From Moniliophthora roreri (Eukaryota > Basidiomycota > Agaricomycetes > Agaricales > Marasmiaceae): a stretch of 64,000 bases of DNA. A program made the position numbers and the translations under genes. Below the pieces are notes generated by a model. That model was given only the letters and a program-made list of their open reading frames with translations. It ran no database searches and had not been told where the DNA came from. Of the stretch, positions 1-64,000 are shown piece after piece; position 1 is the first letter of the stretch; each line of letters opens with the position of its first letter. The DNA lies in assembly GCA_001466705.2 (NCBI GenBank), contig LATX02000201.1:124001-188000 (forward strand). Direction: 5' to 3'.

Positions 1-938
1 GCGGCAACGTCTACACTGAACTCGCTGCTTCTACTACCATTTTGAATGTCGGGCGTTCCAGGGGTGCTCGTCCTTGGTGAGTGCATCGTTACCTCTATCA
101 CAAGGTGGGATCTGACTCTACCTTCGTCGAATGGTGAATGAAGACCCGCAAAACTCGCCTTGGTTGACGATTGGATCGTGCGACTCTGGCCATCAATCAT
201 GATTCATTCTTGGGCGGTGCTGAAGACGCGGTCCTCCAGGGTACCTCGCAAGAATCAGGACCGGCGAGATCGTGGCCTTCCAAGTTGATGCATATCCCCG
301 GAGGCAGCGCGGAGTTCGGCGCGTAAGGCAAGTACGTGTTAGTCGCGATTTCTCTATCAATGCAGAAATTGACGCTCGTCCTAGTGTGGTATCACCTCGT
401 GTACACTGGGGTTCGGATTCATCAATCATTATCTGTTAGCCAAGGGAAATGCGATATTGGGGCTAAAAGTCATCCTAGCATATCTTTTCTACTGACTAGT
501 GTGATATATGGTCTTTGGAGCTCGAGAAGTTGTGGTCGTTGTCGTTACTGAAGGGTGTCGTCTCTGCTCTGGTACCACCTGCTGCGTGTTTATAAAACCC
601 TAATCTTCACTGCCTTGTCGTTGACGTTGAATCTGGCAGGGTATATTCATGCTACTAATGACAGGTGCCAGCTCTGGGTAGTAATTGGGTAATAGAGCTC
701 CGTGATCCGACACGTTTTTATCGGCAGGACATACACATCGATAAGCGCCGAAGACCACGGAATCATTAAGTTAACGGTGGATGTTGAACCCTTGAAGCAT
801 GGCCGAACTAGATTTCATTTATAGCGGCCATGCGTCAAACGCGCGGCCTGGCAGTTATAAGTTTACTCACTGCTCAACGTTGACCTTGTTTCTCCTACTC
901 ACCATCGTACATATACAACAGAATCGCGAAAGCCTTTA
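1..938. other. No supported gene (left edge)
   Basis: Short open frames occur on both strands, but none shows a recognisable domain, a credible multi-exon model or a biased composition. A TATAAA-like site lies near 590, with no convincing gene placed to use it. The first bases may be the 3' end of a gene outside the window; this cannot be shown. Confidence 0.4.
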
Positions 939-1971
939 ATGTCACCAAAGGCCACGAGCGAAAAGCAAGTATCCCAGGATACCGAACTCGTTGTTATTCT
1001 AAACAAGTTGGAAGAGGCGTCCAGTCAGACTCAGTCGTCTTTACGGAGGAGTGCTCAATTGGCACTAGGTATCTACTACCGTAGCCCCCAGGTACTCTCA
1101 CTTCTACACACTTCTCTTCAGGCTCTGAACCAGAACTTGCATGTAGCTTCCAGCATTCAAGGCACTGGCGCGAGAATCTTGTGAAGCTGTATTCACTGTC
1201 CTTGTAGCCCAAGGTAGAGTCGATGACGAAACATTGGCTGCTTCGTCAAAGGATTTCCGATACAGTAATAAGGTTCACCATTTGCAGGAGTACGTTGTTT
1301 GTCTCCACATCTTTGACGTGTACACTAATTCCTTGCTATAGCAAGCTTCAAGAAATTGATACTTTTGCCACAACATTCGCCTCCCGTAGCCGTCTGGCAA
1401 CATTCTTCCGTGGCTTCAGTGATACCTCTAGGATAAATGACTATCGTAAATTCACGCAGGATTTCATTCTCGACGGAGATTTCCGCCCCAAGGTAAGCAA
1501 TTAATTGGGAACGAGAAATCAGATACTGAAAACTTATTTAGTGCCCACCTATCAAGGAGAAGAAGTGGAATAAGCACAAATTCTCGTCGAATATCGACGA
1601 TGGTGCTATGACTCGTCAGTCTGCAATTCTGTCCAATCGCTCCAAGCTCTCAACTGCTCGTCGAACATGATAGCGCAGCTACACCTACCAGCACACGGAC
1701 ACTCCCTTTTGGTCGCCATCCAAATAACTCGTTGCCCGCAATTCCGACAGTGATATTTGTCGACAAACTGGTCTATGCACCAACCTATCACAAAAGCGAA
1801 ACAAACATAACAATCATGAAACATAGCGGAAACACAACTGTATATGAAACCATCAATTCTCACAACTTCAGTTACTCAGCTAGTTCTTCACGAAATGGAA
1901 ACACAACCGACAACGAATCCTTCGATTCTTACAGCCACAGTCATTCGACCAGTCATTCACAACATCTTTAG
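939..1971 (+). CDS. MLKL/HeLo-like helical-bundle protein with GNT-repeat tail (pair A, long member)
   Basis: Five exons, 939-1091, 1147-1272, 1346-1492, 1542-1614 and 1679-1971, give a 263-residue protein. The third exon uses an AAG acceptor, the weakest junction of the model. Residues 1-145 are amphipathic helices that align segment by segment with the 14722-15721 protein. The style is that of the N-terminal four-helix domain of MLKL-like proteins and agaricomycete NLRs and kinases (family judgement from memory, not searched). The tail, 167-263, is rich in Ser, Asn, His and Thr and holds two copies of a G-N-T-T motif 23 residues apart (near 217 and 240), each followed by Asp/Glu, an aliphatic or aromatic residue and Asn/Asp-Ser. 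The tail shares HPNNS and GNT blocks with the 14722-15721 protein. The gene is convergent with 2061-2982, with 89 bp between the stops. A role in membrane-directed cell death or allorecognition is inference. Confidence 0.6.
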
Positions 1972-2060
1972 CGTGGCCTTTAGGAGGGTGACGGGAGGGT
2001 GTCCGCGGAGGTCCAGGCGTTAGGCCTCGATTAGTTGATGTTAACCCCCGTAGTAAAGAG

Positions 2061-2982
2061 TTAGGCCTCAGGCGCTTGCGGATTAGGATGTTGTAAACCT
2101 AAGATGTATCAGATATAATCATGATGTAACGACTTTTAATGATTAACGCCTTTACATACCTTCGCCGTCGTCTTGAATGGACTTTGACGCTTGACTGATC
2201 AAAGCGTTCATAAAGCCATTGATGCTTAGCTGATTGCTGGGATCCTGAACAGGAAACTCGGCATGCCGTCCTCGGGATGAATGTATGACTGCCAAAAAGG
2301 CGCATCCCTGAATCACGTCTGGACTAGGAAACTAGAGGTATTCAGGGCCAGTCCTCAGCTGAAATGCGCGAGAATTTGGAACATGAAGCTCAAACCTACG
2401 TCGAAAAGGGCAATACTTTGATAGAGAGCTCGACTGTAGCGCTTTATACGCTTTGAATCGCGCAATAGTATCCCGAATAATCGGAACCGGCGACTTTGAC
2501 CTTCGATGAATCCATTTATCTCCTCGAGCAATCTGGAGCAAGAAATGAAGATATAAGTAAATGACTCCTTGAGATCAGTGGCTGCGCCGCTTACGCATGG
2601 AGGTCCTTAGCTCGATTCCTCAATTGAGTGCCCCAATCCGCTCTATTCGTTTGACTTGTCGGGTTAACATCAATCTCGATGAAGGTGCGAATCACGAGAT
2701 ACACAATTTCAGAAACTTCGTTGGCCAGTTTCTTTAAAGCGCGTTTATGATGCGGACATTTCTGCAACAAGTTCATTATCAGATCGCCACCGGAACAAAT
2801 GACCAACTCCGTACCTGGACTCCTTTATTAATTTGGATGGCCAGGTTGCAAAGCTGTTGACCAGAGAAAGTGACACTGGAGTTGCCTTTGGAAAAATGCT
2901 GTAGCTCCTCGGCGATAATGTCGTGTACGCCGGGAGGAGATGAGGTGGTACTTGAGGAACTGGAGGATGGGGTTGAGGACAT
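2061..2982 (-). CDS. Helical-bundle protein, MLKL NTD-like (pair A, short member)
   Basis: Five exons, 2815-2982, 2595-2761, 2396-2532, 2160-2318 and 2061-2098, sum to 669 nt (222 residues); all phases close. The ATG at 2982 starts a Ser/Thr-rich leader of about 18 residues, followed by helices. Exon 2 begins KCPHHKRALKKLANEVSEIV, a charged amphipathic helix in the style of MLKL-like N-terminal bundles. Exon 3 carries LLEEINGFIEGQSRR, matching an equivalent helix in the 13747-14557 protein. Its closest relative here is that protein: exon borders, helix order and the motif INGFMNALIS near the C-terminus (RVYMRGLISS there) correspond. It lacks the Asn/Ser/Thr-rich tail of the neighbour it faces. 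It may be a partner, regulator or independent paralogue; the function is unknown. Confidence 0.6.
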
Positions 2983-5672
2983 TCTGGGAAGAAAAATGAG
3001 GGGAAGCGAAGGAAATTGGGTATTGAGGGCGATGAGCACTCTTAAATATTATATCTTTGTGAAGATGATAGATCTTGCCCCGACAGGAGTTACGTGACTA
3101 ATGGCAGTCCGCCCTTACAAGATAGGCGCTGAAATCGGTTATTTGGGAATGTCGAGAATAAATTGATATCTGAAAGCTGGAATTATCGTGGCTGGTCATG
3201 TTTCAGAATCACGGCACCAATCATTGCAGTGCGTTTCCCAGAAAAAAAATAAATAAATCAAAGCGCAACAGCTCCTGGAAAAGTTCATACACAATGCGAC
3301 CATGCTCACCTGTACCTCTGTTTAATAGAAGTCGTTACACCGTTTAGTACGTCGTTCATGTAAAGGGCGTCTCAAAGGGCCGAAGTGCTATTGACTTCTT
3401 AAACGTCATCACCACAGGAGCTGCGGCGGAAATAGATTGGCACATTCATTTGCGTTCCGGCAACCTGTACTAGCTTTGGCCAATCTGATACAACTGGAGT
3501 TCCCTGCATGCCGCACACACCACGTACACGAAAGCCAGCAAAATTCAGGTCAAATTCCCTCGTACCATCTAGAGGAAGCTGTAAGCAGGGTAGAACCTAC
3601 GACAAGAACGTCAAAATTACCTGGGAATGTGACTATGCATCGCACGAGAAAGTCGGTGGTGGGTCGGTGCCGTTCAGTTTATATTGAATTGAATTAGCTG
3701 TAGTAAGCCTTCAAGTATCTTGACGCTCAGGGTGCCGAGATTCCATACTGGGGCTGTGGAATGCGATCAAACCGACAAGAGTCTAACGAGACGTTTACGC
3801 GTTGTGAGAATCGCGGTAAATTAGGGCCGTTGTGATAGATTATCATTCATAGCAACCCGGCGGGCCCGTTCGGCATCCAAATAGACGTCCGATCCATGGG
3901 TACTGCAAAGACATTGTCAAGGAAAAATGCTTCAGGCTTGGTCAAATGCGAACCTTTGAAAGGAGAAATTTGAGATCTTCAAGTGTCTCTGCATGATGCA
4001 GCTTTACCAAAGCAGTGACTTATCGTCAAGGGGTGCAGGACCTAAATTTCTGGTCCGGGGTGGGGGATCCGAACTTTGCTAAAAAAATTTTTTGACCTCA
4101 CCCAAATCATGCCTCTGACAGGCTTTTTTTGGGCTTTGGGACCTCCCAAAATTGACATATTCACTTCATTTTTTGAATTTCACCCATAGTCCAAAGGGTT
4201 TCAGGACAACAGGAGGTCAGTATCAACACGCATATGGGAGAAGGTGAGTGACATTAATGATGTTGAGCCTGGAAAATGACTTACCTTTTTCGGATATGTC
4301 CGCGGGGATAACATACCAAATAAGGCAGGAAGGGGGTGGGGGTGCCACCCCCACTTGACCTTAAAATTTTTTTCGACCTCGTATACTTATCAAGTTTTTG
4401 GACCCCCCTTGCTTATCGTAACAAGGAGAGTTGCTCCGCGCGAAATGTTCAATGTTTCAGCGCTGAACACAAGGTATAAATAAATCTGGGAGAAAGAGAG
4501 ATATTAATGTAGAAAAGCATCAAGAAAAGATCCCAAGGCGCACCAGGAGGTGGAGTTGCAAAAGAATGTAGTCAGGGCTCGAAGCAAGTAATTGGTCATG
4601 GGAGTAATGACGCAACAGGCGCTGGGAGGTGCACAGCCACGCAGGGTTCTTTTCAAACGTCCAGGATTACGATGATGCTTTGCCTTGACGTGATGATGCA
4701 TGCTCAAAATGTCACTTTTGGAAGGGTACGCTCCTCAGGTGCATGGCCACGTTTTTTAATCGAGCGAATTCTGAGCACAGGTACTAACAGCAACCGTAGT
4801 ATGCTGTCTACCATTATCACCGTGGTTTTCTTTGGACTAGATTCTCACCTCCGGGAAAGTTTGGGCGCTATGGATTCGTCATCGGCGCTCCAGGAAGCTC
4901 TGTAAAGGAAAAGATCGGGTGCTGGTTAGCTTGTGAGTGCATCGCCATCCCTCTGACTACGAGATTCGCATATCTAGGGATGAAGAGCCTAGAGGTCTTA
5001 GAACCTTGGCTTTCGACTCGACCACCAGCCAAGATGTACGATATTCTGCTCAGTTTTAGTCACATTACTATGACAGCGCGACATTTGGACTGGTGATGTT
5101 CCCGTACAGTCTAGTTGATGGTATCTGATTCCGTGTTCTTCTATAGAACGCAAGGTTACCATTATCTTGAATGAACCTGTTTCTAGGTATGTAACGGATC
5201 TTTGTAGTTTCGGGCTCTGGATACTGACTTTCTCTATTTAGACCAGTTGAGCTTGAGGCTTGGAATACTATCGCATTCAGGACATGGGATCTGAAGATCC
5301 AACCTGTCACTGTGGTGGTTATTTTCGACTCAATCTTCTCCATCAAAAAGGCAGGAACGTTCGGGTGCTATCGATTTGTCATGTGCATTTTTGGACTCGC
5401 AAAGGCAGATCAGCAGAAGGTGTTACAATTCAATGCCGATATCATATGTTGGCCCTTCGGGTATACCCGACACTCCACGAAGCGCTACCACTTACCTACA
5501 TAGTGTTCAGGCATTTTGGTATCGGCGGGATTACGGTCGTGAACCTTGTTCCCATTCAAGATCTAAAAACGAAGGAACAAGAGGCCAGCTGGGGAACTGT
5601 TTAGTATAAAGGGACGTGTATTCACGGCGAAGCAAACAAACAAAAAAAAGAAATTGCACCAATCTTTTTATC
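2983..5672. other. Gene-poor interval, 2.7 kb
   Basis: No gene could be supported on either strand. Near 4055-4170 and 4325-4405 there are A/T runs and a G/C palindrome (GGGGGTG...CACCCCC at 4331-4353). Open frames around 5260-5600 are AT-poor and lack domain signal, and could be relics. The composition looks like old intergenic or repeat-derived DNA. Confidence 0.4.
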
Positions 5673-5775
5673 GCTGGGAGCAGGATTTGAACCTACGCGG
5701 TGAAACACCAAGTGATATTGACTCAGCATAAGGGCTAATTCAAATCACTCGCCTTAACGACTCGGCCATCCCAGC
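5673..5775 (-). tRNA. tRNA-Ser(UGA) with 22-nt intron
   Basis: Read on the minus strand, a 7-bp acceptor stem (GCTGGGA with TCCCAGC), D arm, T arm (GGTTCAAATCC) and long variable arm (TTGGTGTTTCACCG) fold as a serine tRNA. The anticodon is TGA, with the intron placed after position 37. Without the intron it is 81 nt. It is almost identical to the tRNA at 8320-8426, but the two introns differ in sequence and length. Together the two form an inverted repeat around URC1. Confidence 0.93.
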
Positions 5776-5977
5776 ATCAACACGTAGCTCACTACATGAT
5801 ATCAAGTGTCATATCGTGTCCGACATGCTATTATTACGTCCACGGAACATGTGTGCGGACAAGACTCTGTACTGCCCCCTCTTTCTCTTTCTTCCTTCTT
5901 CCACAAGGTATGGCCCACAATGTAACACCCGTAATCGATGGTCATTGATTGATTCAACACTACAGCAATCAGCAACG

Positions 5978-8186
5978 ATGGCAGATCAAACAATCTTGAC
6001 ACAAATCTTGGAAGAACTAAAGGCGCTCAAACTTCAACAGCAGGCCTTGGAAGGAAAGGTGAGCAGTCTTTCTAACGTGGACGTCGTTGATGACGATGAG
6101 CTTGTACCATCCATCAATGCCAACAACGACAAACTCGGATCTTATCCGCGTACTAACCAACCTCGACACGTAGCTCTCTTCCCTAACAAGCACACCATCC
6201 ACACCCACAAGTCAACCAATCCCAATCCCAATACCGAGATCATCATCCATCGAATCCAGCCCAGCAACCACCACCCGATCTTTCGAATCAACCTCTCTCG
6301 CAACAACACTTCCTTCTTCGCCTCCTTCAGTCAGCACAGTTCAACGCTCCACCTCTGCTACGCCATCAAAGGACAAGGATCAAGCCAGAGAAAAGACACT
6401 TTACCCATCCAGAGTCCTACTAACCACCTATCCACCTGCACCCAACTCCCTCGCTTCCCAATCCGCATTCCCACTCGTCTGGGGTGCCCCATCGGCTCTC
6501 GAACGCGGACCTGTCATTTGTTCCCGTCTTCCGTCATCCATCAAACGCCGTAATGCCATCGGCGCACATAGTGGTAGTTACTCCATCTACCGCGCTCTAG
6601 CTATTGCGATGGGAAACCTCGATCCTTCGTACAAGCCAGATCTGAGAGATACGGAACCTCCAGCTGGGATTGATATCCCTCCTCAACCGAGTTGGTTCGT
6701 AGATGGTGGGAGGAAGATTGTTAGTTTTGATCCGTGGGGACATGTGGTGCAGAAGGAATTCAAGTCGTGCGTACAATCATACGCCTCTTACTCTTGCTTT
6801 CGTGGTGTTAAAAGAGTTACACAGGTTGATGGCACCGAAGGAAGAAGACGGCCAAGATCTCGATATCCGACCTTCCATCGCTGTCACGCGTGCGCATATC
6901 AAGCTAAGCGAATTGGATGAGGCGGTTAGGAGGGGTGAGATTGAGATTGATGGCAAGGTACGTACGCCTACCTTTCCCCTTGCACCAAACTGACACACAA
7001 TAGATCGTCCTCAAAACCGCACCAATGAAAACCGAGACCGGCGAAATCGATACCACAAAAGACAGTGGTGTCGAAGTAGCTGTGAGTAAAGCGGCTGTAG
7101 AACCTGTTTGGTGGTTGCCAGGTGTTGCGGAGAGGTTTGGGATGTACGTTCGACTGACTGTCTCTTTGCGTTTACATTTTTTCATTTCTGACTGTGTGTG
7201 TTTTGGTATAGCTCTGAAACTCTTCTCCGACGTTCACTGTTTGAAGATACGGGAGGAATGTACCCCGAGTTGATTACGAGACCTGATATCAAGGTGTGTG
7301 TCTCCGCCCGGCCTCCCTTTTTGCATTTCTCGTCGGCTGACGCAGGATAGGTCTTCCTCCCTCCAATTGGAAACTTTACAGTTTACATCTTTGGTAAAGT
7401 CGAAGATGTAAGAGACGAAAGTAAAGTTTTGACGTTGAGAGTTCATGATGAGTGTACGCCTCCTTTTTCGTTTCTTCATCGACCCACGACGTGAGCTAAC
7501 CCACCCCGCTTCTTCGCAGGCAACGGCTCCGACGTCTTTGGATCCGACATTTGCACATGTAAACCTTACCTCGTTTACGCAATCGAAGAATGTATACGTA
7601 CAGCACAAAAAGGTGGTGTAGGTGTTGTTGTGTACTTTAGGAAGGAAGGAAGGGCGTTGGGGGAGGTTACCAAGTGCGTCTTGCTTTCTCTCTCTCTTGG
7701 GGGTTACCAACGCGTCATCATTCACAGATACCTCGTATACAACCTCCGAAAACGACACGGCGATCGCGCAGATCGTTACTTCAAATCTACGGAATTGATC
7801 GCTGGAGTCAAGGATATGAGGTTCCAAGCGCTCATGCCGGATGTCTTGCATTGGTTGGGTGTCAAAAAGGTCTGTGGTGCCTTTGCTTCTTTCCCTCTTT
7901 TTTTTTTTTTTTTTTTTTGCTTGGATAATTAACTAACGCGCACACCCCACCGTGACCCCAGATCGACAACATGGTATCCATGTCCGACATGAAATACGAC
8001 GCAATCGTAGGAAGTGGAATCCCCATTTTAAAGAGATATGATATCCCGGAACATCTCATCCCACCCGACTCGCGGGTAGAAATCGATGCCAAGATTGCTG
8101 CGGGGTATTTTACGTCTGGAAAGAAACTTACAGAGGCGGATTTGGTTAGGACTGTTGGGAGGACTTGGGAGGAGTCGGAGCATTGA
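5978..8186 (+). CDS. URC1: URC1-type GTP cyclohydrolase II-like protein (uracil catabolism)
   Basis: Nine exons, 5978-6058, 6174-6766, 6825-6957, 7004-7143, 7212-7293, 7351-7453, 7520-7673, 7728-7869 and 7962-8186, sum to 1653 nt (550 residues) with all phases closing. The first intron has a TACTAAC branch site. The C-terminal half resembles GTP cyclohydrolase II (RibA). The zinc-ligand pattern HDEC-x10-CTC is present, followed by VVYFRKEGRALGEVTKYLVY, which matches the RibA segment around its catalytic Arg. The long N-terminal extension, and the MRFQALMPDVLHWLG and MKYDAI blocks, distinguish fungal URC1 from riboflavin-pathway RibA. In yeasts, URC1 acts in the non-canonical URC pathway that releases nitrogen from uracil. 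Residues near 28-135 are a low-complexity Ser/Thr/Pro region and may be disordered. The last intron is unusually long (92 bp) because of a 21-T run. Confidence 0.9.
7898..7918. repeat. Poly-T tract (21 T) inside URC1 intron 8
   Basis: An uninterrupted run of 21 T lies between the 5' splice site and the ACTAAC branch site of the last URC1 intron. It is a likely length-variable microsatellite; no retroelement boundary is visible. Confidence 0.9.
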
Positions 8187-8319
8187 GCCAGGTGCTTGGT
8201 TTTTTGTGGAATGTATTTTGTAGTTGTCGGAACGTTAACGGAATAAGTAGAGGAATGGTACTGTTAAACACATGACTCAATCAATGGATGTGGTTTATAT
8301 AAAATTAGCATGTGATAGC

Positions 8320-8426
8320 GCTGGGATGGCCGAGTCGTTAAGGCGAGTGATTTGAATTTGCAAGTTGGTGTGCTTAGTCAATATCACTTGGTGTTTCACC
8401 GCGTAGGTTCAAATCCTGCTCCCAGC
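8320..8426 (+). tRNA. tRNA-Ser(UGA) with 26-nt intron
   Basis: Same mature sequence layout as the tRNA at 5673-5775 (81 nt without intron; anticodon TGA; serine-type long variable arm), on the opposite strand. The intron after position 37 is 26 nt and differs from the 22-nt intron of the other copy, while both end in TTAGTCAAT or GAGTCAAT. Mature regions appear identical by eye. Confidence 0.93.
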
Positions 8427-10365
8427 GGTTGCGACGGTGTTTCATCGAACCTTTTTGGTTAATAATTTTTCGTTCATCGCTGAGGCATATTTACAGAATC
8501 ATGTATCTAACTATAAGCATAGACTTTATATCATTGCTTCCATCCTCGCGTTGCCTTGGACCAGAAAAACTAGGTTATTTTGTCGAGGGTCTGATTCCAG
8601 AGCTGAACAGAAGAGTTCAATGCCGGGGCTATGTATCTGGTGGTGAAGAATGAGAAGAAACGATGGTAGATTACAGCGTTGTGAGGATATACCAGAACGC
8701 ATGTTCTTGGGATACACAAGACCATAGACGTCGAGAAGATATACATGATGTCGCTGTTGCGCCAGCAGGCAGATTGAAGATGATCATGGAAGCGAATCAT
8801 CCATGTTTGCCGTTCCAGTTGTCTTTGGCCGAGAACTGCCCTTGATTGTTGTACTGCAGGCCGAGAGTTAGATACAAGAGTCGAAAATATAAAGGAGAGT
8901 CAAACATACAGAGCGAAGGCATTACCAGAACACATAGCGATGCAGAATCTCGGTGCAAACATCGAACCTTTGGACTGAACACTAGGTCCAGATCCGGTTG
9001 AGGTTCAACGTTCGGTTTACCTGGATGTCGTAGCTGAGGAAAGAGCAATTCGCGTTCACAGGGGTAACAGAACATGATGACAGGGAAAAACACACCATTC
9101 CAGAATCTCATCACCGTCCTGATCAGTTATCTTCGAAGCGGCCAGAATACCCCAATACCCTTTCGCTAACACTTCCCGCCCAGCAGAGAACCCAAAAGTG
9201 CCCCCAAATTCCAAGCAAGAGTCCATTATTGAGACTTTGTGCTCATGGGGCTCGGTCCAGGTTCGATGTTCACGAAAGAGTAGTCGCTGAACCACACCGA
9301 ACCAAACTTGTGCATCATCACGGGAGCGTACCTTCACGCACGAGACCATCGGCCTCGAAGAGATCCGGGCATACCTGATAACCTGGGATCATGAGCTTCA
9401 GCCAGCAGGCTCGTCTACAGAGGCAATGGGATGCTTACATCGCAGCAGCTATACTGGCCTCCAAAGGTACCGCAGGTTGATGATCATATTTCTAGGTGTT
9501 CAATTGACCACCATAGCCTAGGTTATTGGTTTCCGCATCCCATACCCAAAGCGGGTACGCAGAGCTGGAAAGTGGTTGTGGTCGGTAATAATGTCGCTGA
9601 AGCTAACTGGTAGTGAGAGTGAGCCTTCGGGAGACGATTTGGAACGCATGCACCTCTCTACTTCAGCTAAGGAGCCCAGCCCTTCTTCCAGTCCCAATTT
9701 GTTCTCATTCCTTCACTGGACGGAATCATGTATTGGAGGCGAACCGCGTAAAAGCATTTGCAGACCACATCCTGAGCCCCGACAAAGGAAAGCCCATTTG
9801 TGCGTGCCTTTCCTTCTCTTCTGGGAGCTGACGGCGGGGCCAGGTCAGACTTTCGGGGTGGATACTGTATGGATAATTGACCTCAGATCGTGTACGACGG
9901 ATGCAAGTAACAATGCACTCACCGGTCGTGTCCGCCCAACCCAATTCGTAAATAGTGACCTTCTCTCTTCCCGCAATTTGCCTCACTATCTCGACTAATT
10001 TTGCACCAAGATTGGTGTCTGAAATTCGCTTCTTGAAGGGCGCTCTAAGTCGTTGGTCGCGGGCAACGGGTCGCGTCAAAGTTGAACATCATTGTTAGGA
10101 ACAAAAATGGGCTGTGGCTGTGTCCATACCTTCCTAATTTCTACCGTCACGGTCCCGCTCTCCACCTCTCGAGCGGTGTCGGTATGTCCCAGAAACACTT
10201 ATGTGGGGTCAAGCGGTTAACCATGCGTCGTCTCTAACCTTGATCACTGTTGTAGTACTTCCGTCCTTAGCTCCGTTGATTGCAGCAGTAATTTGTGAGA
10301 CTGTTGTGTAGGCTCTTCGCAAGCTAAAGCTAACCTAGGTTTATCCAAAGGAGAAGACGAACTCG
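8427..10365. other. Uncharacterised interval with coding-like fragments
   Basis: No gene model could be closed. On the minus strand, around 9726-10079, an open frame containing FKKRISDTNLGAKLVEIVRQ and VTIYELGWADTTG can be spliced (GTGAGT donor near 9920, CAG acceptor near 9824) to a short C-terminal exon ending near 9726. It looks coding but matches no family I recognise. A second minus-strand stretch (8800-9350) is open in parts and broken by stops. These may be one or two degraded or fast-evolving genes. Confidence 0.3.
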
Positions 10366-11490
10366 ATGGGGCTCCCACGACTGCCTCAAGAGATTTGCGA
10401 CCACGTTATCCATTACTGCCAGGACGATACGGAAACGCTTTCCGCCTGTTCGCTAGTTTCCAGAGCCTGGGTATTCAAATCCCGATCTGTCCTTTTTCCG
10501 GAATCATTCATTTTTACCTTTGGTGATCATATGCGAAAGACTACTAAAGACTTTCACGCTCTTGTGAAATCGCCATGTTGCACCATTACTCCTTCCGCCC
10601 GGCACATTGCGTTTGTCGGAAGGGATAACATCGATGACCTCGCTATTCTTGAAGACGCCATTCTCCACCTCGAATCATCACGATTAGGAAGACTCAAAGA
10701 AATAAAATTCTTCGGAATGTTTCCCTCGCAGCTAATGAACCACCCAAACCTCATCTCGTCTCTTTCTCGCTGCATTACATCTTTGACACTCGACTATTCC
10801 ATCTGGTATCATAACCACGACCTCAGTCCAAATTTCATTCTCCAGATCATGCATCTGCTTGGCCCGACCCTAGAATCGTTCTGTCTATCTCTATTCAGTC
10901 CTTCCGGTAATTGGCAAGCACAGACGCTATCACCTTTTCCCAAGAAGGCACGTATGGCACGCCTTCGATACCTTTTTCTCGATGCCGCATTCGACTATAT
11001 ACTCCCTTTGTTTCTTATCCCAGGTCTCGTCGAGTTCCCTCGATTGTCATCTTTGAACACGACGATGGTCTATCTTGAAGACGATGAGCATTACCTACAA
11101 GACTTCCTCGATAGCCATTGCAGAGGCAGGCTTGAGGAACTGTCTTTTTCTGTCCAACCTTATCATGCTTATGATGTCCACCTCCCAGGTATGTCGTTAA
11201 ACAATGTGCTCGGTTATTGCTAACACAACTTTCTTCCAGCGATTAACCTCAGTCGGCTGGACACTCTGAGCACTATTCGTTTCAACTTCAGGCCTTACGG
11301 GCCTCAGCACGAAGGATATCACAGGAAGTTCGTCGACATTGCCTCGAGTGTTCCGTGCTCGTCGCAACGAGCACTCAATGTCTTTGTGAAAGACGAAAGC
11401 TTTCGGTTGCCTTCATCGGCTGAAATACTAAAGGATCGCGTGAAATGGTATGTTGGAAAGGATGAAGTGGAGCTGGATCAAAGCAAATAG
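10366..11490 (+). CDS. F-box-like protein 1
   Basis: Two exons, 10366-11188 and 11240-11490 (357 residues), joined in phase 1 by a 51-bp intron. The N-terminus LPQEICDHVI...SACSLVSRAW is an F-box-like motif (Leu-Pro, then Cys-x-Leu-Val and Trp) expected to bind Skp1 in an SCF ubiquitin ligase. The rest has leucine-rich, beta/alpha-like spacing (SRCITSLTLD, GLVEFPRLSSL) without a named substrate domain. The final exon starts with the AINLS block shared by all four F-box genes in this window, and the intron is at the same place in all four. The substrate is unknown. Confidence 0.85.
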
Positions 11491-12414
11491 AACCTTCATA
11501 TCAGGTGAGCGTAAAGCCCTATCATTCTATGTATCAAGGCGCTTAATCCGTCGTTAACTTGAACATTCATTTTCTCGGATTTTGGAATACAGAAGCTGAA
11601 AACGGGTGGCTTCGCTGAGATAAGATTCAGTGCCTGCATGTAGTGCGATTCTCTTATGATTGTGCATTTTTTTCTGGGACTCAAATCAATTGGATGTTCG
11701 ACATGATTGTCCAGACCAACGACTGTGCATTTGGTAGACAGTTGCTTCCGGTATCTTCGTATGAGATTAGTGACCAAATGGATTCCAGAATTCACGGTTC
11801 GAAAGTGCCTTCGACGCCACCGGATGCAGATGAAACGTGCTGGCTCCAGGTAACTGTCTCCTGAGGTTCCTACTGACAGGCCTCTTACCCGTATGTTTTC
11901 AGTTATTCTCGTATGTATTCATCATGAAATTGACTGAAGGTGTTAGATCCATTAGGTCCAAAATCCGATCAAAGGTATGTTCGCACAGTCTCCATTCGCT
12001 GACATCGGAGGGCAGACCCAGAGATTAGGGTATGAACTACCTGAATCATCCTTCGCCCTCAACTCGTTTGCTCTCACCGCATGATTCCACATAGCAAGTG
12101 GCGATTAAACAGAACTGCGGTCCACGTCCGTGGATTGATTTCCAGTCAATCAACTGCAACATTCTAGAACTTTATTGAGCACCAAGTAGACGTCTCTTCT
12201 TCGGTGATTCAGTAGGACTGTAAGGCGATGCTCCTTGGTGCTCTTTGGAGATATGGCGCTCGAAGTCGCACGACGACTCTCATTAGGATGTCGGCTCCGC
12301 ATAATACCCATGCTCTTTACATGACATACAGCACTACTATGAACTGTAAAGAACAAATTGGGACACACCACTCGGAGCATGGAGCAGTATTCCTGATTAC
12401 GAGTCCGAGTTCAC

Positions 12415-12622
12415 GAGGATTCCTTATACGGAAGGTATAAGTGGGGGGGAAAGTTGTGGCCTGATAGACGTCGACAGATCATTTTTGTTTGGTTCGTCTC
12501 GTCATTCCGCTTCGGCCCCCTTGTCATTAGCACTGTCTGGCCTTAAAGAGCTTCCGCAAAACCATATCACCAGAAACGGACTCGTAAATACCATCGGACC
12601 CTGATGGCCCACTGCGGCGAGT
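12415..12622 (+). repeat. Tandem segmental repeat, copy 1
   Basis: This copy shares collinear blocks with 13200-13419: CGGAAGG-TATAAG, GGGAAAGTTG, TCTCGTCA, then the closing block ACCCTGATGGCCCACTGCGG-CGAGT (second copy ACCCTGACAGCCCACTCCGG-CAAGT). Similarity is interrupted by substitutions and small indels, so the duplication is old. Nothing coding was recognised in it. Confidence 0.6.
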
Positions 12623-13199
12623 GAGGACTGGCCTATCTCCTGCTACGAGACAAAGTCTCAGCTCTCCGCAGAGGTGTTTTCTTTCATGTTGAAGTTTCGA
12701 GTCCAACCTTCTCGGGCTTCGACGCCACAAACAGCTAGCCGAAGCACTGTATCTTGCAAGAGATCAAGGTCGAACAATTGTTGTATATGCACTCAAGTAC
12801 GTCCATCTTCACTGTCTAATAGAAGCATGTCAAGGTCCGATCTTAATGATGGTCAATTTGTGGTCAATCCTGTTATTGCCGTATCATGAGCTGTGAGTAA
12901 ATTCATAACCACTGAAGATCCATCAATGATTTCTGTGACAGAATTCAGATTCAGGTCAGCATCAACCAAGCGGAGAGGAGCATCCACTCCATATGATGCT
13001 GGGAACGTGAACTTGGTTGACCCCGCCCCCTGCTATTACAGGCTGTTACACGTTCAAGATTTTCGTGGTCTCATGCCGCCGAGCTAGCGCAGGACAGATA
13101 TTGGATTATTGGACGAGCAAGTTGGAGTATGGAGACCTCGGCTTTGCGCGTTGACCAGAGATATTACGAGGTAATGAGGAATCGTCTTACCACCCAAAT

Positions 13200-13419
13200 T
13201 TTTCCTTTTACCGTGACGGAAGGCATAAGATGGGTGGGAAAGTTGGTCTGTTGATAGGTTATTCTCTTTGGTTGTTTCCTGTCTCGTCACTCGACTTCAT
13301 TTTTATCGCCGTTAGCCCAGGAAAATTATGACTTCGAAGAACTACACACCAGGATGACACCTGCAGACTAATCGGAACTCGTACCTGCCATCAGACCCTG
13401 ACAGCCCACTCCGGCAAGT
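13200..13419 (+). repeat. Tandem segmental repeat, copy 2
   Basis: Second copy of the segment at 12415-12622, same orientation, about 790 bp downstream. The copy ends about 330 bp before the start of the helical-bundle gene at 13747, so it may once have belonged to a duplicated promoter or gene 5' region. Confidence 0.6.
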
Positions 13420-13746
13420 CTTTACTCAACTAGTGTCGTGATGGTTTTTCCTTCTGGCAGTATCATCCAAAGGATTTTGTCGGACAGAAGTGATCAAACC
13501 GCCGTACTTCTATTCATCTGTCCTTATGGGCTTTTACTCCCTACAGCTACTGCCAGTCTGTCATTGCCGTAATAGACTGAATAGCCTCATTTCTCGGTTT
13601 CCCGCCGTCGCTACCACCAATTCTGGCGTCTCTTCTGAAATTTGTGACCACACCCGGCGCCGTTTCCAGTTGCGGTCTTATTCACTTCAATCCGATAAAA
13701 GGCTCCATTACTTCCACCTAACCATGACCAAACACATCCCTCAATC

Positions 13747-14557
13747 ATGACTTCCGACGCTCTTCACACTCCTCCCACTATTTACGACTTCATACTGCAA
13801 GAGCTGAAGGAACACCAGGAGAAGAGCGAAATTCCTTACATTCGAAACATATGCAGCGCTGCAATTCAAATTTATGATAGCTTAGAAGTGGGTTATATTA
13901 TTGGTTTCCTTGAGCTTCTCTGCCACATCTAACATATCCCTCGCTGCTTTACAGAAATGTCAAACCTACGATAAAGATGCTACGAAGCCGCTAGCAGAAA
14001 GGGCGTACGAGTTGGTGTACCTTCTGGCATGCACTATCAGCCACAATGCGGACTCGGTCAGTGGAAGGCCTGGATTGCCTGCGGACGAACGACACGTCTT
14101 CTTGTGCAGACACCTCCAACGTGAAGGTGACGAGCTTTTGCAGTAAGAAATTTAGCTTTCTGAGAACGTTACCGATGGCTGACTTGGCTTGACATCTGTA
14201 TCTTTTGATCTTACAGAGTACTCACGCAAATAAAGGTGTTCATCGAGCGTCTGTCGAATCGTTATACAATCATGATCTGGCTCACGACTCGGTCCTCTAA
14301 CTCAAGGGAAATCTATGCTTTTATGGCAAGACTCTACAAAGCACTTGAAAGTTTCAAGGTAGGTAACATTAGCATATGGTCGTTGCAGTCACGGATGATG
14401 ATTTCGACAGCCTCCTGATGAAACCGTGATCCGAGAGTGTGTAGCAATGCTGGCCACCGTACATGCAATTCGACGTTCCTTCCCTCCCGAAGAAGAAACT
14501 GAACCGTGGAATGTCCGCGTGTACATGCGTGGATTGATCAGTAGTTTGGCCACCTAA
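13747..14557 (+). CDS. Helical-bundle protein, MLKL NTD-like (pair B, short member)
   Basis: Four exons, 13747-13887, 13955-14142, 14217-14358 and 14411-14557, sum to 618 nt (205 residues); phases close. It is predicted all-helical. The opening is IYDFILQELKEHQEKS. Exon 2 begins KCQTYDKDATKPLAERAYEL, aligned with the KCPHHKRALKK helix of the 2061-2982 protein. Exon 3 is QIKVFIERLSNRY. The C-terminus has VIRECVAMLATVHAIRR and YMRGLISSLAT, again matching the 2061-2982 protein. No enzymatic motif, signal peptide or transmembrane segment is visible. The gene is convergent with 14722-15721 (164 bp between stops), repeating the arrangement at 0.9-3.0 kb. Confidence 0.65.
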
Positions 14558-14721
14558 GAACTATAAGTTATACCATTTGGAACTTCGTCTAACTACCTAT
14601 CCCAGCACGTCAGCTGTTGCAATGGTATATAGACGGTGGCAGACTTGTTCCAGAAATATATCCGTTGTCCTGCAACATTCTTCGTACGCTAATAGATGCT
14701 TTCCGTGAACTGTACCATCCT

Positions 14722-15721
14722 TCAGACCATCGCATCAAGACTGACCCTTTCATCCCAATCAGCCAAAAAATCTTGACTCGGACAAAACGAAGAATTATAG
14801 GAATCAAATGCCTGATTGATGCTCGTGTTTCCGCAGTGTGTTAGACTGGTTGAATGCGTTTCATTTGTCGTATAATTCGGCTTGTAGAAAAAGTTACGAA
14901 TCATGACCCGTGCCCCCGTCGCAGACGGTAGAACTGGTGATGAGTTGTTTGGATGTTTGCCAAGTGGCGAGTTTCGTGAGTTGGAATGTCCAACCGCGAG
15001 ACTGTCATTTTTGACTGGAATCTTGAGCATCCACGGTATTTTTTCAAGAAAGCTGGACTGGTGGTATTGTGTATTATTCTTCCTGGAGCTGAGATTGGTA
15101 GTGGACGATGATCGGGTCAATTTCGGCTTGCCATCACCGTTTGTAGAACGCTACGGAAAGGGGATTAGAAGTGGGGAAAATCGGGGCTTACACCGACGCA
15201 CCCTTGGGCTAAAATCACGGTCGACAACATAGTATTGCATAAATATGCGATATCTCTCGATTGCGGTCAGGACAGCCGTGTCAATTCGCCTCAGAGGCAA
15301 AATTCCTGAAAGGAGAACGAGTTGTTCGAGGTTTCTGTTCGATTTTTGGATAAGTATAAAATGAATTGTCGATGGGGATCTAATTACCTTTTCAATGCAT
15401 TGAGCTTGTGACTGACCTGCTCCAACATCGTCACATCGAGGCAAGTGACAGCGAAAACAGCCTCGCAGGTTTCCTGTATGAGCTCGCCAAAAGTGGGAAT
15501 TTCGACCTATGATAAACTTATGAGTTTACCAAAGCAGCATAGAGAGGAACAGCGAGTACCTCTTGGATCGGAAACTCCCGCACGCGCAATGCCAAAGCAG
15601 CGATTTCTCGTAAGGGATTTTCAACGTCTCCCGAAACCTTGGTCAATTTTTTCAAAATGACCATTGTGTCAGGATCAACGGATTCCAGTTTATCGTTCTT
15701 GGGGACGGAATATATGACCAT
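14722..15721 (-). CDS. MLKL/HeLo-like helical-bundle protein with GNT-motif tail (pair B, long member)
   Basis: Four exons, 15560-15721, 15388-15506, 15202-15334 and 14722-15150, sum to 843 nt (280 residues); phases close exactly. Residues 1-138 are helical and align with residues 1-142 of the 939-1971 protein: exon 1 carries VILKKLTKVSG against VILNKLEEASS, exon 2 CEAVFAV against CEAVFTV, and exon 3 ends VVDRDFSPR against ILDGDFRPK. The 142-residue tail is encoded by one exon, is rich in Asn, Ser and Thr, and shares GKHPNNSSP and a HCGNTSINQAFDSYN motif with the partner gene's GRHPNNSLP and HSGNTTVYETINSHN. It has one clear GNT motif, whereas 939-1971 has two. Cell-death or prion-like signalling is inference. 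Confidence 0.65.
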
Positions 15722-17007
15722 AGGCGCAGAGCAAGAGTTTGCGTAGTAGAGTTTGGTTCATGGACGCTATATATCGTATGTCGTAATCGTATGTCGTAAA
15801 CTCAAGCCTAAAATGCGGGCCTTGCGTCTGGCGCATGTACACCCAGTAACTGTCGATATCGTGTATGTACGGAAGGAAAACTATGTTGATGATCTGTTAC
15901 TGGGCCCCCAGGGGGCTCGTCGTGATATCACTGGTACGAGCTCAAGAATGATTAGCGCCTAAACCTTAAGTGAACACTTTGTAATTCCTTTATGTCCCAT
16001 CCTCGATTTGGCCACCAATGCCCTCCTAGGTCCTCATTTTGCGATTTAGAACTGAATCGGGCATGGGAGGAGTGGATAACCTGAATTTTCAAAAGGCACT
16101 TTCTTGCCCAGGGCCTGCTTACGTACCGCTCACGTAACAAAGATCCTCAGGATTGTACGTGAAAAAGCTCGTCAGCACAACTTTCCTTCCGTACGTACAC
16201 GAGACTGGCACTTTCCGGGGGTGTACTACTACTTGCGACGGTGAGTAATGACATGGTATCCGAAGGTCACGGAAACATACTTATCGGTTGCCTGCTGTCA
16301 GTGCTGGTAAAGCGAGCGTAGCGCTCTGGCGGCCCAACGAATCTGAATGTTAGTATGTTGAGGCAGTTCTCATTTCTTGATGCCGAGATCATGAAAGGAC
16401 CTTCCACGGGACATGCCGCATGAGTTCTGAGAGTTTAAGGTAGTGAAATAGCATTCCTCGACGTTTGTTTGCCTGACCTCTACAATCCATGTCGAGTTAG
16501 TCTAGTGATGTGGATGGATCCGATATCGGGAGAAGCAAAGCTTTTTTGCAAGGGCCACTCTCCATCTTCAACGGGGGGAAAGGTAAGCGCTCCGATAACA
16601 AGCTCCCAATCCTCATGCTTCCTGATCAGTTAAAACATTTCTGCAGCGAACGTAGTACCTAGATTTGGTGAAATCTACATATCTCATACCTTATCGTTTA
16701 GACTTGTTCAGGATCTTTCGTCTCTAGTGTTGCATATTATTCGCGGCCTCAAGCAAGGAAATCAGCCATCTTACCAGCCAGCAGCATGGGTATGAGATTC
16801 GACGGTGTGGATCGTTATTATGATAGGTTTCGAAAACCCGTTACAATCTTTGGTACCTATACGCTATCATGATCGAGGGCTGAGGGGATTCGGTAGACAA
16901 ATGTAAGAGACAGGTGACTTTGACTGAATGAAAATCAACACTTACGAAGTCACACTCATGGTCGATGGTATTGGGGTTGAGTAAATGGGCGTTTATAACG
17001 AGTTATA
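15722..17007. other. Gene-poor, repeat-bearing interval
   Basis: No gene supported. It contains the first copy of a dispersed repeat (15971-16190, separate entry). Remaining sequence is of mixed composition with stops in all frames. Confidence 0.4.
15971..16190 (+). repeat. Dispersed repeat, copy 1
   Basis: Collinear with 18858-19070: GGCCACC, CCCTCCTAGG-CCT, GGGAGGA-TGGA, TTTTCAAAAGG, GCCCAGGGCCTGC and CTCACGTAACAAAGATCCTC blocks recur there in the same order and strand. Nothing coding was seen; it may be the remnant of a mobile element or of a duplicated 3' region. Confidence 0.55.
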
Positions 17008-17273
17008 CTGTATCATTTCGATCACTTAGTCAGTCACGGGTCACGGAGGCCTCATTTGTGTTGAAAAGTCACGGTCTGTCACAGGTCACTGCGCTGGTTG
17101 ACGGCTGTTCGGGCTGCTCGGGCACTAGAAACCACCCTAAAGACTACCCAAAATGGCAATTTCTTGTGAAAATTCCCCGAATGTCACAGTCTGACGGCTG
17201 ACCTGACGAGGATAAAATTTCGTTTGCATCGTCACAGGTCACACCACCTGACGAAGTGATCGAAATGATACAG
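17008..17273. mobile_element. 266-bp MITE with terminal inverted repeats
   Basis: The left end CTGTATCATTTCGATCACTT (then A-GTCAG) is the exact reverse complement of the right end (CTGAC-G then AAGTGATCGAAATGATACAG), about 26 bp with one mismatch. Both ends are flanked by TATA (17004-17007 and 17274-17277), consistent with a TA target-site duplication of the Tc1/mariner type or a longer palindromic target. Subterminal GTCACGG/GTCACAGGTCAC motifs recur at both ends. There is no coding capacity, so it is a non-autonomous element. Confidence 0.88.
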
Positions 17274-17277
17274 TATA

Positions 17278-18516
17278 GCTATCGCATAGCCAACAGAATC
17301 GGAAGCGTGCTGCATTGAAAAAAGCAGCATGTCAACCTAGATATATGTAGTGCGGTGACGTTTGAGTGGAGACTAGTCAACGAGCTAGTTCACCTCACTT
17401 GCGAGATCGGACACGGCCTGAGAATGGCAGAACTTTTAGGAGTTGTCCCATAGTATCAGACTAACCATTGGGGTGTGTTTCCTGGGAAGTTCGGAATTAG
17501 ATATTATGGTATGCATAAGGGATGATGAAACTCACGAATGGGGTCTTTCGAACTCTAGAGGCCCTTGCACTGTGTTCATACAAGGTCGAATGGTTAGTTA
17601 CGAGTTCCAATTGTTTTACAGGCGTCGTGCTGTTTAGCTTTCTTGAAAGCATGGACCTGGATGAGATGAAATCATAAGACCGACACCACTAACAGTCTAT
17701 GATCTCGGATCCGGATGTCAGACATGATATTACGATGAGCCGTCACCGAACTCATGGTGGGCTTAAAAGATCCTCAGTATGAGGATGTGGCATAACTCAA
17801 TCCTTATGACATGCTTCGCATGTCAGCTTTTTCAGCCCGACTCCGGAGTCCTCCGTCCGTTCCATCTGCCGCGGGTCACAGCTGTACAGTTGCTCGGGTG
17901 AAGCCGAAACTCTGATTTCTCTCATCAATAACCATCCACTATCGTCGATATTTTTTCCTTCTTTCCAGACACAATGCCGAGTATCGGTGAGATTGCTGAA
18001 AACTAGATTTACTGATCCTTCTGTATTTCAGAGTTGCTAGCAGTAGCAGGAGAGTCTTTGGTATACTTTGTCCATACTCATTGCAATTCTGGTAATGCTG
18101 ATTTTTTTTTTTTTGACCTTTTTTTGACCAGATTCATATTGCTATTGACACAGTTATTATCTGGGTATATGCACTGGATGACAGTGTCAGAGGCGCAGGT
18201 GTGAGGTGTGAGGGAGAGGCATGGGTGAGAGGTGTAGGAGAGAGGTACAGGATGCGACGCGACGCGTCGTCAGGGGCGTCATAGGCAATGATAAGCAGTT
18301 GGAGGTAGTCAGAGGCGGGTCTTGTGCAGGTCAGAGCCAGGGTGTACCGTGTACGTTGTCAGTGATAGTTGGCGGCGCTGTCACTGACAGTCAGTAACAC
18401 TGTCAGCGATAATATCAGTGTGATTTTCTTCGTATTTCTATCCTGTCCTCATATGCATATGTACTTGTTAGTATAAGCAAGCTAAATAGTAGATGTCATA
18501 GCAGGGCCGACTTCCC
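17278..18516. other. Non-coding interval with low-complexity palindromic stretch
   Basis: No gene was recognised. Around 18180-18260 there is a G-rich run with repeated GAGGTGTGAGG/GAGAGGT-type units. At 18355-18420 overlapping TGTCAGTGA/TCACTGACA elements form an imperfect palindrome. These are repeat-like features of unknown origin. Confidence 0.4.
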
Positions 18517-18825
18517 TTGCGCAAGGGTATGCAGTTCAGGGTTCTCGTCATGGAATACATCCCAGACGCCGTTCGGTTCGACTTTTTCCAGGGAACACGA
18601 TCTGATGGTCTACGTATTGCAGAGGACCTCCAATCTATTCGACTTCTGGCGGCACACCGGCGGCACAATGTGCCTCAGCTTACGTTTTCTGGGAGCATCT
18701 TGACAGCTGTCCGCCAATTGCTTCTCTGCTGTAAGGACCGGCCCGAGAAGAAGTCGTTAAGCAGTGTTGATCGGACGGACGTCAGAAAACGTCAGGTTTT
18801 TGTGGATTTGTCGAATAGCGTCTGA
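18517..18825 (+). pseudogene. Possible kinase-like gene fragment
   Basis: A frame of about 100 residues contains FRVLVMEYIPDAVRFDFFQG followed by DGLRIAEDLQSIRLLAAHRR. The segment hinge LVMEYIPDA is reminiscent of the N-lobe/C-lobe hinge of agaricomycete protein-kinase-like (aminoglycoside-phosphotransferase-like) proteins. No upstream lysine motif or downstream HxD/DFG was found, so if the resemblance is real this is only a relic. The call is tentative. Confidence 0.25.
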
Positions 18826-18857
18826 TAGCGTCCAGTAACATCTTGCTGGGGTTTAGC

Positions 18858-19070
18858 GCCCGGACCTAAGCGATATTTTTATCCCGTCGTGTCCCCTCCC
18901 TTCTAAGGCCACCGGGACCCTCCCTAGGACTTACTTCTGCATTCCAGGCCTGAATCCAGCACGGGAGGGCTTGGAACACCCGAGCTTTCAAAAGTTGCTT
19001 TTTTTGCTCAGGGTCCGCTCACGTAACAGAAATCTTCAGAATCGTGTGGTGATGAGCTCATGTCTGACGT
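18858..19070 (+). repeat. Dispersed repeat, copy 2
   Basis: Second copy of the 15971-16190 repeat, same strand, about 2.9 kb downstream. The two copies bracket the MITE and the kinase-like fragment. Confidence 0.55.
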
Positions 19071-19531
19071 TCCGAGAATATATGTGGTTGGTGGTGGAAG
19101 CACAAAGGCGTGTGTTTATTTGGTACATTATTTAGACATCCGAACAAGCGCTCGAGGGACTTTTGCCAGTTAAAAAAGCTACAAGTCCCTCTAGGACTAC
19201 CGCTGATCGTTTACCTTTTCAAATAGATGCACGTTGGCGTACCCAGGTGGTAGCTAGCTCCGAACATAGAGGAAATGAACTAAACAAAGCGTGAACAGTT
19301 GGTGAACAGTCTCGGTACGAAGCCAGAATCGTGAGAATAACTCGAGCGCCCGCCTCGATCAGTGTCCGAGATTCCACTGATTCGGATGGCCCGATTGATT
19401 CCCAGAACAGCAGTTCCTTGCATTAAGGGGTCAAATTGGGTTCACCAACATCAAAAATTCACTATGGATTGATTTTGCAAAGCTACGGAGAGTACAACTC
19501 TTGGGGATACGTGAAAAAAAATAGAGCGTAT

Positions 19532-19627
19532 GCCCCCTGGCTGGATTGAACAACCGACCTTTGCATTGATGAGGAATCATAAATGATCACATACAAGTGC
19601 AACGCACTACCACTGTGCTAAGAGGGC
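19532..19627 (-). tRNA. tRNA-Thr(UGU) with intron
   Basis: On the minus strand GCCCTCT pairs with AGGGGGC (acceptor stem). The D arm is TAGCACAGTGGTAGTGCG, the anticodon arm TTGCA-CTTGTA with anticodon TGT, and the 3' anticodon strand TGCAA. The T arm GGTTGTTCAATCC gives a loop close to the consensus. About 25 nt after position 37 (TGTGATCATTTATG...) do not fit a tRNA arm and form an intron; the remaining length is normal. The body resembles fungal threonine tRNAs. Confidence 0.85.
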
Positions 19628-20579
19628 CTGTGGGCAAGCAACCAAGTCAATACATCAGGGGTGACAACTCTATAGGTATTGGGGTCAGCCTTACGGATGC
19701 AAGCTGGCAGACCCGCCGCTGTCACTAAGACCCAAATTTGAATGAAGGGCAGCGTTGGTTGGATAATGGTGATATATAATGATGTGGCGATTAGGCGAAG
19801 GCATGGCTTTCGCGCTGTCGTTTTGATCTACCGGTCTGACGTGTCAGTTGGTCCTCGGGGAAGCGAGGTGAGTTCAGACCTTCCAGTTTCATGGACATTA
19901 GGGGATGAAGACCAGTGAAATGACATATTGATATAGCCAATCATAAGCACTGGACGCCTCCTAGAGCAATAAAAAAATTTATACAGTTAAGCCGCTTCGC
20001 GGAAAAAGACACAATGCACGTACTTTTTTTAATCAAGTTACACCAGCTACAGAGTGTTGTTCTGTAGCCGTATTCCCGTTGTTTCACGACCTCCGGTTCG
20101 TCTTGCAAGACGGGAGCCCACAGAAGCCTCCTCGACCCAGGTTAACCAATTTACATTCCAGTCCTAAACAAACTGTGAGGGTCCGATTCATCTGTCGCCT
20201 CCAATTAGAGCCTGTCTTTGAGTGAAGCATGGTTAAATGAGTCTTGCAGGAGTAAAGCCTGAAAAGATACGTACCGTATCACAATCCATGCCAACACATC
20301 CCTGTCAATTCCACTCCTTTCAGAACGACTGAGGTGAGAACAAGTTCCCTTTTTCGCGATAGAGGTCCTGGAAGAGCCAAGGCCGACAAGGCGCAATTTG
20401 GATGATGGTGGACGTCGAGAAAAGAGTTAAGAGTTGTGGCTATGCACCTTGCATGATGTATTCCCCACGATCTGTTCCTTGGGCTCCCTTTCTCTGATGC
20501 CCACGAGCACTAGTATTGAAGTGAGTACTCGATCTCTTCTGGAACCGGAACCAGGCTGAGGTATGATTTAGCGTCCGAA
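19628..20579. other. Intergenic, no gene seen
   Basis: No coding region or RNA was recognised between the tRNA-Thr and F-box gene 2. Short A/T runs occur near 19970 and 20025. Confidence 0.45.
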
Positions 20580-21729
20580 ATGGCTACCGCAACGGACCCA
20601 AGGCTTCCACCTGAACTCTGCGATCGCATCATCGACCAATATCAGGACGACAAGCGGGCGCTCTCTGCTTGTTCGCTCGTATGCAAGTCCTGGCTGCCCA
20701 GATCACGCTCGATACTCTTCTCAGCAACTCCAGATCTCTCGGAACATAGCGTCCAAGTACTTGACGCTTTGCTGGTGTCCCCACATTGCACTATCATACC
20801 CTTTGTTCGGTGCATACGTTTTCTTCCGAAGTGGAGCGCGCGAGAGCGGGACTCCTTTCTAGATGCCTTTGAGAGAAGCATCACACGTATCCAGACAGCC
20901 GGTGGAAACCTGAACAAAGTGGAAGTTGCCATGGTATACCCTTCAGAGCTTGTGGGCAGGCCGAATCTCCTTCTACACCTTTCCCAAAGCGTTACATCTT
21001 TATCCTTCATGCACTTTGGCTTCCCCATGAGGATCGACACAAAGTCGATCCTCGAGATTATGGGGGTATTCAGCGAGACGCTGGAGAGCCTCAATCTATA
21101 TCTCGAAATCCCAGGCATCATCACTGGTTCCCCTTTGGAGCCAGCCCCGCCTTTCGCCCAAAAAGTCTGCATGTCACAGCTTCGACGACTTGCATTGTCG
21201 TGTCCGTGGAATGAAGTCCTTCCATGGTTTCTTCTCCCCGGTCAAGTGGAGTTTCCTCGACTGACGTACCTGTCAGTTTGGATGTTGTTCCCAATTCCTG
21301 ATAGCCGTGATCTCCTGCAAAGTTTCCTGGACGAGAAATGCGCAAATACTGTCGAAGATTTAGAACTTCCCTGCTGCTATTGTTATATTCCAGGTTTGTC
21401 GACGTATACCTCGAGTCATGATAGCCTCTGCTAATCTCATCGCGCTTATAGCCATCGATCTCAGCCAATTCACTTTACGCTCCATAATATTCAAAGGGAA
21501 GAACGCAGGGCAGGTCTCGGAAGCTGATTGTAAGAAGATCGTTGATATTGTCTCGACGGCATCTTTCGCCGCCCGAAAGCTCACTGTCGTTGTGACCGAT
21601 GACGGGTTCAAATTACCTTCGTCTAACAAAGATCTTGATCATGTCGAGTGGCTTATAGGATCAAATTTAAGTGAAACAGACGAATTTGAGGACATGGTTC
21701 TGTCTGTTTACAGGGCATGTTTTTCATGA
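20580..21729 (+). CDS. F-box-like protein 2
   Basis: Two exons, 20580-21393 and 21452-21729 (363 residues), with the intron in phase 1 at the position conserved in all four local F-box genes. The N-terminal motif LPPELCDRIIDQYQDDKRAL then CSLVCKSWLPRSRSILF is a clear F-box. The C-terminal exon starts AIDLSQFTLRSI. The middle is leucine-rich with LTYLSV-type strands. It is convergent with F-box gene 3, with 88 bp between stops. Substrate unknown. Confidence 0.87.
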
Positions 21730-21817
21730 TTGTATGATATTTACTATACGGTGTCGTTTTACATTTCCTACCAGATCAAATACATGAATACCCTTCCACT
21801 CCTCCAGGCATTTACTT

Positions 21818-22960
21818 CTACTGTTCTCTATGCTCCCAATCCCATTCATTTTCAAACCACTTCACGCAATCTTTCAGCTTCTCTGCAGAGCGAGGCAGCT
21901 TGAATTTGTGATCCGGGACAAAGACCTTCAGTTTTCGCCCCGAGTCGCAAGCAGGAACCGTCGAAACTATCGTTACGAGTTTCTCAAACTCACTGCTGTT
22001 TTGAGCGGCCCGTCCGGAAAACTTGACTGAGCAAAGGACAGTAAAATTGCTGAGGTCTATGGCTGCAGGAATCAAGAGGATGTGTTGAGTAACAGCAACA
22101 CTTGTAAGATGGAGGTAAATATACTAACCTGGAATCGACTGGTACATGAACGGAAATACTAGATCCTCCACCGTTTTGGCACACAGGGCATCCAAAAACT
22201 GTTGTGCAAGATAATGTTCTCCGAGCAACCAACTGTGCATCGACAATTCCAATTTCTTCAACGCCGGAAACTCGACAAGACCAGGAAATATGAACCACGG
22301 AAGGACTTTGTTCCATAGTACCGCTACTTCAAGGTGACGAAGGCGTACCATATGCAACTTTTTCCGAGACGGAGCCCTAAAATGCAGCAGTTGGCGATGA
22401 AAAATGGGGGGTGTGTCAAGGTGCAATTGCAGACTCTCCAGGGTATCACTAAAGTGATTGAGGAGAGATAAGATCTCCGCGCCGTTGAGTTCGGTCGTAT
22501 AGTAGGATATAGATAGAGAAGTGATGCAGCGGGCGAGGGAATAGAGGAGTGCGGGGTGTTGGAGCAGATAACCAGGACTTGGAAAGCCGCTGATCATCAT
22601 GTCCTTGATGATTGACTTCTGCTCCTCGACGATATTTACGATTTTCCGAAGGTTATGCAGATATAGCTCCACTTGTCCCCTGGGCCCTTCACTAGTGCTC
22701 AGGCAAATGCGCTGAACAAAAGGTAAGAGGGTACAACGCGGGTTCTCCAAAAGTAGCCGAAAGTCGTTTATGTCCTCGGGCTTCAACTTGAACAGACTGG
22801 AGCTTGGGAATAGCAGGACACGGCATCGTGGTACCCACGACCTACACACGAGCGAGGAGGAACATAATGCCTCTTTATCATCGTAGATACAGTCAATGAC
22901 TGCATCACAAATTTCAGGAGGGAGTCTCGCAGTAGGCTCGGGATGTGTATGAGGATCCAT
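21818..22960 (-). CDS. F-box-like protein 3
   Basis: Two exons, 22129-22960 and 21818-22062 (358 residues). The start ATG at 22960 is followed by LPPEICDAVIDCIYDDKEAL and CSSSLVCRSWVPRCRVLLF, the F-box motif. Exon 2 begins AIDLSNFTVL, parallel to F-box gene 2. The closeness of the two convergent genes and the shared intron suggest inverted tandem duplication. Probable Skp1-binding SCF adaptor; no target domain identified. Confidence 0.87.
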
Positions 22961-23956
22961 CTGGACTCGAGACTAGGCGTTGAATCGTTGATGGTGGGTG
23001 CAAGAACCAAACTGAATCAAGTTACCTGATGGATCGGATTAATCCGACCACATTATTAGATGACCCCCCGTAACGTCTCAGAAGGATTATCCGACATTTC
23101 CCCGCATGAACCCACCGTCCTCTCACAGCATTTTCGGAAAACCTTGTCCAAACGCCTCTCTCGAATATAGGAAAAAATTCAACGGGAGACTTCCCGTAAG
23201 GTTGCTTCGCCTAAAATCAAGCAATTAATCGTCTCAGAAGGTTTATCCGAGGTTTTCCCGCCGTTCTCTTAATGCGACTTGAAATAAGAAATTCATTCTA
23301 AATCTATTTTTATCTTTCTGGATCCATCCCTAAATGCGTTTTCGCCTCTCATTTCAAATCTCTCTCTCCTTACCCGACCGCTCCTTGCCTCTTTTGACTC
23401 CGGAGGACTGCCAGGCCTTCATCCACGCAAGCACGCCCAAGGCGTTGCGTAGTTTACCTCCTCTATGTCATGAAATCTCTGATTACCAACTCTGTAAGTA
23501 TACTGCACAACAAAATTTAAATGTAAGGGCATACTACCTCACGCCTTGTCTCCAATGCATCCGGAGCTCGCGGTGTTCTTCGGAACTCCAGCCTAGCCAT
23601 TCTTTGAATCCTCTGAGGGCCTTACAGGAATGCCATGGTGAATTAACCATTCATAAAACAATGTGATATTTCTCTCAGAAAGTCGTCAGAATCGACAAAT
23701 GAGAATCAAAACCTTACGGGAAGTCATCCAATAACAATCCGAGGACCTGAATCCGATCCGTTAGGAGTCAGGTTGAAAGCCCTGTAGGGCTCGTTTGCTT
23801 TGTCAGACAAATCCTTGGACAAAATTCCAAAATTCCAAACTCCGGTTCGAAAGTCGGACAAAATACCTTGCGTTAGTGGTGTTTTCGCGTCAAAGCCCTT
23901 CCGGTTATAGGTCCTGCCGTTTTAACTTTTTGGATGTCACCGGTTTTCTTTACCGC

Positions 23957-24040
23957 TAATCTCGCTTACCATCCGGGCGCAAATTCCCCAGGAACTGGGG
24001 GTATTGTGTTCGGCCCTTGCCGAGCACACATAACACGTAA
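23957..24040 (+). repeat. Inverted repeat, left arm
   Basis: TAATCTCGCTTACCATCCGG, CAAATTCCCCAG-AACTGGGGG and TTGCCGAGCACAC blocks recur in reverse complement at 24625-24743, where a 35-bp GC-rich insertion separates the blocks. About 580 bp lie between the arms. It may be the ends of a non-autonomous DNA element. Confidence 0.6.
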
Positions 24041-24624
24041 CTCAGCTTTCATCGCTTCACGGTCGCGTTCATAGTCGCGCGTATTCTTCTCATTTTGTTG
24101 TCTGCTATGCATGTCAACAATACACCTCAATCATGCACTCGTCCTCGTGAGATGCACATAAATGTGCCACCTATCAATATATCACCCCTCAACAACCCTG
24201 GATTACATAAGCAGGATAGCCTCCGACACGGCTTCATATACACCCTCATTCATCTGCGAGAACCCTTCCAAATACAGCCGAAACACTCATAAGGTCACCT
24301 TTACTCCAAGCTCTTGATAGAACACCCGAGTCTATTTCCATGGAGCACTGAACAGATCAAATGTGTAATCAGGATCATCTATGTCGAGAAATGTATGCGA
24401 AGGAGAGCTGGAGGGTGCAACTGATCTGACCTCGGCCTCCTCGTCATTGGCCTCGACAGGAAGGATTCTAGCAGCTGTTGACAGGGCTCTTCAATGCTCA
24501 AGCCACTACAGATGGACATTTGCAGCTTCTATAACAAAGATCACAAAATAATTATACTGTGGACATACATGCGGCACCAGAGAGCATGCTCTATATGAAT
24601 AACAACCGAGCAGGCTCTCTCTAA

Positions 24625-24743
24625 CGTTACGTGTGCTCGGCAAAGGCTGAACGCAACATCCCCCGTTTCTGGGGAGTTTGCATCCGGACGGCTACGGCTG
24701 CAGCCGGGTTCCCTTTTAGCAGCCGGATGGTAAGCGAGACTAA
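24625..24743 (-). repeat. Inverted repeat, right arm
   Basis: Reverse-complement partner of 23957-24040. It contains an extra palindromic CGGCTGCAGCCG-type segment that the left arm lacks. Confidence 0.6.
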
Positions 24744-24894
24744 TTTCAACGTTTCGGTATCAGACAAAAATCATGGTCTGGGCGAACGGCCTTTCTGGAA
24801 GCTTTCAGAGGTCCTTAGGAGCCCTAGAACCAAGTAGAGAGGTCGACTAATTGGTATTTGGTCAGGTGTTGTCGGACCTATCCGAAATGACAGT

Positions 24895-26494
24895 TTAGTT
24901 GCCGCCCTCGGCGATATTCACGACTTGGAACCGCTTGGGAATCGCAACGCAGCCTCGTTCCATTTGGGCACGCTCCGAGAGCTCCTTCATGACGGTGTAT
25001 TGTCTACCGTACACTTCATGTACACTTCCGTAAATATTTTGGAGCGAAGAGAAGCAGAGGCAACCCTCATCGGCCAGATTATTCTCCTGCCGTAAAGCTG
25101 GTTTTCTCTTTGTTATTCCTTTGAAGAAGGGGTGCATTATGTATCCAAAAAAAAAAAAAAGAGCCATGATGTGAGGTCTGATGAGAGAATCCTTGATATG
25201 TGAAGCGTGGACTTACCATCATTGAGGGAAACCCCGATATCAGAGCAGGCCTCGCGATATCGTGTCCGCCAGTTTTATTGCTGACACACTTGTGAGCAGT
25301 TGAATGAGGGAAAGCAGCCAGTACAATGCTTGTACTCGAGGGACCTTTTGAGAAGACGGTCAATGTGAGAGCATTGTCGCATTGCCATCAATAACAGTCT
25401 ACGACAAGGTATGTTGAACATACACACCTTCCTGTTGTTACAAGAGCCATTCTCGCAGTTGTCGTTATAATGTACATCGTAGCCCTTAATCTGAAGGCTT
25501 CCCTATCAACAAGATCCTCTAGCACAATTCTCAGGCAGTCATCGTCTTTCAGCGATTCGATAGCCTCCTTCAGGGCCTTCGCATCCCTGACGATGCGATT
25601 AAGAATGCAACGATGAATGAGGAACGGCCGTGCCAATGACTCGGACGTCGGCGTAGGCCCTCGACACCATTGTTTCCGGTTTGTTACCGGCCGGCTGTGG
25701 TACTTGGTCAAAATAACATCAAAGACCTCGATGACCCACGTATATCCATCGCGTACAAGAGCAGGGAGACAGCGGCAGCGCTCGATGAAGATGTCCGTAC
25801 ATGTTGCATATTCTCGGGAACGGTAGCATGCTGGATATGCGGTTCATGGTGAACGTGACCCATTAATCCCACCTTTTGCCGCTATGACAAGCGACATATA
25901 AGGAATCTGGCAGGCGACGATACCAAGATGGATGAGAGACATGGCGAGAGTACCACCATCAAGGTCGGCATCTGTACGATGCAATTCTTGGACGAGAAGT
26001 GTGATAGTGGATTCTGCGATGCTGTCCATGCTTTTTCTAGGGGCAAGACAGAATCGTCAGAATCGCCTGAGGATCTCCGGGTTGTAGGAGCAACGCAGGA
26101 CGACTGGGAAGCCGAGGTGACATATCTCCATGAGATGGAAGGCCAATTTGGACGTAATGGGTATGAAGCGAGAGATTCGTGGATGAGTTGTCCTGAGTCC
26201 GCCCAGGAGTGACCTTGCGAAGTATGGTCATGGTTGCAGAGACCAGCCATAGCAGCAGTCTTCGAAAAATCTTGCCTGGCTGGCTGAGCTGAGGAGCATC
26301 CCCACTGGAATCTGCATCCAAAATGTAAAGCTATACAGACAGCATTGACCTTTGTCAGTGAGGTAGGCCACACACTCATGAATGACTTTCAAGAAGTGTG
26401 TGTCGTTGGGCTCGAGATCTCGCGGGCCTTTGAGCATTTCAGCTGCCGGGATAGCCGACTTCGCGGAAGCCGCGTCTGGCTGCGAACGATCCAT
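24895..26494 (-). pseudogene. MYND-type zinc-finger protein gene, probably broken
   Basis: Minus-strand exons starting at ATG 26494 encode an alpha-helical protein in the style of the large agaricomycete MYND-finger family. Segments include DTHFLKVIHECVAYLTDKG, MDSIAESTITLLVQELHRTD, TDIFIERCRCLPALVRDGYT and IVRDAKALKEAIESLKDDD. Near 25230-25310 comes C-T-G-C, then N-C-S-Q-V-C-Q-Q, N-W and E-A-C, the back half of a MYND finger. That frame is cut by TAA at 25275-25277, and the expected zinc-ligand His is Tyr. A 14-T run (minus strand, 25148-25161) lies in the next exon. The protein ends QVVNIAEGGN at 24895. Not every intron could be fixed, so an unusual splice avoiding the stop remains possible. 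Confidence 0.5.
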
Positions 26495-27739
26495 GACTTT
26501 AGGAAGGGACACGAGATTTTGGGTGAGTGGAGAAGAGGTTGTCTATGACACATTTCGATATTCATCACTAGCTCGCGATGTATAGTCTTTGTAAACTTCA
26601 TTTTCAGTATCACGACGAGCAGGATACAGTATGGCACGCACTGTGTTCTCCTTCTCCATGAATGGGTGAAGTGGAAGTCAAGGCTGAGTTGCGAGCGAGG
26701 GGCTTGATGGCTTCCTCAGGAGCATCAATTCGGATGTCCAGATTCCAAGCAGAGCTCCCGTTTCCTCGATATTTTTCTCGATATTGCCGTGAGTTCCATC
26801 TCAGGTTTTGCGCGGTTGGGATGTGCCAGGGAAATCCATATTCCCGCCAAGCACACCCCACGCCCGAAGCTTCTCCAGAAGATAACGAAACATTGGAAAT
26901 TCAAGATTGCGAACCACCCGAGACCTGAATACAACAGGTATGAGAAGTATCTGGGCATTTTTGAGATGTAACAGTCAGAACGTATTTTCCTGAGGAGCAA
27001 TGTAAAGTGTACCCATCGAGCGCGCTCTTCATTGCAGCAATGAAATCATAACACACGAACGACAATATTCCGTCCGCTCCGTGAAGGCCCGGGATTAATT
27101 GGAAAATGCATTGATGGTTGGAGTGAAGAAACGTCACCGACATTCCGAACGTCTTGCCTCTTACCATCACTTGACCACCTGCTCGTCCCCTCGGACTCAT
27201 ACCGCACGCCCACACTGGTAATACCATGTAAGTGATTCGTCTCATTTGGTAATGCCGTTTGTGCTGATTTCTGATAATAGTATAACCAGTAAAGCTACCG
27301 CAACTCGGGCAGAGTGGGAAATGTTGGACATTCGGAGAGAAAATTCGAGAGCCAACCTACATTATGTCCCAAGCAGCAGGGCAAATAGTTATTGGGTCGC
27401 AGTTGGGAAGACGAATGGGGGGAGCTGGAGGAGACTAGGGTGAAGCTGGAGTGGATGCGATATTGGTCTTGGCCGAGTCTGGGCGTTCTCTCTACCACCT
27501 CGACGACGACGGCAGGCGATACCTAAAACTCAGGTCTCAACGAGGGGTTAGCCCACTTATGTGAGTATGCTTATGATTTATCTGAATTTATCTTTGATGT
27601 GGTTGTCAGTTAACGTTGACCCAATGACCGTGGCATTTGACCGGCCCTACATCTTCGCGGGTACCTGGTAAATATTGTCTTTCACCCACCACCATCAACA
27701 TCAGCTCACAGTCCTCTTTCACATTCTCCCCGATTGCTG
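26495..27739. other. Unresolved interval
   Basis: Minus-strand frames between 26600 and 27250 are open for up to about 110 codons but show no domain and no clear junctions. They could be a 5' part of the MYND gene or a separate decayed gene. No other feature was seen. Confidence 0.3.
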
Positions 27740-28802
27740 ATGCATCATAAAACGCCATTTTCATCATCAAAGCTCCCGCCAGAGCTCTGCGACATCATCA
27801 TCGACCACTTGGAGAGTGACTGGACTTCCTTATCAGTTTGCGCCCTCGTATGCAAATCCTGGTTACCGCGTTCCCGTTCGTTGCTTTTCCCAGAATCCTT
27901 CACGTTCAAGCTCCGCCGGAGCAACATCCACAAGTTCCGCACATCACTCGAATCCCCCTACGCCAGCATAACCCCATTCATCCGACGTATCGCCGTATTC
28001 AGCCCATGGATCAAAGACACCGTTCTCTTTGACGAGCTCGAACACGTCGTTCTCCATTTAGTACCCCGTTTAAATGGTATATCATTCACCGCGTACCCGG
28101 ACCAAATTCTTCGCAAACCACAGCTTATACGATGTCTTTCGAGGACGATTACATCGTTTTCTTTGCGATGCGATTCGGGTAGCGTGGACGAGGGACTGGA
28201 TGGTCGGGAGATTCTGCAACTTCTCAAACCATTCAGTGAGCGTTTGGAGAATCTCGAGCTGGAACTTGATACCCTGGGCATATGGCTCGCACAGCCCATT
28301 CAAGCATACGCTCTCTTCCCTCACATGCACCTAAAGCACCTTCGTCGGTTACGCCTGTCGGTCCCGTGGAACAGTATACTCCCGTGGTTTCTCGTTCCGA
28401 ATTTCATGGAGCTTCCGGTGTTGAGCGTGCTTGTGGTTGACATTGGTAACACGCAGACTAGAGCAGGGAGTTATCATTTGCTGCAGGCGTTTTTGGATCG
28501 GTTGTGTTCGAGAACAGTGGAGGAGATGGAGTTTCGGTTTTATTATGGGTCTTTACCTCGTGAGTTTTTGCTTCTCTTGGTCGTGGACGACGTCGCTGAC
28601 CTCTTCTTCGTGTTTAGCTATTGACCTCAGAAATTTTGGATTGCTTCGTTCATTGGTTTTGAAAGGGTGGCATTATGATGATATGGGTATTGAAAATGGG
28701 CGGAGAAGGGTCAACGATATGCTTGCTTCTGTGCCGAAGGAGAGAAAAGTCCATGTTTATGTGAAGGATGAAGTGAAGGTGATTATCAGGCGGAAACATT
28801 AG
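27740..28802 (+). CDS. F-box-like protein 4
   Basis: Two exons, 27740-28559 and 28618-28802 (334 residues). The first in-frame ATG is at 27740. The F-box motif is LPPELCDIIIDHLESDWTSL then CALVCKSWLPRSRSLLF, followed by PESFTFKLRRSN, which is close to F-box gene 1 (PESFIFTFGDH). The intron is at the family position, and exon 2 begins PIDLRNFGLLRS. The C-terminal segment is shorter than in the other three copies. Confidence 0.87.
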
Positions 28803-29712
28803 AGCAATGATTCCTCATTGGATGGAGTGTACCGCCCAGGAGCGATTGTAGTGGAACTAGCTCACCGGAGAATACACGACTACGGAATTGAACGCGTGTC
28901 ATTTTATCATCGATGTATCCATATACCTATCTTCATCGCGATGTACCGCTCTATCATACTGTATGTATAACGATATTAGGTAGACTCGCGTTCGCCGTGT
29001 GCACGTGAATTCATTTGTATCTGATATGGTGTTGTAATAGGGCTAAGGGTCCCAAGGGAACACGCATCCATGTGGCGAACGCGGATGGTCACGAGCCTAC
29101 GATTCAGGCGCTCCATTCGCAATAGTCTAGTCATCCCACCGAGCGGAGCCACAAATCCTGCTTCCAAATCCTGCCTCAAAATCTCGGGAAGATTGGGTCC
29201 AATTAAATGCCAAACGCTTGTACGGGGCCAAGTCCAGCATGGTGCAAGAATGATATTCAGAACAGACATAGAGTCAGAATCAACGGGGCCTGATGCAATT
29301 TCGTACCCAACTTCACTTCGTTTATCAACCGCCCTAGGCGGTATCAGTAAGTCGGCATCGATCATTTCGGCATATTTCGGCATATTAGGCATTTTCGGCT
29401 TTTCCAAAAGGTAAAACGCCAAAATGCCAAGTTTGTCCCAGGAGGTCTAGTAAGACTTAAGTCAATATATTGCCCTACTGATGGCCCTGGCCATACGCTG
29501 CACAAAACCGAAATGGAGTGCTATTCAACCTTCACACACTGTCTTTTCACCAATTGCATGTAGATTGAATCGTTACAGCTTTTAGTTGTAAATGTAATTA
29601 TCCCCAAAATCCGCAGCCTGAAACCCAAAAAAGCGTGAAAAAGAGAACGAAACAAACGAAGAATGAACCGTATCACAGAAAGTACCGAGTTAACGACGAA
29701 GACTCGGGAAGA
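28803..29712. other. Intergenic with overlapping open frames
   Basis: Two long overlapping frames on opposite strands (about 28976-29422) have no recognisable domain and no supporting splice structure; they are most likely chance. Nothing else was seen. Confidence 0.35.
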
Positions 29713-32700
29713 TTAATACGTATATCCTGAGGCTTCAGCCAAAGGCAAGAACGCACACTCAGTGACCAATCCACCTGTGATAGTAGCCTGATATTGAGGG
29801 TCCTGCAGCACCTTGACACCAGCGTCGATGTCCTGGACCAAGAATAATTTCGACCATTGCTTGTCGCCATAAACGCATACTACCGGGTAGTAATACATCT
29901 CCGGATCGGTGGACGAGGTCGTAGCGAGCAAAACCTCAACAGGTTGATTTGAGGCGTCGTTGACTTCGTAGCGGTTGAAAGTGATGTAAACCGAGGTCGA
30001 TGGCGTCTCATCAACGGAAGCAAGCCTGACACGACTGACGCCAAGGTTCTGGAGGGTGTCGACGTAGGCGTGAAGGTAGCGAGGATTGGTGTCGTCGAAA
30101 TAATCACCATAAATCATCTCGTCCTCGACAGCAAAGAAGTTGCTGTTGTCGAAATCTGCACTTTTCCCAGGGATGACATAAAGATTACCTGTCATGAATC
30201 AAGTTAGAATTAGCTGGTCATTTTGGAAGGATAGTGTAACGAAAACGTACCGTTGTTATTCCATTTTATTTCAAGTGTTCCGTCCAAGGAACCAATGCTG
30301 ATACGTCCATCATAGGTGGTGTTATCAACCGTGGTCGCATTTTTATTCCCGTAAAAGTAGTCGCTCTGCAGCGTGGAATTATCATAGGTAGGAGTAGGAA
30401 GGCTAACGGTAGTGTTCGAAGAGTTGTCAGTGGAAGTCGTATTGCTAGCATTCGTCGAATTGGAAACGATGGAAGGTGAACCCGTCGTGATAGTGGAGTT
30501 CGAAGAGGGGTCAGCTGCATTCGGATTGGCAGGATTCGTCGAATTCGAAGTGGTGGAAGATGGATTCGTGTTCGAGCCCGTGGTCGTACCGGCACCATTC
30601 GAACCGGTCAACACCTGCGATGGCGTACGCGAGCTGTAAACAAAAGTCAGTTTTCTCCTAATCTCGACAAGAAACAAGTGAGACCCACAATCCAAGGTCA
30701 ACACACTTCTGATACGCCTTATCCAAGACGATCGGATCACTCATATCTGTAACCTTCTCAGGCCCATTGGTGAGCTTCAACCCATACTGAACCGAGTTCT
30801 TTAACGAAAGCGTGATCTCCACACCAGTTGGGCAAAGAGCTGCATTGCCCTTCGGCTCCGTAGAACCGAACGCTGAAGCAGCTTCGATCGTAGCGGAAGG
30901 AACTTCCTTAAGGGAAACACCACGCGTGAACTTGCCGTTGAGGATGTCGACGGACACTTCGAGCGCAACGATAGCGCTAACGCTGGCAGAGAGATCGATC
31001 TGTCCCCCAGCGTCGTGGTTGTAGGTGATTCTGGGTGTAGTCCAGCCTTGGAAACCGGTCGAGCTACCGACAAGGTCAATGGTGTTGGTGATCTTGTCCC
31101 AGTCCATGGCTATGTGTCCCATCATGTACCCGTTCGCGTTGATACTGTAAGTGTGACCGACGGAGAAAACGAGTTGTGGTCCTGGTAATATATAGTATTG
31201 TCGGTATTGTCAACTATTTGATTATAAAGTAGGGATAGTGCATACCGATATTGATAACACCCTTGACACTGAGCGGAGCAAGGGGAACGGAGAAGATCTT
31301 GGTAGGGTCAGGTGTGTAATTATCAGAGTATGACGCTATATTGAACTCTATTAGTTAAACTGCCTCAACACCGCATGTGAGACACACACCAATGATTCCC
31401 AGACCAAAGCCAGCATGAGCATCACCATTCGCAGTGAATTGTCCCGCCGTAAGGCCCCCGGTAAGCGAAAAGACAATCTTTGAATCAAACGCCAATTTCC
31501 CCGAGGCACCACATTGAATGCAATAGATGTTGATCTCTCCTTTATCACCCTTCTTGTTCCAAAGCAAGTTGGATACGCCCCACTTGGGTCCACGGACAGG
31601 AGTGAGATCGACCAGACCGTATTGAGGAGCCATATTGAGAGAGAGGGTAGTCGTGCTGTTAGCGTAAAGTGAGTCGGCTTGAAGATCCAACTGCAATCTG
31701 AATGCTTACAAAGGATGCCACTCAGCGCTAGTGTATTTTGAGACCGTGTCATACGCAGCGCCAAGGGTGTCACGAAGAAACTGGGTGGATTTATCGACAA
31801 TATCGTCGAGCTTTTTCGCGACAACGGGAGGGAGAACCTTCTTGGCTTCTTGATAAAGAGGCTAACGGAAACAGCCATTATGGTCAGAATTATTTTTCCA
31901 TAAACAAAAAATCGAATACCTGAGCAATCTTCTCCTTGACGAATTTCCCGATGCTAGAGAAGATGCCACGCTTATCCAAGTCACGCCTAGTCAGCCCAGA
32001 GAGTGTTTGTGCGTCAACACCAGGGAAGAGTTGCGCCAGATTCATGTGGTCAACATCCATGTAGCCGATCTTTCGATCAAGGCAAATATCAAAATCCTCG
32101 TTCTGTATGGATTAGATAGAAAGTCAGAATGCATTCAGATTATGAGATATATAGAAGCTTACAGATAAGCATCCAGTGGAGTTGCCGTTGGTAATGGCCG
32201 AAGAGACGGTTCCGTTGGAGGGAGTTGTCGAGTTCGTCGAAGTCGAGTTGAACGAGTTGAAGGTGGCTCCAGACCCAGTTTGGACAGCTTCACTACTCGT
32301 CTGGTTCAAAAACCCGTGTCCCAGATCCAACGTCACGTTCGCAGATGGGTGGACAATGTCTACTAAAGTGAGAGATTTGAACGCTCCGACAATAGTCAAG
32401 TCCGCCTCCGACGTATTGATGCTTGCAACGAGGAGGTAAGCATGATCCGTCGTACTGTTGCTTGCAATCCCGCCGACTGTGGACGTGATGAGCAACACGG
32501 GTCCGGATGTGCTGCGCCAGTTGGCGGCGAGAGCGAGTAACGCGTCGCGAGAGGTCAGCTTGATGGTGACGTTCGTAGAAGTGGACGAGATGGACGAGAT
32601 GAGAGCGGAATGGTCGAGTATGACGGTAGGGTATAGCGCGTTCGGGATTGTGAGAAGCGCATACGAGGTGGGAGCGGTAGCTGAAGACAAAGGGTCAGAA

Positions 32701-33276
32701 ATAAAAGATGAAGTTTTGACAATCAGAGTACTCACGATCCGTTTGATCATGCTGATAGAACATTTGAGCCGTGCTGTTCGCCACGAGATTGTTCGTTGAA
32801 TGCAGGTTCAATCCAGGGATGGGCGAGGGGACGAGTGACGTATAGGCACCAGCTGGGATAGCTCCGGTCGAGTTACCAAAGTCGTAATAGTTGTTGTAGT
32901 TATTCACGACATTGTTAGTCGTGTATGTGTTATACACAACCCCGGAACCAGAGCCATAGTTGGATGCAGGAGCGCTGAGTGCGTTTGTCCCGGCCGATGA
33001 GGAAGTTGATGAGAAAGATGCAGGAGAGGAAGGGGGAGAAGAGGATAAGGATGAGGAAGATGAAGAGGAAGAGGAAGAGAGTGAAGCGCCATCGTCAAGA
33101 TCGATATCAACCTCAAATGTGACCTTTTCGCCCGAATCAGTGAGGGTCGAAATCACCACAGACGTGTCGTGTTCGATTCCGTGCAGTCCCATTTTGACAT
33201 TGCTGTCTTTGGGACTAGGAACTGCTGAAACGCGTAGGGCAAGGAGTGTGAATGAAAGGAGCGTGGAGCTAAGCAT
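29713..33276 (-). CDS. Secreted DUF7029/DUF7223-type protein
   Basis: Start ATG at 33276. The exons I could fix are 32736-33276, 32163-32680, 31920-32102, 31710-31861 and a fifth beginning at 31655; further exons end at TAA 29713. It has a signal peptide (MLSSTLLSFTLLALRVSAVP). Next comes an acidic/Ser segment with a long serine run, a domain with YPTVILDHSALISSI typical of the fungal DUF7029 module, and a conserved block with WGVSNLLWNKKG and INIYCIQCGASGKL typical of DUF7223. After that are a Thr/Asn/Ser-rich spacer and a C-terminal beta-rich part ending ASGYTY. Many N-glycosylation sites suggest a cell-surface or secreted protein. Function unknown; the DUF names are assigned from memory. 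A CTTATA box on the plus strand (TATAAG on the coding strand) at 33351-33356 lies about 75 bp upstream of the start. Confidence 0.75.
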
Positions 33277-34204
33277 AATGAGTGACAGATTCCGACCGGG
33301 GAAGAGAAGACTGGGGAGCCGTGTCTCTGCCAGAATTGTCTGCCAAGGCTCTTATACAAATTCCTTGGAGGCTTGTTGAGGGGGAAAACGATCCAGAACT
33401 CAGATGGAGCGATGAACTGACCGCTATCGAGCGCGTCTATCACAGGAGAAGATCGAGTGTGCCTAGAACTCCTAACCCAGGTCTTTGACAGCAATGTGCG
33501 GGCGATCAAAGCCGTTCACTCCTGTTTATCTTGAACCTGGGATAACATAAAACATCATTACTCGCCTGGAACTGCCGGTAAGCACAGACGGACTAGAGGA
33601 ACTCAATGCTACGCACCGGCATACAGAAATCTCACAAGTCCAAAACATACGTTCACAGTTCTTCGTTAGTACTTCGGTCGACAGAAGGACAGCGTCCGGC
33701 TCCTAACCTACATCTATTTCAGTATCTGGATCGTCGGAGGTTTAAAGCCCGGTCATATATTCAGTAGCTTAGAAAGAGGGCGTCACGATCGTTCGGAAAG
33801 CAATTTGTTGGCTGAACCTCCTGAATGTGTCTATGGTTCCCAGGTCCACTGTGATCTGAATCTTGCCGGCCATTTTCTGGGAGCAATGGGTGGGTCCCAG
33901 CGTTTATCTTTCAAGAACGTTGCACTTGTCGCTCCATCAGCTCCTGCCGCTCGCGTTTGAGATGTATATGAATATCCTTCCAAAAAATTCACGACACTCA
34001 CCTTATATTCAGCTTGGTCTCGCTAATTTATCTCACATTGCGCCTTCACAACCCCAGCTCCTGATTTTTTTTTCATCGCTGCTACTTGACTGCTATACAA
34101 GCCCGGGTTGCATCTGGAAACGGAAAATGAGCTCAGGATATCGGGTTAGCACAAGACTTGTACAATCACTGAATTGTCATTGGTTAAATGTCGGAATATC
34201 GTCC
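33277..34204. other. Intergenic, no gene seen
   Basis: Promoter side of the DUF7029/DUF7223 gene and 3' side of the chitin deacetylase gene. An open frame at 33863-34228 on the plus strand has no domain and overlaps the 3' end of the deacetylase gene; not accepted. Confidence 0.4.
33351..33356 (-). promoter_or_regulatory. TATA-like element of the DUF7029/DUF7223 gene
   Basis: TATAAG on the minus strand, 75 bp before the ATG, in a plausible promoter position. It is a short motif, so chance occurrence is possible. Confidence 0.35.
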
Positions 34205-36169
34205 TTAAGCACAGATCTCCACTACTAATGCTCCAAAAACTACCGCGATCCAAGCCCCCGCCCCGCCAAACCCTGTTGCCGCATTGAACGGAATATACTT
34301 TTTTGGATCACCCTCCGGTATCGTAGAGTTAAAAGCGCCACCAATTCCGCCACCTGTTAAATTTGCGCCGTTCGGCTGCAGAAGAGTGAGCTTAAGAGCA
34401 TGAGTATGAGTGGAGAATGATAACGTACCCCAATAGGTCTAGAAATGTCCTGGAACATACACGTGTCATCACGACAGAGGCATTCGCCTTTTATAGGATC
34501 CCAGAATAGAGTTGAGCAGTTGGCTGGTACTAGAATTTCGGCCGAGCGTTAGTTGAGCCTACGTAGCGAGTCCCTCACTTACGTCTATGTCTCGGCTGTG
34601 CACCATCCTCAACCTTCTGCGGCGGGTTGGGGTTTTCAACTGTTGGAGGTGTTACTGGACAGCCATACTGAAGACACAGCGTCAGCGATATCGCAAAACG
34701 AAAGATGATACTGACGCAGGTATAAAACGGGAACTCGTTAAAAGCACAATGGGCTAATGTTCCTTCTTCGTTAGCCGGGATACCGTTACATATGCTGAGG
34801 TTCGGGTCAATAGTAGGTGTAATGCATTTGAGCGGTTCGAAGGAGTCCAGCTGCGATAACGGTACGGGGTTCTGAGTATAGGCTAGCAGTTGCTCGGAGG
34901 AAACGATCCAGACTATAAAGCGGTTCAGTGATGTGAAGGGCAAGAACAGTGAGACAAACGTACCGTTCTGCTGCTCTTGTGCCCAGTCAAGGAAGTTATT
35001 AATCATAGCAATGGTATTGTTTGGCCTCGAAATGCCGGGATAAGTTAGCTATCTATTTCGTTAGCCTTGAAGACAACCAGGCCATGAGAGCACTCACTGA
35101 AAGATGTATAGGATGTGTATACAGCCCAATCGGTTGCCGGTTTCCATTATAATGTGCAGTAAAGGTTTCCTTCATGTACTCTAAAGTCGCTGTATTGTTC
35201 ACTTTAGAATTACCATTCGCAGTATCGCTGCACAAGAGCCATGTCATCAGCATCAGGGCGGCGAAAGAGACAACAGAAGGAGACACCCACAGCCATGGAT
35301 CCATTAAATGTGGTCCCGCTACACCTCTCTTGTCGAAAAACGCGTACATTGGTATCTCCCAGAACCCAGGCAGCTTCAGCTGTCCCTTGCAGGTTCCCTC
35401 GACCATCAAACAGTCATTCGCCATACCATAATCCAATGTATATGGCCAATACGCATCGCTAGCAGAGTCTGTGACGGGAATAGACGACGCCGCAGATGAG
35501 TCATAGGTAAACCCGGCCTGAACGAGTAAGCGAAGGGTATTGGCGGAGTAATTGAGGAAGGGTGCACGGAAACCTCGCATAGCGTTCAAAGGTATGCCGG
35601 CTAGAGCGTTGAGAGCGACAAGGTTGCCGTTGATCTCGTTGGCAGGTGGGTCGCCGACGTGTGTCATGGTATGGTCGGCGATTTCGTTCCCCGCGACATA
35701 CCAGTCTTCAAAGTGATCATTATCAGGGAATATAATGGAAGGCATCAACGACAGGAACATACCGGTGACAAGAGTATAGTTGGTGTAAGCAAGAGAGGTG
35801 TAGTATGTCATTTTGGGTCTACATCCGTTCGGATTCTTCCTGTGAGCTAGGAATTGGTTGACCGAGTCAAGGGTGTAAGACTGAATGGCATCGTCGGCGG
35901 TGAAAACGATAAATTGCGGTACATCTGACTAAACATGAAGAGATATCAGCATGGATCCTCACAGACAGTAAGGCACTCACCGCATTCAAACCTCCGGGAG
36001 GACTAGTACTCGCACAGTTACAGCTTGGTAACTTGCACTTTGAAGCGTCACAAATATATCCTGCGGCTTCAGAACTCGTCTGGGGCCCTGACACAACGCC
36101 ATCCTGGGCGAAGACCAACGAAGGGAGGATGCACGCCAAGAGAGACATAGGGAGGACCATAGTGAGCAT
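34205..36169 (-). CDS. Chitin deacetylase-like polysaccharide deacetylase (CE4)
   Basis: The start ATG at 36169 opens a signal peptide (MLTMVLPMSLLACILPSLVF). Exon 1 (35981-36169) holds a Cys-rich stretch, and exon 2 begins at 35928. CE4/NodB motifs are visible: FTADDAIQ (motif 1, second Asp retained), EIADHTMTH (metal-binding His-x3-His), RGFRAPFLNYS (motif 3), and later WEIPMYAFFD and GLYTHPIHL. The downstream exons FLDWAQEQQN, VWIVSSEQLLAYTQNPVP, ICNGIPANEEG and FPFYTCYGCP match the C-terminal block of fungal chitin deacetylase-like proteins. The last exon ends in a hydrophobic segment (GAGAWIAVVFGALVVEICA), suggesting a membrane or GPI anchor at the wall. The first Asp of TFDD is replaced by Ala (TADD), a known variant in this fungal clade; activity is not proven. 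Confidence 0.88.
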
Positions 36170-37040
36170 GGTCACCTAGCTCTTCTTTGATGGGAAGGAA
36201 GGATGCTTCTTGGGAGGGAAGACCATTCAAGTCTATAAAGCCGTTAGCTGGGCGAGTAAAAAAAAGAGGCTCTGCTTCGGTTCCTCATTTGAAAGCACTC
36301 ACCATCCATCCTGCTAGCCTTCTGGAATTATGCATGATTACATCATCCCCTAGCCCTTCCATGCACCAAAGACGCGTTTCCATTTGAATTATGCCTGCTT
36401 CGAGTTTACTTGAATAGAAGAACGTCTGGTATTGAGGCTTCGTTTACATGCTCGCCGCTCGTACTTCTGCCATGAATATACGCGTGTTTGAGGCGCAAAA
36501 GAAATTTTCTTTTAATAATTGAAAGGCCATAGTGCTTTTTCGGGTACTTGTCTAGGTTGCAGGGAGCTACCGAAGGAGATCGTTGTGGTCAGGGATGAAG
36601 AGGGAGTGTGAGAAAGCCGCGCTTGGCGCGTAGCTTCAGATTAGGCGAGTCAAATAAAAAATCGGTTTCTTACTAGTTAGTATTTCCATCTCCGCTGCTT
36701 TAGTTTAAATCTTTCCTTACGCTGAAAGGCTGTAACTGAGGCGATGTGAAACAGCATTACTGTGCTTCCGCGTTTAGTACTCGTGAATTCAAGCGTACTT
36801 GATGCATAATCGAAAGTACTTAGTCCTCGCTTCGAGAAGCTCCAGCCTGTTCGGAGATTATGGTTGCTTTGAATTCAAACTCCAAGCTCCGAACTGGGGC
36901 ACTCAGCAAGGTCTCCGTCGTAATGATTGGGATTGATCCTCTGCAAACTTTGTATGAAAGATTCGCATTCCATAAATAGCTTTAAACATCGTGGAATGAT
37001 ATCGATGTCAATTGTGAACAGGTCCTTGACGGGTCCCGGA
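36170..37040. other. Intergenic, no gene seen
   Basis: Upstream side of the chitin deacetylase gene and downstream side of the secreted-protein pseudogene. No open frame with domain signal. Confidence 0.45.
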
Positions 37041-37737
37041 CTTCGGTATATCATACACTCAATCTCCTCATCAAGAAAAACGGTTCCTCGGTCACTGGAG
37101 GGACAAGTCAGCATAGCATTTCCATCTGACGAAGCCAATACCTACAGTCTGCGTCTCGGCCGATATACCTCGTTTCGGGAAGACTCGTTTTAATGACACC
37201 GTTTCCGCCATCTAGAACCTTAGCAGGCCACTCTCCTTCACCATACTATTAAACGCGTCCCAACGTCAGCAAAAATGACTACTACATCGTCTTCGCTATG
37301 ATCCGGCACCTTCCACTATTAGTCTCTAGATCAACTCGGTATTTTGCTTATTTCACAATCGGACCGCCTATGTTTCCCGGAAAGTGGAGGCTCACTAAAG
37401 GGGAGCGTCGACTACATGCGTTTCAAACTCGAAGAACTCAGAATTTCACCTCCTCGGTCGTTATCATCTACAAGAGCTTGACGACCGCGCGTATTCTTGT
37501 AGGTTTGCAAGTAGCAGAACTTGAAATCCATAGACATGTAAGGGGTGGTTTTCGACATTCAAACCCGAGTCCTTGGAATCAAGGTAATTGAGTCCATCGC
37601 GTCCTAAAGTGCAACACCGAAAAGTCAGCTCATGGCTCGTGAACATGAGGACACGGGCTCACCTTGAAGAGGCCTACAGACGCACCATGGGTACTAACGA
37701 TTGCAGTGGAGACGACGAGTATGGCACGAGTATACAT
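37041..37737 (-). pseudogene. Decayed copy of the small secreted protein gene at 59180-59894
   Basis: Each exon of the 59180-59894 gene has a counterpart in order. The signal peptide MYTRAILVVSTAIVSTHGAS is at 37663-37737. GLNYLDSKDSGLNVENHP then RQALVDDNDRG follow, then LHFPGNIGGPIV, WPAKVLDGGNGVI and LPETRYI. The first intron acceptor is lost (GG instead of AG before CCTL). The codon corresponding to the Gln of VVCQAH is TAA, and later junctions are shifted. The exon structure is retained with diverged introns, so it arose by segmental rather than retro-duplication. Confidence 0.8.
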
Positions 37738-38304
37738 GCTGTCGATAAAGTAGATGAATGTGCTTTAGTGGCAAATGAAAGAAAGCCGTATCGAAATTTG
37801 AAGGAAGTTTCGCGTTATTCCACTCGAGCGCGGCTTCATCACAGCGGAGTAGTACGTTGAGGTGGAGGAGGACAAGTGGAGGGATTAGTCGAGAGCTGAA
37901 GAGTGACAGGGGGTCAAACCGACGATGGGAGATGCTTACCAGCCTGTCTGATTAGTGATTTACTTGACCGCCTTGATGCAGCTTGCACGTGTAATGACTC
38001 AGCTGGGAGGTAGGCATGGTGCTCCGCAACTTGTTAGGCCGGTGCAACAAGTTCCTCCTGACGCCGTTGCCAATGGAACGCGCATGTGGCGCCTCGCAGC
38101 GTGAAACCAGGGTGTATGACAGATTAGAAACAGGCGGGGGGCAAGGCGGCTGACGGTCCATAGCAGCTACAGTGCTGTCCCAAGTAGTGATACCGGGGGT
38201 AGTGGTAACCTTCGCTCTTCTTTGTTCTTTGCCAAGCGTGGTACCATGGATATTCGTCATTTTTTGAATCATAGTAGTACATTAACACCTGTTGAAAAAG
38301 TGCA
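37738..38304. other. Intergenic, no gene seen
   Basis: No coding region or structured RNA recognised. Confidence 0.4.
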
Positions 38305-40195
38305 TTAAAGAGAATACGGCTCAATTCGCCTTATACACCTTGGCTTCGGTTTCATCCATTCCTCCTCCTGCTCTTTCGTAGGCTTCATATGGTCCGGAAT
38401 ATAAACATCTGCGGGCGGCGGTCCGCCAAAAAATGGCCAGGTGGGAAGGTAGCATTGCTCCTATGTAAGGTTCTCAGTAATGATACAGTGGTCACAACTA
38501 AGGTTAACGTACCTCATCCCCACATGCTGGTCGACATTTCGCCCAAATACTCCAATCCAGCCAGTCCATCAAGCCTATGACGTCGTTTCTCCAGATCTCT
38601 ATCAGCTTTTCGTCGTCGATACGCTCTCCATATGCCTGATATTTAGGTGAGATACCGGCAGAGGCACCTCGTTCCCATGAAGCCACCAAGATCCTGCATA
38701 TCTCCTTTGTGGTTTCCGGATGGCACTGAGCAGCATTCTTTCGGATTTGGTCATGCTCCGGGACGCACGGCGGCCAATGTAAGATGTATGAGACGTGCTG
38801 CACAAGTCGTATATGGCTAATGCCCCTGATGTTTCGTTCAAGGAGGGAGCATCATGCGGAATGTACGGCGTAAGCATGATGTCCAGCTGGGTGAAAGCCT
38901 TCCTTGCCAGGTCTGACCCGTCGTCCGCAACCGGCTTCATTTCGAGAAGGTATCGTAATGTCTCCAACCTGGTCCCATAACGCTTTACGATGACATTCAT
39001 CATTGTAGCCCAATCCACCCCGCTCGTCTTTGGCTTGTTACCTAGCTTTACGGCCTCCTCGACGCGTTTTCTGAACGCTAGTACATTTGCTGGATCAATA
39101 CCAGGCAATGCCGCACGATGCCCCCATCGCCCGTGCTCTTTCGCTGCAGCAGCGCGAGGAGCGATGAGAGAGGGAGCCAGTTCCGTATCGTAAAGTGTAA
39201 CCATTCTGGTAAGGTCGAGATGAATACGGGTTTCGCCAGGAAAGTGGTTGTGCTGTGAGGTTGAATGAACCAGTTCGAAGTTCCGGAGAGGCACCTCCGA
39301 CTGGGCAAGTGCTTCCTTGCTACCTTCGATCTGGATTGCTGAGAAGTTCGGGGAAGTAGTGGAAGGTGGTGCACCGTTTGCGAGGTGAATAAACGAGACC
39401 GTTTCAAGGCCACCTTTGGGAGAGAAATCGCACAACATGACTTCGCTATAATATGACAACGTTAGAAGCTAGGATGACGGGGAGTGGAGCACTCACAAGT
39501 CCATCTCCATCCGCACGAATCCATCCAAGCCCAAGCCCTTCTGTTTCACCCACTCGCACAACTCTGCCAGCCTCTCATTTTCACTGAATGCTTTGTCATC
39601 TTTTCGTTCGCCCCACAATAACAGATCCTGTACATCCAATGAGCCGCCCCGCATCTTCACAGCGCTACTTCCATCGAAGTAAAGAACATTCAAGGGTCGG
39701 GTAGTGACTAACGTCAAATGCCAACATGAATGACTACAGAATAGGAATGAATGTTCGGGGTCGACGGATGTCCAGTCGGACCCGTTGGGGAAGTGAGGAT
39801 CGTGACGCCCATGGTAGAGCAATGTACCAAGAGGTATAGCACCAGGTACGACAGCGTGGCCTGCGTAAATGATTTAGTCAAATTGATAGCCCGTTGATAA
39901 AGTAGAGATACCAACCGTTCCGATAACGCGTGTTGGGCCAATTCTGTAATAGGGAGTGCGCAGCATCAAATATGAGATTTCCGGTTGCATCAGGATCCGG
40001 AGGTGTCTTGAGATTCCAAGTTGGTGCTTGAGAATGATAAGTGTTGCTTTGGATAGGCTCAGAGGCGCTCGAGATATCGATTAAAAGATACTGCGACGAA
40101 AACAGTACGTCCCGGTATGAAGATCCTGAAAAAAGTAGTGTCAGCACCGTGACCACACCCAAAAATTGGCATGAACGTCTCAGAACGGTGGACAT
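38305..40195 (-). pseudogene. Uncharacterised basidiomycete membrane/secreted protein, one frameshift
   Basis: Start ATG at 40195, then an N-terminal hydrophobic anchor (FLGVVTVLTLLFSG). Exons carry LGTLLYHGRHDPHFP and WTSVDPEHSFLF, LNVLYFDGSSAVKMRGGSLD, LGLDGFVRMEMDFEVMLCDF, TRIHLDLTRMVTLYDTELAP and a C-terminal MDWLDWSIWAKCRPACGDE, ending after QCYLPTWPF at TAA 38305. This block order is that of a large agaricomycete family without assigned function. Family alignment requires SAIRK to run into TTKEICRIL, but the frame changes between them. One base appears missing in the T run at 38713-38715 (plus strand). That means either a real single-base deletion or a homopolymer sequencing error; the rest of the model is intact. 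Confidence 0.65.
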
Positions 40196-41519
40196 GGGAG
40201 GACTGGCGGAGACGTACAAGGATGTGATGCGTGAGGAAATGTTTTTCTAGACATTTGGCTCTATGGATGTGAACTTCATTGTCCAGAGTCTGGATGCCGG
40301 TCCGTCGAGGCACCAGGTCCATAACGGAGAAAGCCCGGTCTCAACTCAATTGAGCGGTGAAGTACTTCGGTACTTGAGACAGTGATCCATCAATGCTTGA
40401 ATTCGTTTGCATCGTGGCTAACGTGTGGCGATGTCGTTTCCATAAAGTTTTATAAGGTACGAACGCCAGGTGACCGTTCATGAAATACAGTACGCAAAAT
40501 CACGTTCATCAGGACTGTCGCTTCTGATAACGAATAGACAAGGTTTGTTTGGAGACTGCAAGCGAGTGGGATACAGAATGGTTTAATAATTGCACGAGTC
40601 AGACTACTAGAGAGCGTACGTAGAATCGTGAACAGATGCAAAATTCGATATTGCCTTTTAAGAAGTCGGCCAGTCATTCCGTACAGGTCTTCAAAACAGA
40701 GTCATGATCCGGTCCAACTGGAGAATCGTTTATCAGCTTCCGTAGGACGCTATATACCACGCAATTCGCACCGTGCCAGACCTAACACTGCCAATAATGG
40801 TCCGTCGTATCCGACCTCATCTAGAGAGTGGCCTCAACCCAACCAAACACAGCAAAATAGCGATTCCGAACTTCGCCTTCGTTCCTTGATACGGTGCGTT
40901 GAGGCTGGAAATCTCAAAGAATTTTAGAGGTAAAGAACAGGCTAAGTGGTGCCTACGGGTTTGCTTGATGCTCAAGCCGCTGTAAGCTTCTATCGTCTTC
41001 GTGGCAGAAGGGTAAATAAGGTTTCGGGGCAAGCGTGGGAACAAGTGATTAGGTATGAGCGCTTGAAAAGAGCGCTCGCTCTTGACGCCGACAACTGCCT
41101 CGTTCACCACCAGTCGAGCATTATAGAGAAAAAAGTAACCACTGAAGGTATCTGCACATCTCTGGACATACCAATCAGATTTTATATGGATCTGAGGATG
41201 CAAATGAAGTGGCACACCTTAAGGAGGGCAATAATGTTTACCTGTTTATACTTCTAGGTATACTTTGAGCATTGGGGAAAATTAATGATGTATAGGGCAA
41301 ATGTTTGACAATTGAAGTTCAGGCAGGCTCATGTGCTTTTATTCTGATGCTCGTTCTCAAATTGCTGACATATCATAGAACAGATTGATGAGCACCAAGA
41401 AAGGTATCCTTTTGATCTGATTATTCAACCTGATATATAATGCTGTAGGTCTTTGATTTCTGCACACAGCATCTTGCCTTCTTATTACCACCATCTTGCT
41501 CAAGTGCATAACTCTGGAA
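40196..41519. other. Intergenic with repeat element
   Basis: No gene supported. A segment at about 41150-41245 is repeated in direct orientation near 43610-43705 (separate entries). Confidence 0.4.
41150..41245 (+). repeat. Direct repeat flanking the CpG-poor gene, copy 1
   Basis: The segments TGCACAT, CTGGACATACCAA-CAGATT and GCACACCTTAAGGAGGG align without gaps to 43610-43705 (CTGGACATGCCAACCAGATT, GCACACTTTGAGGGGTG). The two copies lie either side of the 41520-43584 gene. Confidence 0.6.
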
Positions 41520-43584
41520 ATGAGTTTCACCGATTCATCACATACTGCCATCACAGGCAAAAATACCTTTACTCATATTCAAGGGAATCAAGTCAACAGA
41601 ACAATTAATATGGGTACTGTCAATATCAACAATGCTCAGAGATCAGCAAACTATACTAAGTATGACCAGGTGAGTATGCCAGCTACTTCAAGAATTTTTA
41701 CATTACTAAAGAGTAGCCTTAACAGTTTCATAAGATAATACTTGGAGACATTATCTTAGAGAAGGAGCTCTATTCTTCTTGGTGGGATTGGAAATGGAGA
41801 TGTGGAAAGATATTTGCCAAATGCAAAGCCCAGAGAACAATATACACTATTGAGATACTGAACTATAAAGCCAAGTTCACTGCTATGACTTATGAAGGTG
41901 AAGATGCACAACATGTTTGGGAGGAAGACTTTGAACTATTTGCACATACCAAGTAGGTTTCCATCATAGGTTGAGAGCTTTATATTCTGATGTTTTACCA
42001 GAAATCCAGGCTCATTCCAACTGTTTGGGATCAACCAGTCAACAATCCCAATGCTAATTTTCCACAATGGTATGCATTACCTTCTATTCTTTGCCAGCAG
42101 TACATTCTGAATCCATAGAGTATAGAGTTGATTCCTCTAGGGCATTTTTACAAATATTCATTCTGGTCAAGCCTCTACCTTTCACACCTGACAGTTAGTA
42201 CCATCTCTGAGGTCTCTGGATTTTAAATTATAATCCTTTATTCCTCCAGAAAAACAACAAATGGGAGAGCATCAGAAGTGTATGGAAGGACATGAGAGGT
42301 TTCCTGTGTGGTGGTCCTGAGGGGCCCAATGCAGACTGGAAGTTCTTCTCCAGTGCTGATGGGTCTCTTGTTGTTCCAAAAAAAGCAGACATGCTGAAAG
42401 ATGACATTTCCTTTCAGTTCTTCTGCAAAATTGGGTCAAGCATGGACAATAGCATTTTAAAGTGTGCAGGGTTTAGTCAGGAGCCTACCTATCTTGATGA
42501 TCTGTATCTGGAGGTGACAAAAGACCTCTTATCCAATGATACAGAAACACCCTACTATCTCTACAACCTTTGGCAGAATCCATGCTATTACTTCCCAATG
42601 AACATCATAGGCAGGCTTCAGTTTCATACTGTCTACTCACCATCAAAAGAGGCTGTTGCCAGATGGCCAAAAGGAGCTTATTCATTATGGGAGTTTGTAG
42701 ACTGGGGTCAGATGGGCCTGGTAGAAAAAATAGTACTTAGTAGTGGATTGACACGGTAAGTGTTATTACTGTATCTTTCTATGTTTAGTTTAAGCTTAGG
42801 GATTTGTAGCTTTAAGTTGGAAATGACTCAAGGAAAGAGAATTTGCCTCCGAGCAGAGTATAACTGGTTCAAGCTCAGGATTGCATGGTTATCACAATCC
42901 TCCTGGGTTTTTAATGCTCTTGGTATGAACAAAGGAGAGGAAAACTTTTGTATGTCCTTACTCCACTAGATCTATTCTGGATACTTATTACTATTGATTA
43001 ATAGTTCTTATTAATCCTCCCCACCTAATGATACACTCTGCTCGCAATTATGACAGCCTTCCATTTTTTGACTTTTACAACCACAAGTATTCCAATAAAA
43101 AAGTCCTACCTCCACCCATATACCTCTTTGTTCATCCACTCCCAGAGTCAATATCAGAACTCATGTCATGGAAAAATAGTCAACCTTACTTCTGGTCTTT
43201 TGATGAAACTGGTCAACTGGAGATGTCAGAAGAGGAATGTGAGAGGTGGAGGCTTCCAAAGCTTACTCCACAAACAAATGGGCTTGCTTTCCTATCCTCA
43301 TGGCCAATGCACATCTATGCTGCCCTCCAGGACTGGCAAAAGGCTTGTGGGCTTTAACTCTACTACCTCTGATTGGGCAAGAAGTATGGAGTATCCAGAG
43401 TTGGAGATTATTGGCATGACAAAGAGTCAAGGTTGGTTCAAAGAAGCTGCTAATGTTCAAAGTAAGCTGCTTGTACTATTATAGTTTCCTATGCTGATTG
43501 ATTTGTTTATCAGAAGAAGGAAAAAAGAAAGGCTCATGGTGGGAAGCTATTGCAGGGTCAGACATTAGTGCATTTGGGTTTTAG
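41520..43584 (+). pseudogene. Basidiomycete-specific protein gene, CpG-depleted, one frameshift
   Basis: Exons are 41520-41669, 41726-41952, 42002-42069, 42126-42193, 42250-42755, 42810-42949 and a further part beginning about 43030; phases close through exon 6. The opening MSFTDSSHTAITGKNTFTHI then QGNQVNRTI is the short N-terminal motif common in agaricomycete proteins. Conserved family blocks follow: FTAMTYEGEDA-HVWEEDF, NPGSFQLFGINQSTIPMLIF, ELIPLGHFYKYSFW and WLSQSSWVFN. The C-terminal part QPYFWSFDETG then GFNSTTSDWARSMEY needs a change of frame at GGG 43349-43351 (one extra G), with no possible intron there. It ends GSDISAFGF. The whole gene lies in a segment almost free of CG dinucleotides. 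Function unknown. Confidence 0.7.
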
Positions 43585-44722
43585 AGAGATTGAATTATAG
43601 AATACTAAATGCATATGCACATTCCTGGACATGCCAACCAGATTCTATACAGACTCAAGAATGTGAATAAGGCAGCACACTTTGAGGGGTGTAATGTTGT
43701 CACTCTGTTTGATAGCTCTCTTAGAGCATTTGGCTCAGGCTAAGAGGAGTGTGATTAAGCAAGAGTGAAGAATAGTCAGATAGAAGATATACCTCTAGAC
43801 CAGGAGCAGTGAGGGCAATAACAAAGTGGGTGACAAAGATGACTATAAAGGATATTTGCATTTTTACACTGAGGATGCAAAGTTGATAAGATAGATTTTT
43901 ATTGCTTTAGCAAACCCAAGTTATGTTCAGTTCCCTGAATAGCCCCTTTTGAGTTCAGACATTGAGAGGCTTACTACCATAGGATCTATTTTGCAGTCAT
44001 GAAATTCAAATTTGTTCCTTGTCAGGCTAATTCCAGCCAGCCCTTGGGACTCATCTGAGGTCTCTGTTGATTGGAGTCCCTTCCATTGATTAGAGCAGCC
44101 CCAGTATACATCCATCGAGACTATGCCTTTTAAGGCTGTGGGTTCCTGCATGCTATACTAAATGGACACATAAAGGACACCAACTATGTTTCAACATAGT
44201 AGTATTAGCCAACTTGTATTTTACTATATTGTATCAATGAGAATGTCTTTGTGGTTGTAGCCATCACAGCATGCCATGTTGCAAGTCTGACCAGTACTAA
44301 ACTTGCCTTCCACAGCCTAGGCTCTTGTCAGTGCCAAAAAATATCATGACTGGGACCTCCTCATTATAAGTGTAAGCCTGAAAATCCTTCAGCTAGTGAC
44401 CTACAATAGAGATAGAGAAAGCAAACATCTCATGGAGCAAATAGCAACAAACTTGTGTGATCCAATGCAAGCTCCCCCAGTGCTTACTCTTTTCATCCTG
44501 ACACTTATTTAGCTCATTCCCCATGCAGCTCTATGTTTGGATTTTGTCCCCTCATGACTTGCCACAGTAGGCCAGCTAGACTTGTAATTCCTCTATGTTC
44601 TTATATACAGAAAGACCTACCAGTATACATAGAAATTTACTCCATAAATGACTCTAGGCCTCTAACGAAGGCTTTGAGCTAGTCGTGAGAGAGGTTACAT
44701 TGACGTTGGTGTCAGCGTCTAG
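43585..44722. other. CpG-poor non-coding sequence
   Basis: Continuation of the CpG-depleted segment downstream of the frameshifted gene, with stops in all frames. It contains copy 2 of the flanking direct repeat (43610-43705). Confidence 0.6.
43610..43705 (+). repeat. Direct repeat flanking the CpG-poor gene, copy 2
   Basis: See 41150-41245. Same strand, about 2.46 kb away. The translated frame CTFLDMPTRFY... hints at a degraded mobile-element open frame, but this is uncertain. Confidence 0.55.
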
Positions 44723-44880
44723 GCGGGGCGGGGGGCGCATCAGGATTTTCCCACGGTCACTTTCCCGGCTTTTTTCCCCTTTTTAGGCGCTTTTTGGGGC
44801 AAAAAATGGCCGAAAGGCGCCCCAAAACGGCAAAGGAGCCGGGAAAGTGGCAGGCAGCCTGACGCGCCCCCTGGTGTTGA
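44723..44880. repeat. GC-rich fold-back element (imperfect palindrome)
   Basis: The left arm, from 44731, GGGGGCGCATCAGG...CACTTTCCCGGCT, pairs with the right arm AGCCGGGAAAGTG...CCTGACGCGCCCCC (ending 44871). Inside is a second inverted pair, TTTTAGGCGC-TTTTTGGGGC against GGCGCCCCAAAA. The very GC-rich block sits at the edge of the CpG-poor segment. It may be a small fold-back/MITE insertion or a hairpin RNA locus; no target duplication was resolved. Confidence 0.75.
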
Positions 44881-45128
44881 TATCGCGCGGACTCTCAGTT
44901 GCGTAATGATAATGATGATGAATGCATAAAGAATTCATAAAAATGCCTACTAGCTATGAATATATACAAAATGGTGATTGTACGTGAAAGTTGTGTAGGT
45001 ATATTACTTCTACTTGTTGTACATACGCGTAAAAAGATTCCTAGATTCAGGTTCCTTTTCCTCATGCTAAGCCTTACCCATCTCTGAATAAAACAAAAGA
45101 CCAAAACCATAGCCCTAGCTACCCAACC

Positions 45129-46311
45129 TCAACCTCGACGACTTACTGCACCTCTACCACGACCCAGACCACATAACGCCAATGCAGCACGCATGATGTC
45201 GTCGTCGTCTTCCTTTTGACCCGCGGCCCAAGTAACAGACCGTTCTAGTGTTCGCTTTCGGAACGGTGGCGGAGGCACATCACCAATGTCCATATCCTCG
45301 TCATCCGACACAATAAACGATTCGTTCGCTACATAGCCCTCCTTATCAGCTATCCTTCGCCTTGCACAGGCCCATTCCAAAGTGACTTTCCTCTTCCCGA
45401 GATTGCCCATACCGATACCAAACTCGAAGCACTCCCTGTCTCGCGACGTAGCAGCAGGTGAGAACAATGGTGTAGGTGGCGAAGCGGGCATGCATTCGTA
45501 TATGGGCCGTGGTACACCTCGGTGTGGTGTCTGCGGTGAGAACGATGTCATCGAAGACATGGAGTCTTGAGATGAGGGAGGTGAGAGGATGAGAGAGCTT
45601 TGGGAGGGTGGCGATGAGGGTGGTGGAACGAAGGATGGCAACTCCGACCGGGAGGCGACACGATCCAATGAGGGTCTTGGTGGAGCAGATGCGGCTACGG
45701 GGGCAACAGGAGCAGACACAGAGACGGGATAGAGCTGTAAACAGTCCGGATCTGCTGGACGCGGGGACACAGACTTAACGCGAAGTTGCGATGGCGGTGA
45801 ACGAGACACGCGTCTACCAACTCGAGACGAGTTAGTAGCGTTGAGAAGTGCCTTCCGCTGCTCTCGTGTCTGCGCCTGGACCTGGGTGTGGCTGCGAGCA
45901 GCCGACTTTTGTCGTTTGTTCTGGAACCATGTCGTGACATGCTTCAAGTTCCTGGAAAGAAAGCGAAAATGAATCAGCAAGTGAGTATACGAAAGGAAAG
46001 AATATGAAATAGATTGTAACAGTAAGCGATACTCACATAACACCGGCCTTGGACAGTGTCTCTCTCTCCTGCCTTGAAGGATGAGGGTTATGCTTGTACA
46101 TGTTCTCCAGCATCATTAGCTGAACGTCGGTGGGCGTAAACCGTTTTCGAGATCCTCCAGCTCCTGTACTCAAATCCGACTCGGTGCTGGTACGTCGAGG
46201 GCGCGTCGAAATGGTGTCATTCGCGCCCACGTTGGAGCCAGACGTACTCCGCATGTCGATGGTAGACATTGAAGATGCGCGAGAGAATTTGGGTGGAACA
46301 CTGTAAGACAT
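45129..46311 (-). CDS. Homeodomain transcription factor
   Basis: Two exons, 46037-46311 and 45129-45951, sum to 1098 nt (365 residues). The first in-frame ATG is 46311. The homeodomain spans about residues 53-112: RKRFTPTDVQLMMLENMYKH, PSRQERETLSK, and recognition helix HVTTWFQNKRQKSA with the invariant Trp, Phe, Asn and Arg. The intron falls inside the domain between helices 2 and 3. The remainder is Pro/Ser-rich and probably disordered, with an acidic patch (SDDEDMDIGD) and a conserved-looking C-terminal helix (DDIMRAALALCGLGRGRG). Expected to be nuclear, binding DNA with the atypical-length loop found in fungal developmental regulators. It is not the mating-type HD1/HD2 pair (no neighbour of that type). 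Confidence 0.9.
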
Positions 46312-47861
46312 GGTAGAGGTCAAGGTGTCTTCTGGCCGGGTTTTCGTCGTAGTGAAAGATGTTCTGTCAACATGCTACATTAGACATGAACAAGATGCGA
46401 AGCCTCTCAAACTCACCTAGGTTCCTAGAGAAGTCCGACTGCCCTGCTATTCCGCCTAAGCCTTTATGGTACCTGTCGTACGCGTCAGTATCCTGGATGG
46501 TTGAACGACACGTAGTACTCACTGAGTATTGCCAATCCTCCGTCGTTTGCTTCAACTATTCCTCGAGAATTCGGTTCTCGAGGAAGACTCGAAGGAAACG
46601 ATGGACTACGAGGATTAACGCAGTAACACCAAGGATTACGCGGGATCCGTAGGGATTTGTAGGGATTTGCAGGGATTCCTAGGAATCAGGTCAGGATATA
46701 CTGAGATTCACTGGGCTGAAGAACTCGAAATGTAATATCCAGTAACGAGGAGGTCGCGGGGGGGAAGATGAAGGGTGAAGGAAAAGGTGAGGAAACCGCG
46801 GGTCGACGCGAGTTACTTAAGGCGCCAGCTGTGTGACTGGCAGTGACGCTGAGAAACTCACCAACAACTACCACGTGCTCTCCGCGAAATGCGCGTCTTA
46901 TCACGTGGAACTTCGTCTATGTCCGGCACCGAACCGGCTTTTCGGCTCAAACACTCCTGCCCTGAGCTATCACTTCGCGATGTGAAGAGTGCCAAAGGCT
47001 CCTTTGTTTCCTAAAGCAAGGGCATTCGTCCCAATGTCTTCCTTCCTTTTACCCTCGATAAATCGGGGCCGTGAAGTTGCTCGGGCTCTTGTCATCTTTG
47101 ACGGCAATCTCAATCCAGAGCTTCCGGCCATCTTTTTTCCTGTCAACGACGTTCTGCCTCGAAGCAATCATAACGAGAGCCTGTGAGCACATCAAGGGAC
47201 CCGCCACAATGTGCAACAACGGCGACTTGTGTGATATATTCTTTAAGCGCGAGCGGCGATGCACATTGCACACCACCCCGGTGGGTCCATGTTTATTCGC
47301 CTCGACGCTGACACGTTTCCCCAAAGTGTTTGATGTCGGATATCCGACAGACAGGTTCTGACAACGTCAGAGACGTCTATACCGCTAATCCGTCAAACCG
47401 GCTAGACACGGAAGCTCCAAGAAACTTTACAGACAGAAATAACCTCATGTTATTCGCTTTGAAAGGTGTGCCTGTTGAATATTGTGTCCGAGCATTTACT
47501 GACTTCCGCACTCGGAAGCCAGGATCCCGTAGAATGTAGAAATGACAACAGTTTTTCAGACCAAACTGAAACGTTTGAACTGGTATGCAGCTTCGAACCA
47601 TGCGGGAAATATCTACTGACACGACCATGCTATGCGACACAGTGAAGACCCGCGAGAAAGTCTTCTCGATGGTCTTGCCTCAGCGTGATCGCAGTAAGCA
47701 CTATTTCTCTCTCAAGGCGATGCAGTCCTTGCTGAAAATATATAGTCGCAGCTCTTCTGAATATCACTATGGGTAGATGTGGGTAGAGAAACCCTCGCAA
47801 CGAATTCATTCTTTCATTTGGCCCATGGTGCTTCGAGTATCTGCACTCTCACCAGAGAAGG
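46312..47861. other. Intergenic, no gene seen
   Basis: Upstream of the homeobox gene. Three imperfect copies of TAGGGATTTG lie at about 46650-46680. Between 46980 and 47700 both strands have open frames without domains. Nothing else was recognised. Confidence 0.4.
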
Positions 47862-47867
47862 TATAAA
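47862..47867 (+). promoter_or_regulatory. TATA box of the peroxygenase gene
   Basis: TATAAA, 79 bp before the expected start codon at 47941. The placement supports 47941 as the ancestral translation start rather than a distant upstream exon. Confidence 0.5.
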
Positions 47868-47940
47868 GCCTCGGTTGGTCGCCATATTCAGTATCTCAAA
47901 TCATCTTTCTCAGCTGTGCTCCAGACTTCAGTTCAGCCCC

Positions 47941-48988
47941 GTGAAGCTCACCTTAAACTTTATCACACTTGCTATTGCTGTAGCCACCGCACTGGCTAAC
48001 CCTCTCGTTGTTACCAGCAGCCCTCACGACGAGATTAACTGGTCGAAGCATCAGTATCAAGCTCCTCAGGAGGGTGATGCTCGTGGTCCATGCCCTGGTC
48101 TCAACACATACGCTGCTCCCCACTCCCAACTACTTCCATGCTAATGCATCAATAGCCTTGCAAACCACGGCTTCCTCCCTCGCAATGGTATGAACATTAC
48201 CATTCCCGTCGTGCTACAGGGATCTTTCGGTGCGGAAGACTTCTTTACATTTCATAACCATTCCCTAACACGTCGCACAGATGGATTCAACATCCCCACT
48301 AAGGAGCTTCTCTTCGCTGCCGAGGCATCGGTGTTTACATCCGACCTTTTGGACCAATTCTCTTTGAATGACATCAAACTGTAAGTCTTTTTTCTTTCTT
48401 TCCTTCTGTCCTGCTAATCAAGATCCACACCCGGCCAGGCATGGCAATATCGAACACGATGCCTCTCTCTCTTGCGTCGATCACGGTCTTGGCGACAACG
48501 CCATCTTCAACTCGTCGATATACGCTACACTGGCCTCGTCCAACCCTGGCGTGGATTATTATAACGCTACCTCCGCAGGCCAAGTTCAAAAGGAGAGATT
48601 GGCGCATTCCCTGGCAAATAATCCAAACGTGACGAACACAATTAAGGAGATCTTGATTAGGACCAGGGAGTCGATGTTTTATTTGTATGGAATGGAAGGT
48701 GAGGCTGGTACTGGCAAGGTTCCAAAGAAGTGAGTGCCTTTGAGTCTGAAGGATGGAAGACTAACATGGACCTGCGGCAGATTGGTAGACATATTCTTCC
48801 GCGAAGAACGACTTCCATTGGAAGAAGGATGGAAGAGGCCAGGGCCATTCCTTGACGAGAATATCGATCCCATTCTTGCGGAAATTTTTAGGGCATCGGA
48901 ATGGACTCCGATTGAAGGACAGTGTCCTTGGTTCACGCTTGCCCCTGGTGGGACTACCAACCCCGTGCGCGATGGGACCATTCTTTAA
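47941..48988 (+). pseudogene. Unspecific peroxygenase/chloroperoxidase-like heme-thiolate protein, damaged
   Basis: Exons 47941-48107, 48156-48229, 48281-48380, 48439-48729 and 48781-48988 sum to 840 nt (279 residues). The family signature PCPGLNT-LANHG (Cys = heme axial ligand) and NIEHDASLS are clear. The C-terminus LDENIDPILAEIF fits short peroxygenases. Three defects converge. The codon where Met is expected, directly before the signal peptide KLTLNFITLAIAVATALANP, is GTG and no in-frame ATG lies upstream in the open frame. The donor after CTCAACAC reads AT instead of GT, although the acceptor and downstream phase are intact. The Arg that normally follows EHDASLS is Cys (TGC at 48473-48475). 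The protein would otherwise be secreted and oxyfunctionalise organic substrates with hydrogen peroxide. It is either a young pseudogene or has an unseen 5' exon. Confidence 0.75.
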
Positions 48989-49548
48989 TAGATTATGTAT
49001 ACACGGCTACATCGATGTTTGTTAAGTAGAACTTCCTCAATGTCAGGAATTAGGATGTTCCAGTTTGACCAGCGTAACTGAAGTGTCACTGCCACTGTGG
49101 CGTAGTTCTCTTCTTCTACTGGGCTTCTCTGTATTTCAAATGACGTGAACTTATCGTAGATGACGATAGACCGCTCTCTGTTGACTCCGAGATGAGAAGG
49201 CGCGCTCGAATCCGGTGATATGTCGGTAAAACTTTGGAATGACTCGTGCATCCGATAGGAGAAATAAATGAATCTCGATGGTTCAAGAGCTCGGGTCTAC
49301 TTTTATTGCCCGATTCGCGAGCCGTGATGATCAAGAGAATCACTCCACGCTCGTAGTACCAGGCTGGACATATTTGGAGAAGCAGAAGCTTAAAGACGCC
49401 ATCGACGGTATAGCTACGATTGCTTCTTATAACCCGAGGTTCACCAATCCTAACCACAGTTGTCATAGAGACAGAGAGTGAGTTGAAAAGAACGATACAC
49501 CGTACAATACATGAAAGACGTCAATACAGACCGAAACTCAACTTCCGA
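48989..49548. other. Intergenic, no gene seen
   Basis: 3' sides of the peroxygenase gene and the sugar transporter gene. No coding signal. Confidence 0.4.
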
Positions 49549-52500
49549 TTAAGCCTTGTCAAGAGCTGGTGTCTCATGGAACGAACCGGACTGTTTCTCC
49601 GCGATACCTTCACCTTTGTGACCAGCAACAGCGACACGCTCAGTTGCTTCTTCTCCGTCGAAGAGTGCCGCGGTTTCTTCGAGTGTGAGGCCTTTGGTCT
49701 CGACGACAACTGATTATATGGGTTAGTGAGGTCTGAAGGAAAAGAATATGATTAGACACACAAAGATAGACGTAGAGGAGTTCAAAGGCGAGCCAGCAGC
49801 AGTATACGACATAGTACTTCCAGGTGATAGCATCTTGCGAAAGCAATCAGTAGCAGCAAGAGTGCCAGCTTGTTGAGACACTTACCGAGAGCAATCGGGT
49901 TGACATACTGGTTGAAGATGATGGCTGTCGAGACGGTCAAGTTGAAGACGTTGAAGCCCTTGGCTCGAATCGCGAAGGGTAAAATTTCGACCGAGTACGA
50001 AACGATGAGTGGTGAAAATGCAATACTGTAGAACAGCGTGAAAGCTTGGCCATACTGAATTCTGTAACACACTCACTCATAAGCCGCGAAGAACAGGAAC
50101 ATGAAAGCAATGACAGCATACCATGTAGTACTTTATTCATTCTCCCCAGCTTTGCAACCCCGACACATTATAATGTTCCCGCTATCTTGTAAGGCCTTGA
50201 TGAATGATAATTGTTCCTGTCCTTTTCGCAAGCATACCTTGGAACGAACAATAATTCGCCCTGGGTGCGAATAATAAGTGGGAGACCAGGAAACGCCAGC
50301 AATGCCAAATTCGGCAGTTACGCGTTATGACACATGGACATTTTCCACGGTTGGATGCTTGCTTCCTCCTTTCACGTCCCTTCCTGTCATGTAGTGTTGT
50401 ACGGTACGTATCCTTGTTATCTCAATGTCTCCTGCAATCTGTACTTACACTTTATCATAGCACCACCAAATTCTACCCCTACGTCGCATTATCATTCGTC
50501 CAGTAGCGCCCAGCGGTCTCATTATCATTATTCTCTACACCGTGGCGTGTACCATTTATAATTCATAGATACTTGCACTCATTTTTATTCTCTCCCTAAC
50601 CCCTTACCATATACAGCCACTCATGCACCACGTCTCTAGCCCTGCTGGCTCAAGAGTGACTACGGCAATGTGAAATTTGTTCATTATGGATGCTATTGAC
50701 CAGCATTGCATTATTATTCAGTATCATCTGACCTCTTCTCGTATCCAGTGCCCCACCGCATCATTTGAACCCGAACCTTCACGTCAATTGGTGCGCCTTA
50801 TTATCATTCTCCTGCACATTGCCTCATTATAATTTACACCTTTCAGATGTCTCGGCTGCCTCCGTGAACCTTAACTCTCTTCGGGCTGTACAGTTCTCGG
50901 AATCACCCAAGCATATATTTCAACCAACTCGTGGGGCCCCCGAAGCCCCATCCTTGACATTTCTCCCATCCCACCGCAGGAGGGTAGTCAGTACCATCAC
51001 TTGGGCAGACAGCGAGGAGGTAACAATGTTGATTGGAAGGTGCGTCTCATATCGTTTTTTGCGTGCCCATTGAACTGACAAATTGGTTGTTATCTAATGT
51101 AGTACCGATCCTGCTGAAACATGAGGCATCGAAGACATGTATACCCATCGTACAAATATTATCCCTTGCTCTTGCTATGCTTCGCATTCTACCTATCACT
51201 ACTCAATATAACATATCCTATTTCCATTGTAGAAAATGACATACCTGGTTTATAACGTATGTTCTTGAGCCCTCGGAACTTCCGTTCTCGTGGTTTACAC
51301 TTTTTTGGGTATGGAAATATTCCCCTGAAGCCTTCAGGCAATACAAGCAACATTGAATGACTCTCAGCTGCAGTTTGGTTTCTCAGCGGAGGTCGATAAG
51401 CGTCGCATGTGCATATCTCATTAGTGTTGTCAAATTTGGAAATATTAATTGCCTTTTTTGGTTGGCTCTTACCCGTTATGGTAAGAATGCTTGGGGAGAC
51501 TGGCTGTAGTTTCAGATATCCTGCGCGTGTGCGCGAACGTCCACGGGCTACAGGTATGGATTGAACAACTTCCAATGCTTTTTGACATGATATTCAGTTG
51601 ACTCTGTTGCTAGCGTGGGAGGGGATAACTTTGCAGCTATTGAGACGTACAAATTGTAAGTAAAGTGCGAATGAAAGCCTTTCTGAGCTTGCGTGCCGCT
51701 TGACGTTTTCATTTGAGGATCTAATAGCACCAGGAGCACTCAGTTGGTCCTCTTTTATGTTCCGACTCGAATGGTAATGTTTGCTAAGTCTGCAAATGGT
51801 GTGGTGGATATGTACGAGGAAAGTTCCTCCCGAAAACTAATTCCGATGAGCCGGACGTAGTTCAATCCCGAGCGTTTATTCAGCGCTTGTGGAATTTGTA
51901 CCCCATTCTTGTCTCGAGAGTGGCCTTCCCCAAACAATTCAGGAATCCTTGATGAACGTTACATAGAAGGTAGATAGGCGCTGTACAGGATGAAGACTAA
52001 TCAGTAAATCACCTCACGAAGGCTCAGGAATGGTCGTTTTTGTAGTCCTGTCGAGGGTTCACAGCGAGCATGTGGAAGTGGAATGATGGGAGAAGTGTAT
52101 ATTGGATATATATGTACAAGGTGGGTTCTCTACACAGCATGGGTGGTACCAGGGAGAAAGACCTGTCATCATTGGTATTGGGGCAAACGACAGTGTGAAT
52201 TCCAAAGGACGAGCAGAGCCACCATGGATGCGACTGAATACCTGATGCAGATTCGATTCTCAATGACTGAAAATAAAAGTAACCAGTCAGTTTATTAAAT
52301 ATATGGATAAAGTAGAGCACACACACCTTTAATCCCTTCAAAATACCCAACTCTTAGCGCAATTGCATCCAAGGCCCGAATATTGAGTGTCAATCGTCCA
52401 TGTTGGGCTGGTCGCTGCGAGAAGTAAGGCTGGGCTTCGAGATATGTTCCCGGTCATTGCCGAGTACTATACAGCTGAAAATCTTCAAGGTTCAAGCCAC

Positions 52501-54840
52501 CGGCAACGACCGAAAACAGTGCACCGGAAGCAGCCAAGGCATAGAAACACTGATAATGAGACTGGATCTGTAAAATAGTGAATAACACGTACCTTAGACT
52601 CCAAGAAATGAAGTTCGATGCAACATAGGATGCAGGCGATGAAATAAGGAAGTTTCGCTTGTGATTGCTGGCTGTCAAGGGCTATTCATAGATGAGCGCT
52701 GGGGTTGTATTAACCGGGGTCAAATGATAATGAGTCCGGTATCCGGAGTAGGGGAGCTGAGTACCAATGATAATGAGCCTAGGTCAAACAGAATGATAAA
52801 TCGTACGTGCCTAGGAACCGAAGAAACATCAAAGATCGAATAATAATTTGCACACTGAGGGTGAATGATAATGAGACGGAATCTACCAAAACTGGCAATC
52901 AGGACGTGCCCACCCTGATAATTATGCACACTTACCAATGAACAGCAGTGGGGCCATAGGGGTGTGATCATGATTAGACAGTGTACTAGAGATACCAATA
53001 AATAGATCAGCGAACAAATGGGAGGATAGAGGACAATGCTGTACATGGGAGAAGGGAAGGAGAATAATAAAGGTACCCTGACACGGCAATGATGTGCGGT
53101 GGTTAGGGTGCGCATTATAACGTGTCGGGGTTGCAAAGCTGGGGCGAATTATATAAAATCTACATGGACTGCTCGCAATGAGACCATATCCCGCCGAATG
53201 AACTTGTCTAATTTCTGACTGAGCAAAGCAAATAGTTTGCGCAGTCCAGAAGAGAAGCATTCCGATGGCTGAAGTGATGAAAAGCAGACGTCGTCCTGCT
53301 TTCTCGACCAGGAAGGAGGCGAGCAGAGCCCAGCATAAGTTCCAGATCGAGAGAATACCATTGATGAGCAGCTGTGGCGGCAGATCAGTACCATTGGAAT
53401 CTCAAAATATCTGGGCTCTACCTGATCGAAACCATCAGTGATCCCAATTCTGTCAAGAACACGGTTCAAGAAGTATGAAGGAAGACCGTTTCCAGACCAT
53501 TGCGAGAAGAATGCAATCGCAATGATGATCCTCATACGCTTGAGGTTCCCCTTTGTTGTGAAGAGCGACTTGTATCCCACATGCGACGCGACTAAACGTA
53601 GGGAATGATATCATATATGAGCGATGTTTCTCCGTAATAGATCTTGCTATCCCCACCATTCCTCTCGAAATCAATGGCAGCTTTGATCTCTTCATATTCG
53701 TACTTGACCAAGGGGTCGTCCCTGAGATGATCGGGAATCAGTTACGATACGGCCGATGGAAATAAGATGGAGGAACTCACTGGTTCCCATCGGCATGATA
53801 GTAAGCCAGCGTTCTTAGCGCTTCCTGTTCCCGTCCCTTGCTGACAAGCCATCTCGGGGACTCGGGTGCGAACAGGAGGAGGGCGACCTGGAGAACAGAT
53901 GGTGCTCCTTGAAGGATGGACGGGATACGCCAGGACCATGTGTTTGGGATCTGGAAAGTACCAAAAGTCGCCCATGCCGCTCTAGAAACATCCCCTAGTT
54001 AGTTTGGTTTAATTGCGGAGGCAGGAGACTGACACGATAGCTCCAGAATACCAAAGAGAGTTGTATGCGGAGGTGAGAGCGGCACGGTACGATGGGTACG
54101 ATAACTCAGTGACTAGAAGTGGGGCGGCGTTGGCTAGGAAAAGAGCGGTCATCACCTGGTTAGACTGCTCCACGGAGGGTACGTACCGGCGAAACTCAGG
54201 CCAAACCCGATTAAGAACCTGCGAACGGGCATAGAAGTAAAGATGGAGAATACATGGCAATATGGCAAAATATTCGCTGACCGGGCGCCGATGAACATCC
54301 TCACGGATTGAGAGGCGGTTTGAAGGGCTGTACCTCCGCACATGATAAGAGCACCGAGCATGATACCCATTCGTCGTCCCAGACCGTCGGTAACGTAAGG
54401 AGCAAATGGATATGCAGCCAAAGAGCCGATGTTCTACAGGGGAGGTGTTACCCCGGAACGAAGCACGTATCGAAGACAAGCTCACCTGTATAGCCGTCAA
54501 CAGCCCAAGCATTGAGGGTCCGGGGAAATCGAAATCTTGTCTCCATTGGTCGAGCGATTGCAGACCGTTCATCATACTTCCGTCGTAACCATTGGTGGAG
54601 GATGTGATCAGCCTAGATGAAAAAGACTGAGTTTTACGCCTTCAATAGGATGGTAAAGCTTACAGCAAAACTAGCCAGGCGTTCAAAACGATCAACCTGC
54701 GCAGAAAGAGGCATCAATCTGAGCTTCGTTTAGAAGATAACAGCAGCATACCTCCTGTTGTTGTACCACTTTTTGTTGGGGTCAACGAGATGGGCAAAGC
54801 CAGAATCAGCACCTCCGGAAATTGCAGCACCACCAGCCAT
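49549..54840 (-). pseudogene. MFS sugar transporter (hexose/lactose permease-like) split by a transposon
   Basis: Start ATG at 54840 (MAGGAAISGGADSGFAH), stop TAA at 49549-49551. Sugar-porter signatures are in order: NGYDGSMMNGLQSLDQW in the first helix region, DGLGRRMGI (loop 2-3 motif), PESPRWLVSKGR before the central loop, GNGLPSYFLN, EKAGRRLLF, YVNPIAL, and the end motif VVETKGLTLEETAALFDG. The protein would be a 12-helix plasma-membrane symporter. Near 53175 the reading frame leaves homology and resumes at 50113: a 3061-bp element (50114-53174) sits inside an exon and is flanked by a 7-bp duplication. Removing it and one copy of the duplication would join the frame perfectly (AGYGLIA to FMFLFFAAYDIAF). 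The rest is intact, so the disruption is recent. Splicing out of the whole insert is possible but not supported by the boundaries. Confidence 0.88.
50114..53174. mobile_element. 3.06-kb TIR transposon inserted in the sugar transporter gene
   Basis: Terminal inverted repeats of about 62 bp. The strongest part, CCCCAGCTTTGCAACCCCGA-CAC, is identical at both ends and followed by TTATAATG; the outer part CCATGTAG is also shared. The target duplication is GCAATGA (50107-50113 and 53175-53181), possibly 8 bp with one mismatch. Subterminal zones are full of CATTATCATT at the left and AATGATAATG at the right (roughly five at each end, mirror-arranged), as in transposase-binding repeats. No transposase-like open frame was recognised inside, so it is probably non-autonomous. 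An 8-bp duplication would suggest a hAT-type element. The interior (51.2-52.0 kb) has unassigned open frames and may be captured sequence. Confidence 0.9.
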
Positions 54841-56008
54841 GATGAAAGAATTCCACGAGGCAAGGTTGGCTTGTTCACACCGTCTTGAGGTTTTATATGT
54901 TCCTAGAAAAACGATCCGCGAGATTGATGGCGATCCATTATTCCAGAGCTACGCCGAAGTTGATTCTAAAATGGGAAGCCGTAACGATCTATCGTATCGT
55001 GTGGGGTCAACTTGGGGTAAGGTCGTGGGCAGGAGAAACTAGTGGAGTGTGAGAAAATTGCCTTTCGTGACGATAAGCACTCAATCTATGTATCCGATTT
55101 CTATCCCTCCCACGTCGACAAAGGCTCCGATGTCCAACATCCCCTTCGTGCTCCGCCGTGTGTCGTAGGATATTTGACCCTGTGTTCGGGTTCTCCCTGT
55201 TCCATCTCCCCTTAAACCAATCACAAACCCGACCCTTGGAGCCCAATCCAAGTCGACTCCTGCGGAAGATTGGACCGTCGTCTCGGTTCATTAATAGCGC
55301 CTGACTTCCTCGGGAATGACAGTAGCATTGGTAAAACGGCGAGTATTATAGCTTCTTGGGGTGGGATCGAGCTGACTGGATCTCTGGTAGAGCCTTTGAG
55401 TGCTGTGCGGCGATGACACTGGCTTTTTGAAATTCTACTGCGCTCACACCTACAACAGTCGAAACCTGGACACGATGAGGAATCGCAGTCCTGAATCAAT
55501 AGCAAACGTAGTCCCTTCAATCCCCTTCAACCTGTTCACAACTCAGCACAAGAAGATCGCGCTCGATCTTCCTTCTTCCCATCTACTCGCTCCGGACGAT
55601 AAGACACCACGAAGTCCGGACATCCCCTAGTCCAGCCCACCTTATCAAGGCTCACAGTATGCACTGCCACAGCCGGGCGGCCTGGCATACACACAGAGTT
55701 TCAACTGTGCAGCGCAAGTAGCGTAGGGGTTATCCGGTTTGCTTGCGGCTGCTATATTGGCGCTCTACCAAGAAGTTCACAATCGATCGCGGCGGTCTCC
55801 CCGTCTCCCTGCATTCAAGCCGGCCTTCAATTTTATTATCATGAAGGTTTGTATCTTGTTGCGCTTGTTGATTTTATAACACTCTCCCGTTACTGTGACT
55901 ATGTTGACCTTCCCAGCCCCAGTCCTCGTTATAGTATCCTCTGGTTGGATTATATTGCAGAGTATCTACACAGCATCTGCATTGAAAATAGACAATCTTT
56001 TTTCGACG
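54841..56008. other. Intergenic, no gene seen
   Basis: Upstream side of the transporter gene and 3' side of the monooxygenase gene. No coding or RNA feature recognised. Confidence 0.4.
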
Positions 56009-58167
56009 CTACAGGAATACACGCTTAAAGTAATCAGCCACTCCGGATTCGGCCTTCAGAACGGCACCAATATACTAATGAACAGATGTTAGTATTTGAC
56101 AAGTTGGGAAGGACTGGACACTTACGCCATCAGGCCTAATGATCACCACTAGCCCCTCGCTCTCTACCACCTTGTAATGCTTGTATGCATAGCCTTCTGC
56201 ATCAATAACAGTACAAGCTGTACCTGTTGTAGTAGCCTCTGCGATTCGAGTGCCCGCTGGGTAAACCAATACGTTCTTCACTGTTCCATGTGGATACGAC
56301 ATGCCGTCAAGAATCCCAGCAAGATGGCCTCCAAAAATGATGAATGTATGCGACGTAACATCAAGCAGATCGTAAAGCGAAACACTTTGACCAGAACTTG
56401 CGAGAGTCAATCCAGGAGCCTCTGGCGCACGATCTCCGGCATGGGTAGCATTGTCGTCGCCAGAGCGAAAATTATCCACAGTTCCTGTTGCATCCTTCTG
56501 CCTCTCGTCCAAAACAATGCTGGTCCCACGATAATTGATCCCAAACTGCCTGACAGTCCAATCTCTTCTCCATCCTTCACCCTTGTTTGCGACGTTTGAC
56601 AGCGTTTGATGCATATACGCCGTTGTCTTTCCCAGCATCCCAGCCACGACAGGCACCCTCTCTGAGGTGTAGGTGTCGAGGAGGCTACTTGGTGCCAGGC
56701 CTTTCTGAACCAACGCGAGTTTCCACGCAAGGTTGAACTATAACATCGCCATATGAGTATTTCATGGCCACCGCAATGATAAAATGACTCACAGAGTCCT
56801 GGACACTGGTATTGACACCTTGAGCACCGGTGAAGCTATGTACATGTGCAGCATCTGAAAAATCTGGATGAGTGCACTGATCAAGGGAAACGAGGCATCA
56901 CTGACCTCCCCCAAGAAATACTCTCCCATCATTGAACTTGTCCACCATGCGAACGTTAGACCTATAGTACTGTTCAGCACTATCCTAGACGTTTCCTTCA
57001 AGCACGTACCTCCAAAGTCCGGTAGCTACCAAGTCACCAAATTCGATATTTTTCTTCCCAATGACATTGTACATCGCATCCACGATGCGATCTCGGTTGC
57101 CCCCAATTTCGGACACGTCGAAATCGGCTCCGCCACAGATAAAGTAATAATAGTATTTTCCGTTCCTCTTGTAGGGTCGTAAACTTAGGCTGTTATGCAA
57201 AAGTCAGCATTTGAATGCGAGCAATCACATAACACGGACGTTCTGTCGGAGCTACTTCCCCAGATTTTCCAATCCTGAGATACATTCAGTGTCAACAGCA
57301 AAGAGTAGAAGGTTTTCACCTACAAAACACTCCGGAACACTCTTTGCTTCGATATCCCCGATAACATAGATGATGTCTGCGTGGCTGTCACCATCAAAGG
57401 TGAGGCTTAACTGTTTGCGAACCGTGCTACGTGCACCATCGGTGCCGACAACCCAATCAAATTGGGTGCATTCCGTGCTATTTGTGTATTTGACCAAATT
57501 TACAACAACATGATCCGATGACTGTTCGAGTGAAACAAGTTCTGTCGCGAGTTCCACGGAAACTCCATATTCGGTTTTGATGACTTCACGTAGGACGGCC
57601 TGATGATCATCTTGCATTATTCCCAAAGGATTGATCTTGAAATAACTGTGAGACCGGTTATTATCGGGTAGTTGATTAGAGGGAACTTACACGGTGATAT
57701 TCTGGTCTGGGGTCAAGGTGATCTATCATAAGAAATTCATTGATTGGGCCGTCGCCTTCGGGAGAGGTGTAAATCTTCATTTTTATCGGCGATGATTCTC
57801 CAGCACGTTCTATTGCGGGGAGAATGCCTAGGATTTTGTAGAGTTCAAGTGTCCGGGGCTAGTAGAGGTATTCAAAATCATTGTATGCAAGGATATGATC
57901 CAGATAGCCGAACCATAACGCCAGCACCCCTAGTACCGACAAAATGTTCTACTGATTTGTCAATGATTCTGACAGAGATTCCGTTGCGTAAAAGCAGGAG
58001 GGCGAGAGAAAGTCCTATAGGGACGTCAAGCGATGCAACAAGGAGCGCAACAGCGCAACACCGAATGCGTACCTGCTGGTCCTGCGCCAACCTACATCCA
58101 AAGGCATAGTCAGTAGAGAGCATGACACGAGGAACATTGGACATACAATGAGCACTGAAGGGTGCAT
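56009..58167 (-). CDS. FAD-dependent aromatic monooxygenase (phenol hydroxylase-like)
   Basis: The start ATG at 58167 begins MHPSVLI, and two tiny exons (58147-58167, 58073-58092) build the dinucleotide-binding motif VGAGPAG-LSLALLLLRNG. Later exons carry VGTDGARS (the conserved DG motif), GRVFLGGDAAHVHSF (second FAD motif GDAAH) and TSERVPVVAGMLG. The last exon (56009-56074) reads YIGAVLKAESGVADYFKRVF, the typical C-terminus with a thioredoxin-like domain before it. The family hydroxylates phenolic rings with NADPH and oxygen. Neighbouring P450 and peroxygenase genes are also oxidative, but there is no clear cluster. One oddity: at 57256-57274 a minus-strand reading D-W-K-I-W-G, expected in the family, lies one base out of frame with the exon that splices cleanly. 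Confidence 0.85.
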
Positions 58168-59179
58168 GTTCGTGGAGATTGCGGTGTTTGATCATTGTCG
58201 AGCAATGGAGACGTTTTATATCGCATTTTTGGCATGCCTGCGAAGAATACGGTTAATCGGCATGTTTGAACTTTACTAAGTGTTTGACTCACCAGATCAC
58301 TTGATGTCAATAATTGAAGGTCGCATCTGAGCGATCTGACTCTGAGCGCTTGAGCATTGTGTATCAAAGAGCGGGACACGTGAGAACGACCCAATCAAAC
58401 TTCCCGAATCGGACTACCTGCACAGCGTCGAGATTTTCAAGGCCACTCACCCTAGCATGACGCTAACGCAAATCTTTGACTGCTTGCAAACGAGCCCAAA
58501 AGCTTTGAAAGGCAGCCTCAATGTTTTTCTTGAATCTTCGTTTACCGCTCCCAACCATTGCCAGCTACATTATACATCTTCATCAACCCTTTTCAAAATT
58601 GAAGAGACCAACGAGCGGCACAATTTGGAAGGTGAACTTATGATTTACACTGACACCAAACCAGCGGCGTAATACCAATTCGTTGTATATGGCGAGATAT
58701 TCGGAAGGCTTAGGTCGGATACCGCACCTAAGATGTGGATACACTAAGCGAAGTTCGGTACGAAACCGCACCAGCTACTGGACCCGACTTAATGTATCTG
58801 CCAAATAACATTCTTACAGTTGCAGGGGCTTGGATGCATAGAGGTTGCCATCGACAGATTAACGGACCGTAAGACCGCGCATCGCATGGCAAGAGATCCG
58901 ACGTGTCGGAGGCTCCGGATCCTGCAAAGAGTTCTATACCCATAGAGTTCGTTGCAATCGTGAAATGCTTTCGCCAACATCAACCTTCTGTGAATGTTAA
59001 CTGCGTTGGTCGCCAACTGCACGAATAGACCAAAGCTAGAAGGTATTGTGACGGATCAGGAAAAGAAGATGCGCGCTCCATCGCTCTTTCAAAGGTACAG
59101 TCACCTTCGAAGAAAGATGCTATAAGTTATGATTAAATATCATTACATGACACGGCTTGTTGCTCTTCCAGCCTTCGGT
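58168..59179. other. Intergenic, no gene seen
   Basis: No coding region or structured RNA recognised between the monooxygenase and the small secreted protein gene. Confidence 0.4.
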
Positions 59180-59894
59180 TCACAGCTTCATGCAGCTAAT
59201 CTCTTGCAAGTCCCAAACAAACTTCTCTTCTGTTACTGCAAGACGAGTCAAATCAGTTCCATACCGGAAAAGTAAAGCTTCACTTACGTCCACCGGTACC
59301 ACTGATAAACCTCGTCTCGGGTGGGTTCGCAATGATAACTCCGCTGCCTCCATCCAGAACTTTAGCTGGCCATCCAGTTTCGCCGTACTAAAAGAGTGTC
59401 GTCAATACCCAAACAAGACACGCCATAATAAGTCCAACTTACATCCGTCCGCCACTTTCCATCATTAGCGAGCCCAACGCGATGGTCGTTATGTGCTTGA
59501 CAGACTACAGGACCACCCATGCCTCCGGGGAAACGGAAGCTCACTGTGTGACAAAATCAGGATTGGAGTCGGTGACGGCAACAAGGGGTAGCTCACCTCC
59601 TTTGTCATTATCATCTATCAGAGCTTGACGACTGCAGAACGCGCTGTTGAGAAGGTATCACGGGTATTAGGCCAAGATCAAACGCACTTAGGATGGTTCT
59701 CGACGTTGAGAACAGAATCACTGGAATCGAGGTAGTTGCTTCCACCAGTAGTAAGCGTATAGCACTGGGAGAAACAATTAGCGTGTGGTATCACAGTCGA
59801 GAAATGCGCCTACCTTGAACGGATCCACGGATGCACCAAAAGCACCGACAGCGTTGAGAACAGCGGAGAGAGCAAATGCGATGCGAGAGTGCAT
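59180..59894 (-). CDS. Small secreted protein, 153 residues
   Basis: Six short exons; exon 1 is 59814-59894, exon 2 starts at 59764, and the last ends at TGA 59180-59182. It starts with a signal peptide (MHSRIAFALSAVLNAVGAFG) and contains four cysteines after it. It has conserved-looking blocks SNYLDSSDSVLNVENHPN, RQALIDDNDKG, SFRFPGGMGGPVVCQ, WPAKVLDGGSGVI and a C-terminal WDLQEISCMKL. It has no enzymatic motif and matches no family I recognise. A broken paralogue lies at 37041-37737. Small size, secretion and duplication are effector-like traits, but that is only a hint. Confidence 0.8.
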
Positions 59895-61739
59895 GGTAGG
59901 CGCTGTGAGATGTAGGATGTGAAGACCTGGAGTAGCGTGCGTCGATGTTGAAAAATGAGTGTGACACGCCTTAAGTATTCGTTAGACGGTAAGGGCTGTG
60001 TAAACCCAACCTGGCATTGTGGAGAGCTCGCTAAGTGGTTTACGAGGTACACTCCACTAACTATCGCACGTCATTCAGGGTCGTCGAAGGCCGAATTGGA
60101 GGATTATCCCTTGGGCATCGGGTTGGAGTCAAAACCCGCCGTCACTGACTTTCAACCAGTTTGCCGGTTGACAAATTACATCGTACAAGCGTTGAAGACC
60201 CGTATGAAATCACTCCCCAACCCCGCCTTAACCTAAGTGTTGCCTAAAGATCAGTATCAAAGTCAGAAAGTCAACAAGAGCGACCGCGTACTGAATTGCC
60301 CTGGGCTATGCAACTCCATGATTCCTCCAGCCTTGCTCCAGCCATCATTGAGACACTCGGTGTGCTGCTCCTCTCCTACATAATCCTGAAACAAGTTGCT
60401 GCGACAGCCAAGACCTGCCCTCGTAACCATCAGCATGCGCAACGGAGACATGGTCACATACGCACCTTTCATCGTGATTTTATGAAAAAATACCCTGAAA
60501 GCATCAGCGCTGGATATTTCGAATATTTATTCGACTTCTAGAGGACGATAGGACCACTAGGCCGGCTAACGAGGATCTGCAAAAAGCTGCACTGGCAGCT
60601 GAGCCCAACGGTATTCAGCGAGAATTAGAACTTGGTACCTTTATGAAGTACCTTGGAGGTACCAAGCTTTAATGTCTTTGAAAGCATAATTAGCCTAACA
60701 TTGGACGACAGTGGTGGTGGATAGTGTGAGAGTTGTTTGACGCGCGACTGTTTTGAAGAAAATTCATCTTCTACCACTACCACCACACAATTGCTGAAAT
60801 AAATACCAATCAACCCAGGAAAACAGGCGACGGAGAGAGGGAGTGAAGCAGAGTTCAACTGAAGCCAAGGTGTGTTCCCGCCTTTTCTTTTCTACTAAAT
60901 ATTGACTTCCTGGCGATCTAGGCAGTGAGTACAGACTGTACAGCTGAGCAGAACACAGCGAAACCGGCCCAACCTTTCTCAGATATCGTCGCCAATAGCT
61001 GCGGCCTTTTCACAAGTATGCCCTGGCTCTCTGCAGGCTTCATCAATGATCTGGGCAGCACATCGCTCATCCCTCAAAGGCACCGAATATAGGACCAATC
61101 AAGCCCCTCATCGAGGATTGTTACGTTGCTTCTGGGATCTGCAAACCATGTCTTCTTACTACCGCATTCCACTATCATTGGCTGGTTGAGATACTCGGGG
61201 GGGAACGATGGTCTGTTGGACAACAGAAAATGGGAGCTGCGCAAGTATGCTCAACATCATAATCTGCCCGCAATCTCCCCACTGAATCTCATCCTATAGG
61301 TACAGTCGCCGAAGCAGAACCAGAGCGGCATCACTCCACAAAGTAACATCTCCCCTTGGACCTTTTTGACTGAACCAATGACAAGAGCACTTGAACAAAG
61401 TCTCGCCGAACTGTACACGTATTTTACAAAGTTAACTAAATATAAGAAGTTCTCTCAATCTGCCTATTGCAGATCATCACCTCCACATTTTATTCGACGA
61501 ACTCGCAGTACCGAACCACACCTATTCCGGTATCAGGGGAAGCATCGACTCTGTTCAAATTCGCACAGTGTGGTTAAGAAGCTTACCATGTATGTCGTCC
61601 TAGGATTGGATAGAGATGGTCAGTGAACAGCCACGAACACGATGCAGAGACTAGGATGCACTCACTGACACCAAATAAGAAATACTCCGTGGTGTTTGAT
61701 CGATTCGCCTTCGCCTGCGGCGCGCAACTCCGAGAATTG
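59895..61739. other. Intergenic, no gene seen
   Basis: A run of small open frames without domains. No RNA, and no repeat structure was resolved beyond short matches. Confidence 0.35.
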
Positions 61740-62330
61740 GACTTGTGAGGTTCATTGTATTTCTAAAGTAAATCGAATATTCAACTCAATGTTCACGTTC
61801 CGCGTATCGAGAATGTACTTCGTCGTGATGTATCGCCCACATTGGAATCGATATAGTAGATCCAGCCGGAACAATGGTGCCGTCGGAGAACGCGGAATTC
61901 TTGAGTACCGGTCTATCACTTTGGGAGAAAGAGGTGCAGTACTATAAGTGCTGTAGAGCTCATGACTACCCATTTCCGGGATTCTTTCCGTCTCCTTCAA
62001 AAAATTATTGAAATTGCGCATTTTCTGCAACTCATCCGTAGACCGTGATTGGGGGCGTGAAGCGAGGGTGTAGAGGGCGTTCTAGATACTGACATTGAGC
62101 ACATCATGTTCATATCCACTGGATGCGAATCACCAGCTCATGGACTGTGCAATGATATCATGACATCCTTCGACTATGTCAATAAGTCATCGGAAAAAGT
62201 GAACGTGTAGTCGTCCTTCTGAAGCCGTTCCGTTATAATTGGCTGGAGATGCTTTGTGACCGTCTTGATGCTCTTATGTACAGATGTCAGCAATTTCCTA
62301 GTCTCGAGTATCCAGACTGACGATACACAC
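61740..62330 (-). pseudogene. P450 pseudogene fragment
   Basis: Minus-strand pieces parallel the functional P450 next door in the same order. LLTSVHKSIKTVTKHLQPII (against [20 protein letters not shown]) is followed by an early stop. MRNFNNFLKETERIPEMGS retains the K-helix ExxR. Then comes SAFSDGTIVPAGSTISIPMW and AIHHDEV in another frame. The heme-binding Cys region is missing. It is a tandem duplicate that has decayed by frameshift, stop and truncation. Confidence 0.85.
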
Positions 62331-62514
62331 GGACGATCGCAAGCGATGTGTGTGTATGTACCACCATCCAGTCTCCAGACTTGCTCAAATTGCCTTCAAG
62401 TGTGGAGGTGAACATGAACGCTCATAAAGTCCCACCAGATTAGCAGGGAAAAGAACGCGCTCATATTGCGCTGGGTTACATTTCTATCAACAATCGCACA
62501 AGACCCCGATATAG

Positions 62515-64000
62515 TTACTGCTGCCTCTTGCGGAACATGACTTCCGCTTTTTGATTAGGTTGACTCTGTATACCGAAGCGCATAGGCTGCGGGATAACAC
62601 CCTCCTGCTCAAACTTGACGTCGTAGTTCATGAGAACATGGCTCATCAGCGTCTTCAATTCATTTACGGCGAAGAATCGACCTGGACCTGAAGATTTAGC
62701 TGTCAGATAAATCCCAAAGTAAAAAGTTCGATAATAGGAACGCACAAGCGTGCCGACCTGGTTTTAAAGTCGAGTTAGTAAGGAGGGCATTGACGTGAAG
62801 CATACGATACTAACCAACGCCAAACAGGAGGTGGTCTGTCGTCGGAGTGACCATTTGGTGCTTCATACTTTCCTCATGGTCTTCTCGCATCTCAGCGAAT
62901 CGGAACGGTTTGAAAACGTGTGGGTCCTCATAGTATTTCTGGATTGCGGTAGTCAGCACTTGTTACTTGAACTGTAGTGTAAACTATACTTCGTCGTGGT
63001 GTATTGCCCAATGGGGAACTGAGATAACAGAACCGACAGGAATAACAGTACCATCCGAGAAAGTGAAATCTTTCAGTACCCGGCGATCCGACATCACTTT
63101 AGAAAGGGTCACAACTCCAGACCATCATGCGGCATGCAAAAGTAGTAAGAACTCACGACTACCCATGCCAATGAACCTCTCCGTCTCTTTGAGAAAGCTA
63201 TCCAGCTTACGCATGCGCTGCAAACTAGCTTTACTCCAACCATGCTCCTTGACGACTGACTCAATCTCTTCACGAAGTTCATCGGCATATTGAGGATGGG
63301 CAGCCAAAGCATAGAGCGCGTCTGTAAGAGCCTGTATCCAGGAATGAGAAAGGCTGATTGTCTTGATGACGCGAGCTTACCATCGACTAAGCTAATACTT
63401 AGCTTTCCATCTCATGGAGTAATAGATATGGGTCACATACCGAGGTATGTATTGCGGCAAAATTCACAGTCAGAATGCGCATAACAAGTTCATGAACTGT
63501 CCTTTGAGATTCAGTAGCCGAATCAATGAGCCACGATAAGAAATCATTCTGACAGGAAGAAGCTTTATAAGTAATAATTAGGACATCAGATGGCAGGCGG
63601 AAGTACCCACAGGTTTGTCCGGCCAATCTTTCCCATACTTTTCCTGCTTTTGTAGTCGCTCAAGGACGGTGGGTTCGAGATACCTCTTGGCCTGCTTGAT
63701 ACTCTTTGGGACAGATGTCAAAAGCCTTCCAACAATTCTGCTTAATAGTGAGCGAAGAGAGAAGGTCAGATGCACAAGAGATGAACTTTACGGCTTGAGG
63801 ATTTCCGGGAAAACATTGATGATATAACCCCCAAGCACCACTTGAATAGTAAATTGGATGTTGAGGTCCTGAAGCGTCGATGGTAAGCCTAAAGAAACAG
63901 ACACTGAATTAAAGACTAACGAGATATTCCGCATCGCGACACAAGGGAAGCCCAACGAAAAGTCTATTGCTGGCTCTGGCAACAATCTTGAAGATGGAAT
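62515..64000 (-). CDS. Cytochrome P450 (ent-kaurene oxidase-like), 5' end outside window
   Basis: Minus-strand exons run from the right edge to TAA 62515-62517. The visible parts carry [39 protein letters not shown], the I-helix region NFAAIHTS (replacing the usual AGxDT, as in this fungal subgroup), FLKETERF (K-helix ExxR), [12 protein letters not shown] (PERF-like) and the heme loop [17 protein letters not shown]. Cys and PG fall either side of an intron near 62693-62735. All splice phases checked are consistent, so the gene appears intact within the window. It is a membrane-bound monooxygenase; the substrate is unknown. Confidence 0.9.

What the first reader, a model, noticed from the sequence alone, without database searches (positions are those of the whole stretch)
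939..15721. Duplicated two-gene cassette of MLKL/HeLo-like helical-bundle proteins in convergent pairs
Two loci 11 kb apart each hold one long and one short helical-bundle gene, tail to tail: 939-1971 (long) with 2061-2982 (short), and 13747-14557 (short) with 14722-15721 (long). The long genes resemble each other along their length, as do the short ones, including intron positions. The second pair is therefore an inverted copy of the first. Retaining both members in both copies suggests the two proteins work together, perhaps as executor and regulator in cell death or self/non-self recognition.
Basis: partly seen in the sequence, partly recalled or inferred. Interest (0 to 1): 0.9.

Follow-up and report, generated by a model that had tools for sequence, protein, structure and literature searches.

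The report
Repeated MLKL-like two-gene fungal cassette
A mushroom-family fungus carries at least six copies of a tail-to-tail gene pair for two different proteins predicted to fold like the cell-death protein MLKL, and each pair would likely act as an executor and its partner or brake in the fungus's own cell-death or self-recognition system.

Summary
The window is Moniliophthora roreri; three of the four gene models equal NCBI proteins and L1 agrees for 156 residues. L1/L2 and S1/S2 are paralogues (E 4.9e-25; 2.5e-19), with introns 1-3 in phases 0, 2, 0 in all four genes. The finding reaches beyond the window: six tail-to-tail L/S pairs were read on three contigs, 89-285 bp apart in five and 940 bp in the sixth; random placement of six S genes never paired more than three in 20,000 trials. 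L and S are related to each other (profile-profile E 2.6e-9). Models of L1 and S1 match MLKL and carry an extra N-terminal helix, as published for basidiomycete MLKL-likes (BaMLKL). L has a C-terminal tail, S has none like it. The two closest cassettes diverged together, dN/dS about 0.3. BaMLKLs are known; six literature searches showed no paired cassette. Pair 2 is not specifically a copy of pair 1: pair 3, 27 kb upstream, is closer. Best reading: executor (L) plus restraining tailless partner (S); roles are inferred. Against: no Pfam or PDB sequence match to MLKL, and three of nine L genes have no S seen.

The parts
939..1971 (+). L1 (Moror_14585), long gene; exons 939-1091, 1147-1289, 1342-1492, 1542-1564, 1620-1971; 273 aa in my model
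   Evidence: agrees with NCBI P0002 for 156 residues. The fourth intron and the tail beyond residue 156 rest on likeness to the L2 tail (E 5.0e-9 for that stretch).
1620..1971 (+). L1 last exon: polar C-terminal tail with SETNITIMKHSGN
   Evidence: Pattern shared by L1, L2, L5, L6 and absent from L3, L4, L7, L8.
2061..2982 (-). S1 (Moror_14586), short gene; exons 2815-2982, 2595-2761, 2400-2532, 2160-2331, 2061-2098; 225 aa; 89 bp from L1
   Evidence: Identical to NCBI P0004; gap.
13747..14557 (+). S2 (Moror_14589), short gene; exons 13747-13887, 13955-14142, 14217-14358, 14411-14557; 205 aa
   Evidence: Identical to NCBI P0005.
14722..15721 (-). L2 (Moror_14590), long gene; exons 15560-15721, 15388-15506, 15202-15334, 14722-15150; 280 aa; 164 bp from S2
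   Evidence: Identical to NCBI P0001; gap.
14722..15150 (-). L2 last exon: polar C-terminal tail with NETHSTSLTHCGN

Best explanation
The four genes are two copies of a repeated cassette in which a long protein (L), predicted to fold as a basidiomycete MLKL-like helical bundle and likely a membrane-attacking executor of the fungus's own cell death switched on through its C-terminal tail, is encoded tail to tail with a short relative (S) that lacks this tail and would likely bind and restrain it. Shown: six convergent pairs, the sequence relation of L to S, a C-terminal tail in L and none like it in S, and joint divergence under purifying selection in the two closest cassettes. Predicted: the bundles and their likeness to MLKL (models of L1 and S1 only). 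Inferred and untested: (1) the L bundle permeabilises membranes when freed; (2) its tail takes the trigger, as proposed for other BaMLKLs with amyloid-like tails; (3) S pairs with its cognate L bundle and holds it in check, which would explain why the two stay linked and are duplicated together.
Confidence: 0.4

Rival explanations
1. L and S are two subunits of one heteromeric membrane-active assembly: both bundles are needed for activity and S is not a brake.
For: Both are predicted MLKL-type bundles and homologous; both are under similar constraint.
Against: Three of nine L genes have no S seen beside them. No stoichiometry or interaction data.
Confidence: 0.15
2. The cassettes are allorecognition loci: L of one haplotype reacts with a non-matching S (or tail) of another after hyphal fusion, and the many diverged copies are a repertoire.
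For: Narrow distribution and strong divergence (about 22-56% identity among cassettes); S5 differs from the MCA 2997 protein at 3 of 208 residues. An MLKL domain occurs in the Podospora het-V system beside a linked partner gene (passage).
Against: L2, S1, S2 and S6 are identical to database proteins. Passages seen describe M. roreri as clonal and haploid (abstract). No population data here.
Confidence: 0.15
3. Passive co-duplication: L and S are old neighbours in a birth-and-death cluster of MLKL-like genes and have no functional link.
For: Other BaMLKL-like genes lie in the same clusters without partners; L genes without S exist.
Against: Six of six S genes read stay convergent with an L across three contigs, at identities down to 22-31% between cassettes.
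Confidence: 0.2
4. A selfish poison-antidote pair: L is the poison and S the antidote, kept by addiction rather than by use to the fungus.
For: Linked, multicopy, narrowly distributed pair.
Against: L genes without a seen S exist; no segregation data.
Confidence: 0.05

Closest known systems
Basidiomycete MLKL-likes, 'BaMLKL' (Wojciechowski et al. 2022, PMC9815663)
   Same: Predicted four-helix core like MLKL, extra N-terminal helix hG, short helix hM (L1), C-terminal tails; the paper names M. roreri (sections 14, 28).
   Different: The sections and passages seen treat single proteins; a second, tailless class in convergent cassettes is not mentioned there. S1 shows hG but hM was not resolved.
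HET-S/HET-s and NWD2 of Podospora anserina
   Same: A membrane-attacking bundle with a C-terminal trigger region and a non-toxic relative (passages).
   Different: [quoted passage not shown] NWD2 is an adjacent NLR, and no NACHT match was listed on the cassette contigs. L1 and S1 have a helix in front of h1.
Podospora het-V (PaMt1 and PaMt2)
   Same: Linked two-gene locus with an MLKL-domain executor (passage).
   Different: The partner there is a methyltransferase and the executor bears a TUDOR domain; here both genes encode bundles.
Vertebrate MLKL and plant NRG1 CC-R domains
   Same: Predicted fold of L1 and S1.
   Different: No sequence match at E <= 10; no pseudokinase or NLR part in L or S.

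Membership tests
BaMLKL (basidiomycete MLKL_NTD-like) | Four-helix core alignable to MLKL | tested here: inconclusive
   [not shown]
BaMLKL (basidiomycete MLKL_NTD-like) | Extra N-terminal helix (hG) ahead of h1 | tested here: met
   Predicted helices 15-29 (L1) and 19-31 (S1) precede the part aligned to MLKL, which starts at 30-33 and 37-38; definition from PMC9815663 section 14.
BaMLKL (basidiomycete MLKL_NTD-like) | Short helix hM between h3 and h4 | tested here: inconclusive
   Seen in the L1 model (116-121); not seen in the S1 model, where confidence is low.
BaMLKL (basidiomycete MLKL_NTD-like) | Sequence match to MLKL/HeLo-type family models | tested here: not met
   No Pfam family at E <= 10 for the spliced models or P0001-P0005; the Lyophyllum relative P0003 has none either. 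CDD, whose MLKL_NTD model the paper used, is not available here. PF22215 found one place in the genome, on C92.
BaMLKL (basidiomycete MLKL_NTD-like) | Relation to other BaMLKL-like genes | tested here: inconclusive
   L and S profiles both match exon 3 of other cluster members, e.g. C74:855880 (S 9.7e-7) and C74:855898 (L 4e-5), and P0003 is a weak relative of L (E 5.1); none of these is itself assigned to MLKL_NTD by a call here.
Amyloid-signalling executor (HET-S/HELLP type) | C-terminal amyloid signalling motif shared with an NLR | tested here: inconclusive
   L8 and L9 tails: 21 genome matches including these two; of the other 19, two lie just upstream of a NACHT match on the same strand: C10 (E 3.8e-4) and C82 (E 0.19). 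For L1/L2 tails no such search was made (cap reached).
Amyloid-signalling executor (HET-S/HELLP type) | NLR gene adjacent | tested here: inconclusive
   No PF24883 match on C101, C149 or C87 among 115 listed; the list is a lower bound.
MLKL-type executors | Membrane permeabilisation and cell death | not testable with these tools
   Needs an experiment; the step was referred.

The most novel reading that the evidence does not exclude
A self-contained death switch made of two diverged MLKL-like bundles, one armed with a signalling tail and one its dedicated tailless guard, encoded as a convergent cassette that multiplies as a unit: a candidate genetic basis for basidiomycete somatic self/non-self recognition that needs no NLR next door.
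Probability: 0.25. Interest if true: 0.85.

Novelty: new variant of a known kind. Interest (0 to 1): 0.6.

Why it matters
The mechanisms of somatic incompatibility in basidiomycetes are called completely unknown (PMC8229728, passages). BaMLKL proteins mostly lack a known controller: fragments resembling amyloid motifs were found in only a few of 500 sequences, and in no case in neighbouring NLRs (PMC9815663 section 28). A bundle partner kept beside the executor in six cassettes would be a concrete, testable controller, and would show that an MLKL-type executor can be governed by a relative of its own fold.

Tried and rejected
Rejected: 'the second pair is an inverted copy of the first'. Pair 3 is closer to pair 1. 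A single recent inverted duplication of 1-16 kb is also unlikely: the two tRNA genes between the cassettes are about 98% alike in their arms with an axis near 7,050, while the cassettes are about 30% alike with an axis near 8,330.

Led nowhere: Pfam and PDB sequence searches gave no MLKL relation. Tail composition was not compared with any control. No S was seen beside L4; a BaMLKL-like gene of another type lies at C101:104.4 kb on the + strand. An L6 query found no L near the S on C102. The mirror-tree correlation (r 0.69; 20 of 720 permutations as high) rests mostly on the 5/6 pair. Scripts that failed: part, all; the S3 model failed and was made.

Rows dropped: L9 (C87:664 kb, stop inside exon 3) has no model and is in no alignment or tree, though it counts among the nine L. 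L7 has exons 1-3 only; its last exon is unresolved, so the 940-bp gap is an upper figure. L4 and L8 were left out of the mirror test for want of a partner. In one search the positions of L1 and the other genes are those, 51 models, with S1's end taken from NCBI's model. The loci read were chosen by L or S matches; six S genes were read with their surroundings and a seventh, on C102, was not.

Full report
Identity and gene models. The four proteins are Moniliophthora roreri proteins: L1 Moror_14585, S1 Moror_14586, S2 Moror_14589, L2 Moror_14590. The window is G000:C101:124001-188000 of a 59.4-Mb, 154-contig assembly. Exon chains built from the window give L2, S1 and S2 identical to the NCBI proteins. 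L1 agrees for 156 residues and then, through a fourth intron that NCBI does not use, reads on into a tail related to that of L2. Introns 1, 2 and 3 are in phases 0, 2 and 0 in all four genes.

Relations. L1 and L2 align nearly end to end (27%, E 4.9e-25), as do S1 and S2 (29%, E 2.5e-19). L and S are not alike in pairwise BLASTP. A profile of six S proteins matches a profile of seven L proteins at probability 96.2% and E 2.6e-9. In a tree of eight L, six S and one Lyophyllum protein the S proteins form one clade (98), which groups with Lyophyllum rather than with L (95); most other nodes are weak. S may therefore stem from another MLKL-like branch rather than from L.

Beyond the window. Single-protein searches of the whole genome and an exon-3 profile on the DNA I could read found more of both classes. 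I saw nine L genes, eight with a model, and six S genes. Each of the six S genes has an L gene as convergent neighbour: L1/S1, L2/S2 and L3/S3 on C101, L5/S5 and L6/S6 on C149, L7/S7 on C87. The gaps are 89, 164, 194, 285, 187 and 940 bp; L7's last exon is unresolved. L4, L8 and L9 have no S seen beside them. A seventh S, on C102, could not be read, and an L6 query found no L near it. With six S genes placed at random in the three contig stretches, 0 of 20,000 trials gave four or more paired. Two further models agree with database proteins: S6 is identical to WG66_001066, and S5 differs from Moror_4547 at 3 of 208 residues.

Evolution. Cassettes 5 and 6 are the closest pair: L5/L6 dN 0.51, dS 1.57; S5/S6 dN 0.33, dS 1.34. 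They are sisters in both trees (98 and 100). This fits duplication of the two genes together and purifying selection on both, with the caution that such dS values are near saturation. The similarity matrices of L and S correlate (r 0.69; 20 of 720 permutations reach it), largely through this pair. A 112-residue M. perniciosa fragment is 85% identical to S5, so the S class is older than that species split. Outside Moniliophthora the three protein searches returned one weak L relative (P0003 of Lyophyllum, E 5.1) and no S relative, among 7,993, 875 and 2,146 scored candidates; they reach only relatives that share short words.

Tail. Seven L models continue for about 92-144 residues beyond the bundle. 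L1, L2, L5 and L6 share a pattern [SN]E[TV][NH]...GN; L3, L4, L7 and L8 do not. L8 and L9 end instead in a motif of the form MFSxxSxFxxxGGQxNxVxGxQ. A search with the L8 tail gave 21 places, L8 and L9 among them. Of the other 19, two lie just upstream of a NACHT match on the same strand: C10 (E 3.8e-4) and C82 (E 0.19). [quoted passage not shown] roreri MCA 2997. I think the two are L8 and L9, but the alignment is in a supplement that I could not open. The S proteins lack such tails; their last exon encodes another, poorly predicted stretch.

Mechanism. The reading that fits best is an executor (L) whose tail takes the trigger, and a tailless bundle (S) that pairs with its cognate L and restrains it. 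Pairing, homology and joint constraint are shown; the folds of L1 and S1 are predicted; membrane attack, triggering and restraint are inferred. The unpaired L genes speak against an essential brake. Rivals are a two-subunit assembly, allorecognition, passive co-duplication and a selfish poison-antidote pair.

Literature. Six searches listed no paper on paired bundle genes of this kind by title or abstract; 'BaMLKL' occurs in one held paper, and Moniliophthora together with MLKL in two. Of PMC9815663 I read sections 14, 28 and 41 and passages; of PMC10197012, PMC12881547, PMC10468315 and PMC8229728 passages only (43 and 88; 81; 87); all others as listings. Holdings are open-licence papers only, so absence here is not absence from print.

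Noticed in passing
window 5672-5775 (-) and 8320-8427 (+); also 19531-19627 (-): Two nearly identical intron-bearing tRNA genes in inverted orientation lie between the two cassettes, and a third tRNA lies downstream; ARAGORN found none.
   Followed up: partly
window 10339-11220 (+), 20520-21431 (+), 22127-22972 (-), 27641-28621 (+): Four open frames share an LPxE[IL]CD start by eye; one (22130-22972) reaches the Pfam F-box-like model at E 8.4e-4, below its cut-off, the other three match nothing.
   Followed up: partly
G000 C149:90834-91628 (-) (S5): Three amino-acid differences in 208 from Moror_4547 of strain MCA 2997, while S6 and the window's L2, S1 and S2 are identical to database proteins: a possible strain polymorphism.
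   Followed up: no
G000 C101:86.5, C101:104.4, C149:57-74, C87:658-673, C67:1039 and 1067, C74:855 kb: Further MLKL-like exon-3 matches without S partners seen; several carry NNxxxGN-type tails, and C101:86.5 and C87:658 kb end in a hydrophobic stretch.
   Followed up: partly
G000 C92:393660-393995 (-): The only place over the Pfam MLKL_N (PF22215) cut-off in the genome search; a NACHT match lies 8 kb away at C92:385576.
   Followed up: no
window 52928-53401 (-) and 56081-56737 (-): Fragments matching a sugar transporter (PF00083) and an FAD-binding monooxygenase domain (PF01494).
   Followed up: no
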